From Thermoplasmata archaeon (GTDB lineage: Archaea > Thermoplasmatota > Thermoplasmata > Methanomassiliicoccales > Methanomethylophilaceae): a stretch of 64,000 bases of DNA. The DNA lies in the NCBI GenBank assembly GCA_015063285.1, contig SUST01000003.1:62001-126000 (forward strand). Reading direction: 5' to 3'. Position 1 is the first letter of the stretch; each line of letters opens with the position of its first letter. Below the pieces are notes generated by a model. It had not been told where the DNA came from. It saw nothing but the letters and a program-made list of their open reading frames with translations, and did not search any database. Shown in pieces: positions 1 to 64,000 of the stretch. Both the position numbers and the translations under genes were made by a program.

Positions 1-21
1 AGGTAAAATCATTGTTGGCCA

Positions 22-1137
22 ATGTCAAACGAGACAGCATCCCGCATTCGTCTAAGTACCATCGATGTCTTCAAGGGTTTGGCGATATTCTTCATCGTCA
101 TACTGCATTTGGCCATCGTAGCTAGAAGCGGGATGTCTGAGCCTTCACCAGCAATCCAGGCCTTGTATCTGGGGTTGGTCGGATTCTTCGTGATGTCAGG
201 ATACTTCTTCAAGCCAGGGAGAGGCTTCAAGGAGAATATTGGTCGCCGTGTTAAGATTCTCTTCGTTGCCTTGCTGATATCTGCATTCTGTCTTCCTATC
301 ATCAGTTTCCTATGGTGCAGCCTTTGCGATCAGCCAACTGGTTTTGAAGATCTGATTGACTGCTGGAGGAGAACTTTTTGTCTGGAGCGCAGCTTCGTAC
401 CATATGATGATAGCGTCCCGTGGGCCATATGCGGCTTTTCCATGGGTTACTATTACCTTTGGTGCATGCTCGGTGCTTTCGTAGTTTTTTATGCGGTCGC
501 TGACCGTATCGTCAACAATCTCAAGCTTGGAATCATTACAATAACCGTGCTTGTATGCATCACTGCAGCTTACAGAGAATTGGTGGACTTCACACTGCCG
601 TTCTATCTAAATCTGGTTCCAATCGCAGCTGCATTCATGATCTGCGGAATGTATCTGGCCAAGATAGATCTTGTGGGGAAAGTGGAGTCGGGGGCATTCA
701 GGGGCCTGAAATGGTGGGGTCTGTTCATAGGCAGTACAGCCGCTCTTCTGGTGATGGTTTTCATTCTTCCGCCGACAATCACTTTCGATCTGATGAGCTT
801 TGGACATTTCGGAGGTTACTCTGCATTCCCCTATCTGGTGGAAGGGATCCTGGCGTTCGTTATGATCCTCTACATATCATTTTTCATTTCAAAGATACCT
901 GTTGTTGCATCCGTTTTCGAGAGACTCGGGGAGCACACAATGGGGATCCTTTTGTTGCATGTGTTCATCGCCAAGGTCGCTCTGGCCCCATTCTTCACAT
1001 TCAACAATGAGATATGCATAACCGGTGACTTTGGAGGAATAGAAAGAACGATATTTGCTTTCGCAGTTCTGCTGATAACGTATTTGGTCTGTGCCTATGG
1101 TTCACAGTTCATCAGAAGGGTCAGAGGCCATGAGTAA
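22..1137 (+). CDS. Acyltransferase 3 family membrane protein
   Basis: Multi-pass membrane protein of 371 residues that resembles the acyltransferase-3 family (OafA / fucose 4-O-acetylase type), which moves acetyl or other acyl groups onto surface glycans. The N-terminus reads DVFKGLAIFFIVILHLAIVA, with the histidine in the first membrane helix typical of the family. About ten hydrophobic segments follow, and the C-terminus is short and basic. The ATG at 22 is close to the window edge, so upstream context is missing. It ends in TAA and overlaps a short Sel1-like remnant. The substrate cannot be told from sequence; acylation of a cell-surface sugar is inferred from the family. Confidence 0.8.
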   Translation: MSNETASRIRLSTIDVFKGLAIFFIVILHLAIVARSGMSEPSPAIQALYLGLVGFFVMSGYFFKPGRGFKENIGRRVKILFVALLISAFCLPIISFLWCSLCDQPTGFEDLIDCWRRTFCLERSFVPYDDSVPWAICGFSMGYYYLWCMLGAFVVFYAVADRIVNNLKLGIITITVLVCITAAYRELVDFTLPFYLNLVPIAAAFMICGMYLAKIDLVGKVESGAFRGLKWWGLFIGSTAALLVMVFILPPTITFDLMSFGHFGGYSAFPYLVEGILAFVMILYISFFISKIPVVASVFERLGEHTMGILLLHVFIAKVALAPFFTFNNEICITGDFGGIERTIFAFAVLLITYLVCAYGSQFIRRVRGHE

Positions 1138-1261
1138 GCTCGGATACATGTACGAGCACGACTTCGGTGTGAAGCAATCCCGGGTGAACTTCCGCGCGGT
1201 GCTTTTTATCACTAGAAAAATCTTCAATGATGCCGTATTCGTCACCCCCATCATCTCTTGA
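1130..1261 (+). pseudogene. Sel1-like repeat fragment
   Basis: A 43-codon open frame overlaps the 3' end of the acyltransferase. Its start, LGYMYEHDFGVKQS, matches the Sel1 repeat pattern (LGxMYxxGxGVxQ). Only one repeat is present and the remainder does not continue the repeat, so this looks like the remnant of a larger Sel1 protein rather than a working gene. Confidence 0.35.
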
Positions 1262-1313
1262 ATTTATCGGTCCAGATAGTCATCTATTTATGACTATATT
1301 CGGATTCTGAGCC

Positions 1314-2288
1314 ATGAATTCTAAAGTGTTGGTCGCGTTTGTCTCTATAGTTGCGGTCGCGGCCGTAGGTGTCGGAGTTTTCTTCCTTATGAATGGCGGT
1401 CCCGCTTCGTTGGACGTCGATGAGGTCAGGACTGACCTTAGAGTAGGGGATTATGCTGTAAACAGAATAGATTCGGATCTTGCCCTAAAGGATACCATCA
1501 CGGGCTGTCCTAGCTCGGATCTGACTGACCAACTGTATATGGGTGAGGCCATGGGAGACAAGTCTGTTAAGACCGTCAACTACAAGGGCCAGAGCATAGT
1601 CTGCGATTATTACGAATATTCCGTCGAAACCACTTACATAACATGTGCGAAGCATCCCGCCACAGGAGTCACTTACGAAGCCACGATTATGAATGAGGAT
1701 GGTTTCTTTTCGTACCTCCTTAAGGACACCAATCTCGATCTTTCCCTCAAAGAGGATGAACAGAAAGTCGCGGCGGGATCCTTTGTTCTGTTCGAATATA
1801 CCACCCCATATGTAGGAGAATACAGCTACAAGGGCGATCTGGAATACAAGATGGACGAATACAATCCCAAGACAGATCTCGGAACCATGGTGACCTCCGC
1901 CGATCTCGGTATGCATGGGCTCGTCAGGGAGATGATCACAGAGATCACACCTTCCGGAAAAATCATCACCAACCTCAAAAATGAACCGCAGTCAGAGGAT
2001 GAGTTTTTCAGCGGTTTCTTGTATGACTCCACCATCAGATGGATTGGACGTGAGGGGAATACCATCTCCTACATTTCAACATTCGAAGATACCATTGACA
2101 CCATCTACGGCAAGCGCCATGTCACCATCCAGACCTTGGATGTCCATATTGCTGCTGACGATATTGACCGCAGATATGTCATCACTTATGGCGATAAGGG
2201 TATGATCTATTCTCTGACTATATCGTATTCGGAATCTTGGGTGGGAGAACGTGCCCATATTCTCCAGGAAACATCCCTAAAGATCTAA
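1314..2288 (+). CDS. Hypothetical membrane-anchored extracellular protein
   Basis: I do not recognise this 324-residue protein. Residues 4-27 form one hydrophobic helix (VLVAFVSIVAVAAVGVGVFF), after which the chain is polar, rich in Asp, Thr and Tyr, and probably folded as beta strands outside the cell. There is no lipobox cysteine after the helix, so an uncleaved N-terminal anchor is likely. A TATA-like sequence near 1288-1296 precedes the ATG, and a strong hairpin terminator follows, so it is probably transcribed alone. Confidence 0.7.
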   Translation: MNSKVLVAFVSIVAVAAVGVGVFFLMNGGPASLDVDEVRTDLRVGDYAVNRIDSDLALKDTITGCPSSDLTDQLYMGEAMGDKSVKTVNYKGQSIVCDYYEYSVETTYITCAKHPATGVTYEATIMNEDGFFSYLLKDTNLDLSLKEDEQKVAAGSFVLFEYTTPYVGEYSYKGDLEYKMDEYNPKTDLGTMVTSADLGMHGLVREMITEITPSGKIITNLKNEPQSEDEFFSGFLYDSTIRWIGREGNTISYISTFEDTIDTIYGKRHVTIQTLDVHIAADDIDRRYVITYGDKGMIYSLTISYSESWVGERAHILQETSLKI

Positions 2289-2299
2289 ACAGAAACTTA

Positions 2300-2325
2300 G
2301 GGGCCGGTTATCTGGCCCCTCCTTT
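2300..2325 (+). terminator. Hairpin terminator after the 1314-2288 gene
   Basis: GGGGCC at 2300-2305 pairs with GGCCCC at 2314-2319 and a pyrimidine-rich TCCTTTC follows, twelve bases after the stop codon. Confidence 0.6.
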
Positions 2326-2411
2326 CATATTTCTGCTCTGCTTTATCCATCCATTACTAACGTTAGTGAAGCACTGTTCCCTCATCCTTTGTTGATAGAT
2401 TATGTTGTAAT

Positions 2412-2625
2412 AGGACAGCGTCGACACCTCCCTGTCCAGCATCGGTTACTTGCTCTTGGTCATTCTACTGGTATGCAGGTTCTCCTTCGGTTGAACACCA
2501 TCCAGTGTGGATGGTATGGATCCCTTCCGATCCCGTATGCTATGAAGATAGGATGGCGATCGAGAAGGCCCGCGCAACTTGGTCGTCCGCCGATCCCGAG
2601 GGGGCCTCCGGCGCAGTGGTGGACA
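2412..2625 (+). pseudogene. Decayed tyrosine-integrase C-terminus
   Basis: The stretch between the chromosomal gene and the iterons has no intact gene but keeps integrase traces in shifted frames. One frame reads SLSSIGYLL and runs out of frame into GHSTG, matching the LMGHAST box of tyrosine integrases. A further frame ends YEDRMAIEKARATW, which lines up with the C-terminal tail of the intact integrase at 35959-36894 (NKAVENAKSTW, five of the last ten residues identical). At least one small indel separates the two parts. I read this as the tail of an integrase from an older element at the same tRNA target. Confidence 0.5.
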
Positions 2626-2721
2626 ATCCGTTAACTGTGACTGGTGGACAATCACCCTCGAAAATGGTGGACAATGGAACAAATGCTACTGGTGGACAGT
2701 CCCCGGAAAATGGTGGACAAT
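2617..2721 (+). repeat. Five direct repeats TGGTGGACAAT
   Basis: Copies start at 2617, 2642, 2665, 2690 (one mismatch, ACAGT) and 2711, a period of 21-25 bp that does not keep a reading frame. The same TGGACAAT core occurs beside the tRNA end of the element (36941-36986). Their position just left of the attachment core is what integrase arm-binding sites would show, probably belonging to the older element. Confidence 0.7.
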
Positions 2722-2781
2722 GACCGGAAAACGGTGAAAAATTGATGGTTTCGGACTTTAGGGATCTGGATTGGATAAATG

Positions 2782-2797
2782 AGTGGACAAGGCGAGA
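2782..2797. other. attL core (16-bp copy of the tRNA-Ala 3' end)
   Basis: AGTGGACAAGGCGAGA is identical to 37005-37020, which covers the 3' end of the tRNA-Ala gene. It marks the left edge of the integrated element. Confidence 0.8.
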
Positions 2798-3009
2798 GCC
2801 ACAACCCCCTTGCCAGTCATCTCACAACCACCCTTTATTGTCAGGAAATAAGTGAATTCGACTCCGGATACTGTCCGTTTTGAGTCATTTCGCGCTCTTT
2901 CATTCTCTACTCTTCTTGTTGTAGATTTCAAAGCAGTCTAGTGCAAACCATTTACGGTGCTCCGGCACCGGTCAAAATCTATCAACAAAGACAGAACAGA
3001 GGAATAAAA

Positions 3010-3414
3010 ATGTCAGAAGAACAGAAACAGAATTTAGCAAACTCAGTTAAGAAACCCAATCAGACAGAGGTACTCAACAATCTCAGATCGGAGTTCGCTC
3101 AGCCCGCAACAGCCATCGAGCCTCAGGAAGGCAAGGCGCTTCTGAGCTTCAGGAGCGGAGAGTTCTACATAGGACTCAAGGTCGCCAACAAGCTCAACCC
3201 CAAGACCGGAAAGACTGAGGACGTCCCTCAGCTCACAGCAGCCTACGGAAACGGTAACTTCCTCAACTTCCCCCTCAGCGGAGAATGGTGGGGAGAGTTC
3301 TCGGCTTTCGCAGCCAATATGAGCAAGGCCCTCGACGGTATCTGCAAGATCTCCGTTACCAATTCCGGAGATGCGGACTACGCCAAGATGATGATGGCGC
3401 AGTTCAAGGACTGA
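3010..3414 (+). CDS. Hypothetical protein, candidate ssDNA-binding protein
   Basis: First gene of the element, 134 residues. The start was set at 3010, where GAGGAATAAAA precedes the ATG; an upstream in-frame start at 2941 has no ribosome site. The N-terminal 35 residues are polar and Lys/Gln/Asn-rich. The rest is rich in aromatic residues within a beta-like pattern (LLSFRSGEFYIGLKV, GNGNFLNFPLSGEWWGEF). The small size, exposed aromatics and place next to rolling-circle replication genes would suit a single-stranded DNA-binding protein, but no family is recognised, so this is a guess. It overlaps the next gene by one base (TGATG). Confidence 0.65.
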   Translation: MSEEQKQNLANSVKKPNQTEVLNNLRSEFAQPATAIEPQEGKALLSFRSGEFYIGLKVANKLNPKTGKTEDVPQLTAAYGNGNFLNFPLSGEWWGEFSAFAANMSKALDGICKISVTNSGDADYAKMMMAQFKD

Positions 3415-3626
3415 TGACCGAACAAGGGGAGTATGTCATAGATCACACCTATTTCCTGAACCACTCGGATATCAAGACCAAGCGCTATCATGCCCAGACC
3501 GAAGAGGAGGCCATCGAGAAGATGAAGATGCTCTCCGAGCTAGGCAACACATCGCAGATCCTGATCTCCAAGCGCGGTTACAAGAACAGGTTGAACAAGA
3601 TCCGTAAATGGACACCTCCTAACTGA
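3414..3626 (+). CDS. Hypothetical small protein
   Basis: A 70-residue protein of unknown function, translationally coupled to the gene before it (A of TGA shared with ATG). It begins MTEQGEYVIDHTYFLNHSD, is charged, has no membrane segment and ends in a basic stretch (KRGYKNRLNKIRKW) that could contact nucleic acid or membrane phosphate. No motif is recognised. Confidence 0.65.
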   Translation: MTEQGEYVIDHTYFLNHSDIKTKRYHAQTEEEAIEKMKMLSELGNTSQILISKRGYKNRLNKIRKWTPPN

Positions 3627-3768
3627 CTGCTCCCGACCATAGTGAGGATGGATGATGCCGTTCTTGACCTCCAATCCCATTCGTCCGGCACCGTCCGTCC
3701 TCAGCCCCCAAAACTTCCCCCGTCCGGAGGGAACCCAATCCGGACACACACCCAATCAGGTGATCCAA

Positions 3769-4935
3769 ATGTCTTACAAAACGACTTCAAGGGTAGTGCA
3801 GCAGCTATCTCCGGGTGACATCGCACAGAAATTCAAGGGAAAGACACCCTATCAGGCTACCTGCTACTACAACAAATGCATGACGAACGTGAACACTCCT
3901 GATGAGAACATCGCTCTCTTCAGACAGTTCAGGGCATCCAACCCCAGCCTTTTCATGCCCGATGATCAGGTCGCGAGGATCCGCAATTCCAAGAACTCAC
4001 CCAACAACAGGGCAGGGATCAACGGCGGATTCCTCAACAGATCCGGAGGGCGCGTCTATTCCGACGGATATTCCTATGACAACCATGGGAACTCCTACGA
4101 TCCGTACGGGAATCCGGTCGGAGGCTGGCAGGACGGCGGGAAGGAGCGCGAATACGGTACCGCATTCATGGACTCCTACTCCAAGGGTCCCGGATTTTTC
4201 CGCCGCAAGCAGAAGCCCATCTCCGAGCCCAGGTCCATTGAGGAGCTCGGGAACATCCTGAAGAGGATGAAGAACCCCATCCGCGGAAGGGCCTACATCG
4301 ATTCAATCATCACCAACAAGGACTCCAACCCCGAGACGGTGGAGAATGCGAAGCATTTCCTCGCTGTCAATAGCTCGTTCATCGCCAACGATGAGCAGAT
4401 GGCCGCCTACAGAGCATCCCATCCCAAGGGGTCCAGACAGTTTGGCGGTCAGAGGAGGGGATTCTTCGGTCTCGTCAGGAAACCGATCGATCAGGCCCGC
4501 TCGGATGCGGAGATCCAGAACACCCTGGTGCATCTGAAGGACAACGTCTCCAGGACCAGATACTACGACAAGGTCATGGCGAACAAGAACTCGAATCCGG
4601 AGACCGTCCAGAGGCTCGTGGCCTTCAGGGAGGCTAACGGTCAGCTCTTCGCTTCTGCTGAAGAAGTAGCCAACGCACCCCACAGGGATTCCATGAGATC
4701 GAGATTCTGGATGCCCAAGGAGCAGTTCGACTCCATGTCCCCCACCAAGAAGAGGTTCTTCGTCGGTGCCGTCAACAGGAACAGCCGTGCCAAGAACTGT
4801 GCCTACGGATTGCGTGTGACCACTGACCCCGGTACCACTCCGGAGGATAAGGCGGCGATGACCGAGGTCGTCAACGAGCACAGCGAACTGTTCTTCAGGA
4901 ACCCCAAACCGAACAGGACAAAGGCCGTGGAGTGA
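3769..4935 (+). CDS. Four-repeat protein of the element, function unknown
   Basis: The ATG at 3769 follows AGGTGAT; a longer frame from 3652 has no ribosome site and a Pro-rich unlikely N-terminus. The 388-residue protein contains four copies of a roughly 40-residue unit of the form YYxKxMxNxxSNPETVxxLxxFxxANxxLFAS, near residues 25-65, 175-215, 255-300 and 335-380. A Gly/Tyr/Asp-rich linker near residues 85-135 (GRVYSDGYSYDNHG) separates the first two. The charged unit looks helical. One further copy is the core of the small protein at 32574-32945, so the unit is a family of this element. No known domain is recognised. Confidence 0.75.
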   Translation: MSYKTTSRVVQQLSPGDIAQKFKGKTPYQATCYYNKCMTNVNTPDENIALFRQFRASNPSLFMPDDQVARIRNSKNSPNNRAGINGGFLNRSGGRVYSDGYSYDNHGNSYDPYGNPVGGWQDGGKEREYGTAFMDSYSKGPGFFRRKQKPISEPRSIEELGNILKRMKNPIRGRAYIDSIITNKDSNPETVENAKHFLAVNSSFIANDEQMAAYRASHPKGSRQFGGQRRGFFGLVRKPIDQARSDAEIQNTLVHLKDNVSRTRYYDKVMANKNSNPETVQRLVAFREANGQLFASAEEVANAPHRDSMRSRFWMPKEQFDSMSPTKKRFFVGAVNRNSRAKNCAYGLRVTTDPGTTPEDKAAMTEVVNEHSELFFRNPKPNRTKAVE

Positions 4936-4942
4936 TCGGGAT

Positions 4943-7213
4943 ATGAACGGAATCATGCGTATTTCAGCGATAGCTGTGGCTGTCGTCATGGCTTTGATGG
5001 CATCGGCCCTCATCCAAGCGGATGATTCCGATGCATACACCAACACCTACACATTGGAATACGAGGTAGGCCAGGACATCGACACGGATCTGACCGAGAC
5101 CACCGGCAGGGAGGTATTGTTCCTTTACACCGGCTCCCTCCCCGACGGCCTTCGTCTGGACATGGACCAGGTCGAGAAGACGTGGTACGGTTGGAAGTAC
5201 GAGACGCATCTCCGCGGATCCCTTTCGGCATCTGCGGGAACCTATTCCTTCGTACTTTCGGACGATTCCAACTTCTACAGATTCACCGTCCTGGTCTATG
5301 CCGGCGAATGCTCGGTGACCTATGATGCCGGCATCGGTTTGATAAATGGTAAGCAGACTTGGTCCGAGACCATTACCAAGGGATCGTACGCATCGATGCC
5401 CCAGGCATCCCATTCCAGCGGAGCATACAGCTTCAGGGGATGGGCGCTCTCGGTCACCGCCGCTGAACCCCTGATCTCCTACCAGCCGTCGAAGGACACC
5501 ACTCTTTATGCCGTTTGGGACAGGAACACTGTCGGGATCTCCGATGCCACCGCGACGGTCACCAGTGGGCAGTCCGCAGAGCTGCCTTTGGCGACGGACC
5601 CTGAGGATGCCCTCATATCGATAGTATCCTACGGAGGCCTCTCCGAATACAACATCCGTATCGACGATCGTTCGCTGATGCTGGATATGACCGATGTTAT
5701 GCCTGGAACCTACCAGATCCTTCTGGAGGCATCCTACACAGGGTACATCTCCGGCGAATCCACCGTCACGGTGAACGTCCCCATCACCATCGTCAAGCCC
5801 ATAGAGTATGTGCTCAGCGAGGGGGATCTGTTCTCATACACCCCGGTGACTAATCCTACGAACGCCTCCATCTCGTTGGACCACGTCTCCCTGGACGGAA
5901 ACTCAGTTCCTGAATTCGCAGGTCTGGCCGTCGAGGGGAGGACGATCAAAGGCGAACTGCAATCCACGGGGACCTACGCGATCACCTATACGGCATCGAT
6001 GGAAGGTTATGTCGACGTTACCAACACGGTCTTCGTGAAGGTCAACCAGAGGCAGCCTTCCGCCCCGGCTCCGGTCATGGGATCCATAACAGCGACCCCA
6101 AGGGCATCCGAACCGAGGGTCTACGACTTCGTGGTATCGGGATACGCCAACGCGAGCAACATCATCTGGTCCTACGACGGGAAGGTGTTCTCCACCTCTT
6201 CACCGACGGCATTGTACGAATTCCCCGCATCAGGGGTGTTCACGGTAACTTGTACAATCGCAGGTCTCGACGGGTCATTCATATCAGACAGCATCGACAT
6301 CATCTGCCTGGACAACTACCACAGGGATGCGGCCTGGTCGGGGATGGAGTATTCATATGTCCTTCCAGGCTCCGCAGACATCTCGGTCCAGAACGGCTCA
6401 CCGTTCTCAGTGAAGACAGATACCGTTGATGGAAAGGAATACACCGTACTGTACGGGACTCCAACCATCCATGATGTCGGCAGCACCTTTGCGGTGAATG
6501 CCGGAGGGGAATCATGGTCCATCATTGTGTACGAATCTGAATCCGCAGCACCCGTAGCTGATTTCGATCTCCAGGTCGGATCCGACGGATATACCGTCGT
6601 AGCGCTGTTCAAGGGACAGAACGCATCGTTCTACACCTACGATTTCAACGGCGACGGCATCCCCGAAAAGGGCAACGGATTCACCTACTCCTCCAGCGGC
6701 AGGTACACCGTCGTATGCAAGGCGATCAACAACCTCTCGGAGACATCGTGCTCCAGGACGGTATCCATCGACCTCGCTCCATCGGAGAGGACGGATGTCC
6801 TCAGGCTGACAGATTTCGAGATGCTCCTTGGCGAGAAGCAGGACATCATCCTGTCCATCTCCGAGGGGGATATCGTCACGGTATCCGGTTCGGCCAAGGA
6901 TTTCATCACCGTGAACGGCGGCATCCTGAGGGTCGAACCCACCTCCAAGGGCGTCTTCGATCTGACCGTGAAGATCCATCACGATAACGGCACATCCGAT
7001 TCAAAGACCGTCAAGCTGACCGTCAGGGGAACGGAGATCGAGGATCTGGTGGAGGAGAAGCATGATTACATGGTCGTCATGGCCGTGTTCTTCATCATTT
7101 CGGTCACTGCGATAGCGGTCTTCGTCCTCAGGGACATCAGTCCTGCAGGTCCAGGGAATAAAGGGTCCGTCATCAGAAGGATCTCTGGCCTTTTTGGGAG
7201 GTTCCGCAGATGA
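4943..7213 (+). CDS. Surface protein with InlB-like repeat, Ig-like and PKD domains, C-terminal anchor
   Basis: A secreted, membrane-anchored protein of 756 residues. An N-terminal signal (ISAIAVAVVMALMASALIQA) is followed by a beta-rich domain, one InlB-type B-repeat (about residues 125-195, ending YAVWDRN), two or more putative Ig-like domains, and a PKD-like domain (about 535-615, with YDFNGDGIPEKGNG). A C-terminal membrane helix (about 705-728) ends in a basic tail (RRISGLFGRFRR). This is a spike or adhesin layout. It starts 7 bp after the preceding gene and overlaps the next by ATGA, so it is in one operon with the small membrane proteins. Confidence 0.8.
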   Translation: MNGIMRISAIAVAVVMALMASALIQADDSDAYTNTYTLEYEVGQDIDTDLTETTGREVLFLYTGSLPDGLRLDMDQVEKTWYGWKYETHLRGSLSASAGTYSFVLSDDSNFYRFTVLVYAGECSVTYDAGIGLINGKQTWSETITKGSYASMPQASHSSGAYSFRGWALSVTAAEPLISYQPSKDTTLYAVWDRNTVGISDATATVTSGQSAELPLATDPEDALISIVSYGGLSEYNIRIDDRSLMLDMTDVMPGTYQILLEASYTGYISGESTVTVNVPITIVKPIEYVLSEGDLFSYTPVTNPTNASISLDHVSLDGNSVPEFAGLAVEGRTIKGELQSTGTYAITYTASMEGYVDVTNTVFVKVNQRQPSAPAPVMGSITATPRASEPRVYDFVVSGYANASNIIWSYDGKVFSTSSPTALYEFPASGVFTVTCTIAGLDGSFISDSIDIICLDNYHRDAAWSGMEYSYVLPGSADISVQNGSPFSVKTDTVDGKEYTVLYGTPTIHDVGSTFAVNAGGESWSIIVYESESAAPVADFDLQVGSDGYTVVALFKGQNASFYTYDFNGDGIPEKGNGFTYSSSGRYTVVCKAINNLSETSCSRTVSIDLAPSERTDVLRLTDFEMLLGEKQDIILSISEGDIVTVSGSAKDFITVNGGILRVEPTSKGVFDLTVKIHHDNGTSDSKTVKLTVRGTEIEDLVEEKHDYMVVMAVFFIISVTAIAVFVLRDISPAGPGNKGSVIRRISGLFGRFRR

Positions 7214-7374
7214 CCGAGGTCGTCGTGCCGATCACCACGGTATGGGATATCCTGGCCAACGCTCTGGACGATCCCGATTTCTGGATGATATCCGCTCTGG
7301 GCATGCTGACGATCTCCCTGATTATCAGACGCCGTATCGGAAGGAGGTGCTCGCCATGCCCCTGCCAGCGATAA
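7210..7374 (+). CDS. 54-residue single-span membrane protein, coat-protein candidate
   Basis: The start overlaps the previous stop as ATGA. The protein has an acidic N-terminal part (ALDDPDF), one hydrophobic helix (FWMISALGMLTISLII) and a basic C-terminus (RRRIGRRCSPCPCQR). Acidic end, membrane helix, basic end and a length near 50 residues is the layout of filamentous-phage major coat proteins, though there is no leader peptide and the cysteine-rich tail is unusual. The function is inferred only from layout and position beside surface-protein genes. Confidence 0.6.
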   Translation: MTEVVVPITTVWDILANALDDPDFWMISALGMLTISLIIRRRIGRRCSPCPCQR

Positions 7375-7607
7375 TCCCTGCGATAGCTTCGATGCTGGCC
7401 TGGGTGGGCATAGACCTGGGCATCTCATGGATCTTCCAGGATGGGACGGAAGTGGCCTACATCTCCGGTCTGGGATTTGCCGACTTCATCGGACTCTACT
7501 GGCTGCAGCTGCTCCTGTACCTTCTGCTGATCTGCTCCTCCATCTACCTCGCCATCCCCAAGCATAAGAACAACGGCTGGGAGGGCCGTGATAAAACCTC
7601 CTTGTAA
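7356..7607 (+). CDS. Small two-span membrane protein
   Basis: The start at 7356 is set by a perfect AAGGAGGTG at 7341-7349 inside the previous gene. The 83-residue protein has a hydrophobic N-terminal segment (AIIPAIASMLAWVGIDLGIS) and a second one (YWLQLLLYLLLICSSIYLAI), with a short soluble loop and a charged tail. No family is recognised. It sits between two large surface-protein genes and is probably a structural partner in the same membrane assembly. Confidence 0.65.
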   Translation: MPLPAIIPAIASMLAWVGIDLGISWIFQDGTEVAYISGLGFADFIGLYWLQLLLYLLLICSSIYLAIPKHKNNGWEGRDKTSL

Positions 7608-7612
7608 ACGAG

Positions 7613-9082
7613 TTGAAAAACATGTTCAGCACATCGAAAACGGCTGCCGTAATAGCTGTTATGGCCATGCTCTTCGCTGGTTCCTTCCTCCTAACGGACG
7701 GATCGGATGCCGTCGGAGAGGACCTCAGTTCGACATACGGCGAGCCTACCAACATCAACATCGCTCCGGGATACAGGTGGACCTATACACCTGAATTCCC
7801 CAGCGACCTCACACAGTACCTCACGGTATCCCTGAAGGTAAACGACACCAACGTCGGATCCGTCAGTGGGAAGACCGTCACCGTGAACATCCCGACCAAC
7901 GCCTCTGTCGGCACGAAGTACAACGTGGTCATCCAGGCCAGCATGACTTCGCCTGTCGCTCAGACAGCCTACCAGTATGTAACGTTCACAGTGGTCAACG
8001 GATTGAACGTATCCGGAACGATAAACGACATCATCAAGGGCAGCAACATCGACTTCACCCCTACGGGAACATCCGACATGGGTGCTGTCGCTTGGGCGGT
8101 CACTTCCGGTAAGGCCCTTCCTGCCGGACTCTCTCTGAGCAACGGGAAGATCGTCGGTACACCGACGGAGATCGGTCTTCAGACTGTCTACCTGACAGCC
8201 ACCGCCAACGGCCAGTCCAAGAATCTCGAGGTCAGCTTCACCGTATACTCGAAGATAGTCGGAGGCGAGGCCCAGACAATCAGATCCTACGACAGCAACG
8301 TATCATCCGATGCCATCGTCAACGGTTCGGACATCGGAGTCACCTGGGCGGTAACGTCGGGCACGCTTCCTGCAGGATTCACTCTGAATCCAAGCACAGG
8401 AGTCATCTTCGGTAAGTCGGCTGCTGTCCAGTCTTCTACCATTACCATCACGGGAACATCCGCCCATGGACCTTCCCAATCCGCAACGAAACAGATCACT
8501 ATCCAGTCCGAGCCTGCTCTGACCCTGAGCTGCTCCGATTCCATCCTGACCTACAGGAACAACGCATCGGACGTATCCGCCACTATATCTTCCCCCGTGA
8601 CGTCGGAGAAGACCTGGGTGGTATCAGAGTTCAGCGGAGCTTCCGTCACCGACGGTGTCCTGAAGGTTAAGAACTCCACAGCTGTCGGTATGGATCAGAC
8701 CGTCACAGTGACCTGTACCACGGCCTATGGCCAGTCCAAGACCTGCAACGTCACGGTCAGTGTCGAAGATATCCTCGCGATTTCTGGGGATTCCGTCCTG
8801 AACCTCCTGGCCGGCACCGAGGGATCCACAACATCGTTCACAGTCACTGGAGGTTCCGACAACACGTTGGTAGCATCCACGGATGATGCAGGCTTGACCG
8901 TCCGCATCGCCGACGGGAAGCTCTATGCCATCGACAGCTCGGCCGAACAGGACCTAACAGCCACAGTGACCGTCACATCGGCAGCTGGCCAGACGGCTTC
9001 TGCTGAGGTCGGGATCAACGTCTATAACCAACTTGTCTTCAGCAGCGTCCCGACCGCAGGCGCGATCATCTATGCGGTGTGA
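7613..9082 (+). CDS. Secreted Ig-like repeat protein
   Basis: 489 residues beginning with a signal sequence (TAAVIAVMAMLFAGSFLLTDG). The rest consists of about five Ig-like domains of the putative-Ig (He_PIG) type, shown by motifs such as GLPAGLSLS-like ALPAGLSLSNGKIVGTPTE and LPAGFTLNPSTGVIFG. There is no C-terminal anchor. It ends LVFSSVPTAGAIIYAV, nearly the same end as the next protein. TTG at 7613 is taken as start with ATG at 7622 as alternative; neither has a strong ribosome site, so reinitiation after the stop at 7607 is possible. Confidence 0.75.
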   Translation: MKNMFSTSKTAAVIAVMAMLFAGSFLLTDGSDAVGEDLSSTYGEPTNINIAPGYRWTYTPEFPSDLTQYLTVSLKVNDTNVGSVSGKTVTVNIPTNASVGTKYNVVIQASMTSPVAQTAYQYVTFTVVNGLNVSGTINDIIKGSNIDFTPTGTSDMGAVAWAVTSGKALPAGLSLSNGKIVGTPTEIGLQTVYLTATANGQSKNLEVSFTVYSKIVGGEAQTIRSYDSNVSSDAIVNGSDIGVTWAVTSGTLPAGFTLNPSTGVIFGKSAAVQSSTITITGTSAHGPSQSATKQITIQSEPALTLSCSDSILTYRNNASDVSATISSPVTSEKTWVVSEFSGASVTDGVLKVKNSTAVGMDQTVTVTCTTAYGQSKTCNVTVSVEDILAISGDSVLNLLAGTEGSTTSFTVTGGSDNTLVASTDDAGLTVRIADGKLYAIDSSAEQDLTATVTVTSAAGQTASAEVGINVYNQLVFSSVPTAGAIIYAV

Positions 9083-9086
9083 TAGC

Positions 9087-10868
9087 ATGGACTTCAAGCA
9101 CAAGCTCATGATTGTCTTCGTTTCGGCCATCCTGCTGGCTGTTGTAACGCACATCTTCCTCGATTCGGACGATTCCGATGCGGCTGATCTCGTAGAGGAC
9201 GACCTCACCATAAATGTGGGCGAGACCAAGACTTTCTACTGGGTCGACGACCTCCATGAGGACTGGTGGGACCTGATCCAGGCGGCCGGTGGAAACTACT
9301 CATGCGGATTGGCCACAAGCACCACATGGGGGACTTGGGTCCAGTCTTCAAAATACGATCTGGAACCGAATGCCCAAGGTCTCGTACTTACTGCCAAATC
9401 CACATTGTCCCCGGGCAAATACTACATGCGTCTGGTCATCATGGACGAAGGAGGGGTGGATGAGCTGGAAGACCTCCTCTACGGTGTCACCGTAAAAGCG
9501 GCATCCACCACCAAGTACACCGTATCCTTCTCTGCGAGCCCATCTAGCTACGGTTCCGTCAGCAAGACCAGCGTTTCGGTGGCCTCGGGTACCACATACA
9601 CGGCCAGCGGTAACAAGATCACGTTCAGCGACGGTCAGTCCGTGACGGCGACTCCGTCATCCGCCACATCGTCATACACATACTCGTTCTCCAAATGGTC
9701 CTCCACATCGGGAACGATTACATCGGCAAAGTCGATAACCGCCAGCTTCACCAGATCAGCCCAGGCCACCAACTACACCTGCTATCTGTATTACGATGCC
9801 AACAACGGATCCGGTGCTCCAAGCACCCAATCCTACACCGGCACCAGTACTAGCAGCCACAGCTTCACCGTATCGTCGACCCAGCCGACCAGATCCGGAT
9901 ACACCTTCCTCGGATGGTCCACTTCGAGCTCTGCGACTTCCGCTACCTACTCAGCAGGGGATTCTATCACCGTTTCTTACAACGGATCCAAGACCCTGTA
10001 TGCGGTCTGGCAGCAGAACGTCACGAACTATCAGATCACCATCTACAAAGGAAATTGGGACAGCTTCAAGCTGCTCGGGGTTGACAACGACAAGGTCACC
10101 TCGAACAGCAAGACCTACACCATCGCTTCCGGAACCTCCATCGACGTCGATTGGTACGGGAAGGCGACGGAGAATGGTTCCGGATCCAATTACACATACA
10201 CTACCACCTACTCTTCAAGCAACTACAACATGGCCTCGTCCCTCTACGGGACGAGCCTCGGAGATTCAGTCACCGTCACCAAGAAGGCCTCGTACTATCC
10301 TGCGGTCCAGATGACCTCGGAGACCGTGTACACATACAACTACACGATAAAGTACAACGCCAACGGCGGTTCCGGAGCCCCCTCCGATACCACGACCACC
10401 GACAGCTCTTCCACTAAGACCATCCAGCTCTCTTCTAAGACACCTATCAGATCGGGATATCAGTTCCTCGGATGGTCCAAGTCGAGCAATGCTGCTTCCC
10501 CAACCTATAGCGCGGGATCCTCGTATTCCTTCGATTACGGTACCACCCAGCTGTATGCGGTCTGGAAGCAGCTCACCATAACCGTCTCCGGTACTCCCGA
10601 CCAGTACGCAATCGTAGGCAATTACTGGTCGTTCTCCCCAACGGTCAGCGTCAGCGGATGCTCCGTCTCCATTAGCGGGGCCTCCTGGCTTTCATCCACG
10701 GGAACCACGGTATCGGGAACACCCACCCAGACGGGGACCTACGACATTACCCTGACCTTCTCCAAGTCCGGATACACGTCTGCGACCAAGACCTTCACAG
10801 TCACTGTCATCTCGTCCCTCGAATTCACATCATCTCCCGCAGGAGGTGCGATCATCTATGCAATATGA
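9087..10868 (+). CDS. Secreted InlB-repeat surface protein
   Basis: 593 residues: a signal helix (LMIVFVSAILLAVVTHIFL), a globular domain to about residue 145, a divergent repeat (SFSASPSSYGSVSKTSVSV), two InlB-type B-repeats ending YAVWQQ and YAVWKQ (about 240-315 and 425-500), and a final Ig-like domain ending SLEFTSSPAGGAIIYAI. Ser/Thr/Tyr content is very high. No C-terminal anchor is present. An in-frame ATG at 9072 inside the previous gene is an alternative start, matching how the next gene begins. It is likely exported and held on the particle or cell by partners with membrane helices. Confidence 0.75.
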   Translation: MDFKHKLMIVFVSAILLAVVTHIFLDSDDSDAADLVEDDLTINVGETKTFYWVDDLHEDWWDLIQAAGGNYSCGLATSTTWGTWVQSSKYDLEPNAQGLVLTAKSTLSPGKYYMRLVIMDEGGVDELEDLLYGVTVKAASTTKYTVSFSASPSSYGSVSKTSVSVASGTTYTASGNKITFSDGQSVTATPSSATSSYTYSFSKWSSTSGTITSAKSITASFTRSAQATNYTCYLYYDANNGSGAPSTQSYTGTSTSSHSFTVSSTQPTRSGYTFLGWSTSSSATSATYSAGDSITVSYNGSKTLYAVWQQNVTNYQITIYKGNWDSFKLLGVDNDKVTSNSKTYTIASGTSIDVDWYGKATENGSGSNYTYTTTYSSSNYNMASSLYGTSLGDSVTVTKKASYYPAVQMTSETVYTYNYTIKYNANGGSGAPSDTTTTDSSSTKTIQLSSKTPIRSGYQFLGWSKSSNAASPTYSAGSSYSFDYGTTQLYAVWKQLTITVSGTPDQYAIVGNYWSFSPTVSVSGCSVSISGASWLSSTGTTVSGTPTQTGTYDITLTFSKSGYTSATKTFTVTVISSLEFTSSPAGGAIIYAI

Positions 10869-12189
10869 TATCAGAACAACAGCGATAATCATAGCCGCCG
10901 TCTTCATGGCGGTGCCCTTCGCTCTAAGCGAATCAGATGCCGATCAGGCATACGACAAGGACTACGGGGAGTTCTACTCCTACACCCTGCAGTTCGTATT
11001 CGACGGAGCCGAAGCCCAGACCATCGATTGGGATTTCGGCGACGGCTCCGAGCACAGCACGGAATGGAACCCCAGGCACACATATGCCGCAAAGGGAACA
11101 TACTACGTAACCCAAACAACCAGCAACCCCAAGGGAACGACCGTTGAAGTCTACAAGGTGCAGATCATGGGATTCCCTGTGATCACCTTCGAGAGCAACG
11201 GAGGCTCCGCTGTCCCTCAGATAGAGCAGACAGCATACAACGTCACCGCTTCGAAGCCCATCGATCCCATCAAAGCGGATAGCACATTCGATGGTTGGTT
11301 CACCGATCAGGAGTTCACCAACCCCATGGATTGGGATGCTGGCGTCAATAGATCCATGACCCTCTACGCCAAATGGACCCCGGTCCAAACCCCTATCCAG
11401 ACCTTCACCGTGACCTTCGACAGCAATGGGGGTTCCCCCGTCCAGCAGCAGACCGTCCAGTCCGGATCGGTCGCCACGGTTCCAGTCAAGCCCACGAAGG
11501 CGGGATTTGCCTTCTCTGAATGGAGGTTGAACGGCCAGCCCTATGATTTCGGAACATCCGTGACAGGCAACATCGTCCTCGTTGCAACATGGACAGAGAA
11601 CACACAGCCCGTGATCTCCCACAATATCTCCTTTGATGTCGACGGCGGATCCATTCCCATGCAGTCCAGGATGGTCTCCAATGGAACATCGCTGACCCTC
11701 CCGTCCTATGATGGGACCAGGACAGGATTCACATTCGGCGGCTGGACCTACAGCAACGTCACCTACCAGCCGGGCAACACTGTTGTCGTGACAGGCGACA
11801 TGACCTTCAAGGCCATCTGGACCTCGAATCTCCCTGTTCCGACCGACGAGGATGTCACCGTCTCCTTCGATGTGGCCGGAGGATCCTCCTCGGTATCCTC
11901 CGTGACAGTGAAATCCGGGACTTCCGTAACGCTTCCCGATTACAGCGGAAGCAGGGAAGGCCACAGTTTCGGAGGATGGGCCATCGGAATGCTGACCTAC
12001 CAGCCCGGTTCCTCGGTCACCGTATCAGGCGACATCACGGCCAAGGCCATCTGGATCCAGGATTCCGAAGGACAGGATAAGGAGAAAGAAGATTCCTTCC
12101 TGACCGACCCCGTGGTCATCGTGATCGTCATCGCGTTGATCATAGGTATCGTAGTCCTGGTGGCAAGGGCCTGTTCGAGGAGGTTCTGA
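10858..12189 (+). CDS. PKD and InlB-repeat surface protein with C-terminal anchor
   Basis: 443 residues. The start at 10858 is fixed by AGGAGGTG at 10841-10848, and the gene overlaps the preceding one by 11 bp. A signal sequence (TTAIIIAAVFMAVPFALS) leads to a PKD domain (IDWDFGDGSEHSTEW, about residues 35-105). Four InlB-type B-repeats follow, each with the FGGW / YQPG / KAIW style ending. A C-terminal helix (VVIVIVIALIIGIVVLVA) and a short basic end anchor it. With the 4943-7213 protein it is one of two anchored spike or adhesin candidates of the module. Confidence 0.8.
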   Translation: MQYDIRTTAIIIAAVFMAVPFALSESDADQAYDKDYGEFYSYTLQFVFDGAEAQTIDWDFGDGSEHSTEWNPRHTYAAKGTYYVTQTTSNPKGTTVEVYKVQIMGFPVITFESNGGSAVPQIEQTAYNVTASKPIDPIKADSTFDGWFTDQEFTNPMDWDAGVNRSMTLYAKWTPVQTPIQTFTVTFDSNGGSPVQQQTVQSGSVATVPVKPTKAGFAFSEWRLNGQPYDFGTSVTGNIVLVATWTENTQPVISHNISFDVDGGSIPMQSRMVSNGTSLTLPSYDGTRTGFTFGGWTYSNVTYQPGNTVVVTGDMTFKAIWTSNLPVPTDEDVTVSFDVAGGSSSVSSVTVKSGTSVTLPDYSGSREGHSFGGWAIGMLTYQPGSSVTVSGDITAKAIWIQDSEGQDKEKEDSFLTDPVVIVIVIALIIGIVVLVARACSRRF

Positions 12190-12191
12190 CC

Positions 12192-12596
12192 ATGTCGGCC
12201 TGGAGCGGTCTTGCCAAAGGATTGTCCAAGCTCCTGGGTGGAGGCACGTCCAAAGCTGCCGTGGCAGCATCCGAGGCTGTCCAGGCCGGCACCCGGACCG
12301 TCATCACCTGGGGGAACGCCTTCAGGGTGGCCGTCGCCGGAGGATTCACCTTCCTGTTCCTCAACGGGGGTGCCTCCAACGTGGTGGCGTCAACATTAGG
12401 GATAGGCCAGGATGCGGCGCAGATACTAATCATCTTCGGTTTCATCGTTCTGATGATATTGGTCACGAGGCTGATCGTCAACTATGTCAGGCGCAGATTC
12501 CACATCGACAGCGAGTACTTCGACATCCCGGTGGTCAGGAACATCGGCAGATACCAATGGAATCCGGACTAGGGGATCTGGGAGAGGGTAAGATGA
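12192..12596 (+). CDS. Two-span membrane protein with in-frame TAG near the end
   Basis: Starts 2 bp after the previous stop. The N-terminal 45 residues are Gly/Ala/Ser-rich and amphipathic. Two hydrophobic segments follow (AVAGGFTFLFLNG and ILIIFGFIVLMILVTRLIV), then a basic segment (NYVRRRF). A TAG at 12570-12572 follows WNPD. If it is read as an amino acid (codon 127), the frame adds GIWERVR and stops at a TGA overlapping the next ATG as ATGA, the join used elsewhere in this operon. If it is a stop, the protein has 126 residues. Small size and two helices suit a virion membrane or coat protein, by inference. Confidence 0.65.
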
Positions 12597-12925
12597 AGCT
12601 CAGGTTCTGGATCCCCATGCTCGCAGGAATTCTCAATGCGAGTTTCATCATGGATCTCTTGGTCACTTTGGCCTCGGGTGAATCCCTGGGAAGCCTGCTG
12701 AGCGATGCCACCGGAAATACAGTTGCGAAGACGATCATCGACAACATCCCCACGGACCCCACGGTCTTCTGGATGATGTCCGGGTTCATCCTGTTCTTCG
12801 TATGCGCCATAGAATGCATCGTGATCTACATCGCATTCTATTCCGACGTTTCCGAATGCAGCAGGAACGTATCCATAAATCCTAAGATCGGAAGCCCTAA
12901 CGGAAAGCTCTGGGGAGGTCGTTGA
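12593..12925 (+). CDS. Small membrane protein
   Basis: 110 residues, start at 12593 after GGAGAGGG. Two hydrophobic segments: residues 5-28 (FWIPMLAGILNASFIMDLLV) and residues 62-85 (FWMMSGFILFFVCAIECIVIYI), with a soluble loop between them. Part of the coupled series of small membrane proteins before the ATPase. No family is recognised. Confidence 0.65.
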   Translation: MKLRFWIPMLAGILNASFIMDLLVTLASGESLGSLLSDATGNTVAKTIIDNIPTDPTVFWMMSGFILFFVCAIECIVIYIAFYSDVSECSRNVSINPKIGSPNGKLWGGR

Positions 12926-12926
12926 C

Positions 12927-13118
12927 ATGGACATCCTTCGTATGGCAGTAGGCGTAATCCTGTTCGCCGCATCGTCATGGCTCTCCCCGTTCATCTCCGA
13001 ATCCTTCGGGATACCCGAGACCCTCGCCTTCCTGTCGGTGGGCGGCATCCTCTCCTTCGCCGGAGGGATCATCTTCTATTCGGGGGTGAGATCGTGCACA
13101 TACTCGTACCGATCGTGA
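12927..13118 (+). CDS. Small two-span membrane protein
   Basis: 63 residues with two hydrophobic segments (ILRMAVGVILFAASSWL and LAFLSVGGILSFAGGIIFYS) and a short basic C-terminus. The start is 1 bp after the previous stop, and the 3' end overlaps the next gene. Function unknown; by position a component of the membrane assembly of the element. Confidence 0.6.
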   Translation: MDILRMAVGVILFAASSWLSPFISESFGIPETLAFLSVGGILSFAGGIIFYSGVRSCTYSYRS

Positions 13119-13207
13119 TGGTCTTGATAGCGATGTCCTTCTTCCGCTGGGCGTTCTCGATGAGGAAGTCCATGATGGATCTGGAGGTCTGTGATGTATG
13201 CCGATGA
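13094..13207 (+). CDS. 37-residue single-span membrane protein
   Basis: GTG start at 13094 preceded by GGGGGTGA at 13082-13089, a strong ribosome site that decides the start. One hydrophobic helix (ILVPIVMVLIAMSFF) is followed by a basic patch (RWAFSMRKSMM) and a CDVC pair. It overlaps both neighbours, as expected for a real gene in this tightly packed operon. Confidence 0.5.
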   Translation: MHILVPIVMVLIAMSFFRWAFSMRKSMMDLEVCDVCR

Positions 13208-13943
13208 CGCCCAGATGGGTCCGCGTCAGCCAGGCCCCGAGGATCTGGCGGTACAGCCGGAGATATCGGAACCGATCCAGAGACCGATCTACGTCAGAAG
13301 GAGCAATCTCCGCCTCATCGCCTTCAGGATCGTTGCTCTGGCAGCTTTGGTAGCGACCGCATCGGCGGCATGCTACTTCGTCTTCGGTCCTGAGGCGATA
13401 ATCTGGTTCCTCGGAGAATCCTGGCCGATACTGATCGCACCGTTCGCAGGATTCGCCCTGGGATGGTACGCGGCCAAGACGATGTATCACCCTTACGGAT
13501 ACTACGTCGTCTGCCTCACGCCTGAAACCCACAGTATCCGTGTCGTGTTCGTTCCCGACCAGGTGTACAAGCTGTTCAACCAGTCTGGGAACAACGTCCT
13601 CTACCACACCGGTATGGGAGCTCCGGCATACATCGCCAGGGAGATCGACACAGATGAGGGGTACATTGTGTACAGCTGGATCCACGAGAGGGATGCTCTT
13701 GTCGTCATGACAAGAGAGGAGGCCTTCATCAACTGGAGACAGGCCGCAGAGGACATCCTCAGGGAGAACTCACAGATCCTGGACATCCCGTACATCATAG
13801 GCCTCGGTTACACCAGGTCGGCCCTCAGAAGGGTGGTAGACGGTTTCGCCAGCGTCCTCGGTATGCAGGACAGGGACTTCTCCAAGGACACATCGGTGGA
13901 ATCCCCGGAGGACAGGGAGGCAAGCAATGAGCAGAGCGATTGA
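13194..13943 (+). CDS. Membrane protein partner of the ATPase
   Basis: 249 residues, start at 13194 after GGAGGT. The N-terminal 45 residues are soluble and Pro/Glu-rich. Two hydrophobic segments (about 46-68 IVALAALVATASAACYFVF and 76-95) lead into a soluble alpha/beta domain of about 150 residues. The next gene, the ATPase, starts inside this one (17-bp overlap), so the two are made together. A membrane-anchored cytoplasmic domain next to a P-loop ATPase is the arrangement of filamentous-phage assembly (Zot/pI) and of some archaeal virus egress systems; here anchor and ATPase would be on separate chains. Homology is not proven. Confidence 0.65.
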   Translation: MYADDAQMGPRQPGPEDLAVQPEISEPIQRPIYVRRSNLRLIAFRIVALAALVATASAACYFVFGPEAIIWFLGESWPILIAPFAGFALGWYAAKTMYHPYGYYVVCLTPETHSIRVVFVPDQVYKLFNQSGNNVLYHTGMGAPAYIAREIDTDEGYIVYSWIHERDALVVMTREEAFINWRQAAEDILRENSQILDIPYIIGLGYTRSALRRVVDGFASVLGMQDRDFSKDTSVESPEDREASNEQSD

Positions 13944-14541
13944 TTACATCAAGGGCATGGAGCACGGCCTGATCATAGCGGTCGGTAGCGGGAAGCAGGG
14001 CAAATCCTGCTCCCTCCACTCGCTGATCGCATTATGCTGGAAGGACCGTCCCGTGTACATGCTCGATCCCCTGGTCTACGACATCTCGATGTTCCCAGGA
14101 TACCATAGGGTATCCGAGACCAAGCGCATCCCGGTAGGAGCTGTCGTCGTCATCGAGGATGTCAACAGGATCTTCCATTCCAGGGGATCCTCCAAGAACA
14201 CGGACATCCAGGGTTGGTTGTCGATCATATCGCACAAGTCCAATGTCGTCTGCGTTACAACGCAGAACATGGCGGATACCGACGTAGCATTCGTCAGGTC
14301 GCAGGACTGCATCCTGATGAACAAGTACATGCACGACGAGGACCTGATGTTCGAGCGCCCGGAATTCAAGCTGGGCCAGGCGATGGCCAACCTTTGGATC
14401 GACAGGTCCGGGAAGGCCTATCCAAGAACGGACAGGAGGGCCTGGTGCTTCTTCCCCAGGTTCAACGAGTGCGTCGCCATTCCAAAGGTGGAATGGTGGA
14501 CCTATCGCAACAGCCACATGCTCAGGGACGTGGTCATATGA
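13927..14541 (+). CDS. P-loop ATPase of the virion/assembly module
   Basis: 204 residues with a clear Walker A (GSGKQGKS, residues 20-27) and a Walker B (AVVVIEDV, about residue 73-80). A motif like VCVTTQN near residue 110 suits a sensor-1 position of HerA/FtsK/Zot-type ATPases. There is no membrane helix. It would use ATP to pump DNA or drive assembly of particles or pili through the membrane. The neighbours (surface proteins, small membrane proteins, Rep) favour a role in packaging or egress. It may belong with Zot-like inovirus ATPases or the pleolipovirus ATPase; sequence alone does not decide. It overlaps both neighbours. Confidence 0.7.
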   Translation: MSRAIDYIKGMEHGLIIAVGSGKQGKSCSLHSLIALCWKDRPVYMLDPLVYDISMFPGYHRVSETKRIPVGAVVVIEDVNRIFHSRGSSKNTDIQGWLSIISHKSNVVCVTTQNMADTDVAFVRSQDCILMNKYMHDEDLMFERPEFKLGQAMANLWIDRSGKAYPRTDRRAWCFFPRFNECVAIPKVEWWTYRNSHMLRDVVI

Positions 14542-14942
14542 GCATCCGTGTCACGTCGGATCCGGAGACGGACAGGCTGCTGTCGCTGAGAGTATCCTCC
14601 CAGGTGCCCCTTCCGCCGGAGATCTCCCTGGCCGATCCCAGGCGTTCGGCTCATTTCTTCAGGATGGCCACGTTCTTCGATGCTTACGGTCTCGGAGAGC
14701 ACCCCATGGTCAGGCTCCTGAAGGACATGGAGCTGGAGACTATGATGTCCTCCGCGCTGTCAAGAGCGCAGCATCTGGACCGCGTAGCGCACTACAGCGC
14801 CTGGCTGGGGAACAGCCCGGTGAGGATTGAGAACCTCGCCGAGGAGGGGATGGCTCAAAGGCCCCGCAGGGGCTGGTTCCCGAAGGGCGGAGGCGTAGCC
14901 GACGCCGCAGGCGGTCACGGAACCCCGCCCTCATCCCCCTGA
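14538..14942 (+). CDS. Hypothetical protein running into the hairpin region
   Basis: 134 residues, start overlapping the ATPase stop by ATGA. The first 105 residues look like a normal helical soluble protein (ISLADPRRSAHFFRMATFF, LSRAQHLDRVAHYSAWLG). The last 30 are low-complexity Gly/Pro/Arg because the gene runs into the GC-rich inverted repeats. The C-terminus may therefore be a by-product of the overlapping DNA structure. No family is recognised. Confidence 0.55.
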   Translation: MSIRVTSDPETDRLLSLRVSSQVPLPPEISLADPRRSAHFFRMATFFDAYGLGEHPMVRLLKDMELETMMSSALSRAQHLDRVAHYSAWLGNSPVRIENLAEEGMAQRPRRGWFPKGGGVADAAGGHGTPPSSP

Positions 14943-15115
14943 TGTCGCCCGCCGGAAGCGTGAGCAGACGGCGCGCACCCGGAGTGAGCCTTAGCGAGCG
15001 CAGGGTGCGGGCGACAAACAGGCCGTGCGGACGCCGGCGAGGGCGACAGCCCCGGCGGACGCCGGCCGCCTTCCCACCGGCGACACAGTCGCCGTTTACA
15101 TCCCCTCCGAGGGGA
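14861..15115. repeat. GC-rich inverted-repeat cluster, candidate replication origin or packaging signal
   Basis: Several perfect stems lie directly upstream of the Rep gene: GCCCC 14861-14865 with GGGGC 14869-14873; GGCGT 14892-14896 with ACGCC 14902-14906; TGTCGCCCGC 14943-14952 with GCGGGCGACA 15007-15016; CGGCGAC 15078-15084 with GTCGCCG 15088-15094 (3-base loop); TCCCCT 15101-15106 with AGGGGA 15110-15115. A direct repeat GCGGACGCCGGC occurs near 15027 and 15055. Dense hairpins beside an HUH Rep are typical of nick sites, second-strand origins or packaging signals. Confidence 0.6.
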
Positions 15116-15178
15116 TATTCACATTCAATGACACGCAGGTAAGGGGATACCTGCTCACCTAAATCCCCATACAGTGAA

Positions 15179-16708
15179 ATGAGATCCATCGAAAGCTATG
15201 ATTCCAGGGCAGAACAGCTCAGGCTGAACTCCATCGAGGCCCATTTCACTCAGGCATACAGGGCAGGCCTCGCAGAGCAGGCCGCTCTTGCTTCTCATCC
15301 GGTAGTGAAATATGTCAAGACCCTCCCCGTGGAGGATGCAACGTATCCTGCCATAGAGTACCTTATAGTTGCGAAGCAGATAGGAAGGCCCGTCCAGGAG
15401 GTGTATTCGCTCGTCAGGAGGGGGATAACCTCGTTCAAGGACAGACAGGGCAATACGGTCTTTTTCAGGAGGCAGCATCATAACTACATCCACTGGACCA
15501 TGCCCGGCAGGGATCTGGACCGTCCGAAGGTCAAGGGATGCGGCATCATCCATGCGAAGACCGGAGGTCTCGTCATCAACGCATGTCCTAACGATCCGGA
15601 ACATTTCGCCAAAGCGAAGAGAAGGCATTGCTGGAGCATGCACTGTCCTGAGTGCATGAACGATACCGCCCTTAGGCAGGGTGTGGAATTGGAGCTCAGG
15701 CTCAAGGCTTACAAGATGCTGATGCGTAAGCAGGGTATCGACGTAGGGAGGATAGGGCATTGGGTGATCTCCCCTCCACAGGATCTGATGAAATCCTGGA
15801 TGCAGACCAAGGAGGATTTCTCCAAGGTGGTGAAGTACATCGAGCTGTCCCTCCAGGATATCGGAGCTTTATCAGGAGAAACGATATTCCACCCCTGGAG
15901 GATGAACAACGGAAAATGGGAATTATCACCGCATTTCCATAATATCTGCTATGGATGGCTTGACACCGACAAGTTCCTGAAGGAGAATCCAGGATGGATA
16001 ATCAAGAAGATCCATTCCCACGAGGGTGTCCACAGCATCAGGCATACTGCTGCGTACCTGTACACCCACATGGGCCTCGGACTTGCCGATAAGGATCCAG
16101 AGGACGTCGATTGGACCGAGGACATCCTGAACTACATGATCCCCGGCATCAAATCTCCCAAGGCCAGGTACTCGGAGCAGGACTACGAGGAGCAGTTCTT
16201 CGGAAAGGGCCGCATGTCCGGGGACATCGACATCGACTGGGAGGACTGGACACAGCAAAGGCTGATGGCCAAGCTCAGAGCAAGACAGTGGGGAGGCATC
16301 TCCAAGAACAAGATCAGACTCATAGGTTATGATAGACAATATAAGATCAGGGTCTGCAAGGAATGCGGCGAGATCATCAGGACTTACGAAGGGGATGACG
16401 ATACCATCGGTTCTTACGTAAGATACATCCAGGACAATCCGGTCCTGTGCTTGGCGCACCAGTTCGATCTGGCCCAATCGTCGTACCTGAGATACAAGGA
16501 CGACCTCAGATCCGCAAAGCTCACAATTACGGACTTTGCCAAGTTCACACCATTCGCAGTTTCATCCCTGGAGTTCATGCCCCAGAACAAGGATCTCGTC
16601 ATGGGTGGCCCGTTCGCTGAACCCGATGAGTACTTCCTCAGCAGGCAGAGGGCAGCATACGGTGAGGATTCAATCGATCAGACTGAATCATCTTCTTTCC
16701 CTGCATGA
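15179..16708 (+). CDS. rep: HUH rolling-circle replication initiator
   Basis: 509 residues. The HUH metal-binding motif is at residues 251-255 (PHFHN) and the catalytic-tyrosine motif follows at about 290-297 (AAYLYTHM, candidates Y293 and Y295). Motif 1 may be WVISPP near residue 197. Cysteine/histidine pairs at about 138-160 (HCWSMHCPEC) and 395-430 (CKECGE, CLAH) look like zinc sites, as in archaeal plasmid and viral Reps. Such enzymes nick one strand at a hairpin origin, stay bound to the 5' end and start rolling-circle synthesis. Hairpins lie just upstream. It is the last gene of the GC-rich block. Confidence 0.75.
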   Translation: MRSIESYDSRAEQLRLNSIEAHFTQAYRAGLAEQAALASHPVVKYVKTLPVEDATYPAIEYLIVAKQIGRPVQEVYSLVRRGITSFKDRQGNTVFFRRQHHNYIHWTMPGRDLDRPKVKGCGIIHAKTGGLVINACPNDPEHFAKAKRRHCWSMHCPECMNDTALRQGVELELRLKAYKMLMRKQGIDVGRIGHWVISPPQDLMKSWMQTKEDFSKVVKYIELSLQDIGALSGETIFHPWRMNNGKWELSPHFHNICYGWLDTDKFLKENPGWIIKKIHSHEGVHSIRHTAAYLYTHMGLGLADKDPEDVDWTEDILNYMIPGIKSPKARYSEQDYEEQFFGKGRMSGDIDIDWEDWTQQRLMAKLRARQWGGISKNKIRLIGYDRQYKIRVCKECGEIIRTYEGDDDTIGSYVRYIQDNPVLCLAHQFDLAQSSYLRYKDDLRSAKLTITDFAKFTPFAVSSLEFMPQNKDLVMGGPFAEPDEYFLSRQRAAYGEDSIDQTESSSFPA

Positions 16709-16879
16709 AGCATCAGCGGACGCGCTCTTATTCTATCAATTAACAGTTATGTCGAGGTTTTCTAATGTATTGTGCATCATCTCTTCTTCTTTTATTTCAT
16801 CCATTTTTAGTTTGCCAATGGTCTAAACTGATTGTTCTTGTCGATATTTTATTATTCAATCATCTTCTTACTTGTTAGT

Positions 16880-17485
16880 ATGAAGGCTTGTCCTCATTGT
16901 AATGCTCAGCTGAAAGATGATTTACTTTTTTGTACCAAATGCGGTACTAAATTATCTTCAGAACCACTTACTACGCAGGACAACACCAAAGATCCTTTTC
17001 AAGAGATGAAGTGCCCTTCTTGTGAAATCATCTTTACAGATGGCTCGTTATTTTGTAATAAATGTGGAACTAAACTTGAAGTTGTTCCTAGACAGCAGCC
17101 GGATCCTGTTCTTTTGTATAAACAATGTCCTGGTTGTGAGAAAAAGTTCGAAGATGAGTCTCTCTTTTGTAATATGTGTGGGATAAAACTCGTGGAAGTG
17201 TATGACGGAGATTTGGTTTCCGATTCTAATATTATGTATTGTCCGGCTTGTAAAACCGAATACTCTGATGATTCTTTATTCTGCACCGTTTGTGGAAAGA
17301 GGTTGGAAGTTTTTCAAAAGAAATCAAGTGATTCTGATCAATCGTCTGACCTCTCTCAAGGTAACTTTGATAATTATTCATATCATTGTAGGGTTTGTGG
17401 TTGTTCGATCACTGAAGGCCAGGAGCGTTGTAGCCGGTGTAACACGTTCCTTTATCCGACAAATATTGTTAAGATTAAGATTTAA
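16880..17485 (+). CDS. Five-zinc-ribbon protein
   Basis: 201 residues, start ATG 16880 (MKACPHCNAQL). Five CxxC...CxxCG zinc ribbons in a row: CPHC/CTKCG, CPSC/CNKCG, CPGC/CNMCG, CPAC/CTVCG and CRVCG/CSRC, with acidic linkers. No enzyme domain and no membrane segment. Such arrays usually bind proteins or nucleic acid. The gene opens an AT-rich block with a base composition clearly different from the Rep module, so this part of the element has another origin. The next gene starts 14 bp downstream. Confidence 0.75.
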   Translation: MKACPHCNAQLKDDLLFCTKCGTKLSSEPLTTQDNTKDPFQEMKCPSCEIIFTDGSLFCNKCGTKLEVVPRQQPDPVLLYKQCPGCEKKFEDESLFCNMCGIKLVEVYDGDLVSDSNIMYCPACKTEYSDDSLFCTVCGKRLEVFQKKSSDSDQSSDLSQGNFDNYSYHCRVCGCSITEGQERCSRCNTFLYPTNIVKIKI

Positions 17486-17499
17486 TCTTCGGTGATGAC

Positions 17500-19350
17500 A
17501 TGGTTTTCTGTAAGAAGTGTGGTACCGAGATCGGTAATGGTGTAAAGTATTGTCCTAAATGCGGTACTATGGCCTCAGCCGATTCCGTTGTTGATATGAG
17601 TTCTTCAGTTTCTGAGACGAAAATTGATGCTCAAGTATTGCCTCCAGAACCTGTCGTTACTACTATAGCTTCAATATCTACATCCAATAAGAAGACAAAT
17701 CGCCGGACGATTCTGGTTGTTATCTCTGTAGTTGCTGTTATTGCCATTGTTGCAGTATTATTCTTGATGCCGACAAAATATGAAATCGATTTATCTACCA
17801 ATGGATCTGGTATGGTATATGGTTCGGGCTCTTATGAGTCTGGCGACATGATCACCATCAGAGCTGCTGGTACCAATGGCATGGAGTTTTACAAGTGGAG
17901 TGATGGTAACACCTCTGCAAGTCGTACGATATCCGTTGATGGCGATAAGAGTTTAGTTGCTTATTTTGCTTATTTTTATGATATATCTGTGAAGTCTAAT
18001 TATTCGGACGGAGGGAGCATATCCGGTGGAGGGCATATTAAGCAGGGAGATTCAGTAACAATCAGAGCTGAACCCTCTTATGGTTATTATTTTTCTCACT
18101 GGATGAAGGATGGTTCTAGAGTTTCAAGTAATCCGTCTTACACATTTACGGCTAATTCTGATGCTACCTACGTAGCTGTTTTCGAGTTGCGGTCATTTAC
18201 CATCCAAGCTTACTCGAGTAACTCAGGATGGGGCGAGTGCTCGGGCGGGGGTACATATTTATATAAGTCATCTGTGACTCTATATGCTAATTCATATTCT
18301 GGCTATGAATTTCTGGGATGGTATGATGGATCATCCTATCTTGGCAATCTACGTACCTACACCTTCAACGTGGAATCGGATGTAACCTTTACTGCCAAGT
18401 TCGGCATTATTCATGATGCTTCATTTTCTTTCGAAGCCTCTGCTTCTCTTGCACCTGTCACCCTGAGTATCAATTCGAAATATACGGTAGAATACAGCAA
18501 TAGGTATGTTACCTTCATGGATGCTATGACCGGATCGACTCTCCTTACGTATAATGGTAGTTCCAATTCATCTCTTTCCACCAGCATCTCGTCAGGTACA
18601 GCGGTGAAAGTGGTCCAGAAGATAACCTATACAGACGGCTATACGGCATCATATACGGACACATATGTAGTCAATGAAAATGTTACTCATAAGTATTCAT
18701 GGAAATATAACGTGGACAAATGGTATTCTTTTTTCACTGATTTCTTCAGTTTGAACAATTCATCGGATTCATTTACGTGGGACCTCAGTTTCAAGTGGTA
18801 TTACAAATACTACTCTGATCCCATACCTCGCAATATCAACGGAGCTGCTGATAGGATCGATGACTTTGTAACCTCTGATGATTCCTGGATCAAGAGTTTG
18901 GCCAAATATTTGAATAATCAATCTTCATCGATGTCTGATATCGAGCGTGTCAATTATGTCCTGAAGTTCGTGCAGAGTTTCGAATATCAGTACGATAAGG
19001 ACGGCAAGAATGTCCAGGATTATTGGAAATATCCTGCTGAGATCCTCTGGGAACAGAAGGGCGATTGTGAGGATCATGCCATCCTTTTTGCAACCCTAAT
19101 GGAAGCCATGGGTTATGATGCTGTGCTCTATTACGTCTACTGTTATGACTCTTCTGGTAATTTTACCGCTGCCCATCTTGCTACAGGTGTCGCGGTTTCC
19201 GGTGCATCTGGAACTAGTACTACATTCCAGGGCAAGACCTATTACTATTGTGAGGCTACCTCAGATGCAGGCTCGAGAATCCATAATTGGGCGAATGTAG
19301 GTTATATTCCAACAGGTTATGTCATTCAAAGGACATATCAGGTAAGTTGA
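17500..19350 (+). CDS. Zinc ribbon, membrane anchor, divergent InlB repeats, transglutaminase-like domain
   Basis: 616 residues. A zinc ribbon (CKKCGTEIGNGVKYCPKCG, residues 4-22) lies inside the cell. After a linker comes one membrane helix (ILVVISVVAVIAIVAVLFLM, about 69-88). Three divergent InlB-type repeats (about 90-300, e.g. YEFLGWYDG) and a further beta domain follow. The C-terminal domain (about 450-610) is transglutaminase-like: GDCEDHA holds the cysteine, AAHLATG the histidine, and YYYCEAT the acidic position, where Glu replaces the usual Asp. It would act on proteins outside the membrane (protease or cross-linker), with the ribbon as cytoplasmic contact. No similar module occurs in the GC-rich block. 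Confidence 0.75.
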   Translation: MVFCKKCGTEIGNGVKYCPKCGTMASADSVVDMSSSVSETKIDAQVLPPEPVVTTIASISTSNKKTNRRTILVVISVVAVIAIVAVLFLMPTKYEIDLSTNGSGMVYGSGSYESGDMITIRAAGTNGMEFYKWSDGNTSASRTISVDGDKSLVAYFAYFYDISVKSNYSDGGSISGGGHIKQGDSVTIRAEPSYGYYFSHWMKDGSRVSSNPSYTFTANSDATYVAVFELRSFTIQAYSSNSGWGECSGGGTYLYKSSVTLYANSYSGYEFLGWYDGSSYLGNLRTYTFNVESDVTFTAKFGIIHDASFSFEASASLAPVTLSINSKYTVEYSNRYVTFMDAMTGSTLLTYNGSSNSSLSTSISSGTAVKVVQKITYTDGYTASYTDTYVVNENVTHKYSWKYNVDKWYSFFTDFFSLNNSSDSFTWDLSFKWYYKYYSDPIPRNINGAADRIDDFVTSDDSWIKSLAKYLNNQSSSMSDIERVNYVLKFVQSFEYQYDKDGKNVQDYWKYPAEILWEQKGDCEDHAILFATLMEAMGYDAVLYYVYCYDSSGNFTAAHLATGVAVSGASGTSTTFQGKTYYYCEATSDAGSRIHNWANVGYIPTGYVIQRTYQVS

Positions 19351-19420
19351 GGTAAACGCAGTATCTATTGAGGTCGTTCTCGAATGTCTTTGTTAAATAC
19401 TGCGTTTACTATCTGACCTC

Positions 19421-20224
19421 ATGGCCTTCTGTGGTAGATGTGGCACAAAGAACTCGGATGAGGATCTGTTCTGTAGACAATGTGGTTATTCACTTAAGGA
19501 TGAGGACGAATCGTCGTCCGATTATACTAGAGATTATTCCACTCATCATTATGAATCTCCTAGATCTGATGATATAAACAATTCCTATCAAAGAGAGAAT
19601 CCTCTAGGAGCTCAGCAAGATAAAGAACACCAATTCTATGATGCAGTGAAAGAAAGAATGTCTACAGGATCATATTCTACCAAGGATTCCAGGGGGGACA
19701 CGATCATTGTCTCTAAAGTTACCAAAGAGGATCTTGATCGGAAACGTTATATGTCTTATCTTTTCCTGGCCATTGGCCTTATCGCTATGGCTTATGTCGG
19801 ATTCATCCACAAGTTCCACATCTATATCTCTGGAGATGGCAAAAGCATCGATATCACAGAAGCTACGTTGTATGAACTAATATCCAAAGGGGTAACAGGT
19901 TTGGGGGATGTTATTCCTAACGAATTGTTGCTCATCATGTTCTTCGGATCGTTCCTTTTGGTCCTGTGTGGCTTTGCTCATTATGTACCTTCAGCCTTGG
20001 GTAGTCTTGTATTCTTTTTTATGGGGATGCTGATGACTGTTATGACCTATCCGATTAATCTATATATAGTCGAAGTTGCTCCTAAAATTGCTCTAATTGA
20101 TCCAGAGACTGGGCCCATGTCTTTGTTGATCTATTTCTTGTTCTTCCTTGTTCCTGCTATCATTATCTCGATATCTGTTGAATTACTCTCTAAGGCTTCT
20201 AAGCCTATTAGGAATGTTGTATGA
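19421..20224 (+). CDS. Zinc-ribbon protein with four membrane helices
   Basis: 267 residues. An N-terminal zinc ribbon (CGRCGTKNSDEDLFCRQCG), a polar linker of about 85 residues, then four membrane helices (about 111-128, 166-187, 193-215 and 230-252). Same cytosolic ribbon-to-membrane design as its neighbours. Likely part of one membrane-associated set; function unknown. Confidence 0.7.
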   Translation: MAFCGRCGTKNSDEDLFCRQCGYSLKDEDESSSDYTRDYSTHHYESPRSDDINNSYQRENPLGAQQDKEHQFYDAVKERMSTGSYSTKDSRGDTIIVSKVTKEDLDRKRYMSYLFLAIGLIAMAYVGFIHKFHIYISGDGKSIDITEATLYELISKGVTGLGDVIPNELLLIMFFGSFLLVLCGFAHYVPSALGSLVFFFMGMLMTVMTYPINLYIVEVAPKIALIDPETGPMSLLIYFLFFLVPAIIISISVELLSKASKPIRNVV

Positions 20225-20269
20225 GTTCTTAGTTAGTTATGAATTATTCAGGTGATTATCGGTGATAGG

Positions 20270-20878
20270 ATGAATATAATCTTCTGCAGAGAATGTGGGA
20301 ATCCGATTAAAAATGATGAGTCGTTGGATCAGATTTATTGTAACAAATGTGGCGCGAAGAATGATGCTAAGTTTAGCGCCCTTAGATGCAAATTGTGTGG
20401 CAGATCATTTGGAGATGCGGCATATATCTTCTGCCCTCTGTGTGGTACCACTCTAATTGCCAATCCGGTTATCCTGGATTCGTGGGATTACAACACTTCT
20501 AATGCTATATGCTCTTGTGGGAATCATATCCATTTTGACGAAGGGGTGTTCAGAATAGTTTGTGATAGCTGTGGCAAAAGTAACTCCAGAACACACTATC
20601 CTTCACATATTTTTGAAGTAGTTATAACCCAATCAGCTATTGACTTCTCCAGATCGTTCAGGATTCTTCTTAAAAAGTCGCGTTCTTTCGATATCACGGA
20701 AGCGGGCAGATATCAATTCATCCTGACCAACGCCATCTATGATCTCTCTATAGATATAGGTGGCATGAATTGCTATGACAATCGTTTCACCACTTTTGAG
20801 AATAAGCGTTTGGAAGTGAAGTACAATAATTCCAACAATACGATCGTAACAGAACTTCAGACGCTGTACTTGTATTGA
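20270..20878 (+). CDS. Three-zinc-ribbon protein with beta-rich C-terminus
   Basis: 202 residues; ATG at 20270 preceded by GGTGATAGG. Three CxxC pairs-of-pairs: FCRECG/YCNKCG, CKLCG/FCPLCG and CSCG/CDSCG, in the first 115 residues. The remainder (about 115-202) is predicted beta-rich with no motif that I recognise. It has no membrane segment. A 266-bp stretch without a gene follows, in which I see only AT-rich sequence. Confidence 0.7.
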   Translation: MNIIFCRECGNPIKNDESLDQIYCNKCGAKNDAKFSALRCKLCGRSFGDAAYIFCPLCGTTLIANPVILDSWDYNTSNAICSCGNHIHFDEGVFRIVCDSCGKSNSRTHYPSHIFEVVITQSAIDFSRSFRILLKKSRSFDITEAGRYQFILTNAIYDLSIDIGGMNCYDNRFTTFENKRLEVKYNNSNNTIVTELQTLYLY

Positions 20879-21144
20879 TTGGTCAAATACTGATCGTCCG
20901 TGTCTCTGATTATGATTAGTCAATGCAATCATCGAGTAGTTTTTAATGATATAACCTGGGTTTACCTGATAGAACAATCTCGTATGTACTTGGATTATGT
21001 GCCTATTTGACTTCGACACAGACTGAATTTGCTATTTCTCTATTTGGGAGTAATAGAAGATAGAATTGGTTGATATTGGATATATTTTCCTATTCTGTTG
21101 GAAGCATTATTAATGTTGTTATTTGATTCGGCTTCAGTGGTTTG

Positions 21145-22071
21145 ATGGCATTATTTAAGACCAAAGAGGAAAGAGCCTCCATCAAATTTGATAAGGCTTC
21201 CGATTTAATTGCGCAGAAGCAATACGGCGATGCTTTGAATAACCTGAACAAAGTCATCAGTTTGGGTCAAGCGACTCCGGAAGTTAATGTTCTTAAGCGT
21301 ATGTTAGAGATGCGTACTAATTACAGGGATCCTAATGAACTGTCTAAATCTATCGGTGTATTCAGTAACTATCCTGGCCTTATGGTCAAGTATGGTGTAT
21401 ATGATGTTTCTGTGGATGCCCTTCTCAACGAATGCAATCTCCGTATCAAAGGACAGCAGGCTCTGAATAATAGTGATGTGTCTCAGGAAGCAGGCTTACA
21501 GCTTATCAGTACAGCAGCCGAATTTGCGGCTTATGACCGTACATTCATCCTTGAGGAGATATTCGATGAGAAGAAGGTTACAGCTCGCGATTATTCTAAC
21601 ATGATGTATGCTCTTGGATATGAAAGATTATCTGAGGCCATTAAGTGGGAAGATCCAAAGAAGGCTGCTGAATTCCAACAGCAGGCGTTGATATACAACA
21701 ACGAACGTCATAATCAGGAAGCGATCTCCAAGAATCAGGAATTCATCCGCGGTGCATCGATGACCGTCCATTGCTGGTTCTGCGGACGTGAAGTTTCTGG
21801 TGAGAACATACATTTCGTTCCTATGAGTAGTATGCTCACAGACCCCATTCTCAGGCAGGCAGACCCCAATAAGCCGTTGGCGACCAATAGTACGAAGTCT
21901 ATATTCGCTTGCCGTGCCTGCTATTCCGCGATCGATACCGTCGGTAAGACCTATTTTGAATTGGGAAAGAAGTACACCGATGCTGAGGTCACGAAGGCTT
22001 ATAATCAACTGATGTCGGAGATCAATGATTTGCAGAGACAGATCAATGGTCTAAGGGCCGGTATGCATTGA
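21145..22071 (+). CDS. TPR-like protein with zinc-binding C-terminal domain
   Basis: 308 residues. The first 60 residues resemble a tetratricopeptide pair (FDKASDLIAQKQYGDALNNLNKV uses the A/G/Y/A pattern). The middle is helical. A zinc site is formed by CWFCG (about residue 208) and CRAC (about 254), followed by a C-terminal coiled coil (NQLMSEINDLQRQINGLR). First gene of a four-gene set with the next three (gaps of 10 bp and overlaps). A scaffold role is inferred from domains only. Confidence 0.7.
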   Translation: MALFKTKEERASIKFDKASDLIAQKQYGDALNNLNKVISLGQATPEVNVLKRMLEMRTNYRDPNELSKSIGVFSNYPGLMVKYGVYDVSVDALLNECNLRIKGQQALNNSDVSQEAGLQLISTAAEFAAYDRTFILEEIFDEKKVTARDYSNMMYALGYERLSEAIKWEDPKKAAEFQQQALIYNNERHNQEAISKNQEFIRGASMTVHCWFCGREVSGENIHFVPMSSMLTDPILRQADPNKPLATNSTKSIFACRACYSAIDTVGKTYFELGKKYTDAEVTKAYNQLMSEINDLQRQINGLRAGMH

Positions 22072-22081
22072 TGTGATGATC

Positions 22082-23626
22082 ATGGATGAAGTCATAGAAT
22101 TAAGATGTAAATCATGCGGAGGGCCGCTCTCCGGTGAGGGAGATATGCTGAAATGTCTTTCTTGCGGTAGATCGCAGCTTAAGGTTGATTCTCAGAAATA
22201 TATCGAGCAGGCAAAGATGGAGATGATGGCCTGGATCTCTAAGACCATACCGACAGGTATGTCGCTGAATCAGACAGAGACCATGGATCCTATCGCTCGC
22301 CATAATATCTTCATGTCCTCGATCAAACCTTCTCTGGAAGCTACATTTAGAGAATACAAGTTCGGATTCATCAGCACCCTTTCCAATCAATTGCTTGTCA
22401 TGCCTTTCAAAACTCTCAAAGGACTGCCATCAAGATACAGTCCTAAAGAGCTCTTCGAGTTCGATGCAAAGGTCAAATCAATCAAGGCATTGGCAGTCGA
22501 TGATGACAGTAAAAGACTAGTGAATCAGGCTTCAGGTGTTTCCACATCCTATGCGATGACCGTCAATAGTGTCGAATTGATGGCTCAGGATCAGCTAGAT
22601 CGCTATCAGTTCATGACAAACAACTACAAAGCGTCAGCTGAAGCCATCGCTGATCTGCAGGGGTATGAGCTCGTCAAAAAGAGATTCGATGCTCTGAGCA
22701 AAGCTTGCGATGGTATCAACGATATCATGTCAGGCAATTCTCAGGCGGCGATTATGAAACTTGAGGATGCAGCGTATAATCTGGATTCGGTTGAGAAAGA
22801 TGCACGTTCCAACATCGATTATTTATCGATGGCTCTGGCTGTTTCCAGAGAGGCCATCGTCTGCAGGACCACTCTTCGCATCGCAAAGGCGTTGTCTGTC
22901 AGTTCTGGTCTTGATACGCAGCAGGTCTTCAAGGTCATAAGCGATCTGATGACCGAAGTTACTCTTGAGAACCAAATGCAGCATGGCAATCTCGCTTCTT
23001 TCAGCAGGATAGAGAGGACTTCTGAGATACTCAATCTTCTTTCAGAAGTCATTTCTGCGAAGAGCGGTGACGGTTCTCTCAAGGTCGCATCCGGTTCCGG
23101 TTCAGTTCTTTTCCCATTGTGGGTTGTTGAAATCAAGTACAGTTTTGTCACCGGATCACTGTTCAAGAAGCATTCAGTGCAAGTGTCTGAGCTCATATTC
23201 GTTTCTGCTGAATTCCCGACTTCTTCGTCCACTGTCCAGAATTCCAGACAGGCGATCACCGATATTTTCAAAGCAATGCCCGAGACCACTTTCATGCAGA
23301 GGGTAAAGGGCGATGAGACATCTATCACAATGGGCAGTCAGGTGCGCTATGTTTATGACGATGCACACCATACTAGGTTAAACGCCAGTACGAAGGTAGT
23401 CGCACCCACTTCTACTAAGTATGATGTAGAGCTCATAGTCAATAACTATCTGGATGCCTGCAGATCCACTCATCCGAAGTTACAGATGGGGCGGGCTACT
23501 ATCCATGGTCTAATCTACGTTCCAGCAGAACCTAACTCTAATGGATACACACTCATGGTCAATCTGGGCAATATCGCTCCAGCTAATCTGGGCGATAAAG
23601 AAACGATTTCAAAATTGATCCTGTGA
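22082..23626 (+). CDS. Zinc-ribbon protein, YdjG-like
   Basis: 514 residues. The N-terminal ribbon (RCKSCGGPL...CLSCGRS, residues 8-29) is followed by a long helical region (about 40-300) and a beta-containing C-terminal domain. The make-up and the neighbouring SPFH-zinc-ribbon and membrane genes resemble the Bacillus YdjG-YdjH-YdjI set, which works with PspA in envelope stress; I base this on gene order and domain style, not on an alignment. Start at ATG 22082; ATG 22076 and GTG 22073 are possible. Confidence 0.65.
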   Translation: MDEVIELRCKSCGGPLSGEGDMLKCLSCGRSQLKVDSQKYIEQAKMEMMAWISKTIPTGMSLNQTETMDPIARHNIFMSSIKPSLEATFREYKFGFISTLSNQLLVMPFKTLKGLPSRYSPKELFEFDAKVKSIKALAVDDDSKRLVNQASGVSTSYAMTVNSVELMAQDQLDRYQFMTNNYKASAEAIADLQGYELVKKRFDALSKACDGINDIMSGNSQAAIMKLEDAAYNLDSVEKDARSNIDYLSMALAVSREAIVCRTTLRIAKALSVSSGLDTQQVFKVISDLMTEVTLENQMQHGNLASFSRIERTSEILNLLSEVISAKSGDGSLKVASGSGSVLFPLWVVEIKYSFVTGSLFKKHSVQVSELIFVSAEFPTSSSTVQNSRQAITDIFKAMPETTFMQRVKGDETSITMGSQVRYVYDDAHHTRLNASTKVVAPTSTKYDVELIVNNYLDACRSTHPKLQMGRATIHGLIYVPAEPNSNGYTLMVNLGNIAPANLGDKETISKLIL

Positions 23627-23636
23627 GGTGAATCGA

Positions 23637-24812
23637 ATGGGATTGTTCAAGAACAAGAATGAATCGGCATATGACAACAAGAAGACATTCCTGAGTGTCA
23701 TCAAGAGCGATAACAACGCCGGATCATACGGCGCGATGTCAGCTGATGATGTCTTCTGGAAGGTGCCTTTCGAGGACTTCAACATTCATTCCAAACTCAT
23801 CGTAGGCGAGAGCGAAGACGCTCTTTTCTATAAGAACGGAGTGGTCCTAGAGGTCTTCTCGGGAGGAGAGTATGATCTGGAGACTAACAACTATCCTTTC
23901 CTGAGCCGTATTAGGAACATGCTGTCTAACGGCATCAGCATCTATAATGCAAGGGTATATTACATCAACAAAGCCCATAAATTGGATAACAGATGGGGCA
24001 CCGACAGTCCGATCCAGGTTGTCGATAAGAAGTACAACATCGCCACATCGGTCCAGGCAAGAGGCGCTTATACCCTGCAAATAGTGGATTCTAAGAAGTT
24101 CTTCCTGAAGTTCGTCGGCCTCAATCAGAACAGACTGACAGCAACAGATGTCATCAGCGAGTTCAGGGCTCCTGTATCGCAGAAGATAAAGAGTCTCCTC
24201 GGTAACGTCATCAAGTCCATGGATGATGAGATTATCGGTATTTGCTCAAGACAGGATGAAGTAGCTGAAATGGTCAAACCCATGTTGGATCCAATCTTCG
24301 ACGAGTACGGAATACGTCTTGTCAACTTCTACGTTGAGGCGCTCGATGTTGCCAACGATGAATCCAGAAGGGTGCTCGAGGAGGCTCGTACCAAGAGGGC
24401 CACCACTCAGATCGAGGCTGAAGGTGAGAAGGCCAGACTGGAGACTCTGGGCATCACATGGGCTCAGAGCGAGAGTGCAAGCATCATGCACGATGCCGCT
24501 CAGAACGAGGGATCAGGAATGGTCGGCGCAGGTGTCGGTATCGGATTTGGTCTTGCCGCTGGTTCCGGCATGTACAACATGGCTGCGAGCACCATGACGC
24601 CTTTGGATGGTAGCGGTCAGCAACAGCAGGCTCAGCAACAACAGCCGCAGAATCCCGGTACGGTGAAATGTTCATGCGGTGCAGTTCTTCCAGCTGGCAG
24701 CAAGTTCTGTTCCCAATGCGGGCAGAAGCTCAATCTATTCTGTCCTAACTGCGGTAACAAACTATTGCCTGGAGTCAAATTCTGTTCAGAATGCGGGAGT
24801 AAGATAGAATGA
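23637..24812 (+). CDS. SPFH-domain protein with two C-terminal zinc ribbons (YdjI-like)
   Basis: 391 residues; ATG at 23637 preceded by GAGGTGA. Residues about 25-290 form an SPFH (band-7/virion-core-like) domain ending in a helical stretch (ESRRVLEEARTKRATTQIEA). A Gly/Ala-rich and Gln-rich linker (QQQQAQQQQPQ) leads to two zinc ribbons (CSCG/CSQCG, CPNCG/CSECG). Proteins of this build assemble on membranes as rings or scaffolds; in bacteria the YdjI type recruits partners to damaged membrane. The stop overlaps the next ATG, so it is coupled with the four-helix membrane protein. The role in this element is inferred. Confidence 0.75.
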   Translation: MGLFKNKNESAYDNKKTFLSVIKSDNNAGSYGAMSADDVFWKVPFEDFNIHSKLIVGESEDALFYKNGVVLEVFSGGEYDLETNNYPFLSRIRNMLSNGISIYNARVYYINKAHKLDNRWGTDSPIQVVDKKYNIATSVQARGAYTLQIVDSKKFFLKFVGLNQNRLTATDVISEFRAPVSQKIKSLLGNVIKSMDDEIIGICSRQDEVAEMVKPMLDPIFDEYGIRLVNFYVEALDVANDESRRVLEEARTKRATTQIEAEGEKARLETLGITWAQSESASIMHDAAQNEGSGMVGAGVGIGFGLAAGSGMYNMAASTMTPLDGSGQQQQAQQQQPQNPGTVKCSCGAVLPAGSKFCSQCGQKLNLFCPNCGNKLLPGVKFCSECGSKIE

Positions 24813-25486
24813 AAGCGAATTACCTTGCAGTCCTTATTGAACTTGTCATAATGGCTGTCGTCGATGTCGTTATGTATATCTTTATCAAGGACTGGACAAA
24901 CACAATGATCTGTTCGATTGTGATGATAGATTTGGCCTTTGTTCTCAATATGGTCTCGTTCCTTACGACCCCTAATCACAAGAACAGCTATATCTTCCAG
25001 TCATCCACATCGATCTTCGCATCTTATCTGATTATCATAGAGATCGCATTGATGCTTGTAGGCCTCTTCGTCAAGGAGATTCCTGAGCCGTACATCATGG
25101 TCATCGAGATCGTCGTGTTCATCATATTCACGATCCTCTTCATCATGAATGTCGTGGCCAACAATCATACTGCCCAGACTGCTGATGTCAACGATGCCGG
25201 TGTCGCAAGGATTTCTGACGTCACCTCATGTCTCTATCAGGCTTTCAATGCGGCGGAAGGCAATGAGATGAAATCAGTCATCGAGAAGGCATATGATAAA
25301 TCGAGATCTTTAACTGGATTCAGAGACGAACTCGCAGATTACGATCAGGAACTGATGGATGTCGCGGAGGCCATTTCTGCTCAATCCAAGACCGGTGATG
25401 TGGACGCTGTCCAGCAGCTCTACGCCAAATTCTGTAATATCGCTGATGAAAGGGCTCAGAAGGCTCGCAAACTCCAATCCAGTTGA
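24809..25486 (+). CDS. Four-helix membrane protein of the SPFH set
   Basis: 225 residues, ATGA overlap with the SPFH gene. Four membrane helices in the first 115 residues (from LAVLIELVIMAVVDVVMYIFI to VIEIVVFIIFTILFIMNVVA), then a cytosolic helical domain of about 105 residues. The likely membrane anchor for the SPFH partner, equivalent by position to YdjH. Transcription ends at a hairpin just downstream. Confidence 0.7.
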   Translation: MKANYLAVLIELVIMAVVDVVMYIFIKDWTNTMICSIVMIDLAFVLNMVSFLTTPNHKNSYIFQSSTSIFASYLIIIEIALMLVGLFVKEIPEPYIMVIEIVVFIIFTILFIMNVVANNHTAQTADVNDAGVARISDVTSCLYQAFNAAEGNEMKSVIEKAYDKSRSLTGFRDELADYDQELMDVAEAISAQSKTGDVDAVQQLYAKFCNIADERAQKARKLQSS

Positions 25487-25505
25487 TATAAAACATATTA
25501 AAATG

Positions 25506-25525
25506 GGGGCAGACTGCCCCTGTTT
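25506..25525. terminator. Hairpin between convergent genes
   Basis: GGGGCA 25506-25511 pairs with TGCCCC 25515-25520 and a T-run follows. It lies between the plus-strand SPFH set and the minus-strand gene ending at 25529. Confidence 0.65.
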
Positions 25526-25528
25526 TGA

Positions 25529-26209
25529 TCAAACTTCGATCATGGCCTTCTTCAGCCATTCCTTGGCGGCCTCCCTTCCAGGGCAAGTCGCCAAGAGATC
25601 TTCTACCTCCTTCTTCCTCTCGACGAAATCAAGTCCGAAATCCAGGGATATATTGGCGATCTCGTGCAGTAGGCAGTAGTCGAGGACCTCTTCCGGAACG
25701 TTGTCGTTCAGGAGTTTCCTGTTCATGATCACGACCCTCATCAGGCATGAGCTCTGTCCTGCCTTTGATTCGGATTCCTCCTTCGACCAGAACAGCTTCA
25801 GTCCGTTGATCTCTTCGACGAGGCCAGCATCAACGATTCTGTGGTAGGCATCCCAGAGTTTCTCATCCTCGTTTTCATCAGAGACAGCGAGGTTGCGGCT
25901 CCTTTCGATGTACTTCTCCTGGTTGAGATCTCTGAACTCCTGGGAGGTCAGCCATTCCTTGGCGCATTCCGGGTAATCCAGTTCCTCTTCCGCAAGGATC
26001 CTCGAGAAGATCGTCTTCGCGATCCCTTTCACAACATCCTCGGGTGCCTCCTTGAGGTAGTCTGAGACGCTGAAGTTCGCGAAGTCGCATGTGCGAATCC
26101 ATTTCACTTTGAGGTCTCTGAATGGCGAGAATTCCGCTTCCACGTTCTCAAATCCGAAATCGTTTCCGACCTTCTGGAAGGTCAAGTTCAGTTCTTCCGA
26201 TGTTACCAT
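25529..26209 (-). CDS. Hypothetical protein
   Basis: 226 residues from the ATG at 26209 (an in-frame TTG at 26218 is possible). Mostly helical and acidic. A conserved-looking stretch LDYCLLHEIANISLDFG near residue 185 recalls the HExxH helix of YgjP/SprT-like metallopeptidases, but the second histidine is absent, so peptidase activity is doubtful. It sits between the zinc-ribbon block and the restriction-modification cassette and is transcribed toward the former. Confidence 0.65.
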   Translation of the reverse strand: MVTSEELNLTFQKVGNDFGFENVEAEFSPFRDLKVKWIRTCDFANFSVSDYLKEAPEDVVKGIAKTIFSRILAEEELDYPECAKEWLTSQEFRDLNQEKYIERSRNLAVSDENEDEKLWDAYHRIVDAGLVEEINGLKLFWSKEESESKAGQSSCLMRVVIMNRKLLNDNVPEEVLDYCLLHEIANISLDFGLDFVERKKEVEDLLATCPGREAAKEWLKKAMIEV

Positions 26210-26436
26210 CTTCTTCAACTCCTTTTTTCTTAGGGGCCTCTTGAACCCCGGAACGGAGCTGGAGCGAGGGGATTATGCGTATGCGGTGAGTAAATAACAT
26301 CGTTCAAACAGGAAAGGCGAGCCGCAATACACAATATTGCCCCTCGCGATAAGTGTAGGGGTGAAAGGGCCCGAAAAGGAGATGTCTTTAATTCTGTTCC
26401 GATAAGTATAAAGCAGCTTTGTTTCATCACGGTCTT

Positions 26437-27420
26437 ATGGTAAAACCCCGTGTTGCAAGTCTTTTTGCCGGTATCGGTGGCATATGTCTTGGCTTCAAAG
26501 AAGCCGGTGCCGATATAATATATGCCAATGAGATAGATTCCTATGCTTGCCAGACATACCGTCATAATTTCAATGGGGCTCCTTATCTCGTTCAGGATGA
26601 TGTATATAACCAGCATCTTTCAGATTTGGACAATGTTGACATTATTGCAGCCGGATTTCCATGTCAGGCGTTTTCGATAGCTGGTTACCGTAAGGGCTTT
26701 GCAGATGACCGCGGAGTATTGTACACGCAGGTTGACAGACTTATTAATGAGTGTCATCCGAAAGCTGTTTTCTTAGAGAATGTGAAGAATTTGATGTCTC
26801 ATGACAACGGACGTACGTATAGTGTAATTAAAGCCGCTCTTTAGGATTCAGGATATTGCGTAACTCAGGCCGTTCTTAACACAATGGAATACGGCAATAT
26901 TCCTCAGAACAGAGAGCGCATTTATGTTGTTGCTTTCAGAAAGTCTCCAGACGGCTCATGTCTTGCTAAAGACTGTTTTAGTTTTCCCGAACCTATTCGT
27001 CTGACTGTTTCCGTTCATGATATCATCGATTATCACGATAAGAAAGCCGATTCTTTCTATTATAGTAAAGATCATAAGTATTATTCTCAGCTGGATCGGG
27101 AGATGACAAATCCGGATACTATTTATCAATGGCGCCGTGTCTATGTGCGTGAGAACAAAAGTAATGTCTGTCCTACGCTGACTGCCAACATGGGCACGGG
27201 AGGTCATAATGTCCCCCTTATCAGAGATGATTATGGTATTAGGAAGCTCACTCCTGAGGAGTGCCTTAAGTTCCAAGGATTCCCTGACAGTTTCTCTTTC
27301 CCTGATATTGCCAAGTCCCATATGTACAAGCAGGCGGGTAATTCTGTTTCCGTTCCTGTCATTAAGAGGATAGCAGAGAATATGATTTTCGCTATGCGCA
27401 ATTCGGGGATGATAGGTTGA
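26437..27420 (+). CDS. dcm: DNA (cytosine-5) methyltransferase with in-frame TAG
   Basis: Methylates cytosine at carbon 5 in a specific DNA site and protects it from the nuclease encoded next. Motif I is SLFAGIGG (about 8-15). Motif IV is GFPCQAFS with the catalytic Cys76. Motif VI is FLENV, motif VIII QNRERIYVV, and motif X GNSV near the C-terminus. TAG at 26842-26844 (codon 136) falls between AAL and DSGYCV, where relatives have an ordinary residue (commonly Glu or Lys) before GY. Both sides carry required motifs, so translation must pass the TAG for an active enzyme. 327 residues, normal length. The stop overlaps the TTG start of the nuclease. Confidence 0.85.
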
Positions 27421-28523
27421 CCAGTGTTTTCTGTAAGGCTTCGAAGGAGGAAAGGCATTCTTACATTCAGTATCTCCGGGCGATGTCTTCTATTAGCAGT
27501 CTTTTCTCTGAAAGCAATACTCCGTATATCGATTATCGTATCGTGGAGAATCTCTTTTGCAGATGTTTTAATGCAGAGAATCTTTCCAGATCATGCATTG
27601 CGATTGATGCACGTATCGGTCCGATTGGAGTGGGCATCAAAACTTTCGTAGACACCCCTTTTCAGAAGATTGCTGAATTCGACAAGAAACGGGAATACAC
27701 AGATACTGGAGATGTAATTGAGGATGCTTGCAGAGTATCCGAGCTCAGAAATGAGAGACTCGATTTCTCCAAAGATGCTTATGCGATAGATGATTTCATC
27801 TATCATTATGTCGTCCGCAGGCCCAATCGTCTTTCAATCCATGAATGTTCCATGGATTATATCGATCTTGATTCGATCAAGGTTACAAAGCAGACTGGCA
27901 AAGGATTTGACTTTACTGATGGAAAGAACAGGTTCAGATTCAGCAGATCTAAGAGTACAATTCTTGAATCTTTTAGTCTTGAGCACTCTCTTTATGATTT
28001 CGGAGTGGATTTCGTCGAGGATCCGATGAGGGCTATCGTCGAGGTTTATGAGGGGGAGTTTACTATAGGGGAGCCATCTTCACAGTCTATCGTTCAGAAA
28101 CCGACTATAGTTCTCCCGCTGTTCTCTACGAGAGGAGGTGTTCACGTCCCAGAAAAGAGCGGACTCAACCAATGGAATGCAGGAGGACGCAGAAGAGATT
28201 TTGATGAGATTTACATTCCTTATCAGAAGGAGGATCGCGATCGTATACCAGGCTTCTTCCCAGCTAGGGACACTCCGTTTGATCTGGAGCTGCCCAGCGG
28301 GGAGACTATCAGTGCCAAGGTCTGTCAGGATCAGGGAAAGGCCATAATGTCAAATCCCAACAAGGAACTCGGAAGATGGCTTCTCCGGGACGTGCTTCAT
28401 CTGGATGAGGGGCAGTTAGTCACGATGGATATGCTTGACAGCCTGGGCGTTAATGCAGTGATGTTCACTAAAGAAGATTCGGGTAAGTATTCGATAGATT
28501 TCACCAACATCGACTACGATTAA
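27417..28523 (+). CDS. Type II restriction endonuclease with B3-like C-terminal domain
   Basis: 368 residues from a TTG start overlapping the methyltransferase stop (TTGA). The C-terminal 150 residues (GLNQWNAGGRRRDFDEIYIP, FFPARDTPFDLELPSG, NPNKELGRWLLRDVL) match the B3-like recognition domain of the NgoFVII family of restriction enzymes. The N-terminal part has IDARIGPIGVGIKTF, likely the nuclease core. With the methyltransferase and Vsr this forms a complete cassette. The recognition site cannot be read from sequence. The 3' end overlaps the convergent vsr gene by 23 bp. Confidence 0.75.
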   Translation: MTSVFCKASKEERHSYIQYLRAMSSISSLFSESNTPYIDYRIVENLFCRCFNAENLSRSCIAIDARIGPIGVGIKTFVDTPFQKIAEFDKKREYTDTGDVIEDACRVSELRNERLDFSKDAYAIDDFIYHYVVRRPNRLSIHECSMDYIDLDSIKVTKQTGKGFDFTDGKNRFRFSRSKSTILESFSLEHSLYDFGVDFVEDPMRAIVEVYEGEFTIGEPSSQSIVQKPTIVLPLFSTRGGVHVPEKSGLNQWNAGGRRRDFDEIYIPYQKEDRDRIPGFFPARDTPFDLELPSGETISAKVCQDQGKAIMSNPNKELGRWLLRDVLHLDEGQLVTMDMLDSLGVNAVMFTKEDSGKYSIDFTNIDYD

Positions 28524-28932
28524 GAGTTTTCTCAATAGAGTCTGCACACTCTTCCGTATTTTTTATAATCTTTTTTCTCCAGAATCTCAGTACAGTATAC
28601 CCCATTTGTTCTAGCTGGGCTTCGACTTTGCGGTCTCTTTCCATATTCCTTTCGATTTTCGGAATCCAGTATTCTCTCTTGGTTCCGATACGTTCTTTCT
28701 GATTTTCCCAGTCATATCCGTGCCAGAATTCTGAATCACAGAAAATTGCTACTTTCTTTCCTTTGAATGCTATATCTGGTTTTCCCGGAAGGTCTTTGCA
28801 GTTCTTTCTGTATCTAAGCCCGCGTTTCCATAATTCCTTTCTCAAAATGACCTCTATCTCTGTATCTTTCGAGTGGATGGCCTGCATGTTCTTTCTGCGC
28901 TGTTCAGGAGTGTGATTGTCCACATTCTTCAA
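28501..28932 (-). CDS. vsr: Very short patch repair endonuclease
   Basis: 143 residues. Vsr nicks DNA 5' to the T of T:G mismatches that arise when 5-methylcytosine loses its amino group, so it belongs with a C5 methyltransferase. Typical features: RRKNMQAIHSKDTEIEVILR, KNCKDLPGKPDIAFKGKKVAIFCDSEFWHG (catalytic Asp in KPDIAF, the FCDSEFWHG strand) and VLRFW. Normal length. It is convergent with the endonuclease gene and overlaps it at the 3' end. Confidence 0.9.
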   Translation of the reverse strand: MKNVDNHTPEQRRKNMQAIHSKDTEIEVILRKELWKRGLRYRKNCKDLPGKPDIAFKGKKVAIFCDSEFWHGYDWENQKERIGTKREYWIPKIERNMERDRKVEAQLEQMGYTVLRFWRKKIIKNTEECADSIEKTLNRSRCW

Positions 28933-29137
28933 TCGAAGTTGTATTTTTACCTTTATCGATTATTTCATCGATGACACCGCCTATGAATGTTTCATCAAGG
29001 AGGACTTGGACGGCTTCTTGGAGTCCAGGTCGGACAACATGTTCCGCTATCTCAAGGATATTATCGGTATCAGCATCGAGGCTGCAGAATCGCAAACTGA
29101 TGCTGATAGAGAAAAGGTGGAAGACGATTTAATATGA
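28916..29137 (+). pseudogene. Truncated gene, C-terminal part only
   Basis: The frame ending at the TGA 29135-29137 has good codon use and a protein-like tail (ECFIKEDLDGFLESRSDNMF, YLKDIIGISIEAAESQTDAD). No ribosome site or proper start is found. Its 5' part stops where the vsr gene begins at 28932, so arrival of the restriction cassette probably cut off the front of an older gene. Family not recognised. Confidence 0.4.
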
Positions 29138-29144
29138 TTATGAT

Positions 29145-29170
29145 CCCCTCCCCGTAGGGAGGGGTTTTAT
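29145..29170. terminator. Strong hairpin terminator
   Basis: CCCCTCCC 29145-29152 pairs with GGGAGGGG 29157-29164, loop CGTA, followed by TTTTATT. It separates the truncated plus-strand gene from the minus-strand operon. Confidence 0.75.
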
Positions 29171-29467
29171 TCAATATTCGTCTGGCAACAGTATTGTTGT
29201 CACCGACCTATCGTACTCGGTTATGATGTAGATCTTCCCGAAATCGGTGTCGTACGAACTGAACAGTCTGTCTGAGACGCCTTCCTATCTCTCCGCCTCC
29301 AGAGCATCGTTGTTCATCTGCTTGTCCTCGTCACAGAGATCGCCCCAATCTCCACGGCAATGGCGGTCCAGACATTTCCGGATGGTCTCGGCAGCATCGG
29401 CACTGCCCATCATCATATCCCTGATTCCGATGGTGTTGACGATGGTACCGGTCTCGAACAGGCTCAC
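29171..29467 (-). CDS. Plasmid/phage-type small protein with in-frame TAG
   Basis: GTG start at 29467, overlapping the previous stop (GTGA). The first 60 residues (MMMGSADAAETIRKCLDRHC, GDWGDLCDEDKQMNNDALEA) end at TAG 29285-29287. The same frame then continues with GVSDRLFSSYDTDFGKIYII, TEYDRSVTTILLPDEY and a TGA. I recall small phage and plasmid proteins of anaerobes with both halves in one chain (WGDLC...N...L...YDT..GKIWIITE.DRS.TTILFPDEY), so the TAG (codon 61) is read as an amino acid. 98 residues. Function unknown. Confidence 0.75.
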
Positions 29468-30171
29468 GAGCTCACCTCCTCCATCGAAACGATTGTTCTT
29501 CCGTTCTCTGGCAGGATTATCGATTCCGACCCGTCCTTCCAGGTGAACCTCGGTACGGTGATCTTCTTGCAATCCCTCTCGATGATTGCCTCCATGTACG
29601 GTTTGTCCACGATCTTGACGATGTTGAAAGGTCTGTTCCTGCAATCGGTGTAGAATTTCCCGATCTCGAAAGGTCTTGCCGCAATGCCGTTCTCCTTCCT
29701 CTTCGATATCTCGTAGTGGTAGTTCCATGAGACATCGGTGATCCTCTTCCCATGGAATTTGAGAGATTCTATCATCTCCGATCCCAGCTGCTGGGCCTCC
29801 GGCTGGCTCGCATCCAGTTCCTTTAGGAACTCCATCCTATCGTAGCAGTTCTGTTCCTGTCCCTTGAAGTACTTCCTGGCGACGACCTTCCATCCGTTCA
29901 GGATGTACATCCCGTTGTCCCAATTGTCGCAGTCCAATTCATTCAGCTTCCCGATCCCCAGGGAGTTCCCATCCGCTCCCATGAAGTTCCCGATCACCTG
30001 GCAGAGCCTGGAGTATCCGTAGTCGCTCTTGTCCGGAGCTGCGAACCCTCTCAGATCGCAGTACTCCAGGAACGCTCCTACTGAATCTGCTCCTCCGTTC
30101 CAGTGGAGGTAGATCCCGAGGCCTTCTCTGGCCATGTCCTTCTCGGTGGTGATCACCGCTCTGTTCCCCAT
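29464..30171 (-). CDS. Phage/plasmid-type hypothetical protein
   Basis: 235 residues; start at 30171 with GGTGATCTG upstream. The N-terminal part (MGNRAVITTEKDM, GIYLHWNGGADSVGAFLEYC) is a pattern that I know from uncharacterised proteins of phages and plasmids in gut anaerobes. The C-terminal 60 residues are beta-rich with RPFNIVKIVDKPYMEAII. No catalytic motif is seen. Coupled on both sides in the minus-strand operon. Confidence 0.7.
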   Translation of the reverse strand: MGNRAVITTEKDMAREGLGIYLHWNGGADSVGAFLEYCDLRGFAAPDKSDYGYSRLCQVIGNFMGADGNSLGIGKLNELDCDNWDNGMYILNGWKVVARKYFKGQEQNCYDRMEFLKELDASQPEAQQLGSEMIESLKFHGKRITDVSWNYHYEISKRKENGIAARPFEIGKFYTDCRNRPFNIVKIVDKPYMEAIIERDCKKITVPRFTWKDGSESIILPENGRTIVSMEEVSS

Positions 30172-30467
30172 CAGATCACCCCCGACATCTTGGCTTCTGC
30201 CATCCACACCGTGAACTCTTCGTATTCAGAAGTGCTCATCAGTATGTCCAGAACTTCTTTCCTGTCCGCGAACATCCCTCTGAAGGGCTCGTCCGGGCAC
30301 ATGATGACCGGTTTCCTCTTGGATTTCCTGACGGTCTCGACGATCGCAGGGATCCCCATCCTGTGCTCCCTGTCGGTCTTCCTGATGACCAGCCTGTATC
30401 CGGTGTACTGGTCCTGGTCGACCCTGATGTTCTCGCTGTTCAGGACAGCGATCTGCCAATCCTGCAT
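30171..30467 (-). CDS. Hypothetical small protein
   Basis: 98 residues, soluble, mixed alpha/beta (WQIAVLNSENIRVDQDQYTG, KPVIMCPDEPFRGMFADRKE). The start follows the previous stop directly (TGAATG), and the stop overlaps the next start (TGATG). Unknown family; position suggests an accessory function of the plasmid/phage operon. Confidence 0.65.
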   Translation of the reverse strand: MQDWQIAVLNSENIRVDQDQYTGYRLVIRKTDREHRMGIPAIVETVRKSKRKPVIMCPDEPFRGMFADRKEVLDILMSTSEYEEFTVWMAEAKMSGVI

Positions 30468-30767
30468 TCAGGCCACCCCCTCTCCGCATGCGAGGATGTC
30501 CTTCACCGTCAGCATCCCGAGGGCGTTCAGCCTGTAGCACATCCTGTGCGCTCTCGTTCTTTTCGGACTGTCGGTCGCATGCCTCAGGAGGTGGTAGACG
30601 AATCCCTTCTCCTCCAGTCTTCTGATCTCGATGGACACCTGTCCTCTGGAGATTCCGATAGCATCCGCTATGCCGTCCTGAGTGGTCTCATAAAGCATCT
30701 CGTAGCTGTTCCCCAATCCCATCTGTCCGTACAGGTGGATCAGTATCTGCTCCTGCCTGGTGGTCAT
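30468..30767 (-). CDS. Winged-helix (MarR-like) regulator
   Basis: 99 residues, GGAGGTG upstream of the ATG and ATGA overlap with the gene before. TTQDGIADAIGISRGQVSIE is a helix-turn-helix that recognises DNA, followed by the wing-like IRRLEEKGFVYHLLRH. Likely a transcription regulator of the element. It lies mid-operon, so it may control the operon itself. Confidence 0.7.
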   Translation of the reverse strand: MTTRQEQILIHLYGQMGLGNSYEMLYETTQDGIADAIGISRGQVSIEIRRLEEKGFVYHLLRHATDSPKRTRAHRMCYRLNALGMLTVKDILACGEGVA

Positions 30768-31006
30768 CAGCAGCACCTCCCATATACTCCGTTGATGCAC
30801 TGATCGTCTTCGACCATGAATCCGGTGTGTCCGTTCCCGCACTCCCTGATCCATGCCGCCAGGTATCCGATGGATTCCCAGTCGCGGTTCTCCAGCATGT
30901 TCTTCAGATCTTGGGTGTCCCATCCGTAATCCAGGATGGTCACGATGTCGTCGACGCTCAGTCTGTCGATGACTTCGACTCCGGTGAGGATCCCGTAGTC
31001 GCTCAT
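30767..31006 (-). CDS. Hypothetical acidic small protein
   Basis: 79 residues from the ATG at 31006, preceded by GAGGTGGT. Acidic, no membrane segment, with paired cysteines at the end (YGRCC). Overlaps both neighbours by ATGA. Unknown function. Confidence 0.65.
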   Translation of the reverse strand: MSDYGILTGVEVIDRLSVDDIVTILDYGWDTQDLKNMLENRDWESIGYLAAWIRECGNGHTGFMVEDDQCINGVYGRCC

Positions 31007-31176
31007 CTGAACCACCTCATGTCCTCGGGGTAGTTCCCATCCTCGTCCAGCGGATATCCGTAACTTGGAATATCCGCTCTTACCGCTCCGACATCTCCGA
31101 AGTCGGCGAAGCTGTTTGGAAGGAACTGGTTTCTTAAGGAGTTTGACTTGGTTCCTTGATCTCTTTTACAGACCAT
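31003..31176 (-). CDS. Small hypothetical protein at the head of the operon
   Basis: The stop at 31003-31005 overlaps the next start as ATGA, the usual join in this operon, which supports a real gene here. The tail YGYPLDEDGNYPEDMRWFR is protein-like. The start is uncertain; ATG 31176 gives 57 residues. Confidence 0.4.
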   Translation of the reverse strand: MVCKRDQGTKSNSLRNQFLPNSFADFGDVGAVRADIPSYGYPLDEDGNYPEDMRWFR

Positions 31177-31387
31177 TTCTTTCAACCCTGGGCTTTCTTC
31201 GAAACCCAAGCGGGAAGGAACGAGGGCCGCATGCACGTAGCTTACACATCGAAGATGGAAAGCCCGATGATGCGGGCCGAGATTAGCGAAGGGTGGCGGA
31301 GAAGAAAGCACGGGTTGAATGTATTGATTCCACTGTCCACCAACAAATCTCTTTATTGTCGTCTTTCTTTCCCGGATTCGATAGGTC

Positions 31388-31966
31388 ATGACATGGGTCG
31401 TTGCAATTGATGAATCAGGGGATCTCGGTAAGGATTCCAGATTCTTCTCTATGGCAGCGGTCATCAACGAGCGTGTACGCAATCTGGAACCTGTTTTCAA
31501 AAAGATCCCTAAGATCAGAGAGGATTCCAAATTCTACAACTCGACCGAATCGGAGATCATCGATGTACTGGCTTCGTTGCCCGATTCCGATTCGATCATC
31601 ATATCGGTCACTGTCGATAAACATGACTATACCGGAAGTCATTATGGGGTTCACGGGAACAAGCTGTACGCAGCTGTCCTCGGGGATCTGTTCGACAGTG
31701 TTTTCGAACATATCGGTGCCCATGACGTTTCCGTTTTCTTGGATCGCAGCACCTTCGTGACCATTCTCGAATTGAACAGCATCTGTCTGGAAGCTGCGTC
31801 GCATCACGGAACAAACGTGAAGAAATGCGTCAAGGCCACATCCCATCAGAACAGATGTGTCCAGATCGCCGATTTCGCTGCCGGTGCGATAAACCGCAAA
31901 TTCGAATACGACGATATCAGATTCTACGGGTTAATAGAGAAGATATCCTTTGCCCGCAAGCATTGA
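31388..31966 (+). CDS. DUF3800 protein (RNase H-like fold)
   Basis: 192 residues. AIDESGDLG at the N-terminus and the late QIADFAAGAINRKFE carry the acidic residues typical of DUF3800, a family often found on mobile elements and thought to have an RNase H-like nuclease fold. Middle motif SVFLDRSTF adds another Asp. Function in the element is unproven; nucleic-acid cleavage is the family expectation. Divergently transcribed from the minus-strand operon. Confidence 0.8.
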   Translation: MTWVVAIDESGDLGKDSRFFSMAAVINERVRNLEPVFKKIPKIREDSKFYNSTESEIIDVLASLPDSDSIIISVTVDKHDYTGSHYGVHGNKLYAAVLGDLFDSVFEHIGAHDVSVFLDRSTFVTILELNSICLEAASHHGTNVKKCVKATSHQNRCVQIADFAAGAINRKFEYDDIRFYGLIEKISFARKH

Positions 31967-32138
31967 TGGCCACCCATGGCAACCTGGATGCGGGTCTTAT
32001 CAGGATAATACACTATTGGCCTCATTCATATTTAATCTATCCCTTTCTCAACTTTTGATCCCGCTGATTGTCCGCATCCTTCCTCTTTGTTTTTAGTAAA
32101 ATATTATATGTAAAATATACACTTAATAAAATAATGGG

Positions 32139-32157
32139 AATGACATACACTGTCATT
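32139..32157. promoter_or_regulatory. Palindromic operator
   Basis: AATGACATACACTGTCATT has 7-bp arms, downstream of a TATA-like AAAATATTATATG (about 32098-32110) and before the gene starting at 32183. The half-site TGTCAT also lies in the promoters at 33033 and 34415. Confidence 0.5.
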
Positions 32158-32182
32158 CGCAAACTCTTTCGGAGGATAACAA

Positions 32183-32614
32183 ATGGAAGATCTCTCAAAC
32201 GATTCAACCGAGTCAAAGGATTCGGGGACAGCATTCACGAAATACTCTTACAAGGTCGGCTTCAACGCCGCCATGGTATCTGTTTTCGCAGATTCCCTCT
32301 GCATCGATGACGAGATGCGCATCGACACTCTGATCCAAGCTCTAGCGGCGGAATTCCACAGACAGTATTCCGTTCTCGATAATCCGACGGAGGTCCTGGG
32401 GGAATTCATCTCGGCCGTATAGGATTCTATAGTTGACAATCTCGATAGAGATACAGTCTTTGGCGGATCGACATCTGTCGCAGGATATGTCGATGCTCTC
32501 TCCTACATCACCGATTTCAGAGGTTGCGATGACGATCGCTGCAGCCGCTGCAAGGAATGCAAGGGGTGCTCCCATGAGCGATTACGAGCTCATCCCCACG
32601 AGCACCCGCGGTAA
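32183..32614 (+). CDS. Small protein with in-frame TAG and Cys-rich C-terminus
   Basis: ATG at 32183 after CGGAGGATAAC. The first 79 residues (FTKYSYKVGFNAAMVSVFAD, LIQALAAEFHRQYSVLDNPT) end at TAG 32420-32422. Reading through gives DSIVDNLDRDTVFGGSTS, then YVDALSYITDFRGCDDDRCS followed by RCKECKGC, a metal-binding-like cluster, and stops at TAA 32612-32614. The cysteine cluster would hardly arise by chance, so readthrough at codon 80 is favoured. 143 residues. The end overlaps the next gene. No family is recognised. Confidence 0.6.
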
Positions 32615-32945
32615 GAAGTATCCTCTCGGTTGGGTGCACTTCGCTCCGGGCATCAATACCAAGCGCAGGACGATGACCGAAAGCTATCTCATGCAGAGGA
32701 TGCCCCGCACCAACACCATCGCTCAGAATCAGCATTACGTCGAGAAGGTCATGAACAACAAGCGCACGCCCGAGTACAATAAGAACGTCATCAGGCAGTT
32801 CGTCAACGACCATCTCGACAAGTTCATGGCCCTGTCCGACAGGACAGAGGATCCCGATCTCAACGAGTGGGCTCGGAAGAAGAACGCCGGTGCAAGATTC
32901 GGTTGGATCTCTTGGTTCAAGGCGGAATTCTGTAACTTCAGGTGA
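32574..32945 (+). CDS. Single-repeat paralog of the 3769-4935 protein
   Basis: 123 residues; start at 32574 with GGGGTG upstream. Residues 50-85 (NQHYVEKVMNNKRTPEYNKN, VIRQFVNDHLDKFMA) match the repeat unit of the four-repeat protein near the left end of the element, including the YxxKVMxNK and LF/FMA positions. A basic N-terminal part precedes it. The two genes probably have a shared binding partner. Unknown function. Confidence 0.65.
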   Translation: MSDYELIPTSTRGKKYPLGWVHFAPGINTKRRTMTESYLMQRMPRTNTIAQNQHYVEKVMNNKRTPEYNKNVIRQFVNDHLDKFMALSDRTEDPDLNEWARKKNAGARFGWISWFKAEFCNFR

Positions 32946-33054
32946 TTACATAATGTCCGAAAACGACCCTCAGGACCATCAGCCAGACGTTCAATCATAC
33001 TTATGTAATCAGTATCTGATAAGGTTTATATTTGTCATATACATCCAGCCGATC

Positions 33055-34020
33055 ATGCCCTACAAGAAGGCTGTAAGGAACATCACGATATCAGGTACGT
33101 CGAAGATCATCCCCGTTTCCACCGAGGTCAAGGAGCTCGGACTGGGTCCGAAGGATACCGTCGTAGCTTATCTCGCGATCCCCGGATCCCTTGAGGAGTA
33201 TGCTTTGGATCTCGCCACGACCTTCTGCAACCAGGGCGCATACTATGTGAATGAGAAGTACCTCACATCGAAGGACTGCAATCCTGTTGGACATCATTTC
33301 GAGAACATGCTGGATGACACCAACCGCTCAGAATGCGAGCTCATCGTCAATAGGTTGGCAGCATTGAATTACATGATCGACACCATGCGCTCTTACACGA
33401 AGACCATGGTCTCCGGACCCTATGCATACTATGCAGAGGATCTCAGGACGTTCGTGGCCAAGTTCGATCCGTCGGAGCTTGTGGATGATGATGAGATCTC
33501 ACGCAACATCAAGAACCTCATGACGCAGATTAACGTCCTCAGGGCGTGTCTGAACACACCTTTGTTCGATTTCTCCCCGATAGATTCCGTCAAGCATCTC
33601 CAGAACTATATGGACAGGGCACTGGAGGATGTGGTCAGGCTGTTCCATTGTGCTCCCGAAAGAAGGGAGGAGGAGTGCAGCAGAATCAATCAGGAATGGC
33701 AGGACGAGGTGAACAAGGTCATCTACCGCGACATGTACTTCGTCGGTCTGAAGATGAACAGATCCGACGGAGGATTCACTGGTATGCCGGAGTTCTCGGT
33801 CATATCCGCTCCGACCCACAGGATGGCCTTGGAATCGTTCTCCGATGACAATTCCCAATCATACGCATTCGGTCCGTATATGGATGAATCCGAGTGCTCA
33901 GAGCTCGTCTCCTACCTCAGATTGAAGTGGAAGCTGGAGATCAAGCAGGATTCCGACCAGAGCACGGTGGTGCAGGTCAAGAATCTGATCAATGAATACA
34001 ACGTAATGTCTGGTGAGTGA
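33055..34020 (+). CDS. Protein with AbrB-like N-terminal domain
   Basis: 321 residues. The TATA-like TTTATATTT at 33025-33033 lies about 25 bp before the ATG, so a leaderless transcript is likely. Residues 5-42 (NITISGTSKIIPVSTEVKEL, GLGPKDTVVAYL) have the swapped-hairpin AbrB/MazE pattern, a DNA-binding fold. The remaining 280 residues are helical then alpha/beta with no recognised motif. Possibly a regulator of the right-hand part of the element. Confidence 0.65.
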   Translation: MPYKKAVRNITISGTSKIIPVSTEVKELGLGPKDTVVAYLAIPGSLEEYALDLATTFCNQGAYYVNEKYLTSKDCNPVGHHFENMLDDTNRSECELIVNRLAALNYMIDTMRSYTKTMVSGPYAYYAEDLRTFVAKFDPSELVDDDEISRNIKNLMTQINVLRACLNTPLFDFSPIDSVKHLQNYMDRALEDVVRLFHCAPERREEECSRINQEWQDEVNKVIYRDMYFVGLKMNRSDGGFTGMPEFSVISAPTHRMALESFSDDNSQSYAFGPYMDESECSELVSYLRLKWKLEIKQDSDQSTVVQVKNLINEYNVMSGE

Positions 34021-34030
34021 ATTGGATGGG

Positions 34031-34372
34031 ATGATGCCCTATTGCGAACAGATGAAGATCAGCATGAGACTTCGCACCGAGCAACCTTTGGATCTGACTG
34101 AGAACGAGATCATCATCGACAGGATAAAGCAGCATTCCTTCGTTGAGGTCCAGGATAAGGACAGGTAGGCTGAGATGCTTCTCATGACAGCAGTCTCCAT
34201 GGACATGGACCGCTACTTCTCCGGCGATATGGATGCTTGGATGATCAGCATCATGGACAGGATAAGGATCTACGCACGCCAGTATGTAGGTCAGGCAAAC
34301 TGCATCGGAGGATTTTCCGGTGACGAACCATTACCTCCCGAGACCATCTTCAAGGATGTCAAGGAATTCTGA
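34031..34372 (+). CDS. Hypothetical protein with in-frame TAG
   Basis: Frame from ATG 34031 reads MPYCEQMKISMRLRTEQPLD and on to VEVQDKDR, meets TAG 34166-34168 (codon 46), and continues in the same frame with AEMLLMTAVSMDMDRYFSGD up to TGA at 34372. As one chain it has 113 residues. Alternatively two small genes of 45 and 65 residues exist, the second starting at ATG 34175; its upstream AGGTAGGCTGAG is only a weak ribosome site. Unknown function. Confidence 0.5.
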
Positions 34373-34402
34373 ATGGGAATCCTCCCATTCTCTTTTTGTC
34401 CG

Positions 34403-34440
34403 ACAAGTATTATATGTCATACATGTAATACAAGTATTAT
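34403..34440 (+). promoter_or_regulatory. Leaderless promoter with direct repeat
   Basis: ACAAGTATTAT occurs at 34403-34413 and 34430-34440, the second copy reaching the ATG at 34439. Between them are the TATA-like TATTATATG and TGTCATACATGTA. The TATA-to-ATG distance of about 26 bp suggests a leaderless mRNA, and the repeat suggests an operator for the AbrB-like protein. Confidence 0.5.
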
Positions 34441-35164
34441 GCAAGAGATAGCCCGTATCATCAAGAACGGAAATTCACTGAGTGTGAATGTCACCAGGCT
34501 CTGCCGCAAGCTGGGCCTCGATGCCGGCGATCAGGTCCTCATTGATATCTCGGTGCCTGATTTCGCCGATAAGATTGTTCCGGAGAAGAGCGCCCTCACC
34601 GAAGAGGAAGCTGTCAGCGTTGTGAGATCCATCTTCGAGGAGTTTGGAAAGAAAGGTCTTTTCCTCACTCAGGTCGAGTTCTATGCTTACGAGTCCACGG
34701 GCACTCCCGATGCGATGACGAAACGTGCGGTCGATATTATGATTGAAACAGGAGAACTTACAAGGGATTCCAATGACAGGATTTGGTACGGATCTAAGGG
34801 CGATGATCCGATAAGGAAGATATTCCGTGACAGGAGGACTAGGAAACTGAACCGCGAGTCGATCTATGTCGATGACCTCGGACAGCTGGAGAGATTCGTT
34901 AGGGATTACGACGTCGTCGGTACCGTTCCCCTCTCCAGAGTGGATTTCGATATCTACGATGAGATAATCGATCACGAGTTCGCCGTCAGGACCAAGGATG
35001 ACAGGGTGTTCCTGGTATCCAACCCCTATAAGAAGGAAGGGGAGGAACGCAATGCCATCGATTTCGCTGCCAAGCACGGTCTTGAATACAAGTATATCGA
35101 TGATTACTGCTGGTATCACAAAGGGGATACGAGACTGGTCCTTTTCTGGATCAAGGATGAATGA
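34439..35164 (+). CDS. Protein with AbrB-like N-terminal domain
   Basis: 241 residues. RIIKNGNSLSVNVTRLCRKL and GLDAGDQVLIDI (residues 5-36) follow the AbrB/SpoVT pattern (gNSlxvnip..l.r.LGl..GD.v). The rest contains a charged region near residue 130 (RDRRTRKLNRES) and a C-terminal alpha/beta part. A transcription regulator of the element is likely, possibly acting on the repeats that overlap its own start. The next gene follows after 9 bp. Confidence 0.65.
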   Translation: MQEIARIIKNGNSLSVNVTRLCRKLGLDAGDQVLIDISVPDFADKIVPEKSALTEEEAVSVVRSIFEEFGKKGLFLTQVEFYAYESTGTPDAMTKRAVDIMIETGELTRDSNDRIWYGSKGDDPIRKIFRDRRTRKLNRESIYVDDLGQLERFVRDYDVVGTVPLSRVDFDIYDEIIDHEFAVRTKDDRVFLVSNPYKKEGEERNAIDFAAKHGLEYKYIDDYCWYHKGDTRLVLFWIKDE

Positions 35165-35173
35165 GGTGATGAA

Positions 35174-35473
35174 ATGGATTCTCAGAAGGTTTTGACCATA
35201 GTCGCTATTGCATTGTTGGCCGTTGTAGCGGTCGAAGGGGCCGTTCTCATAACGAACGGAGGATCGCATGCAGATGACGATTCTACCGATTTCCTGAAGG
35301 AGCAGGTAGAACTTCTCAGCAAGAAAGGCGGGACGATCAATTTCGTCAGTGCCGGTCATATCGAGATCAAGGCAGGAACCATTCTGTCAGTTCATGGCGA
35401 CATCATCTATTACGAATCGATCAGAGCTTCCTATCCTCTGTCTTCAATCCAATCCATCAGGATAAACGCCTGA
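35174..35473 (+). CDS. Small protein with N-terminal membrane helix
   Basis: 99 residues with GAGGTGAT before the ATG. One N-terminal helix (VLTIVAIALLAVVAVEGAVL) is followed by a short extracellular part (TINFVSAGHIEIKAGTILSV) likely to be beta. No family is recognised. Probably co-transcribed with the AbrB-like gene. Confidence 0.65.
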   Translation: MDSQKVLTIVAIALLAVVAVEGAVLITNGGSHADDDSTDFLKEQVELLSKKGGTINFVSAGHIEIKAGTILSVHGDIIYYESIRASYPLSSIQSIRINA

Positions 35474-35483
35474 TCTGAAAACC

Positions 35484-35500
35484 GGAGGGCCATACCCTCC
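35484..35500. terminator. Hairpin between convergent genes
   Basis: GGAGGG 35484-35489 pairs with CCCTCC 35495-35500, between the stops of the 35174-35473 and 35510-35788 genes. Confidence 0.55.
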
Positions 35501-35509
35501 ATTTCAATA

Positions 35510-35788
35510 TCAATTCTTCATCGCTTCGTTGATAATCTCGATGTGCTCGGCGACGGTCTTCCCTTTTTCAGTGAGGATGAGATATTCGGTGTTCCATCTC
35601 ATGCTCTCGTCGCTGTATGTGGAAACGAGACCGGCATCTATGAGCTTGTTGATCATAGCGTACTTGGTCTTCTCCCCTCCCTTGTCGACCCTGACGATAT
35701 CCGTCTTGGTCATATTGGGATTGTTCCTGATGATCCATAGAATGCTGAGAGCGTATTTCTCCTCGAGCAGCGATGAGTTCCAATCCAT
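35510..35788 (-). CDS. Winged-helix regulator next to the integrase
   Basis: 92 residues. MTKTDIVRVDKGGEKTKYAM is a helix-turn-helix and AGLVSTYSDESMRWNTEYLI the wing, a PadR/ArsR-like build. It is divergent from the integrase gene and the 170-bp region between contains paired operator-like repeats. By position it could decide between integrated and excised states of the element; this is inference. Confidence 0.7.
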   Translation of the reverse strand: MDWNSSLLEEKYALSILWIIRNNPNMTKTDIVRVDKGGEKTKYAMINKLIDAGLVSTYSDESMRWNTEYLILTEKGKTVAEHIEIINEAMKN

Positions 35789-35792
35789 TACA

Positions 35793-35874
35793 GTAGTTAT
35801 TACCGAGTAATATTTTAACAGTTCCTATCAAACACCCGTTTAACTCGGTATTTTCTTACAGTGTAGTTTTTACC
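35793..35874. promoter_or_regulatory. Operator-like repeats between regulator and integrase
   Basis: GTAGTTATTACC (35793-35804) recurs as GTAGTTTTTACC (35863-35874). ACCGAGT (35802-35808) is inverted as ACTCGGT (35843-35849). Both lie between the divergent starts at 35788 and 35959. Confidence 0.5.
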
Positions 35875-35958
35875 AACAATTAAATACACGGTTGCCAATG
35901 CAATATACAGAGCGAAAGAACCCGGCAATCGGGAACATAGCTCACAGGAGGTAATGAA

Positions 35959-36894
35959 TTGGGAAGAAATCCACTCGGAGAATACCTGGATCGCTATCTG
36001 GATACCATACGCGAAGTGTATTCTGAGGAGACGTTCAAGAACCGTGTCCGCAGATACCACAGGATGGAGTCCAAGGTGCAGATCCTGGTCAAAGAGGGAA
36101 AGATGAGGTCCATGTCCCCCAAGAACTGGACTGAGAACGATGTGCGCGAGTACATACTCTACTGCAAGGGTCTGGTCAGCACTGCCGATATGGTCCATGA
36201 GATCAACGCTCTGAACCAGCTGCTGCTGTACCTCGACAATCCTGCGGTCCAGCTGTGCCTTGCGCACAATCCGATGCTCAAGCCGAACTTCAAGGGGACT
36301 AGGAGGAAGGACAGCATGTCCGACGACATGTACGACCTCATCCTCGAAAGGTCGAAGATCATAGACACCGGCGATTTCAATCTGGTCAGGGCCTACGCCC
36401 TGGTCCTGATGAGCATCACCACCGGCACTAGGAACAAGGAGATCCGTTTCGCCGATGTGAAGGACGTCGATACCACCCTGTGGACATTCGACATCATCCA
36501 CGTCAAAGGCGAGGCGACTTACGGGATGCCGAGGACCGTTCCGCTGCATCCCGATGTCCGCAGGATCCTCACTCTGTACCTCGTGCTACGCGAAAAGTGG
36601 TTGGCGGACAATAACGTGAAGTCACAAGCGCTATTCCCATCCAAAGATAGTTCTGACGGCTATCTGTCCGGCAACTCGATCCGCAAGATCAAGACCGTCG
36701 TGGAAAAGGACCTCGGAATCAAATTCGACCTCCGCATGTGCCGGAGGACCTTCGGACAGAGATATCTCGATAACGATCTGGATATCGAATCCGTATCGGT
36801 CCTCATGGGGCATGCGAGCACAAAGACAACGGAGGGATTCTACAGCAGGAAGAGGCTCAACAAGGCTGTCGAGAATGCTAAGAGCACATGGTGA
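35959..36894 (+). CDS. int: Tyrosine recombinase (integrase)
   Basis: 311 residues from a TTG start with AGGAGGT five to ten bases upstream. Cuts and rejoins DNA at the tRNA-Ala target. The N-terminal SAM-like domain (about 1-110) binds DNA arms. Catalytic-domain residues: Arg in TGTRNKEI, Lys in VKGEATYG, box II FDLRMCRRTFG (the usual first His is not present), His in LMGHAST, and the nucleophile Tyr in GFYSRKR. It ends 110 bp before the attachment core, pointing to the tRNA. Confidence 0.9.
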   Translation: MGRNPLGEYLDRYLDTIREVYSEETFKNRVRRYHRMESKVQILVKEGKMRSMSPKNWTENDVREYILYCKGLVSTADMVHEINALNQLLLYLDNPAVQLCLAHNPMLKPNFKGTRRKDSMSDDMYDLILERSKIIDTGDFNLVRAYALVLMSITTGTRNKEIRFADVKDVDTTLWTFDIIHVKGEATYGMPRTVPLHPDVRRILTLYLVLREKWLADNNVKSQALFPSKDSSDGYLSGNSIRKIKTVVEKDLGIKFDLRMCRRTFGQRYLDNDLDIESVSVLMGHASTKTTEGFYSRKRLNKAVENAKSTW

Positions 36895-36940
36895 TCTCAA
36901 GCGGAAAACAGTTTCCTGTATCGAAATTCATTACTTTCCT

Positions 36941-36986
36941 GACAATTGTCCACGTGGCGGACAAGGTTTCTGTCCACTTTTGGACA
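36941..36986. repeat. GGACAA-type inverted repeats by attR
   Basis: GACAATTGTC (36941-36950) is a perfect palindrome; TTGTCC (36946-36951) pairs with GGACAA (36959-36964); TGTCCA (36971-36976) pairs with TGGACA (36981-36986). The same unit makes up the left iterons, so these are likely integrase arm sites. Confidence 0.6.
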
Positions 36987-37004
36987 ATCTGGGTATGAAG
37001 TGAA

Positions 37005-37020
37005 AGTGGACAAGGCGAGA
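37005..37020. other. attR core within the tRNA-Ala 3' end
   Basis: AGTGGACAAGGCGAGA, identical to 2782-2797. Integration rebuilds the whole tRNA on this side. Confidence 0.8.
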
Positions 37021-37081
37021 TTCGAACTCGCGGCCTCTTCGTTGCGAACGAAGCGATCTAACCGGGCTGATCTACTTGCCC
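37008..37081 (-). tRNA. tRNA-Ala (anticodon CGC)
   Basis: On the minus strand GGGCAAG pairs with CTTGTCC as acceptor stem, with the G3:U70 wobble pair that marks alanine tRNAs. The anticodon stem CTTCG/CGAAG encloses TTCGCAA (anticodon CGC, reading GCG). The T arm has GTTCGAATC. CCA is not encoded. 74 bases. Confidence 0.92.
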
Positions 37082-37254
37082 ATTAAGAATTCCCGGCAGG
37101 CATCTGTACTGAGAAGTCCAATAAAAACCTTGGCACTGCCAGAAGTTTGGCATTCTATCTGTGCTCATGGTATTCTGGCGATCCGGATTTATAATGATCA
37201 GGATGGGATATTATGTGGTGAACGTTATATGAAATCACTGTGATTCAAGCCTTC

Positions 37255-37656
37255 ATGGTTCAATTAACTGAAGAGATGCTCGAAGAGATGAAGGCGACAG
37301 GAATCATTTCCTTCGCTACCGCATCAAAGGACGGAACACCCAACGTTGTGCCTGTAGGAATGATATTCCTGGGCGATGACGGTAATATTTGGCTTGTGGA
37401 CAACTACCTAAACAAGACTCTTGCAAACCTGAAGGAGAATCCCAAAGCGGCATTCTTCGTATGGAACAGGGATTTCAAGGAGTCCTATCAGATCAAAGGA
37501 ACAGTCATCATAGAGAATTCCGGATCGGATTATCTTAAAGCTGTTTCCATTGCCCATTCCAAGAAGGAGACCTATCCTGCCAAGAATCTGATAAAGATGA
37601 AGGTGGAGGAGGTCTTCTACGTCACGCCCGGCGATCACGCTGGACAGAAACTCTAA
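37255..37656 (+). CDS. Pyridoxamine 5'-phosphate oxidase-like flavin/F420-binding protein
   Basis: 133 residues, start ATG 37255. GIISFATASKDGTPNVVPVG and NIWLVDNYLNKTLANLKENP are the split beta-barrel pattern of the PNPOx-like family, small FMN- or F420-binding proteins. In methanogens such proteins are usually uncharacterised reductases or flavin carriers. Single gene with a hairpin (about 37667-37684) after the stop. Confidence 0.8.
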   Translation: MVQLTEEMLEEMKATGIISFATASKDGTPNVVPVGMIFLGDDGNIWLVDNYLNKTLANLKENPKAAFFVWNRDFKESYQIKGTVIIENSGSDYLKAVSIAHSKKETYPAKNLIKMKVEEVFYVTPGDHAGQKL

Positions 37657-37694
37657 AATCAATCAGCTCCCGGGTCTCCGGGGGCGTCTTGTTT

Positions 37695-37862
37695 TCATTC
37701 GTCCTTCGGTTTGAGCAACCAGGGTGCTGCACCCATCACTGCTCCGATCGGGATCATGATGAGGTCGACCAGCAGGTTGTGGTTGTAGTAGTACATGAAA
37801 GCGGTGAGAGCAGCACCGACGACGGCCCCTATGATGAGTCCGTGCTTCATTTGGGGGATCAT
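37695..37862 (-). CDS. Small two-span membrane protein
   Basis: 55 residues, start overlapping the purB stop. Two hydrophobic segments (LIIGAVVGAALTAFMYYY and LIMIPIGAVMGAAPWLL) with a Gly-zipper look. Unknown function; coupled downstream of purB. Confidence 0.6.
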   Translation of the reverse strand: MIPQMKHGLIIGAVVGAALTAFMYYYNHNLLVDLIMIPIGAVMGAAPWLLKPKDE

Positions 37863-39229
37863 CACGGCACCTGCCTTCCGGTCACGTTCTCTGCTGCCTC
37901 CACCATCTTGTCGACTATCTCCCTTGCACCGCCGACATAGTTGGCGGCATCCATGGTGGCGATGATCTCTTCCTCGGTGAGGACGCCTTTCAGGCCTTCC
38001 CTTTCCAGGAGGACATCCCTGAGGTGCCTCTTCTGATCCTCTGCGATCATTGAGCATTCGCGGATGATCTCGTGGGCATCCTGCCTTCCGATTCCCTTTT
38101 CGGTTAGTTTCATCATGAGGGGTTCGGCCATCACGAGACCTCTGGACGATTCGATGTTCTCCAGCATCTTGTCTGAATGGACCTCGAGTCCCTCGAAGAT
38201 CCAATTCATCTTCTTCAGGATCTCGTCAGTTAGGATGAACACGTGGGGGAGGGTGAACCTCTCAGTTGACGAGTTGGACAGATCTCTCTCGTGCCAAAGG
38301 ACCTGACTTTCGAACGTGGGTGTGACGAATCCTCTGATAACCCTTGCCAGACCGCAACAGTTCTCTGAGTTCATGGGGTTGCGCTTCTGGGCCATCGTTG
38401 AACTGCCGACCTGCTTCTTCACATCGAAGAATTCGGAAGCCTCTCCAATCTCGGATCTCTGGAGGTTCCTGACCTCCGTCCCGTATCTCTCGATGGAAGT
38501 GGCGATGTTCGCCATAAGGCAGATGACTTCGGTGTATCTGTCGCGTCCGACTACCTGTGTGGCTGCAGGCTCATAGGTAAGTTCAAGGTCGTTCATAACC
38601 CTCTTCTGTATTTCGAAGAAGTTCTTTCCCAGAGCGGCACCGGTACCGACGGCTCCAGCCATCTTTCCAGCGCAGGCCCTCGGCATGCACTCGATTATCC
38701 TCTCTCTGTGCCTGATCATCTCTGCAATGTATCCAGCAATCTTGAATCCGAATGTGATCGGTATAGCGAACTGAGCATGTGTCCTTCCGATCTCGAGGGT
38801 GTCCCTTTCCCTCTTCGCGATTACCGCCAGTGTGTATATGAAGTCCTCAACGTCCTTGAGAATTATCTCCATGGCGGCTTTGATCTGCAGAGCTGTTGCA
38901 GTATCGACGATATCGTTGGAGGTCGCTCCAAGGTGGACATACCTTCCGGCATCTCCCTCGCATTTCTCGGTCATGGCTTTGACCATGGCCATGAGGTCGT
39001 GCCTGGTCTCCGACTCGATTTCTTTGATCCTCTGTACGCTGACGACGTCCAGACTTGCAACGCGTGTGATCTCTTTCGCATCAGCCTCGGAGATTGTTCC
39101 GAGGGATGCGTGCGCCCTGGCAAGTGCGGCTTCTACGTACATCTGGTTCTGGATACGGCTCTCCTCCGAGAAGACTGCCTTCATGTCGGGGCGCCCGTAC
39201 CTGTAGTCGAGGGGACAACTGTTGCTCAT
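37862..39229 (-). CDS. purB: Adenylosuccinate lyase
   Basis: 455 residues. Splits SAICAR to AICAR and adenylosuccinate to AMP in purine synthesis, releasing fumarate. Signature GSSTMAQKRNP (fumarase/aspartase family loop) near residue 275 and TSNDIVDTA, HLGATSNDI near residue 90 identify it. Start at MSNSCPLDYRYG (39229). Normal length. Confidence 0.93.
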   Translation of the reverse strand: MSNSCPLDYRYGRPDMKAVFSEESRIQNQMYVEAALARAHASLGTISEADAKEITRVASLDVVSVQRIKEIESETRHDLMAMVKAMTEKCEGDAGRYVHLGATSNDIVDTATALQIKAAMEIILKDVEDFIYTLAVIAKRERDTLEIGRTHAQFAIPITFGFKIAGYIAEMIRHRERIIECMPRACAGKMAGAVGTGAALGKNFFEIQKRVMNDLELTYEPAATQVVGRDRYTEVICLMANIATSIERYGTEVRNLQRSEIGEASEFFDVKKQVGSSTMAQKRNPMNSENCCGLARVIRGFVTPTFESQVLWHERDLSNSSTERFTLPHVFILTDEILKKMNWIFEGLEVHSDKMLENIESSRGLVMAEPLMMKLTEKGIGRQDAHEIIRECSMIAEDQKRHLRDVLLEREGLKGVLTEEEIIATMDAANYVGGAREIVDKMVEAAENVTGRQVP

Positions 39230-39288
39230 TGAAATCGATACGGCGATTGTGAGTGCCACTTATAAGTCTATGTGCACGGATGCGCGCA

Positions 39289-40779
39289 TCATAGGTACTT
39301 GCGATAATCGTACCTGCCGTCCCTGATCCTGTCTATGACCTCTTTTCCAATCAGTTCAAGTTCGTCTCTGCGGAATAATCCTGATCTGATCCCTCTGAAT
39401 CCCTGGGCGGACATGAGTCCGACGTTGCATGTTCCCACACCGAACATCCTTTGGACGGGCCCAGAAATGACATCGCACATCTGGACTTTGTCGTATCTTA
39501 TGTACTCTCTCTGTCTGTCATAGGCGCCGATGATGAACAGGAACGTTTCCTGCCCCATCTCGAACTCCCTGTTCTTCTGGGCAAGTATCCCGTGGACGAT
39601 GAGCAGAATGGGGATGACGACAGCAAGCATCGCAACAGCGGCATACAGGATGTACTCGGCGTAATTCTTGGAACCGATGTCATAGCTGAGTGTGACGAAG
39701 AAGTATAGGGTGATGCCTACCGCCAGGAAAACCGTCGCCCAGAGAATCTTGTAGGTCATGGTGGGAACCAGCGATTCCTTGGGCTGAGTCTGATGGTTGC
39801 TGTCGAATATGAATTCGGGGACCAGTTGTTTCGTCAAGGAATCCACGATTTTCCTGTTCTTCAGAGGGCAGAGCAGTGGAAGTCCCTCGTTGTCTGCAAG
39901 ACCTACCACCTCTGCTTCGAGGAGGGATTTCCCCATGGCGCGGGCGAGCAGAGGTTCCCTAATGCGTACCGAATTCACTTTCTTTATGTTGAAGGAGCTG
40001 CGGTACTTGTTGATCAGTCCGCTCTCAACGGTGATCGTGTCATCGATGCGGTATATCCTGTAATTGTAGTATCTCAAGATGGTCCTTATCCAAGGGATGA
40101 TGGAGGTGAATCCGAACATCAGCCATCCCAGCAGTGAGGATCCCTCTCCGACGAACATCGTTATCAAAGAGTATGCTAGGAAAATCAATCCCAGGATCGA
40201 AGACCTGGTAGGCTGTCCGAAGAAACCGTGGAGTATGACGTCGAAGTTGCTCACATCGACTAGCGTCTCCTCCATCTTGTCCTCCTCGATAACCATCTGT
40301 TTCTGGAAGATCTTGGCAGACACCATCTCGCGCAGTCTGTCCGCTTCGTCCTTCTCTAGCGTAAGTGAGGCTTCAGCGGACATAGAGTTCACGGACGAGT
40401 TCACGTTGAAAAGCAGTGTGGTGGTGCCGAATATATGGTTGATGAAGCTCCTGCGGACATTGACTGATGCCAGCTTCGAGTACTGAATCCTGCTGGTGTT
40501 CTTGAAGAAGGTGTCCTTCACCACGACTATCTCCGTAGGCCCGAATGTGAACGTGGTCTTCATCCAGATTCTGATGGAGATGAAAATGTAGACGATGCCT
40601 ACGATAGCAACTATCCACAGTGCGGGGTTCCCTAGGAAGACCCCTCCAGATGACGCCGATCCGACAAGCCCCATTATCCCAAGCATGATCAGTATGGATA
40701 CCATGCTTTGGACCACGATGGTGAAATGGTTCCTGTATACCCTGGATTCCAGGTCGACTTCGTTCGTCTGTTCGTCCAT
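39289..40779 (-). CDS. PH-domain membrane protein, YdbT-like
   Basis: 496 residues with pairs of membrane helices and three bacterial-PH (DUF304) domains, each recognisable by patterns such as RIQYSKLASVNVRRSF, KYRSSFNIKKVNSVRIREPL and IRYDKVQMCDVISGPVQRMF. Works as a pair with the next-upstream YdbS-like gene (1 bp apart). In bacteria the pair is linked to envelope protection and resistance to secreted amoeba/bacteriocin-like agents; in archaea the role is open. Confidence 0.8.
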   Translation of the reverse strand: MDEQTNEVDLESRVYRNHFTIVVQSMVSILIMLGIMGLVGSASSGGVFLGNPALWIVAIVGIVYIFISIRIWMKTTFTFGPTEIVVVKDTFFKNTSRIQYSKLASVNVRRSFINHIFGTTTLLFNVNSSVNSMSAEASLTLEKDEADRLREMVSAKIFQKQMVIEEDKMEETLVDVSNFDVILHGFFGQPTRSSILGLIFLAYSLITMFVGEGSSLLGWLMFGFTSIIPWIRTILRYYNYRIYRIDDTITVESGLINKYRSSFNIKKVNSVRIREPLLARAMGKSLLEAEVVGLADNEGLPLLCPLKNRKIVDSLTKQLVPEFIFDSNHQTQPKESLVPTMTYKILWATVFLAVGITLYFFVTLSYDIGSKNYAEYILYAAVAMLAVVIPILLIVHGILAQKNREFEMGQETFLFIIGAYDRQREYIRYDKVQMCDVISGPVQRMFGVGTCNVGLMSAQGFRGIRSGLFRRDELELIGKEVIDRIRDGRYDYRKYL

Positions 40780-40780
40780 C

Positions 40781-41299
40781 TTAATCACGGTCTTTCAGGA
40801 GACTGACCACACATTCGTTGAGCTTCGAAGCGACGCTCTCTGCCGTTTCGATATCGAGGTATTCGAGAACCGCCGTCCCTCCGGCAGTTGTTATGTTTAC
40901 ATCGGCCAGTCCGAACATCCTGTTGATGGGTCCTTTGGCTACCTGCACCTGATGTATCCTCTCGATGGGGACAAGCGTATGGGTGATGACCAGCACTCCT
41001 CTTCTGATTTCTGCTTTCTCGTCATCGATTCTGTAGCGGTAGCGCATGAAGAAAATCTGCGGGCCCAGAATGAAGTATACGGCTATCACGATGAGCAGGC
41101 CAAGGATCAGATACAATGCAGTATCGTACCATTCTCCCAACTGAGGCTTCATGAATACCAGAATCGCGGCTCCAATTAAGATTAGCACTGCCATCGCGAT
41201 GACATTCCTGACATACATCGCCTTCTTGCATGTCGGCTGCAGTCTGTGATACCCGTCCGAGGTCATTCCGGATTCGTCAACGGCGAACTCATCGCTCAT
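40781..41299 (-). CDS. PH-domain membrane protein, YdbS-like
   Basis: 172 residues from MSDEFAVDESG. Two membrane helices (about 35-58 and 62-82) and one bacterial-PH domain (HTLVPIERIHQVQVAKGPIN, FGLADVNITTAGGTA). Partner of the YdbT-like gene downstream. Confidence 0.82.
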   Translation of the reverse strand: MSDEFAVDESGMTSDGYHRLQPTCKKAMYVRNVIAMAVLILIGAAILVFMKPQLGEWYDTALYLILGLLIVIAVYFILGPQIFFMRYRYRIDDEKAEIRRGVLVITHTLVPIERIHQVQVAKGPINRMFGLADVNITTAGGTAVLEYLDIETAESVASKLNECVVSLLKDRD

Positions 41300-41498
41300 G
41301 AATCCCGATTCGCATAACGACGGATATAAGTGTGACGATGATCGTCTGTTATTCGAAAGCGAGGCGTTTAAATCCTCAAATGGAACGGGAAATACGTGTC
41401 CAACTCGGCAAATCTTTATAAATAACATCCTAATATGCACGAATAAAGTGGGCCATGCTTATCTCATGGTCAATGCGAACATAGTGAGTTGAACATTT

Positions 41499-42482
41499 AT
41501 GGAAGATTTCGTGGAGGAAATTCAGCAGCAGGATTCTCAGGAACAGCAGGCGCAGGCAGAAGAGGCTATCGAGCAGGTAGCCGAAACCGCAGAGGAGACG
41601 TCTATCACCTCTGAGGAAGGTCTCGCAGCAATGGAGGAGAAGCGCAGCATCGTTAACGAGGATGCAGAGAAGCACAGGAAGCTCAGGGACGAGCTCAACA
41701 ACCAGACCAAAGAGTGGAAGGCCAAGAGGGACGAGCTCAACGGTCAGGTCAGGGAACTTGTCGACCAGGCAGGAAAGTGCAGGGAGGAGCGCGACTCCTA
41801 CAACCAGAAGGTAAGGGAAACAAAGGAGCTCAGGGACGAGTGGAACCAGAAGGTAACCGCACTCAAAGAGCAGCTCGCACCTTACAGGACTGAGAAGACA
41901 GAGGAGAAGGACCAGGTCCCCCTCAAACAGCTGAAGAAGCAGCTCCAGGATCTCGAATACATGCAGCAGACGATGCCCCTTGGAAAGGACAAGGAGAACG
42001 GCATCGTCAAGCAGATATCCGTCCTCGCAAAGCAGATCGAGGAGAGGGAGAAGACCTACGAGCAGAACGATGAGATGAAAGGTCTCGTCGCACAGCTCAG
42101 GGAGGCAAAGGCCCAGGCAGAGACTTACCACCACCAGGTGTCCGAGTACGCAGAGCAGGCCCAGGCCGCTCACGACAAGATGATCGGCTACTACGAGCAG
42201 GCAGACAAGCTCAGGAAGGAAGCCGACGCTGCCCAGGCAAAGTTCATAGAGTGCAAGCAGGCTGCCGATGAGGAGCACAAGAAGCACATCGAGCAGATCA
42301 AGTCCGTTCACGAGATGGACAAGGATGCCGCAGCATTCAAGAACAAGAAGAACAGCGTCAAGAAGAAGAAGGTCGACGAGTCCGGTAAGAAAGAAGCAAA
42401 GGAGATCTTCGAGCGCTTCAAGGCGGGAGAGAAACTCTCCACTGAGGACCTCATGGCCCTCCAGAAGTCTGGATACCTCTGA
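41499..42482 (+). CDS. Long coiled-coil protein
   Basis: 327 residues, nearly all coiled coil with heptads of Glu, Lys, Gln and Ala (EKHRKLRDELNNQTKEWKAK, LREAKAQAETYHHQVSEYAE). A conserved C-terminal end (AKEIFERFKAGEKLSTEDLM, LQKSGYL) is the pattern of a coiled-coil family found in many methanogens and Thermoplasmata. No enzyme motif; structural or ribosome-related roles have been suggested only loosely. Strong terminator downstream. Confidence 0.75.
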   Translation: MEDFVEEIQQQDSQEQQAQAEEAIEQVAETAEETSITSEEGLAAMEEKRSIVNEDAEKHRKLRDELNNQTKEWKAKRDELNGQVRELVDQAGKCREERDSYNQKVRETKELRDEWNQKVTALKEQLAPYRTEKTEEKDQVPLKQLKKQLQDLEYMQQTMPLGKDKENGIVKQISVLAKQIEEREKTYEQNDEMKGLVAQLREAKAQAETYHHQVSEYAEQAQAAHDKMIGYYEQADKLRKEADAAQAKFIECKQAADEEHKKHIEQIKSVHEMDKDAAAFKNKKNSVKKKKVDESGKKEAKEIFERFKAGEKLSTEDLMALQKSGYL

Positions 42483-42492
42483 AACCTTTCCA

Positions 42493-42515
42493 GGGGGCTT
42501 TTGCCCCCACTTTTT
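42493..42515 (+). terminator. Hairpin plus T-run
   Basis: GGGGGC 42493-42498 pairs with GCCCCC 42503-42508, followed by ACTTTTT. Confidence 0.75.
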
Positions 42516-42552
42516 CACTTAATACTTATACTCTTAACGCCATTTCATATTC

Positions 42553-43611
42553 ATGTGGGATGCTAGGTTTGATTCGATTAGGGATCGTAAACTGAATGAG
42601 TTGGTCATATTTTCAGCGATGGTTCGCACCGACCAGCCGAATAGAAAGGAGTATGAGGACATCATTCGCCATCTGTTCAGCGATTTAGATGTCTTGGATG
42701 CGCTGATCTCTGAAAAGCCTCTTCCCGATTCTGAACCAATCCTTTCTCCGCTTTATCGCAGCAGGCTATCCAAATACGAATCTTTGGACGAATATGTCAT
42801 GGATCAATGCAGAAAAGGGATGATGGATGAAGACGAAAAGGTGTCTCTGAAGTCACCGGCATCGCAAGATAAAATCGAGGCACCAGATGAACTGGATAGA
42901 ATCTCTCCGGCAAAGAATCCTGATATGATCGAGGCCCCACAGGAAATAGAGAAGATCGCACAGCCTGACGATTCTGAGAGAATAGAAGCTCCTGAAGACA
43001 AAAACAAACTTTCTGCTGCCAAGAGTCAGGATATGATAGAGGCCCCGGAAGTTCCTCAGAAGATCGAGTCTCCGGTTGCACAGGCATCCATTACGGCACC
43101 TGAGGTTCCTCAAATGATAAAGCAGCCGACAGCCAGAGGAGAAGAAGAGTCTCCGGCCGATACAGAGGAAATCAAACCACAGAGCGGCTCTGATTTCACA
43201 TTTGAACTCGTGATCTCTATCGATGATGCCGTGACCCTGAAGAAGGTCAAAGAAATGAAGGATGCAAAGATCGATCTTTTCATCGACGAGGAGATGTCTG
43301 GCCATACCAAAGAGGATGCGTGCGAAGCAGTCATAGATTTCCTGAAGAACGATGTCGTCCTCATAGATAAGATCCTGAACATAAACGTCAGTAGCAAGTC
43401 GGGCATCGAAGAAAGCCTTCGCGACATTATCGAATTCGTAGAATCAGCTGATGAGCCCAAATATCAGAAGATCTACCTGAATTCACTGAACTTTAATGAG
43501 AAGGACCTAGAAGGGGAATACAATAACGTTCTCAGAAGATTGGAAACTGTGATCCATGACAGATATGCTCACCTGATGAATGAGACGCACTCCGTATTCT
43601 TCGAGGAATGA
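42553..43611 (+). CDS. Hypothetical protein with IEAP repeats
   Basis: 352 residues. The N-terminal ~95 residues are folded and helical. A central region (about 100-200) carries repeats of the form DxIEAPxxxxxI (KIEAPDELDRI, MIEAPQEIEKI, RIEAPEDKNKL, MIEAPEVPQKI), likely disordered. A C-terminal acidic helical domain (about 215-352) follows. No family is recognised. TATA-like CTTATACTC lies before the start. Confidence 0.65.
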   Translation: MWDARFDSIRDRKLNELVIFSAMVRTDQPNRKEYEDIIRHLFSDLDVLDALISEKPLPDSEPILSPLYRSRLSKYESLDEYVMDQCRKGMMDEDEKVSLKSPASQDKIEAPDELDRISPAKNPDMIEAPQEIEKIAQPDDSERIEAPEDKNKLSAAKSQDMIEAPEVPQKIESPVAQASITAPEVPQMIKQPTARGEEESPADTEEIKPQSGSDFTFELVISIDDAVTLKKVKEMKDAKIDLFIDEEMSGHTKEDACEAVIDFLKNDVVLIDKILNINVSSKSGIEESLRDIIEFVESADEPKYQKIYLNSLNFNEKDLEGEYNNVLRRLETVIHDRYAHLMNETHSVFFEE

Positions 43612-43614
43612 CGT

Positions 43615-45024
43615 TCAGCGTTCGATTTGATTCCCGTTCTCATCGACCACAACGTTCCTGGCCAATAATGTCAGTATGGTTGCAGCAATTACAATTCCAG
43701 CGCTGACTATCGACATAATCTTGAATGCTTCGAATACCGAATCGGGCGTTTCAATCCCTCCGGTGACGAATCCTAGGATCATAGCGAATAAAGCGCTTCC
43801 TGCAGCGATAGCGAAGTAATTGATGACCAGCATGAACCCAGTTCCTTCGACTTTGAAACCGGGAGTGGCATGATGGACCATACGTGTCGGCTGTGCGGTA
43901 CCGGAGAATGCGTGTCCAATCCCCAGAATGATCAGATATACGACCAATACCGGGATTCCCACAGCCGGTGCCAGGATCACTCCGAGACCACATGTTATGA
44001 GTCTGACAATCATCGCCATCAGAGACGGATTCTTCGCACCGGATCTGTCGCACCATTTGCCCACCAATATGACCACGGACATCATGGCCACAGAGCAGAT
44101 TATGAGATATAGGCCGCATTCCGACGGAGTCATTCCCCAGGTCATCTGCATCAGATAAGGTGCCATGAAATTCAACCCTCCGGCCACCATTGTAGTCAGC
44201 AAGAAGGCGATGCTTACCATAAGGTATTCGCGATTCATGACCATCTTAGTCGCAAGTATTGCTCTGTCCGTGTCCTTTTTAGCACTGCGGACAAGAAGAA
44301 CAGCAGAAACGATAGCAACTGCTAGCGAGATTATTCTGCCATTGAATGTGAGATCGGGGTCGCCAAGATCCTCGACTAAAGTGAGCATGGATGCAAAGAA
44401 CAGGAGGGATGCTATCGTACCGATGATGCTGGGGTCCCTGTCCTTTTCTTTCGCAGTATCCTTGGGAAGATGATACGCATAAAGATATAGAAGAATCAAA
44501 CACAGCGGGACATTGAGATAGAATATCCAAGACCAATCGAACAGATGTGCGATTATCCCTCCGATGGTTGGTCCTACCACTAGGGCCAGACCGGTAGAGG
44601 CTCCGGTCACCGCCAGGCCTAAGCCTTTGCTCTCGTTAGGAACGAAATCCAACAGGACGATCGGGACAGTGGCAGCGATCATTGCTGATGCTGCACCCTG
44701 GGCGATTCTTGATATGATCAGCATGATAAAATCTGAGGATATCCCGCATAAGATGGATGTGATTAGAAGAAGAATCGTTCCCCAGATACCAATCTTCTTC
44801 AGCCTGCCGTTCTTGCCGAATTTGCAGAACGGTAGGATAAGGGAGGAAAGTCCTAGCGCATATCCGAATATCAACCAAGAGCCGTCGGATCCGGAAAGTA
44901 TGCCGAACTGTTTCAGAATAACAGGCAGGGCGACATTCACGATGGAAGCATCCAGACAATTCAGGAAATCCACCATGAAGAGGATACCGAAGATAGGCAA
45001 TACCGCTCTAGTTCTGTCATTCAT
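43615..45024 (-). CDS. MFS transporter, drug:H+ antiporter-2 (14-TM) type
   Basis: 469 residues with about 14 membrane helices. Family marks: DASIVNVALPVI in helix 1, ISRIAQGAASAMIAATVP (motif for the second loop region) and GPTIGGIIAHLFDWSWIFYL (antiporter motif C). Exports drugs or toxic compounds by proton exchange; substrate unknown. It stands alone. Confidence 0.88.
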   Translation of the reverse strand: MNDRTRAVLPIFGILFMVDFLNCLDASIVNVALPVILKQFGILSGSDGSWLIFGYALGLSSLILPFCKFGKNGRLKKIGIWGTILLLITSILCGISSDFIMLIISRIAQGAASAMIAATVPIVLLDFVPNESKGLGLAVTGASTGLALVVGPTIGGIIAHLFDWSWIFYLNVPLCLILLYLYAYHLPKDTAKEKDRDPSIIGTIASLLFFASMLTLVEDLGDPDLTFNGRIISLAVAIVSAVLLVRSAKKDTDRAILATKMVMNREYLMVSIAFLLTTMVAGGLNFMAPYLMQMTWGMTPSECGLYLIICSVAMMSVVILVGKWCDRSGAKNPSLMAMIVRLITCGLGVILAPAVGIPVLVVYLIILGIGHAFSGTAQPTRMVHHATPGFKVEGTGFMLVINYFAIAAGSALFAMILGFVTGGIETPDSVFEAFKIMSIVSAGIVIAATILTLLARNVVVDENGNQIER

Positions 45025-45085
45025 AGCAGTACGGCGATGTTTAACAAGGATTTAACTATGGGCATCTTAGAACTGTCCGTTCCAA

Positions 45086-46069
45086 TTAGATGAGCCTAAG
45101 CGGTACTTCTTTGCCCTCATCGAACTGTTTCATGCTCAAAATGCTGTTGTAAACCATTCCCCAAACAGCTTCGCGGTAATAGTAGGCCATGTGGTGCGAA
45201 TAGATCACATTAGGCATTCCCCTGAGTTTTCCTACATAATAGTTAGAAAGGTCCTTGTCCCTGCAATCATAGTAGAAGAGGTCGAATTCGTTCTCCACAA
45301 CATCCAGTGCAACTGATGCCAAATGCCCAGATTCAAGAGCGGAGATCATCGCTTCTGTATCGATAAGGCCTCCCCTGGAAGTATTGACGAGAATGGATCC
45401 TTCCTTCATCATACCGATCTTTTCCGCATCGAAGAGATGATGTGTGTAGCTGTTGTATTGAAGATGGATGGAGACCACATCACATTTTTGCAGGAGATCT
45501 TCGAACCCAAGGCGTGTTGCATACTTGTTGGCCTCTTCGTTGTTGCTGCGGTTCCAATAATACAGTTTGCACCCGAATCCGCTAAGGTCCCTAAGGACAG
45601 ACAGTCCGATCTGTCCTGTCCCCACTACACCCACCGATAGGTTCTTCAATTGTCTGGCCAGCATCCCTTTGAGGCGGAAGTCGCCCTCCATCGTCTTGGC
45701 ATTGATCTCTTTGATACGTCTCACCGCCATAAGGATGTCCATCACTGTGAATTCTGCGACTCCTGTGGGGTCATAGGTGATGTGTCCGACGGCCATTCCG
45801 ATCTCCTGTGCATGTTTCATGTCAATATGGTCGAAACCCATCGATCTGGTGGATACCATTCTTACGCCCAGCCTCTTGTACTCGTCCAGCATCTCTGCGG
45901 TAATTGGGGATGTGAAGACGGAAACATATCCGCAGCCTTCAGCAAGGTTGCAGTTATCGATGGTGGGATTATCTCCTGTACAAACGATTTCGACCTTGAG
46001 CTCTTCAGCGGTCTTCTTCAAATAACCCTATTCATCGAATTCTCTGACAGCGTAAGCGCAGACCTTCAT
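45086..46069 (-). CDS. D-2-hydroxyacid dehydrogenase (D-lactate type) with in-frame TAG
   Basis: NAD-dependent enzyme that interconverts a D-2-hydroxy acid and a 2-oxo acid. GVVGTGQIGLSVL is the Rossmann dinucleotide site; R in NTSRGGLID, the acidic residue in VVENEFDLFY and H in YSHHMAYYY are catalytic-type positions. The true start is ATG 46069 (MKVCAYAVREFDE, a normal family N-terminus), then TAG 46028-46030 (codon 14), then GYLKKTAEEL in frame. If TAG stopped, the first 16 residues with strand 1 would be lost. 327 residues, close to the usual 330. Confidence 0.85.
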
Positions 46070-46167
46070 GACCTTTACCATCTTTCCGTATCGGGCAGTA
46101 TCGTTTATAGGTATGCGCCGAACATATACGAACAAGGATTATCTACTACTCCAGAGTTCCATTCCTC

Positions 46168-46521
46168 ATGGGAGAAGAATCCAAACCGAAGATGAGCAAG
46201 CACGTATGTGCATGCGGCCCCATTCTTACGACAGTATCCGCGAATCCACTATTGGACATCATTTCCATTCTGGACGATGCGGATTCATTGGAGATTCTGA
46301 AAGGGCTCATGAAAACAGAGGTTCGCTCGCCGTTCCCTGACGGACTTTTCGGCATGGATTCACAGAGGACCAACAAGGCTCTCAGGAGGGTTCTCAGAGC
46401 TGGATTGGTCAATAGCCGTATCGATGGTCCCGATCACGTCTACTACATTCATGTCGAGAGGTTCAAGGTTCTCGAAGAATTCGTGGAAGGATGTGTCCAT
46501 AATCACGCCGAAAAGGCATGA
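46168..46521 (+). CDS. Winged-helix-like small protein
   Basis: 117 residues. After a Cys-containing N-terminus (HVCACGP), LLDIISILDDADSLEILKGL and TNKALRRVLRAGLVNSRIDG look like the helix-turn-helix and recognition region of an ArsR-like regulator, and VYYIHVERFKVLEEF like its last strand and helix. Convergent with the nitrilase gene, whose stop is adjacent. Confidence 0.65.
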   Translation: MGEESKPKMSKHVCACGPILTTVSANPLLDIISILDDADSLEILKGLMKTEVRSPFPDGLFGMDSQRTNKALRRVLRAGLVNSRIDGPDHVYYIHVERFKVLEEFVEGCVHNHAEKA

Positions 46522-47313
46522 TCACCTGTACAGTTCGGGCCTTCTTCTGTCATAATACGAGATATTAGACATCGTTTCCGGACCATCTCTCGGAAGCTTA
46601 CCGCCTATGTCAACAGTCAGCGAGCATTCGTCAGTACCGTAATGCTCCTTCATGACGTTCCCTTTCGGATCCAAGGCTATCATCCCGCCTCCGAATACCG
46701 TTCCCAGCCCATTATCGCCCGTTGCACTGCAAGCGACGACGTACAGCCCGTTATCAGATGCTCTGGCCGGAAGGTAGCTGTACCATACCGATCTTCTCTT
46801 ATCTCCGGATATCCCGTTGGCGAACGGGGTGAGAATCAGCTCTGCCCCCTTGGACCTGTATGTGGAGCAGATGTCCTGGATATGGGATTCGATGCACAGT
46901 TGTATCCCAGTACGAACCCCTTTGACATCGAATATCGGAAGAGAATCCCCCGGAGTGAACACTGTCGATTCCGCTTTGCCTAGATGCGTCTTCCTATAGA
47001 ATCCGATTGAATCGCCATCAGCGATCTCCTGTCTGAGGAATGGCTTGGCACCGTTATCTTCCAGGTAGCCGTAGACCAGAGCTATGCCGGTCTCCTCGGA
47101 TAGTTCCCTTATCTTCTTTACGGAGAGGTGATCCGGGGACATCGCGTATCTTACGGGATCGCTGGTGGTGTATCCGGAGAGGCACATCTCCGGGAAGCAT
47201 ATGATGTCCGAATCTGCATTGTCTCTGACAAAACCTTCCATCCTGCGGTAGTTCCTTTCGGAGTCTCCCGCAACGCATCTCATCTGGACCAATGTCAGGC
47301 GGACGTCCTTCAT
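46522..47313 (-). CDS. Nitrilase-family carbon-nitrogen hydrolase
   Basis: 263 residues with the complete triad: Glu in CFPEMCLSGY, Lys in YRKTHLGKAE and Cys in QLCIESHIQD. Hydrolyses an amide or carbamoyl compound; N-carbamoylputrescine amidase or omega-amidase-like enzymes are closest in pattern, but specificity is not readable. It is 6 bp from the aminotransferase gene, so the two may act on one nitrogen compound. Confidence 0.85.
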   Translation of the reverse strand: MKDVRLTLVQMRCVAGDSERNYRRMEGFVRDNADSDIICFPEMCLSGYTTSDPVRYAMSPDHLSVKKIRELSEETGIALVYGYLEDNGAKPFLRQEIADGDSIGFYRKTHLGKAESTVFTPGDSLPIFDVKGVRTGIQLCIESHIQDICSTYRSKGAELILTPFANGISGDKRRSVWYSYLPARASDNGLYVVACSATGDNGLGTVFGGGMIALDPKGNVMKEHYGTDECSLTVDIGGKLPRDGPETMSNISYYDRRRPELYR

Positions 47314-47319
47314 GAGACC

Positions 47320-48525
47320 TCAGATGTGTCTGTTGATGAATTTCTCCATCTTGTCGAACGCCTCTTCGAGGACAGGCTGCGGCGCCAGGAGGATGGATCT
47401 GAAGTGATCCTGTCCGAACTCCTCGCAGAATCCTGAACCGTGCACGAACACGACGCCCTCCTCCCTGATCAGGTCGAATACGAAGTCCTTGTCTGTCTTC
47501 CACGGTGTTCCCTTGAGATCGATGTGGGGGAACATATAGAGTGCCCCTTTCGGTTTCCTTGTCGATATGAGAGGTATCTCGTTGAGCCTCTTGTAGCTGT
47601 ATTCCGCCCTCTCTTTGAGTTTCTTGTTCATGTCAACGATGTAGTCCTGAGGGCCCTGCAGCGATGCTTGGGCGGCAGCCTGGCAGGGGACGTTGGGGCA
47701 GATCCTCGCTCTGAACTGTTTCATCATTCCGGTACGGATCTCATCCATCAGTCCGGATTCATCCATGAAATAGCAGTAACCCATCCTCCATCCAGGCATG
47801 AGGTTGACTTTAGAGAATCCGTTCAGGATTATCCTGGGAACATCCGACTTGAGTCTGGAAGCGGAGTGGAACTCGCCGTCGAACACGATCTTATCGTAGA
47901 TCTCATCCGATATCAGCGGAATGTCATATTCCGCTGCGATATCCCCGAACTCACGTATGTCCTTGGGATCGTAGACCGCTCCTGTCGGGTTGTTGGGGTT
48001 GATCAGGACCATCGCCTTGGTCCTGTTGGTTATCCTCTTACGGATCATATCCATATCGGGTTTCCAATCTTCCTCTTCGATCTGTCTGTAGGGTACCGTC
48101 CTTCCTTCGAAGAAGTGGATGTACTGCATGTAGGAAGGATATCCTGGACCGGGAACGAGCACCTCGTCTCCCGGCTCGAGGAACGTTCCCATCATGACTT
48201 CGATGCATTCGCTGACTCCTGCGGTCACGTAGACGTCATCGGTGCTGATGGTGATTCCGTTCTTTTCCTTCTCTCTCTGGACAATAGCCTGTCTAAGGTC
48301 CATCTCTCCTTGGGAGTCTCCGTAACCATTGTCCACACGGTCCACGGCTTCCCTAAGGGTCTGTTTGAAGTACTCTGGTGTTTCGAAGTCCCATTTGTTG
48401 GGGTCTCCGATGTTGAGCCTGTAGAGCTTCTTGCCGGCCTTTTCGGCCTCTGCTGCCGGGACGATGACCTCGCGTATTGCGTAGTTCATTCCCAACGATC
48501 TTCTGGAAGCTCTGATTGTCTTCAT
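47320..48525 (-). CDS. PLP-dependent class I/II aminotransferase
   Basis: 401 residues. NPNNPTGAVY, SDEIYDKIVFDG and the PLP lysine in NGFSKVNLMPGWRMGY show a fold-type I aminotransferase of the aspartate/alanine group. Transfers an amino group between an amino acid and a 2-oxo acid. Probably in one operon with the nitrilase. Confidence 0.9.
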   Translation of the reverse strand: MKTIRASRRSLGMNYAIREVIVPAAEAEKAGKKLYRLNIGDPNKWDFETPEYFKQTLREAVDRVDNGYGDSQGEMDLRQAIVQREKEKNGITISTDDVYVTAGVSECIEVMMGTFLEPGDEVLVPGPGYPSYMQYIHFFEGRTVPYRQIEEEDWKPDMDMIRKRITNRTKAMVLINPNNPTGAVYDPKDIREFGDIAAEYDIPLISDEIYDKIVFDGEFHSASRLKSDVPRIILNGFSKVNLMPGWRMGYCYFMDESGLMDEIRTGMMKQFRARICPNVPCQAAAQASLQGPQDYIVDMNKKLKERAEYSYKRLNEIPLISTRKPKGALYMFPHIDLKGTPWKTDKDFVFDLIREEGVVFVHGSGFCEEFGQDHFRSILLAPQPVLEEAFDKMEKFINRHI

Positions 48526-48569
48526 ATTATCGAACCCAGTTCAGATTATAGGTCCTATTTATAGTTGAA

Positions 48570-49412
48570 TCAGACCAGGATATATCTAGCATCCTTGTAG
48601 GAGCCTAGCTTTTCGATCTTGTTCTGTTCGATAAGATCTGACAGTACAACATCGGCCGTTCTGATGCTAACGTCAGGGATGCATGCGCAGATATCCTTCT
48701 TCTTCACCGGTTCGGAAGATGTCTCTATGATATGGAGGATCCTATCCCTCTTCTTTACCTTGCGGTTCTCCACTATGGGATACCTTCTGTCCAGCTCCTT
48801 GTAGCTGCGCATCAATGACGGAAGCAAAGGCATAGTCTCATCCAGCCCGACATAGAACTGTGCAGTATAGCCGTTCCTCAAGAGGAGCAGATTGGTAAGC
48901 AGAGACCGCATCCTCTTGTTCCCATCCTGGAACGGTGCTATCTGTGAGAAGTTCTCCAATGTACGGGGTATGTATGCCAATGCCTCCGTCGTCTTTGAGT
49001 TGTAGTCCTCGAAGAGGAATTCCATCGCATTCTCGCATCCGCTGCGGAATTTACCCTTCTCGCAGAGGAGTTCAGCGAACATTACGCGGTGTAAGGTTAA
49101 GAGGCTCTTTTCGTTGAAATCCAAACGAGAGTAGTCCTTCATGACCATGTTCATTGCCCTGTCGTAACCTGAGATCAAGTGCTCATTATGGGTCATCGGG
49201 GCATCCCCGTCTAATAAGGAACGTATGCGTGCCTCTCCGACCGGAATGCTTTCCGTATCGTGAAGCAGGGCATTGGTGACCCTGATTTCTTTCTCAGCCG
49301 CAATGAGTTCCTTGCTGTAGAACGAGCCCCTGATCCCATCCAAGGCACTCACTGTCCAGATTTCCTTCATTATGTCGAAATCTTCCTTGTCAAGAGATTC
49401 ATTCATCAGCAT
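48570..49412 (-). CDS. Fic-domain protein lacking the catalytic His, with winged helix
   Basis: 280 residues. The Fic core shows IAPFQDGNKRMRSLL (about 158-172), where active AMP-transferases have HPFxDGNGR: the catalytic His is Ala159 and the second Gly is Lys. The DUF4172/Fic N-terminal part precedes it and a winged-helix domain (about 220-280, ETSSEPVKKKDICACIPDVS) follows. The missing His argues against normal AMP transfer; a regulatory or binding role is more likely. ATG 49412 or 49406 as start. Confidence 0.8.
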   Translation of the reverse strand: MLMNESLDKEDFDIMKEIWTVSALDGIRGSFYSKELIAAEKEIRVTNALLHDTESIPVGEARIRSLLDGDAPMTHNEHLISGYDRAMNMVMKDYSRLDFNEKSLLTLHRVMFAELLCEKGKFRSGCENAMEFLFEDYNSKTTEALAYIPRTLENFSQIAPFQDGNKRMRSLLTNLLLLRNGYTAQFYVGLDETMPLLPSLMRSYKELDRRYPIVENRKVKKRDRILHIIETSSEPVKKKDICACIPDVSIRTADVVLSDLIEQNKIEKLGSYKDARYILV

Positions 49413-49769
49413 GATATCAATTGTAGAATGTATTCTTACTATAAAAACTTATTTTTAAGTATGTAAAAAAAATTATCATACTATTAATCATTAAAATTTA
49501 GTAAATAATTGTAAAATATAGAGAATCGACATCGTATTATGCCGCTTAGTTGGTTGAAATGTGATCAAAAACGGACAAAAATTATCATTTGAAGGACATA
49601 TCTTACTATTTAACCTGCCAGCTAAACAAAATTCGCTCCTAATCAATCCTTTTTAGTACATGTTGGAGTATACATCCAATATTCGCATTGCAAGTATTAT
49701 GTACTCACGAGACTTGTCAGAAAAAGTCAAGAGGAATGCATTTGCAATTGCCTCGGTTGGGGGAAAAAT
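49413..49769. other. AT-rich intergenic region before nrdJ
   Basis: 357 bp with no gene-like frame. It must hold the promoters of the divergent fic and nrdJ genes; TATA-like GTATACATCC is near 49668 and ATTTTTAAGTATG near 49451. I see no riboswitch fold such as a B12 box, and no repeat. Confidence 0.5.
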
Positions 49770-52001
49770 ATGGATATCAAAGATTGGCTAGGCGCTGACA
49801 ACCAGTTAGGGATCGACATTTGGACGAAGAAGTACTGTTACAATAACGAAACCTTCGATGAATGGTTGGACCGTGTTAGTGCCGGAAATAAAGACATAAG
49901 GAATTTGATGGAGGAGAAGAAGTTCCTGTTCGGAGGAAGGATCCTCGCAAACAGAGGTCTGGAAAAGACAGGGAGGAAGATCACTCTTTCAAACTGTTAT
50001 GTCCTGACGCCCCCAGAAGATTCCATCGAATCCATATTTGAAGCAGCGGGAAAGCTCGCACGTACGTTTAGCTACGGAGGCGGAGTAGGAATCGATATAT
50101 CCAAATTGGCACCCCGCGGAGCCAAGATCAACAATACCGCTTCTCAGACATCTGGAGCAGTATCATTCACCGATCTTTATTCAATGGTGACAGGGCTGAT
50201 AGGTCAGCATGGACGCCGCGGAGCGCTGATGCTCACTATTTCATGTGACCATCCTGACCTGGAAGAGTTCATGTCGGTTAAGACCGATCTCGAGAGGGTC
50301 ACAAAGGCAAACATGTCCATCCGTGTCACCGACGAGTTTATGGGCTGCGTCAAACAGCGTACCATGTTCACACAGAAGTTCGATCGCCCAGAAAGCGGAG
50401 AGCAGATCAGAAAAGAGCTCAATGCCGGGGAGTTCTTTGAGAAACTGTGTTACACGAACTGGGATTATGGGGAGCCTGGATGCCTCTATTGGGACAGGAT
50501 TTCCAGTTGGAACCTTCTGAGCGAATTCCCCGATTACTCCTACGCTGGTACCAACCCCTGTGCCGAGGAACCTCTTCCCGCAGGTGGAAGCTGTTTGCTC
50601 GGAAGTATGAATCTGGCCAAATTCGTTAGGGATGGTAAGTTCCTAAACGATGAGTTCGTCGAGGCAGTTAGGATCTGTATACGCGGTCTCAACGATGTCC
50701 TCGATGAAGGTCTCCCGCTCCACCCTCTCCAGGAACAGAGGGACTCCGTAAGGATGTGGAGACAGATCGGTCTGGGAATCATGGGACTCGCAGATATGCT
50801 CATCGAACTCGGATATACCTTCGGTTCTCCTGAATCCATAGCATTCTGTGATAAGCTCGGAAAGCTCATGGCAGACACTGCAATGAACGAATCCGCTTTG
50901 CTCGCCAAAGAATACGGAATGTTCGAGAAATGTGTTCCTGAGCAGATCATCGCATCCCCCTACTTTAAGCTGAATGCATCAGAGGAGACGACGGAGCTTG
51001 TAAAGCAGTACGGACTTAGGAACTCCCAGCTGCTGACCATAGCTCCCACAGGAACGCTTTCCACAATGCTTGGAATCTCCGGCGGAATCGAACCTATATT
51101 CGCGCTCTCCTACGAGAGGAGGACCACCTCGCTCAACGGTGACCAGGACAAATACTACAAGGTCTACACACCTATCGTCCAGGCATACATGGACAAGCAC
51201 CTTGACATCAAGGATGAGAAGGATCTCCCCGAGAGGTTCATCACGGCACAGAGCCTTGATTATGTAAAGAGGATCGATATGCAGGCAACATGGCAGAAGC
51301 ACATCGATGCATCGATCTCGTCGACAGTCAATCTGCCGGAGCAGTTCCCCGAGAAGGACGTCTACAACATCTACATGTACGCTTGGGAGTCCGGATGTAA
51401 GGGAATCACAGTCTTCCGTGACGGATGCAAGCGTCTCGGTATCCTCTCCACGAAGGAGAGCAAGAAGGCCGAGGAAGCACCCAAGGAGGAAGAGAAGAGA
51501 GGCTTCGTGGACGTCGTGGACGATAATGTTATCGGAAAGAAGAGGAAGCTGATGACAGGATGCGGTTCTCTGCACTGTACAGCATTCTTCAACCCTGTGA
51601 CCGGAGAGCTTGTGGAGGCATACCTCAACAAGGGATCGACAGGCGGATGTAACAACTTCATGGTCGGTCTGTCCAGGATGATATCTCTTGCGGCAAGGTC
51701 CGGTTGCGGAATCGATGCCATAGTCGATCAGCTCAAATCCACCGGATCCTGTCCTTCATATGTCGTCAGGACACATACCAAGAGGGACACCAGTACCGGT
51801 TCATGCTGTCCGATGGCCGTCGGATGGGCACTTACCGATATGTACAAGGAGATGCAGGCCCAGATCAAGGGTGTAAAGACCGAGGAGTCCGAGGAACCCA
51901 AGAGGGAGATCATCAACCCCTGCCCCAAATGCGGTGCCGAGTTGGAATTCCAGGGCGGATGCAACGTCTGCAAATCCTGTGGATGGACCAAGTGCGAGTG
52001 A
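49770..52001 (+). CDS. nrdJ: Adenosylcobalamin-dependent ribonucleotide reductase (class II)
   Basis: 743 residues. Reduces ribonucleotides to deoxyribonucleotides using a cobalamin-derived thiyl radical. Key stretches: KITLSNCY (redox Cys), NPCAEEPLPAGGSCLLGSMN with the radical cysteine region, LLTIAPTGTLSTMLGISGGI, and a C-terminal CPKCGAELEFQGGCNVCKSC zinc/redox tail that recharges the active site. It needs no partner subunit. No class III or I genes are nearby. Confidence 0.92.
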   Translation: MDIKDWLGADNQLGIDIWTKKYCYNNETFDEWLDRVSAGNKDIRNLMEEKKFLFGGRILANRGLEKTGRKITLSNCYVLTPPEDSIESIFEAAGKLARTFSYGGGVGIDISKLAPRGAKINNTASQTSGAVSFTDLYSMVTGLIGQHGRRGALMLTISCDHPDLEEFMSVKTDLERVTKANMSIRVTDEFMGCVKQRTMFTQKFDRPESGEQIRKELNAGEFFEKLCYTNWDYGEPGCLYWDRISSWNLLSEFPDYSYAGTNPCAEEPLPAGGSCLLGSMNLAKFVRDGKFLNDEFVEAVRICIRGLNDVLDEGLPLHPLQEQRDSVRMWRQIGLGIMGLADMLIELGYTFGSPESIAFCDKLGKLMADTAMNESALLAKEYGMFEKCVPEQIIASPYFKLNASEETTELVKQYGLRNSQLLTIAPTGTLSTMLGISGGIEPIFALSYERRTTSLNGDQDKYYKVYTPIVQAYMDKHLDIKDEKDLPERFITAQSLDYVKRIDMQATWQKHIDASISSTVNLPEQFPEKDVYNIYMYAWESGCKGITVFRDGCKRLGILSTKESKKAEEAPKEEEKRGFVDVVDDNVIGKKRKLMTGCGSLHCTAFFNPVTGELVEAYLNKGSTGGCNNFMVGLSRMISLAARSGCGIDAIVDQLKSTGSCPSYVVRTHTKRDTSTGSCCPMAVGWALTDMYKEMQAQIKGVKTEESEEPKREIINPCPKCGAELEFQGGCNVCKSCGWTKCE

Positions 52002-52013
52002 TCGCATCAAACT

Positions 52014-52523
52014 TTAAAGTGGGGCCTCGTGCCCCGCATTCTTATACAAAGCATAGCTGAGAATCATCGCAGCACCGAAGCCGGATACGATTCCGAGAAT
52101 GAAACGTAATCCCGGCAGATCCATATCGAATGCGTGCTCGCAGGCATATTCTATAGCCGTTGGTACCAGAAGCACTATGCCGATGAACAGCCTCTTGTTC
52201 TCTCTGGATTTCATCCCTTCGCGGATCGTCATGACCAGACCGATAATCAATCCTATCAGAAGTCCCACGTCTCTGATGCAGAAGGCCAATTGCGAACCGT
52301 TAAGGAAGAATGATCTGGAAGCCTCTTGGTGACAAAGCATGTCCCCAATGGCATAGACTACCCCTCCGGCACCGTAGCCTCCCCAATCGTGATCGAGTAT
52401 CCCAGCACGGCCGTCGAGGTCCACGAAAGTCCCGTAAGGATATAGCAAAGGTGTCAGAGATATGAGCACCAACGAAATGCCGAAGAAGGCCAACAGACAC
52501 TTTGCTATGGTATCGTGGATCAC
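52014..52523 (-). CDS. DUF2085 membrane protein
   Basis: 169 residues with about four membrane helices. DMLCHQEASRSFFLNGSQLA and FCIRDVGLLIG carry the CHQ and CxRxxG marks of DUF2085, an archaeal/bacterial membrane family of unknown function. Convergent with nrdJ; the hairpin GGGGC/GCCCC at 52021-52035 lies in its last codons. Confidence 0.8.
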   Translation of the reverse strand: MIHDTIAKCLLAFFGISLVLISLTPLLYPYGTFVDLDGRAGILDHDWGGYGAGGVVYAIGDMLCHQEASRSFFLNGSQLAFCIRDVGLLIGLIIGLVMTIREGMKSRENKRLFIGIVLLVPTAIEYACEHAFDMDLPGLRFILGIVSGFGAAMILSYALYKNAGHEAPL

Positions 52524-52556
52524 GTATGAACATGGAAGGGCCTCTTTATATTATTG

Positions 52557-53942
52557 TCACAAGGATATCGAGCAGCATACCGTGAATACCAAAAGGGACA
52601 CGGGACACATCAAGCAAAATCTCCATATCATCTTGGTAAGTCCTTCTCCATTCCCAAGGCTGGATACGAGCAGGGAAATGAGTATGCATAGTTCTATCAG
52701 GTAGGTCCCCAGGATGGCGGTTGTACCTTGAGGGGAGACGAAACCAGAGATTCCCGACAGCGGTTCGAGCATCGAAACGCTCATTCCCAGGACCATCGGT
52801 GCGAAGAACATTGCAGTTCCGATCATCATATCGGTCGTAGATTTCAATTTCATGTCCAGATCCCTTTGGGTCGAGGTCCTGTTCTGGAATTGTTTTCCCA
52901 GCGTAACTGCAAGTTTACCTGCATCATCGTTGCTCTTCTCTGAGCACATTTGTATGTTCTGGAGAGATAAGGACACCTCTGACGAAACAGGGCCGACCAC
53001 GGAACAAATCGCAGAACGGATGTCCCCTCTGCATAATGCAAATTCTCTCGACAACGCATCTGAGATATCAGATAGCAGATTTCTGGAGTGCATCGAATCC
53101 ACGCCTGCTCTTTCAAAATTGTAACCCGATAGCATCCTGTTACCAATGTCAAAGACGGAATCCATCAGTGACATCTCGCATTTCCTCCTCTTGGTCTCCT
53201 TGTACATGGTATCTGACATCAATATCAGTGTAGCGATACATGACGGTGCGAGTGAGAAAAGGAGCATCCAATCATCGTCAGTTCCTACAGCCAGATATAT
53301 TATTGCCAGTGGGATAGACGCGATTAACGGTGCCCCGTATCTCATGTCGGTCAGCAATATATCCCCATTGAGAAATGGATTCTTATTGCGAAGGTATAAT
53401 GCGACCATCATGATGAAGGAAGGGACAATGGCCAGTGTGACCATCACTATCGTTCCCTGATCCAAAGACTTTGAACCGAACATCCCTCCCACATTCAGCA
53501 TCGGTAGGATGCTCATAAGAATCATCGGGACCATTATCCCGATACCGAACACAGTCATGCAGGGGACCGTCAGAGATGCCCCATACGATTCACCCATTTC
53601 TCTTACCGAATCCAGCGATATGTCTGCAGAGTCTCTCAGCATGCGTTCTCTGGTCTCGCTGTCGGAGGATTCAGATGCCGACAGGATCATCATGACCGCG
53701 CGGCAGTATCCTGATGAATCCTTGGGTAAATCGGACAGTATTTCTGTCAGGGCACCTTTCAGTGAAGGATTTCCTTTTGTATCTGTCGTTCTCACAGCCT
53801 GCGCGAATATGATTCTGGATAGTTTTGGTCCCGACTCAGCTATCGATCTGATTGCAGTATCCACAGAACCGCCCGATTGCAGAGTGGAAGTGATCATCCC
53901 TATCACTGCTGGCGATTCGTTGACAAGCTTTCTGTAATCCAT
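52557..53942 (-). CDS. Pilus assembly membrane protein (TadC/T2SF-like)
   Basis: 461 residues with several membrane helices and two T2SF-like cytosolic helical regions (SVREMGESYGASLTVPCMTV; NDDAGKLAVTLGKQFQNRTS). It forms the inner-membrane platform for an archaeal type-IV-pilus-like system. The start overlaps the TadA stop (TGATG), so platform and motor are made together. Confidence 0.8.
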   Translation of the reverse strand: MDYRKLVNESPAVIGMITSTLQSGGSVDTAIRSIAESGPKLSRIIFAQAVRTTDTKGNPSLKGALTEILSDLPKDSSGYCRAVMMILSASESSDSETRERMLRDSADISLDSVREMGESYGASLTVPCMTVFGIGIMVPMILMSILPMLNVGGMFGSKSLDQGTIVMVTLAIVPSFIMMVALYLRNKNPFLNGDILLTDMRYGAPLIASIPLAIIYLAVGTDDDWMLLFSLAPSCIATLILMSDTMYKETKRRKCEMSLMDSVFDIGNRMLSGYNFERAGVDSMHSRNLLSDISDALSREFALCRGDIRSAICSVVGPVSSEVSLSLQNIQMCSEKSNDDAGKLAVTLGKQFQNRTSTQRDLDMKLKSTTDMMIGTAMFFAPMVLGMSVSMLEPLSGISGFVSPQGTTAILGTYLIELCILISLLVSSLGNGEGLTKMIWRFCLMCPVSLLVFTVCCSISL

Positions 53943-55651
53943 CAGGCAGCCCCCTTTATTTCTAGGCGATTGCGCAATTGTTCTGCAACTGACTCTGCTG
54001 TCTGTTCCGGGGTGCTCTTTGATAATATGTCGTTGGCGATAAGTATCCATTCCGGCCCCAGATACCTCTCGTCGATCCTTCCTGCTTCAGCCAGTATCGA
54101 CCTCATAAGGGCTCTGACCTTGATATCCTTGGAGATGTCCTTTCTGCCGAGCTGAGAGGTCCTCATCGCACGTTTTAGAACTACAGATTTTAGAAGGCTC
54201 TCAGTATCGACGATATCCATGAATTCTCCGGGTTCTGAGCCTGTGGATTTCATCTCATTCACTCTTCTTATCAGACGCCCAGTTCTTCTATCCTTTACTG
54301 TTCCCAACGTTATGACTATGTCTGTGGCCATGAAAGCGTCCGGAGATACACCCATGTCGCCGACCACCCTTTTGTACACCGATTCTGCAGAATCTCCGTG
54401 AATGGTACCCATAATCGAGCTGCCGGCACGTCCTGCCCTCATGCTTTGGTAAAGTGTCCTTGCTTCTTCACCACGAACCTCTCCCAGCACTATTGCGGAC
54501 TCCCCCATTCTGAGTGATACTCTTAGTGCTTCATCGGACCTTGATTGCTGGTCTCCGCCGAGTCTATCATCCACTAATATGCTTTGGATCTTGTAACCCA
54601 GTCTCCTCATCGAATCTCCTGGGAGTTCCATCGTGTCCTCGATCGTCAGTATCCTCTGTTCTTTCGGGAATTCGAACATCAATGCGGAGAGCAACGAACT
54701 CTTTCCAGCACCTCTGGGCCCGCAGATGAGGAATGTGCAGCGGTTCTCAACAAGGAATGAAAGGATGCCTGCCGATCTGGGATCGATTGTCCCGTTATAT
54801 ACGAGCCTGCTCAGCGTCCAAGGCCTGATCGAGTGTTTCCTTATCGCTACAGCATTTCCGTTCGGGCTCATCGGAAATCCGACGACGGTTGCCCTGGCTT
54901 CGAAATCGGGGAAATCAGTCTCTAAGACTGGGTTTGATTGTGAGAACCTTAGTCCGCTTTCCCTCTTCAGGATGTTTATGAGATTGTCCACCTCTCTGTT
55001 CTCAACCATTATGTTAGTCCTGCATCTTATGTGCGAATTGACCCCTTCTATTCCGTTAAGAGTGACGTAAACCCTGTTCGAGTCGCACGGAGCATCCAGA
55101 AAAACATCTTCAATGCGAGGGTCTGTGAGCAGTATCTCGAAAACGCCTGCACCGACCGTGTATCTGTAGATGATGTTGCATAGGTCATCCACGAGCATGC
55201 CGATGTCTGTATCGGGACACATCTCCTCTATCGACTGAATCTCGTCCAATACCAATCCTCTGGCGATACCAATCACCGAGTCCCTGTCCAACCTGCCCCC
55301 GTTCTGGCGGTATTCGGAACGGAATCTTTCCATGATCCCTAGGACGATTGAGTTCAATCCATCAGAATAGGAGAATTCCAAAGGTTGGATGTCATATTCC
55401 ATCTCTCCGTCCGGAGCATCGCCCACCGTAATACAGCAATATTGGGTCTGGTATTCTGCCAGGACCTTGAGGTCATCCGACGCGTTCATCAGCCAGAAGT
55501 CGGTATAGGATGGTTTCGTCCTGATGTCGTTCTTGATCATTCTGGAGAACAACTCAGGCAGGTCGCGGCATTCTTTATCTGCCTCGGGAATCGGTATAGG
55601 GATCGGTTTGGTCTCAGATATCTTGAACGAGGAGATCCTCTCCGCCATCAT
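53942..55651 (-). CDS. Pilus assembly secretion ATPase (TadA/GspE family)
   Basis: 569 residues from ATG 55651. Walker A GPRGAGKSS near residue 300; acidic and arginine features ILTIEDTMELPG (Asp box), GESAIVLGEVRGEEA (Walker B) and TIHGDSAESV (His box) identify the type II/IV secretion ATPase that powers pilin insertion. It is in one operon with the Cys-rich protein before it and the platform protein after it. Confidence 0.87.
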   Translation of the reverse strand: MMAERISSFKISETKPIPIPIPEADKECRDLPELFSRMIKNDIRTKPSYTDFWLMNASDDLKVLAEYQTQYCCITVGDAPDGEMEYDIQPLEFSYSDGLNSIVLGIMERFRSEYRQNGGRLDRDSVIGIARGLVLDEIQSIEEMCPDTDIGMLVDDLCNIIYRYTVGAGVFEILLTDPRIEDVFLDAPCDSNRVYVTLNGIEGVNSHIRCRTNIMVENREVDNLINILKRESGLRFSQSNPVLETDFPDFEARATVVGFPMSPNGNAVAIRKHSIRPWTLSRLVYNGTIDPRSAGILSFLVENRCTFLICGPRGAGKSSLLSALMFEFPKEQRILTIEDTMELPGDSMRRLGYKIQSILVDDRLGGDQQSRSDEALRVSLRMGESAIVLGEVRGEEARTLYQSMRAGRAGSSIMGTIHGDSAESVYKRVVGDMGVSPDAFMATDIVITLGTVKDRRTGRLIRRVNEMKSTGSEPGEFMDIVDTESLLKSVVLKRAMRTSQLGRKDISKDIKVRALMRSILAEAGRIDERYLGPEWILIANDILSKSTPEQTAESVAEQLRNRLEIKGAA

Positions 55652-56151
55652 CGATACCTCCCTTTCCTGATTTCCTCTAGATCCGATTCTATCTGCATTA
55701 TCGTCCTTTGAGTTGATGCGATGCATCTTTCGCATACATCATAAGGGCCGCTCTCTTCAAGGCACCCTCTGGCCGCAGAATAGTTGGGATATGGGAAATC
55801 ATTCCAAAGGGCTTCCATCGCCTTGTCTCTAGACGATGGGCATCTCTTACATCTCCCTTTGTTCCTGACTACCGAACTGCTGCATCTTTTCATCGAGGAG
55901 ATGCTCCTGATGATCTGGCCCGATAGCCCCGAGATCTCAATATCCTTTCCAGTCCTGAGTACAATCCTCTTCGCCCCTCCGGTTTTTGACATCCTGTCCA
56001 CTATACACTTCAGACATTCTTTGCTTGCAGGCTCAGGGGCGTAATCGCAATCCAAGCAACCGATTACCAGTGCATCTCCTTCGAAACGGTGTTCTACTGC
56101 ATTTTTATCCTTCATCGATCCTTTCAGGATTTGTTTGAAATCTAGGTCCAT
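55648..56151 (-). CDS. Cysteine-rich protein, first gene of the TadA operon
   Basis: 167 residues; start MDLDFKQILKG at 56151. Four CxxC pairs (CLDCD, CLKCI, CKRCP, CERCI) probably bind two zinc ions. The protein lies just before and overlapping tadA, so a part in pilus assembly or its control is inferred. Promoter with TATA TTATAATAT and a 22-bp upstream element shared with the 58562 operon. Confidence 0.7.
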   Translation of the reverse strand: MDLDFKQILKGSMKDKNAVEHRFEGDALVIGCLDCDYAPEPASKECLKCIVDRMSKTGGAKRIVLRTGKDIEISGLSGQIIRSISSMKRCSSSVVRNKGRCKRCPSSRDKAMEALWNDFPYPNYSAARGCLEESGPYDVCERCIASTQRTIMQIESDLEEIRKGRYR

Positions 56152-56171
56152 GGATGTGTTTCTGTTTACAG

Positions 56172-56209
56172 ATATTATAATCCGATATACTGCGGTCAAC
56201 AATCGGAAA
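56172..56209 (-). promoter_or_regulatory. Promoter of the TadA operon with shared 22-bp element
   Basis: On the minus strand the element TTTCCGATTGTTGACCGCAG plus TA (56209-56188) is followed 7 bp later by the TATA box TTATAATA (56180-56173). The same 22 bases and spacing occur before the pilin-like genes at 58502-58538. Confidence 0.7.
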
Positions 56210-56248
56210 CGGGCCAAAGTCTTTATCCCATACATCGATTGTTCGAAT

Positions 56249-58147
56249 ATGGAGATACTATCGCCCGCAGGATCGCCTGACAGTCTGGTGGCAGCCATCA
56301 AGGGTGGATGCGACGCCGTGTATTTGGCCGGAAAGAGTTTTGGTGCCCGTGCCTTTGCCGGAAACTTCTCGGACGGGGAACTTGAAGGTGCGATAGCGTA
56401 TGCACACGATCACGGTGTCAAAGTACACGTAACCGTCAACACTCTGATTAAGAATTCAGAGATGGAGGAAGCAGTATCGTTCGTCAGATTCCTGAAGGAT
56501 ATCGATGCTGATGCGATCATCATCCAGGATCTCGGTCTTCTGAAACACCTCACTAATATCGATATCGCCAAGCATGCCTCGACACAGATGCAGATCCATT
56601 CTCTTGAGGGAATTGAATGGTGTGCAGAGAACGGATTGGACAGGGTTGTTTTGGCCAGAGAAATCACCATGGACGAACTGAAGCAGATCATTCCCCAATC
56701 CCCTATAGAGACCGAGGTGTTCATCCAAGGAGCTCTATGTTACTGCATGTCTGGAGGATGTCTGTTGTCGAGTTTCATCGGCGGTCGCAGTGGCAACAGA
56801 GGTTCATGCGCTCAGCCTTGCAGGAAACGCTATGAGCGTGACGGAGAACAGGGCTATTTCATGAGCTGTGCGGACATATACGGTATGGATTACCTGAAGG
56901 ACCTCTCCGATATGGGCGTAACATCTCTGAAGATAGAGGGCCGTATGAGATCGCCCCCGTACACTTTCCTCGCATCCAAAGCATATTCGATGGCCATTAA
57001 GGGAGAGAGCGGAGAGGAGCTGGATGAGACCTTGGAGCTTCTGAGAACCGTATTCAACAGAGGTACCTGCTCCGGATATCTGGGCGGGGTGGTCTCTCCC
57101 GTTCAGTCGCTGTATCCGGACAACAGGGGATTCTACATTGCAGATGTGAAGATCAGGGACAGGGCAATCGTTTCCGAAATTGAGGAACCCGTTGGGCTGA
57201 AGGACGGTCTTTCTATCTTCAAAGGTGATGAGAAGATAGGCGGATTCAAAGTTATGGATCTAGACCCCATCCACATCCCATTCAAGATCCCAGACGGGAA
57301 ATATCAGATCTACCGTACATACGATCCCCGCATCGATGTGATAAAGAACGAGATCGGGAACACTCCGAAATTCAGAGGCCAGACCGACCGTGTTCCTGTC
57401 CATCTGAAACTGGAAAAGCAGCCTAATAGGAATCCAGTCCCTGAATTCTCTTTCTATGTCAACACGATAAAGGGGTTGGAGGCCGCACTGCCTTATGCGG
57501 ACAGGATCTATTTTGACAACATGGAAAAACTCGAAGAGGCCTCAGAGGTCTCCGGGGATAAGGAATTGGTCGCACTTCTGCCGAGATTCGATTCACTTGA
57601 TGAATTCAAATTCAAAGACCGTCCAGTGATGGTCAACAATCCAGGTCAGTACAGGGCATGCAAGGGGGCACCCAGGATATACGGAAGCAATCTGCTGAAC
57701 ATGTTCAATTCGTCCTTCCCCTTGAACCTATATCAGACCACGCTGTCCGTTGAGCTCTCGAGGAACGAGGTTTCCAACCTTATGTCATATTATCCGGGCA
57801 GGACAGAGGTCATGGCCTTCGGAAGGACCGAGCTTATGTATACCAGGGATCCCGGAGCACAGACGGGAACACTGACGGATGAGACTGGCGCGGCATTTCC
57901 CATGTATAAAGATAACAGAGGATTCTCACATCTGCTTAATTCGGTCGACCTTGATCTTCTGGATCTGGTTCCGGAGCTTGCACGTTCCGGGGTTTCGTCA
58001 ATAGGTATCGATGTAAGGAAGAGGCCATCAGCCATAGTCAAGACCGTCGGAGAGGTCTGCAGGAATCCTTCAGACAAGTTGAAGGCAAAGCTCAAGGAGA
58101 TGTGCGGCGGGATGACCACACGCGGACTCTATGCCCGCAAGGTATGA
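56249..58147 (+). CDS. Peptidase U32 family protein
   Basis: 632 residues. MEILSPAGSPDSLVAAIKGG, GADAVYLGG-like CDAVYLAGKSFGARAFAGNF, the cysteine pattern GALCYCMSGGCLLSSFIGGR and GSCAQPCRKRY are the U32 core. Members include collagenase-like proteins and the RlhA-type 23S rRNA hydroxylases, which hold an iron-sulfur cluster on such cysteines. The long C-terminal part fits the larger family type. Likely RNA modification rather than proteolysis, by family knowledge. CTTTATCCC 25 bp before the ATG suggests a leaderless mRNA. Confidence 0.85.
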   Translation: MEILSPAGSPDSLVAAIKGGCDAVYLAGKSFGARAFAGNFSDGELEGAIAYAHDHGVKVHVTVNTLIKNSEMEEAVSFVRFLKDIDADAIIIQDLGLLKHLTNIDIAKHASTQMQIHSLEGIEWCAENGLDRVVLAREITMDELKQIIPQSPIETEVFIQGALCYCMSGGCLLSSFIGGRSGNRGSCAQPCRKRYERDGEQGYFMSCADIYGMDYLKDLSDMGVTSLKIEGRMRSPPYTFLASKAYSMAIKGESGEELDETLELLRTVFNRGTCSGYLGGVVSPVQSLYPDNRGFYIADVKIRDRAIVSEIEEPVGLKDGLSIFKGDEKIGGFKVMDLDPIHIPFKIPDGKYQIYRTYDPRIDVIKNEIGNTPKFRGQTDRVPVHLKLEKQPNRNPVPEFSFYVNTIKGLEAALPYADRIYFDNMEKLEEASEVSGDKELVALLPRFDSLDEFKFKDRPVMVNNPGQYRACKGAPRIYGSNLLNMFNSSFPLNLYQTTLSVELSRNEVSNLMSYYPGRTEVMAFGRTELMYTRDPGAQTGTLTDETGAAFPMYKDNRGFSHLLNSVDLDLLDLVPELARSGVSSIGIDVRKRPSAIVKTVGEVCRNPSDKLKAKLKEMCGGMTTRGLYARKV

Positions 58148-58222
58148 TCAAACAATGATGGCAGGCGCCTCCCTGTAAAGAATAAATTATCTGAAGAATA
58201 TTCATGCCACGGTGATATCAGA

Positions 58223-58405
58223 ATGGATGAGAAACAGCAGATTCTGGAAGCAATGAAGAAAGCAGGAGAGCCTTTGAATGCAGGAAAGGTCGCAGAACTC
58301 ACCGGCCTTGACCGCAAAGTCGTAGACAAGGCGTTCGCAGAGATGAAGAAGGACGGAACGATTGTATCCCCCGTCCGCTGTAAGTGGGAACCTGCCAAGA
58401 AATGA
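58223..58405 (+). CDS. Small winged-helix DNA-binding protein
   Basis: 60 residues. NAGKVAELTGLDRKVVDKAF is a helix-turn-helix and MKKDGTIVSPVRCKW the wing. A common small protein type in Methanomassiliicoccales and Thermoplasmata; target unknown. Confidence 0.75.
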   Translation: MDEKQQILEAMKKAGEPLNAGKVAELTGLDRKVVDKAFAEMKKDGTIVSPVRCKWEPAKK

Positions 58406-58411
58406 TCCTGC

Positions 58412-58428
58412 TGTGCCGAAAAGGCACA
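58412..58428 (+). terminator. Hairpin terminator
   Basis: TGTGCC 58412-58417 pairs with GGCACA 58423-58428, followed by pyrimidine-rich sequence. Confidence 0.5.
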
Positions 58429-58501
58429 AACCCCTTCTCTTACCTTAAGCCCATTCATTAACTGCAGCCGATAACGGAATCAACCATTCTTCAGATCTAT
58501 A

Positions 58502-58538
58502 TTTCCGATTGTTGACCGCAGTACTGCGGTATTATATT
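58502..58538 (+). promoter_or_regulatory. Promoter of the pilin-like genes with shared 22-bp element
   Basis: TTTCCGATTGTTGACCGCAG plus TA (58502-58523) is followed 7 bp later by TATA box ATTATATT (58531-58538), about 23 bp before the ATG at 58562. Identical element and spacing to the TadA operon promoter. Confidence 0.7.
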
Positions 58539-58561
58539 CTGCAGAAAACGAGACCCTGCTC

Positions 58562-58951
58562 ATGATAAAGGATGGGCATGGGGAAATGGGCTTCATGGAA
58601 TCTATGGTTTCCATGATGGCTGTTATGATCGTGATCGGACTGTATCTTGTATTCGTATCTTCAACTGTAGTTACTGCTTATTCTCCCTTGGAGGAATTGG
58701 ATCCAGAGGCGATGGTTGTAGATTCGCAGGAAGGTCCGGCGGTGTCAAATTCGTATGCCTACATGTTCATGATGAAAAAGGATCTGAAAGGGTTGGAAGT
58801 ATCACTGACGGTCCCGTGGTATACTGATACGGAGGTATCAGCCTTCGGGGATCTCACCGAAGCAGTGTTTGAGAAGAGGTACGTCCTGATGACTGATCTT
58901 TCCAACGGTAGGGTGGTCCCCATGATACTGGAGGTGAGAGCATCCGTATGA
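58562..58951 (+). CDS. Archaeal pilin-like protein
   Basis: 129 residues. IKDGHGEMGFMESMVSMMAV at the N-terminus is a basic/Gly region followed by a hydrophobic helix (VMIVIGLYLVFVSSTVV), close to the class III signal of archaeal pilins. The rest is beta-rich. It starts close behind the shared pilus promoter and overlaps the second pilin-like gene by ATGA. Confidence 0.65.
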   Translation: MIKDGHGEMGFMESMVSMMAVMIVIGLYLVFVSSTVVTAYSPLEELDPEAMVVDSQEGPAVSNSYAYMFMMKKDLKGLEVSLTVPWYTDTEVSAFGDLTEAVFEKRYVLMTDLSNGRVVPMILEVRASV

Positions 58952-59376
58952 ATATGAAGGGAATGACCGCTTTCGCGGATGCCATGATCTTCATGGTCGT
59001 GATAATGATGGCCATATCAGTAACGGTTTCATTGAATCACACCAACGAATTCATGGATGTAGGTCCCGATGTGTTCCTATCTTATGTCGGGGATACCGAG
59101 GTTAGGCTTTCCGATCTGACGGATATAGGGGATGATTCCTTGGTCTACCTGCCGGACCTGATGGCGCTGTCCTTGACCACAGATACCGATGTCGAGGGGT
59201 ATCTGGAAGCCTTATTGGATTCAACATTCGGTTCAGGTAGGTATCGTCTAGTCTTGATGTATGAAGGGTAGACTGGCATCATAGGTTCAGAACACAAGTT
59301 TTTCACTGCTCAGTATTCGAGGACGATACCTGTATCGACAGGAGGCAGCATCTACATCGATTTAGGTATCCTCTGA
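58948..59376 (+). CDS. Pilin-like protein with in-frame TAG
   Basis: ATG overlaps the previous stop. Residues 2-27 (GMTAFADAMIFMVVIMMAIS) resemble a pilin-type N-terminal helix. TAG 59269-59271 (codon 108) follows RLVLMYEG; the same frame continues TGIIGSEHKFFTAQYSRTIP, VSTGGSIYIDLGIL and TGA at 59374-59376. The YSRTIPVSTGGSIYIDLxI ending is what I would expect of a pilin-like C-terminal strand pair, so TAG is read as an amino acid. 142 residues, similar to the partner. Confidence 0.75.
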
Positions 59377-59409
59377 ATGCTTTTTATCTGATGCGAGAAT
59401 TGACTGATT

Positions 59410-60189
59410 ATGTTCGCTGAACTTCAGGATGTGAAAATGTATTACGAGGAAGAGGGCACGGGAGAGCCCGTAATTCTCATCGCAGGAATCGGTGCGAACC
59501 ACCGTTTCTGGAAGGGAATGATCCCGCTCCTGAAGGGATACAGAGTTATCACACTCGACAACAGAGGGGTAGGACAGACAGAATACAAAGGCGATGTCCA
59601 AATCGACATTATGGCGGATGATGTGATACATCTGATGGATTATCTCCACATCTACAAGGCGCACATCGTCGGCTGGTCCATGGGTTCTCAGATTGCCCAA
59701 TCACTTGCGATCAGATACGGTGACAGGCTCCAGTCATTGACATTGGTATCATCCTATCAGTTCAGACCTCACAGGTCTGCATATTTCATGTACCTAATTG
59801 CAAAGGCTGCAAAGGAAGGTAGATGCTCCATGGACGAGGTCAACATGGTTCTCAACGCATTCTGTTTCCCAGAGAGCACCTTCGAGACGTTGGAGAAGAA
59901 AGGCATCATAATGCCCGTGCCTAAGCACCCTGAGAAACCGGAGGAGGTCTTCAAACAGATGATCTCCATGGACAAGTTCGATACGACTGAGAAGACCAAG
60001 GATATCAAAGTCCCCTCCCTCGTCATCCACGGCGGTATGGACATCATGGTGGAGCCCATCAAAGGAAGGGCAATAGGCAATTCGATTCCGAACTGCAGAT
60101 ACATAGAGTTGCCCGGAGAAGGTCATACCATTGCACCAGAGCTCTATGCCGATGCGCTGAGGAAGCATCTCTCAGACAACAAGATGTGA
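59410..60189 (+). CDS. Alpha/beta hydrolase
   Basis: 259 residues. Catalytic Ser in GWSMGS, Asp in HGGMDIMV, His in GEGHTI, and the oxyanion segment IAGIGANHRFW. An esterase or lactonase-type enzyme; substrate not readable. Single gene followed by a bidirectional hairpin. Confidence 0.88.
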   Translation: MFAELQDVKMYYEEEGTGEPVILIAGIGANHRFWKGMIPLLKGYRVITLDNRGVGQTEYKGDVQIDIMADDVIHLMDYLHIYKAHIVGWSMGSQIAQSLAIRYGDRLQSLTLVSSYQFRPHRSAYFMYLIAKAAKEGRCSMDEVNMVLNAFCFPESTFETLEKKGIIMPVPKHPEKPEEVFKQMISMDKFDTTEKTKDIKVPSLVIHGGMDIMVEPIKGRAIGNSIPNCRYIELPGEGHTIAPELYADALRKHLSDNKM

Positions 60190-60206
60190 TTCTAAAACAA
60201 TTAAAT

Positions 60207-60228
60207 GGCGGTCGGATTCCCGACCGCC
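60207..60228. terminator. Bidirectional hairpin terminator
   Basis: GGCGGTCGG 60207-60215 pairs with CCGACCGCC 60220-60228, loop ATTC, between convergent genes. Confidence 0.75.
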
Positions 60229-60237
60229 TTATGATAA

Positions 60238-60771
60238 TCAGTTTTCTGTTCCCAGTTTGATGCAGAGCCTGTTCTTGTCCAGGAGATCCATCTTCTTGGC
60301 GGGTATGGTCTTCTGGAGTCCCTTGTCGAGATTATTGGGTGTACAGAATGAGGTTTCCTTGAACAGTTTTCCAAGGATGACCATGTTGGCCGCACCTTTG
60401 ATCCCGGCGTTCTCAGCAATCTCTGAAGCGGGGATGTAGATGGTCTTGACATCTTCGCGATGTACCTGTTTCTTAATGATCGAACTGTCGACGATGATGA
60501 TTCCGCCGGGAACGACATCATTTTCGAATTTCTCCAGGGAGGGAAGGTTCATTGCGACGAGTACATCGGGATTGGTGACCAGAGGTGAACCGATCTTCGC
60601 GTCCGAAAGACAGACACTGCAGTTGGCGGTACCTCCGCGCATCTCGGGACCGTATGAGGGAAGCCATGAGACTTCCTTTCCTTCCATCAGTCCAGCGTAT
60701 GCGATGACCTTACCTGTGAACAGGATACCCTGTCCTCCGAAACCAGCGAGAAGGATGTTCATGTCGGTCAT
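60238..60771 (-). CDS. korC: 2-oxoacid:ferredoxin oxidoreductase, gamma subunit
   Basis: 177 residues. LLAGFGGQGILFTGKVIAYA and SYGPEMRGGTANCSVCLSD are hallmarks of the gamma subunit of Kor/Vor-type enzymes. With alpha, beta and delta subunits it converts a 2-oxo acid and CoA to acyl-CoA, CO2 and reduced ferredoxin, in methanogens mostly running as a carboxylase for biosynthesis. Last gene of the operon, ATGA overlap with beta. Confidence 0.88.
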   Translation of the reverse strand: MTDMNILLAGFGGQGILFTGKVIAYAGLMEGKEVSWLPSYGPEMRGGTANCSVCLSDAKIGSPLVTNPDVLVAMNLPSLEKFENDVVPGGIIIVDSSIIKKQVHREDVKTIYIPASEIAENAGIKGAANMVILGKLFKETSFCTPNNLDKGLQKTIPAKKMDLLDKNRLCIKLGTEN

Positions 60772-61523
60772 TGCTCTCCCTCCTCTCCGACGTCCTTGTA
60801 GACTCCGAGCGGATAGTATGGGAGCATATTGTCCCTGAGCCACTGGAGTGCATCAGCGGGGGACATTCCCCAGTTTGTGGGGCATGTCGAAACGACCTCT
60901 ATGATGCAGTAACCCTTTCCGGCCATCTGATATTCGAAGGCCTTCTTGATCGCTTTCTTGGCAGCCTTGACGTTCTTGACGCTGTCAACGGTGACACGCT
61001 GGGCAAGTGCGACTCCCTTTACCGATGAGAGCAGCTCACAGACCCTTATGGGGTTTCCTGCGACGCTGGTGTCCCTTCCATACGGGGTGGTCTGAGTGAC
61101 CTGTCCAGGCAGGGTTGTGGGTGCCATCTGACCTCCGGTCATACCGTAGATCGCATTGTTGATGAATATGGCAACGATGTTCTCTCCCCTGGCCGCGGCA
61201 TGGACCGTCTCTCCCATACCTATGGCAGCGAGATCTCCGTCCCCCTGATAGGTGAATACAACATTCTCGGGTCTGGCCCTCTTGACACCGGTAGCGACTG
61301 CAGGTGCACGTCCGTGAGGTGCCTGGACCATGTCGCATCCGAAGTAGTTGTAAGTGAATACCGAGCATCCGACCGAAGCGACTCCGACTGTCTTTCCCTC
61401 AATACCGAGTTCATCGATTACCTCAGCGACAAGCCTGTGGACGATTCCGTGAGTACATCCCGGGCAGTAGTGCAGAGGCACATCAAGCAACGCTTTGGGC
61501 CTCTCTCCCATAACCTTTGACAT
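60768..61523 (-). CDS. korB: 2-oxoacid:ferredoxin oxidoreductase, beta (TPP) subunit
   Basis: 251 residues from ATG 61523, spaced 8 bp from GGAGGT; ATG 61529 is too close to it. YCPGCTHGIVHRLVAEVI holds an iron-sulfur/TPP cysteine motif and GDGDLAAIGMGE...NNAIYGMTGGQ binds thiamine diphosphate and Mg. Overlaps both neighbours, so the complex is made in order. Confidence 0.9.
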   Translation of the reverse strand: MSKVMGERPKALLDVPLHYCPGCTHGIVHRLVAEVIDELGIEGKTVGVASVGCSVFTYNYFGCDMVQAPHGRAPAVATGVKRARPENVVFTYQGDGDLAAIGMGETVHAAARGENIVAIFINNAIYGMTGGQMAPTTLPGQVTQTTPYGRDTSVAGNPIRVCELLSSVKGVALAQRVTVDSVKNVKAAKKAIKKAFEYQMAGKGYCIIEVVSTCPTNWGMSPADALQWLRDNMLPYYPLGVYKDVGEEGEQ

Positions 61524-62584
61524 CAGCATCTACCTCCATTGATCTTGACGATCTGTTCAAGTACCTCTTTGGGTGTGGGCACCATTCCGCCTGTGCGTCC
61601 GAAGAAGTAGACAGGCTTCTTATGCTCGACAGTCATCCTGACATCCTCCACCATCTGTCCCATGTTCATCTCAACAGAGAGGAACGCCTTTGCGTGGTCC
61701 ACATGCTTCTTGATGAACTTCTCGGGGAACGGCCAGAGCGTGATAGGCCTGATGAGTCCTGCCTTGATGCCCTGTTTCCTTGCCATATCAACTGCTGAAT
61801 GAGCTATCCTGGATGAGGCTCCGAACGCTACGATGATGACGTCCGCATCATCCGCCAGATACTCTTCCGCCCTCTGCTCGGTCTCCTTGATGGTCTTGTA
61901 TTTTTCGAATCTCTTGAAGTTCAGTTCCTCTAGTTCCTTGGGGTCGATGTACAGAGAGTTTACAACATTGTGTGCCCTCTGTCCCTGGTGTCCCTTGACT
62001 GCCCAATCCTTGTTGTCTGTAGGGTCCTTGGGTTCGGGCAGTACTACGGGTTCCATCATCTGTCCGAGCAATCCGTCGGACAGGATCATGGTAGGCATCC
62101 TGTATTTGTCTCCGAGATCGAAGGCGTCTGAGATGAGATCGACCGTCTCCTGGACTGTGGAGGGGGCGAATACGAGCATGTGGAAGTCACCGTGACCGGT
62201 AGCCTTTGTCGCTTGGAAATAATCGGACTGCGAGGGCTGAATACCTCCGAGACCGGGTCCTCCTCTCTCAACGTTGACAATAAGACAGGGAACGTCGGAT
62301 CCTGCTATGTATGATATCCCCTCGGACATCAGGCTGATTCCTGGAGATGATGTGGAAGTCATTACCCTGACTCCAGCAGCTCCTGCTCCCAGGACCATGT
62401 TGATGGATGCGACCTCTGATTCAGCCTGAAGATAGACTCCGCCGATCTTGGGCATCCTCTTTGACATGTATGCAGCTACCTCGGTCTGAGGTGTGATGGG
62501 GTAACCGAAGAAGTGCCTGCATCCTGCTGCAATTGCCGCTTCTGCGATGGCCTCGTTTCCTTTCATCAGGACCTTGTCTGCCAT
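61523..62584 (-). CDS. korA: 2-oxoacid:ferredoxin oxidoreductase, alpha subunit
   Basis: 353 residues. GNEAIAEAAIAAGCRHFFGY and PITPQTEVAAYMS open the pyrimidine-binding domain; ERGGPGLGGIQPSQSDYFQA is typical of Kor/Vor alpha chains. The length fits both 2-oxoglutarate (Kor) and branched-chain (Vor) types; the substrate is therefore left open. Confidence 0.88.
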   Translation of the reverse strand: MADKVLMKGNEAIAEAAIAAGCRHFFGYPITPQTEVAAYMSKRMPKIGGVYLQAESEVASINMVLGAGAAGVRVMTSTSSPGISLMSEGISYIAGSDVPCLIVNVERGGPGLGGIQPSQSDYFQATKATGHGDFHMLVFAPSTVQETVDLISDAFDLGDKYRMPTMILSDGLLGQMMEPVVLPEPKDPTDNKDWAVKGHQGQRAHNVVNSLYIDPKELEELNFKRFEKYKTIKETEQRAEEYLADDADVIIVAFGASSRIAHSAVDMARKQGIKAGLIRPITLWPFPEKFIKKHVDHAKAFLSVEMNMGQMVEDVRMTVEHKKPVYFFGRTGGMVPTPKEVLEQIVKINGGRC

Positions 62585-62585
62585 C

Positions 62586-62795
62586 TCACTCGACCTCCAC
62601 TCTGATGGCGCAGTCAGGGCACATCACGGTGCACGATCCGCATCCGATACATTTGGACACATCAGTCACATGTGCGGGATGATATCCCTTGCTGTTCGTC
62701 ACTGCGTGGTCCAGAGCTAGAATCTCCTTTGGGCATGCGATGACACACATCTCGCAACCCTTACATCTGTCATTGTCAACGATTACCTTTGGCAA
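62586..62795 (-). CDS. korD: Ferredoxin (delta) subunit of the 2-oxoacid oxidoreductase
   Basis: 69 residues from a TTG start. Two 4Fe-4S motifs: CKGCEMCVIACP and CIGCGSCTVMCP. Passes electrons from the TPP site to soluble ferredoxin. First subunit gene, 2 bp after the TGA of the ATPase gene. Confidence 0.88.
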   Translation of the reverse strand: MPKVIVDNDRCKGCEMCVIACPKEILALDHAVTNSKGYHPAHVTDVSKCIGCGSCTVMCPDCAIRVEVE

Positions 62796-62796
62796 T

Positions 62797-63471
62797 TCAA
62801 TTACCTGCCTTTTCCCAGGGCGTCCTTACGAAGACGCTCACTTGGTATAATAATGGTATTTTATTTAATGGGACAACTCCGACAGGTGACGTGTGGAATC
62901 TGATGGGCAGTCCCGTTAGTTCGGAAACGCTCTTTGCGAACGGTATGGAATATGTCACCGTTTCTTCTGTCGTGAGCTGTTTGAGATGTGAATTATTGGC
63001 GATGCAGGTGGCCTTGATGTGTGCGGCATTCTCTATTTCGCGGAGGATCTCGAACGCTTCATCCGGCGTAGTGGTCTGGGATCTGTATTTGTTCACCACG
63101 TACATCACGTCGGGGTCGGTCTTTGAAAGCTGTCTGCTGTACACGCCGAGGGCTGTAGCCCCTGCATTATCTCCTCCCACGTCTATGATCACACACTCAT
63201 CATCAGTGATCGCATCCCCTATGGCCGCCGGGAGGGACGGGGTGTCCAGATTTGAGTTGGCAAAATTAGGGCCAAGCACACGTACTCCCGCGTCTGTCAG
63301 AATATCCGCGTAGTCGGACGATCTGAAGTAAGGGTTGACCACATCCATGTCGATAAGGGTGACTTTCTTCCCCTATGCTGCAGCATCTCTGGCCAGATTG
63401 ATGGAGAGATTGGTCTTCCCGGTTCCATAGTGGCCGCATACAACCGTGACTCTCCTTTCTAGACATCTCAT
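62797..63471 (-). CDS. P-loop ATPase (MinD/ParA-like) with in-frame TAG
   Basis: 224 residues. From ATG 63471 the frame reads RRVTVVCGHYGTGKTNLSIN (P-loop GHYGTGKT), LARDAAA, then TAG 63373-63375 (codon 33), then GKKVTLIDMDVVNPYFRSSD, the usual strand following a P-loop in MinD-type ATPases (..a..GkkVlliDmD..nP). Without passing TAG the protein would lack its P-loop. IIDVGGDNAG is the Walker B-like part. It is the first gene of the kor operon; a maturation or assembly role for the complex is possible but not shown. Confidence 0.82.
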
Positions 63472-63562
63472 GCTTCTGGCATATTCGTATTCTCTTTATA
63501 ATTAGTGCGTAGGTGCGAAATATTTATTATATACGCTTTATACGGTGGAATGAGGCAAAAAT

Positions 63563-64000
63563 ATGGCCGACATGAACAAAGTAGGAAAGAGAATCTGCAA
63601 GTACAGAGAACAATTGGGACTCACTCAGGAAGAGTTGTCCATTAACTCTGGTATTAGCTTGCAGTCCATTAAGGAGTACGAGGAAGGTATCGCATACCCA
63701 CCGATCGGATCCCTAATCAGGCTTTCCCGTTCGCTCGGTCAGAGGGTCGGAACTTTTACGGACGATCAGTTCAATCCAGACCCAATCGTTGTCAGATATT
63801 CGGAGAGGCAGCCAGAGGCATCATCTCACGGTGACAAGGGTGACTACCAGTACTTCCCTCTTGGTAAGGGTAAGACGGACAGGCATATGGAGCCTATGTT
63901 CATCCGTGTCGGAATCGAGGATACGCCAGAGCTCAGCACGCACGAGGGCGAAGAGTTCATCGTAGTGGTCTCTGGAAAGATCCTTTTCATCTATGGAAAG
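63563..64000 (+). CDS. XRE-family regulator with cupin domain (partial)
   Basis: Runs off the window end. The N-terminal helix-turn-helix (ICKYREQLGLTQEELSINSG) is followed by a linker and the start of a cupin domain (HEGEEFIVVVSGKILFIYGK). Such regulators often sense a small metabolite. Divergent from the kor operon, with TATA-like TTATTATATAC near 63522 in between, so it may control that operon. Confidence 0.85.
   Translation, partial: MADMNKVGKRICKYREQLGLTQEELSINSGISLQSIKEYEEGIAYPPIGSLIRLSRSLGQRVGTFTDDQFNPDPIVVRYSERQPEASSHGDKGDYQYFPLGKGKTDRHMEPMFIRVGIEDTPELSTHEGEEFIVVVSGKILFIYGK

Follow-up and report, generated by a model that had tools for sequence, protein, structure and literature searches.

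SPFH proteins are considered organisers of membranes in every domain of life, but to our knowledge what they do in archaea has hardly been tested. In Bacillus subtilis, the SPFH protein YdjI carries a zinc-finger motif but no membrane anchor and depends on YdjG and YdjH for its place at the membrane (PMC8581546). SPFH proteins of other archaea have been tied to ESCRT-type loci, and the Meth_adaptin ESCRT loci of Methanobacteriales combine an SPFH–coiled coil–zinc ribbon protein with a neighbouring zinc-ribbon protein that has an extra domain (PMC10936438). Here we describe eight genes, A–H, that resemble both arrangements in part and that lie in a window of 64,000 nucleotides (the whole stretch of DNA analysed), which belongs to contig C3 of an archaeal genome of 1.79 Mb. 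The window genes have their nearest relatives in Methanomethylophilaceae and in other Thermoplasmata.

Layout and domain content of genes A–H

A–H are eight adjoining plus-strand ORFs with narrow gaps, spanning positions 16880–25486. Gene A (16880–17485) encodes five zinc ribbons with 10 CxxC motifs (Pfam DZR/Zn_Ribbon_1), B (17500–19350) a Zn_Ribbon_1 domain, one transmembrane (TM) stretch, InlB B-repeats and a Transglut_core/DUF553 domain (Pfam, hydropathy), C (19421–20224) a Zn_Ribbon_1 domain and four TM stretches (Pfam, hydropathy) and D (20252–20878) a zinc-ribbon protein of the DZR type (Pfam). Gene E (21142–22071, likely start ATG 21145) has a TPR-like domain, a C4 zinc site and a C-terminal coiled coil, and F (22073–23626, likely start ATG 22082) an N-terminal zinc ribbon, a helical core and a C-terminal alpha/beta part. 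The SPFH protein is encoded by G (23628–24812, likely start ATG 23637; Band_7_1, 9.8e-32), which ends in a double zinc ribbon (Zn_Ribbon_1) and is free of TM stretches, while H (24809–25486), with four TM stretches and a C-terminal helical part, is its putative membrane anchor. The hydropathy scan counts TM stretches in B (one), C (four) and H (four), leaving out a borderline stretch in D that overlaps the ribbon of this protein. An earlier note on this DNA, made from its letters alone, had described an eight-gene row with seven zinc proteins, three membrane proteins, a transglutaminase-like B and an SPFH protein G, and the ORF, Pfam, CxxC and hydropathy scans agree with it throughout.

The CxxC scan finds zinc ribbons or C4 sites in seven of the eight genes, A–G, whereas of the remaining 42 long ORFs in the window one has them. 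No zinc-ribbon match above the Pfam cut-off was obtained for E or F; both were counted as zinc proteins because their cysteines are invariant in alignments of 47 relatives of E (C210/C213/C256/C259) and 44 relatives of F (C9/C12/C25/C28). As nine of the 30 Zn_Ribbon_1 matches of the whole genome (E ≤ 0.1) fall in A, B, C and G, the clustering of zinc ribbons exceeds chance. E, F, G and H are tightly coupled by 1-bp gaps and a 4-bp overlap. D and E are separated by 264 bp with a TATA-like box (GGATATATTTT) about 60 bp upstream of E, for which reason A–D and E–H probably form two transcription units.

Compared with the PspA-YdjGHI system of B. subtilis, G resembles YdjI in its zinc-finger C-terminus and its lack of TM stretches (PMC8581546, PMC9239133), and in both cases the SPFH gene adjoins one or more membrane-protein genes in an operon that includes a zinc-ribbon protein. 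However, F has a ribbon but, unlike YdjG, no TM stretch, E has no counterpart in PspA-YdjGHI, and the genome yielded no match to the PspA family (PF04012), for which nine of 14 control genomes were positive. The likeness to YdjGHI that had been proposed for E–H is thus supported as far as a soluble SPFH–zinc-ribbon protein beside a membrane protein goes; a direct relation finds no support, as the search for a PspA gene was negative. The likeness to the Meth_adaptin ESCRT loci is similarly partial, as Pfam detected no Vps4, ESCRT-III or adaptin-appendage match and no AAA domain in A–H.

Relatives of E–H and of A–D

Chromosomes of the family carry the gene order E-F-X1-X2-G, where X1 has four TM stretches and X2 is a coiled-coil protein. 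This operon is single-copy, has housekeeping genes as neighbours and occurs in roughly every second genome of the order; F was found in 72 of the 147 genomes, or 34 of the 74 of good quality. E is paired with F in all chromosomal relatives examined, within the family an SPFH–zinc-ribbon gene follows downstream, and the pairing is kept in more distant Thermoplasmatota, at times without a recognisable G. F of the window is homologous over its full length, keeps all four cysteines of the ribbon and is directly preceded by E as in the chromosomal relatives. Both versions have full-length E, F and G homologues in the same order, with the invariant zinc cysteines and with SPFH and C-terminal ribbons, whereas in the chromosomal operon alone F and G are separated by X1 and X2; in the window, G directly follows F and is itself followed by H. 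F and G of the element are about 36% and 23% identical to their chromosomal counterparts. Given its like place and shape, H was considered as a fusion of X1 and X2, but profile comparison lends this no support (hhalign probabilities of about 1% and 0.2%, respectively). X2 was also considered as a PspA protein and rejected for want of a Pfam match.

The order F-G-H recurs at chromosomal sites in two further genomes, G079 (locus L058) and G092 (locus L073), where A–D is missing and the surroundings are not an obvious defence island. A maximum-likelihood tree of F groups the copies from the window, G079 and G092 in one clade (100/99 support), with L073 as a long branch, and places them outside the clade of the family's chromosomal copies; on this basis, recent duplication of the host operon was rejected as the origin of E–H. 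Judged by gene order and phylogeny, E–H is a divergent mobile branch of the Thermoplasmatota chromosomal operon. E–H of G092 has as neighbours a twin radical-SAM (SPASM-like) protein and a 91-residue protein (L073, 3752–6330) that resemble a pair for peptide maturation. Another SPFH protein, distinct from G and ending in several zinc ribbons, is encoded on contig C22 of the genome of the window (L051, 10485–11810).

Because the chromosomal relatives of E–H have housekeeping neighbours, the main rival to a protective role is envelope upkeep: E–H would be a maintenance module without antiviral function that replaces or supplements the chromosomal operon and is kept for the benefit of the host. 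We consider this rather unlikely. It agrees with the wide, single-copy occurrence of the chromosomal operon and with the fact that our genome and that of another species, G081, hold the element copy only, but G079 and G092 carry both versions, seven members of the genus have neither, and the two versions are deeply diverged, so that simple replacement fails to explain the distribution.

The structural model of E (pLDDT 94.5) combines a TPR-like domain with a coiled coil, its best fold match being MamA (E 0.008). F was modelled with confidence (pLDDT 88.6) but gave no clear fold match: Foldseek listed Bro1 domains with a probability of up to 0.54 but an E-value of 4, and the F profile matches Gid8 chains at 0.003; we take neither as grounds to call F a Bro1-type ESCRT adaptor or a Gid8 relative.

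Turning to A–D, B-type matches are present in 129 of the 147 genomes of the order. The domain of B is a transglutaminase-like cysteine peptidase with conserved Cys/His/Glu, and its closest relatives, 41–50% identical over most of B, keep the TM stretch, the repeats and the Cys/His/Glu residues. InlB-type (Listeria-Bacteroides) repeats are frequent in gut Methanomassiliicoccales (PMC7883539), and by these shared features B is assigned to a common chromosomal surface family of this order. From the close members of the family, which have no N-terminal ribbon, B differs by its zinc-ribbon head; a distant paralogue in the same genome (L055) retains ribbon, TM stretch and domain but has lost the cysteine. 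The domain of B also partially matches the LapG cysteine protease (30.8 bits versus a family cut-off of 320 bits), although B is membrane-anchored with repeats and LapG a free periplasmic enzyme. The membrane part of C has relatives of 28% identity in two genomes (G077, G078), and a third (G097) holds a ribbon-plus-four-TM relative. For D, no full-length relative was found outside the two genomes carrying this element. The claim that the first four genes are without equivalent therefore stands clearly for D alone; it fails for B and in part for C. Some of the closest relatives of B adjoin an AbiLi-type ATPase pair in L223 (2395–6541) and Cas1/Cas2 with DUF1016-like nucleases in L228 (3952–12650), individual cases that serve as a lead to a possible link between its surface family and defence loci.

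The earlier note regarded the eight genes as a single network, and named as observations against this that the genes be unlinked in relatives or that relatives of the first four be ordinary chromosomal proteins only. Both were found in part, since E–H occurs unlinked from A–D and B-type proteins are ordinary chromosomal ones in the 129 genomes. With E–H standing without A–D in L058 and L073 and missing from all 14 sibling-element loci described below, we rejected the single network: A–H is two separable units. It is even a serious possibility, if one we would not call probable, that A–D is a surface-protein unit that merely lies beside E–H, in which B trims or cross-links surface proteins or adhesins in the manner of LapG and only the insertion site is shared. 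The gap with its TATA-like box, the existence of E–H without A–D, and the common surface family and partial LapG match of B all agree with such a unit. Zinc sites in seven of eight neighbours as opposed to one of 42 other ORFs argue against it, as does the ribbon head, which is unique to B among close relatives and suggests a partner shared on the inner face.

The integrated element and its cargo slot

A–H sits in a transferable element integrated at a tRNA-Ala gene. The element (2782–37021) is bounded by 16-bp direct repeats (AGTGGACAAGGCGAGA) at 2782 and 37005, the right one of which is the 3′ end of tRNA-Ala (37006–37081, minus strand), and encodes a tyrosine-type integrase (35959–36894, plus strand; PHROG integrase match 1e-26). 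Positions 10749–37096 are 99.985% identical in G081, whose contig begins within the element so that the comparison covers all but its left end, and the G081 chromosome outside the element is 82–92% identical over part of its length; both genomes resemble metagenome assemblies, with a small residual risk of misbinning. Repeats, integrase and near-identical copy together bear out the mobile-element carriage that had been suspected. The G+C content at 16001–23000 is about 40–44%, versus 54–57% in the left part of the element, consistent with foreign cargo.

Directly upstream of A–H lies the gene of a Rep-like protein (15179–16708, plus strand), a possible HUH initiator with an HFH motif recognised by eye and no Pfam match. 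Its relatives occur in 34 of the 147 genomes and in six copies in our genome (contigs C2, C3, C4, C6 and C7, including loci L257–L260). The six copies indicate that such integrated elements form a family in which cargo is exchangeable and the Rep-like gene belongs to the backbone. Fourteen loci around Rep-like relatives were taken as sibling elements. Most of them have surface proteins, a membrane protein and an ATPase in common, and most also keep at least one of the genes u25529, u32433 and u29464. The first of these (25529–26218, minus strand) is the backbone gene bounding the cargo slot in sibling elements, with relatives of 37–71% identity in six sibling loci and a partial match in L267. 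The backbone also includes four long surface proteins at 4943–12189, at least two with InlB-type repeats, which are common to the siblings and up to 95% identical over long stretches (L258). A second cargo block consists of a type II DNA methyltransferase and a type II restriction enzyme (26419–28523, plus strand). The methyltransferase frame (26419–27420) is broken solely by a single in-frame TAG, which may be a pyrrolysine codon and not a gene break, as one contig of the genome ends in a PylS fragment (C13:1–255).

The region downstream of the Rep-like gene gave PADLOC matches in all eight sibling loci scanned: type I restriction-modification (R-M) in L257, AbiLi in L258, a weaker match to CARF in L259, DUF262/Orf5 with type I R-M in L260, type III R-M with an HKD+Snf2 protein in L264, type II and IIG systems in L265, MzaC with Vsr in L266 and a type II methyltransferase with candidate systems in L267. 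Ten chromosomal control proteins gave no match, a small and lenient control as they were chosen as plain housekeeping genes, and in four further sibling loci, read by eye only, no defence genes were seen. The order Rep–A-H–u25529–R-M–u29464 of the window mirrors Rep–DUF262–u25529–R-M–u29464 of L260, where DUF262 and type I R-M stand in place of A–H and type II R-M. A–H thus fills a variable, defence-rich slot behind the Rep-like gene, beside an R-M pair. The scanned genes themselves match no known defence family: of A, B and E–H, which were compared with PADLOC-DB, only A gave a weak match (12.7 bits), and a direct precedent for SPFH proteins in phage defence was not found in the literature.

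That A–H serves the spread of the element itself, for example by letting particles or vesicles bud through the membrane of the host, seems very improbable. The element does encode several InlB-repeat surface proteins and a weakly FtsK/Zot-like ATPase, and a link between SPFH proteins and ESCRT-type loci is known from other archaea (PMC10936438), but the 14 siblings keep the backbone without A–H, save for one weak match to the repeats of B, and A–H has no ESCRT-III or AAA match (Pfam). In addition, F and D have no relatives in IMG/VR, and F has none among phage records. The suggestion that the cluster helps particles leave has gained no support. In further searches for viral relatives of the element, the Rep-like protein had none in IMG/VR or among phage records, the ATPase had none in IMG/VR, and B returned a single weak match, to its repeats.

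A proposed role at the host membrane

Our tentative preference, held with somewhat less than even confidence, is that A–H is accessory cargo whose H-anchored scaffold protects or closes the host membrane, in defence or superinfection exclusion. The slot position favours this role: the defence genes found at the corresponding place of sibling elements lend positional support to the guarding of the membrane or exclusion of viruses that the earlier note had suggested. The data show the mobility, homology, domain make-up and position of the cluster, whereas its assembly, contacts and function are inferred: G would form a scaffold at the inner face of the membrane and H would anchor it there, since G lacks TM stretches and H has four, as with YdjI and its partners. 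E, with its TPR and coiled coil, and F, with its zinc ribbon and helical core, may act as adaptors, and the zinc ribbons may serve as contact surfaces. A–D would contribute B, a surface transglutaminase-like cysteine peptidase that might be joined to this scaffold by its inner zinc-ribbon head. A bolder and quite unlikely version is that E–H, with or without A–D, represents an undescribed archaeal membrane-based antiviral or exclusion system, in which an SPFH scaffold moved from a resident envelope operon to mobile elements, with the ribbons as assembly tags and B as a tethered effector in this element.

The new point is the position of A–H in the slot. A mobile SPFH set in the region where sister elements keep restriction and abortive-infection genes leads us to propose a membrane scaffold as defence or exclusion cargo. 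Of greater interest is the element family with its cargo region: integrated elements of one family recur in gut methanogens, and the region that holds their cargo can be searched for additional systems.
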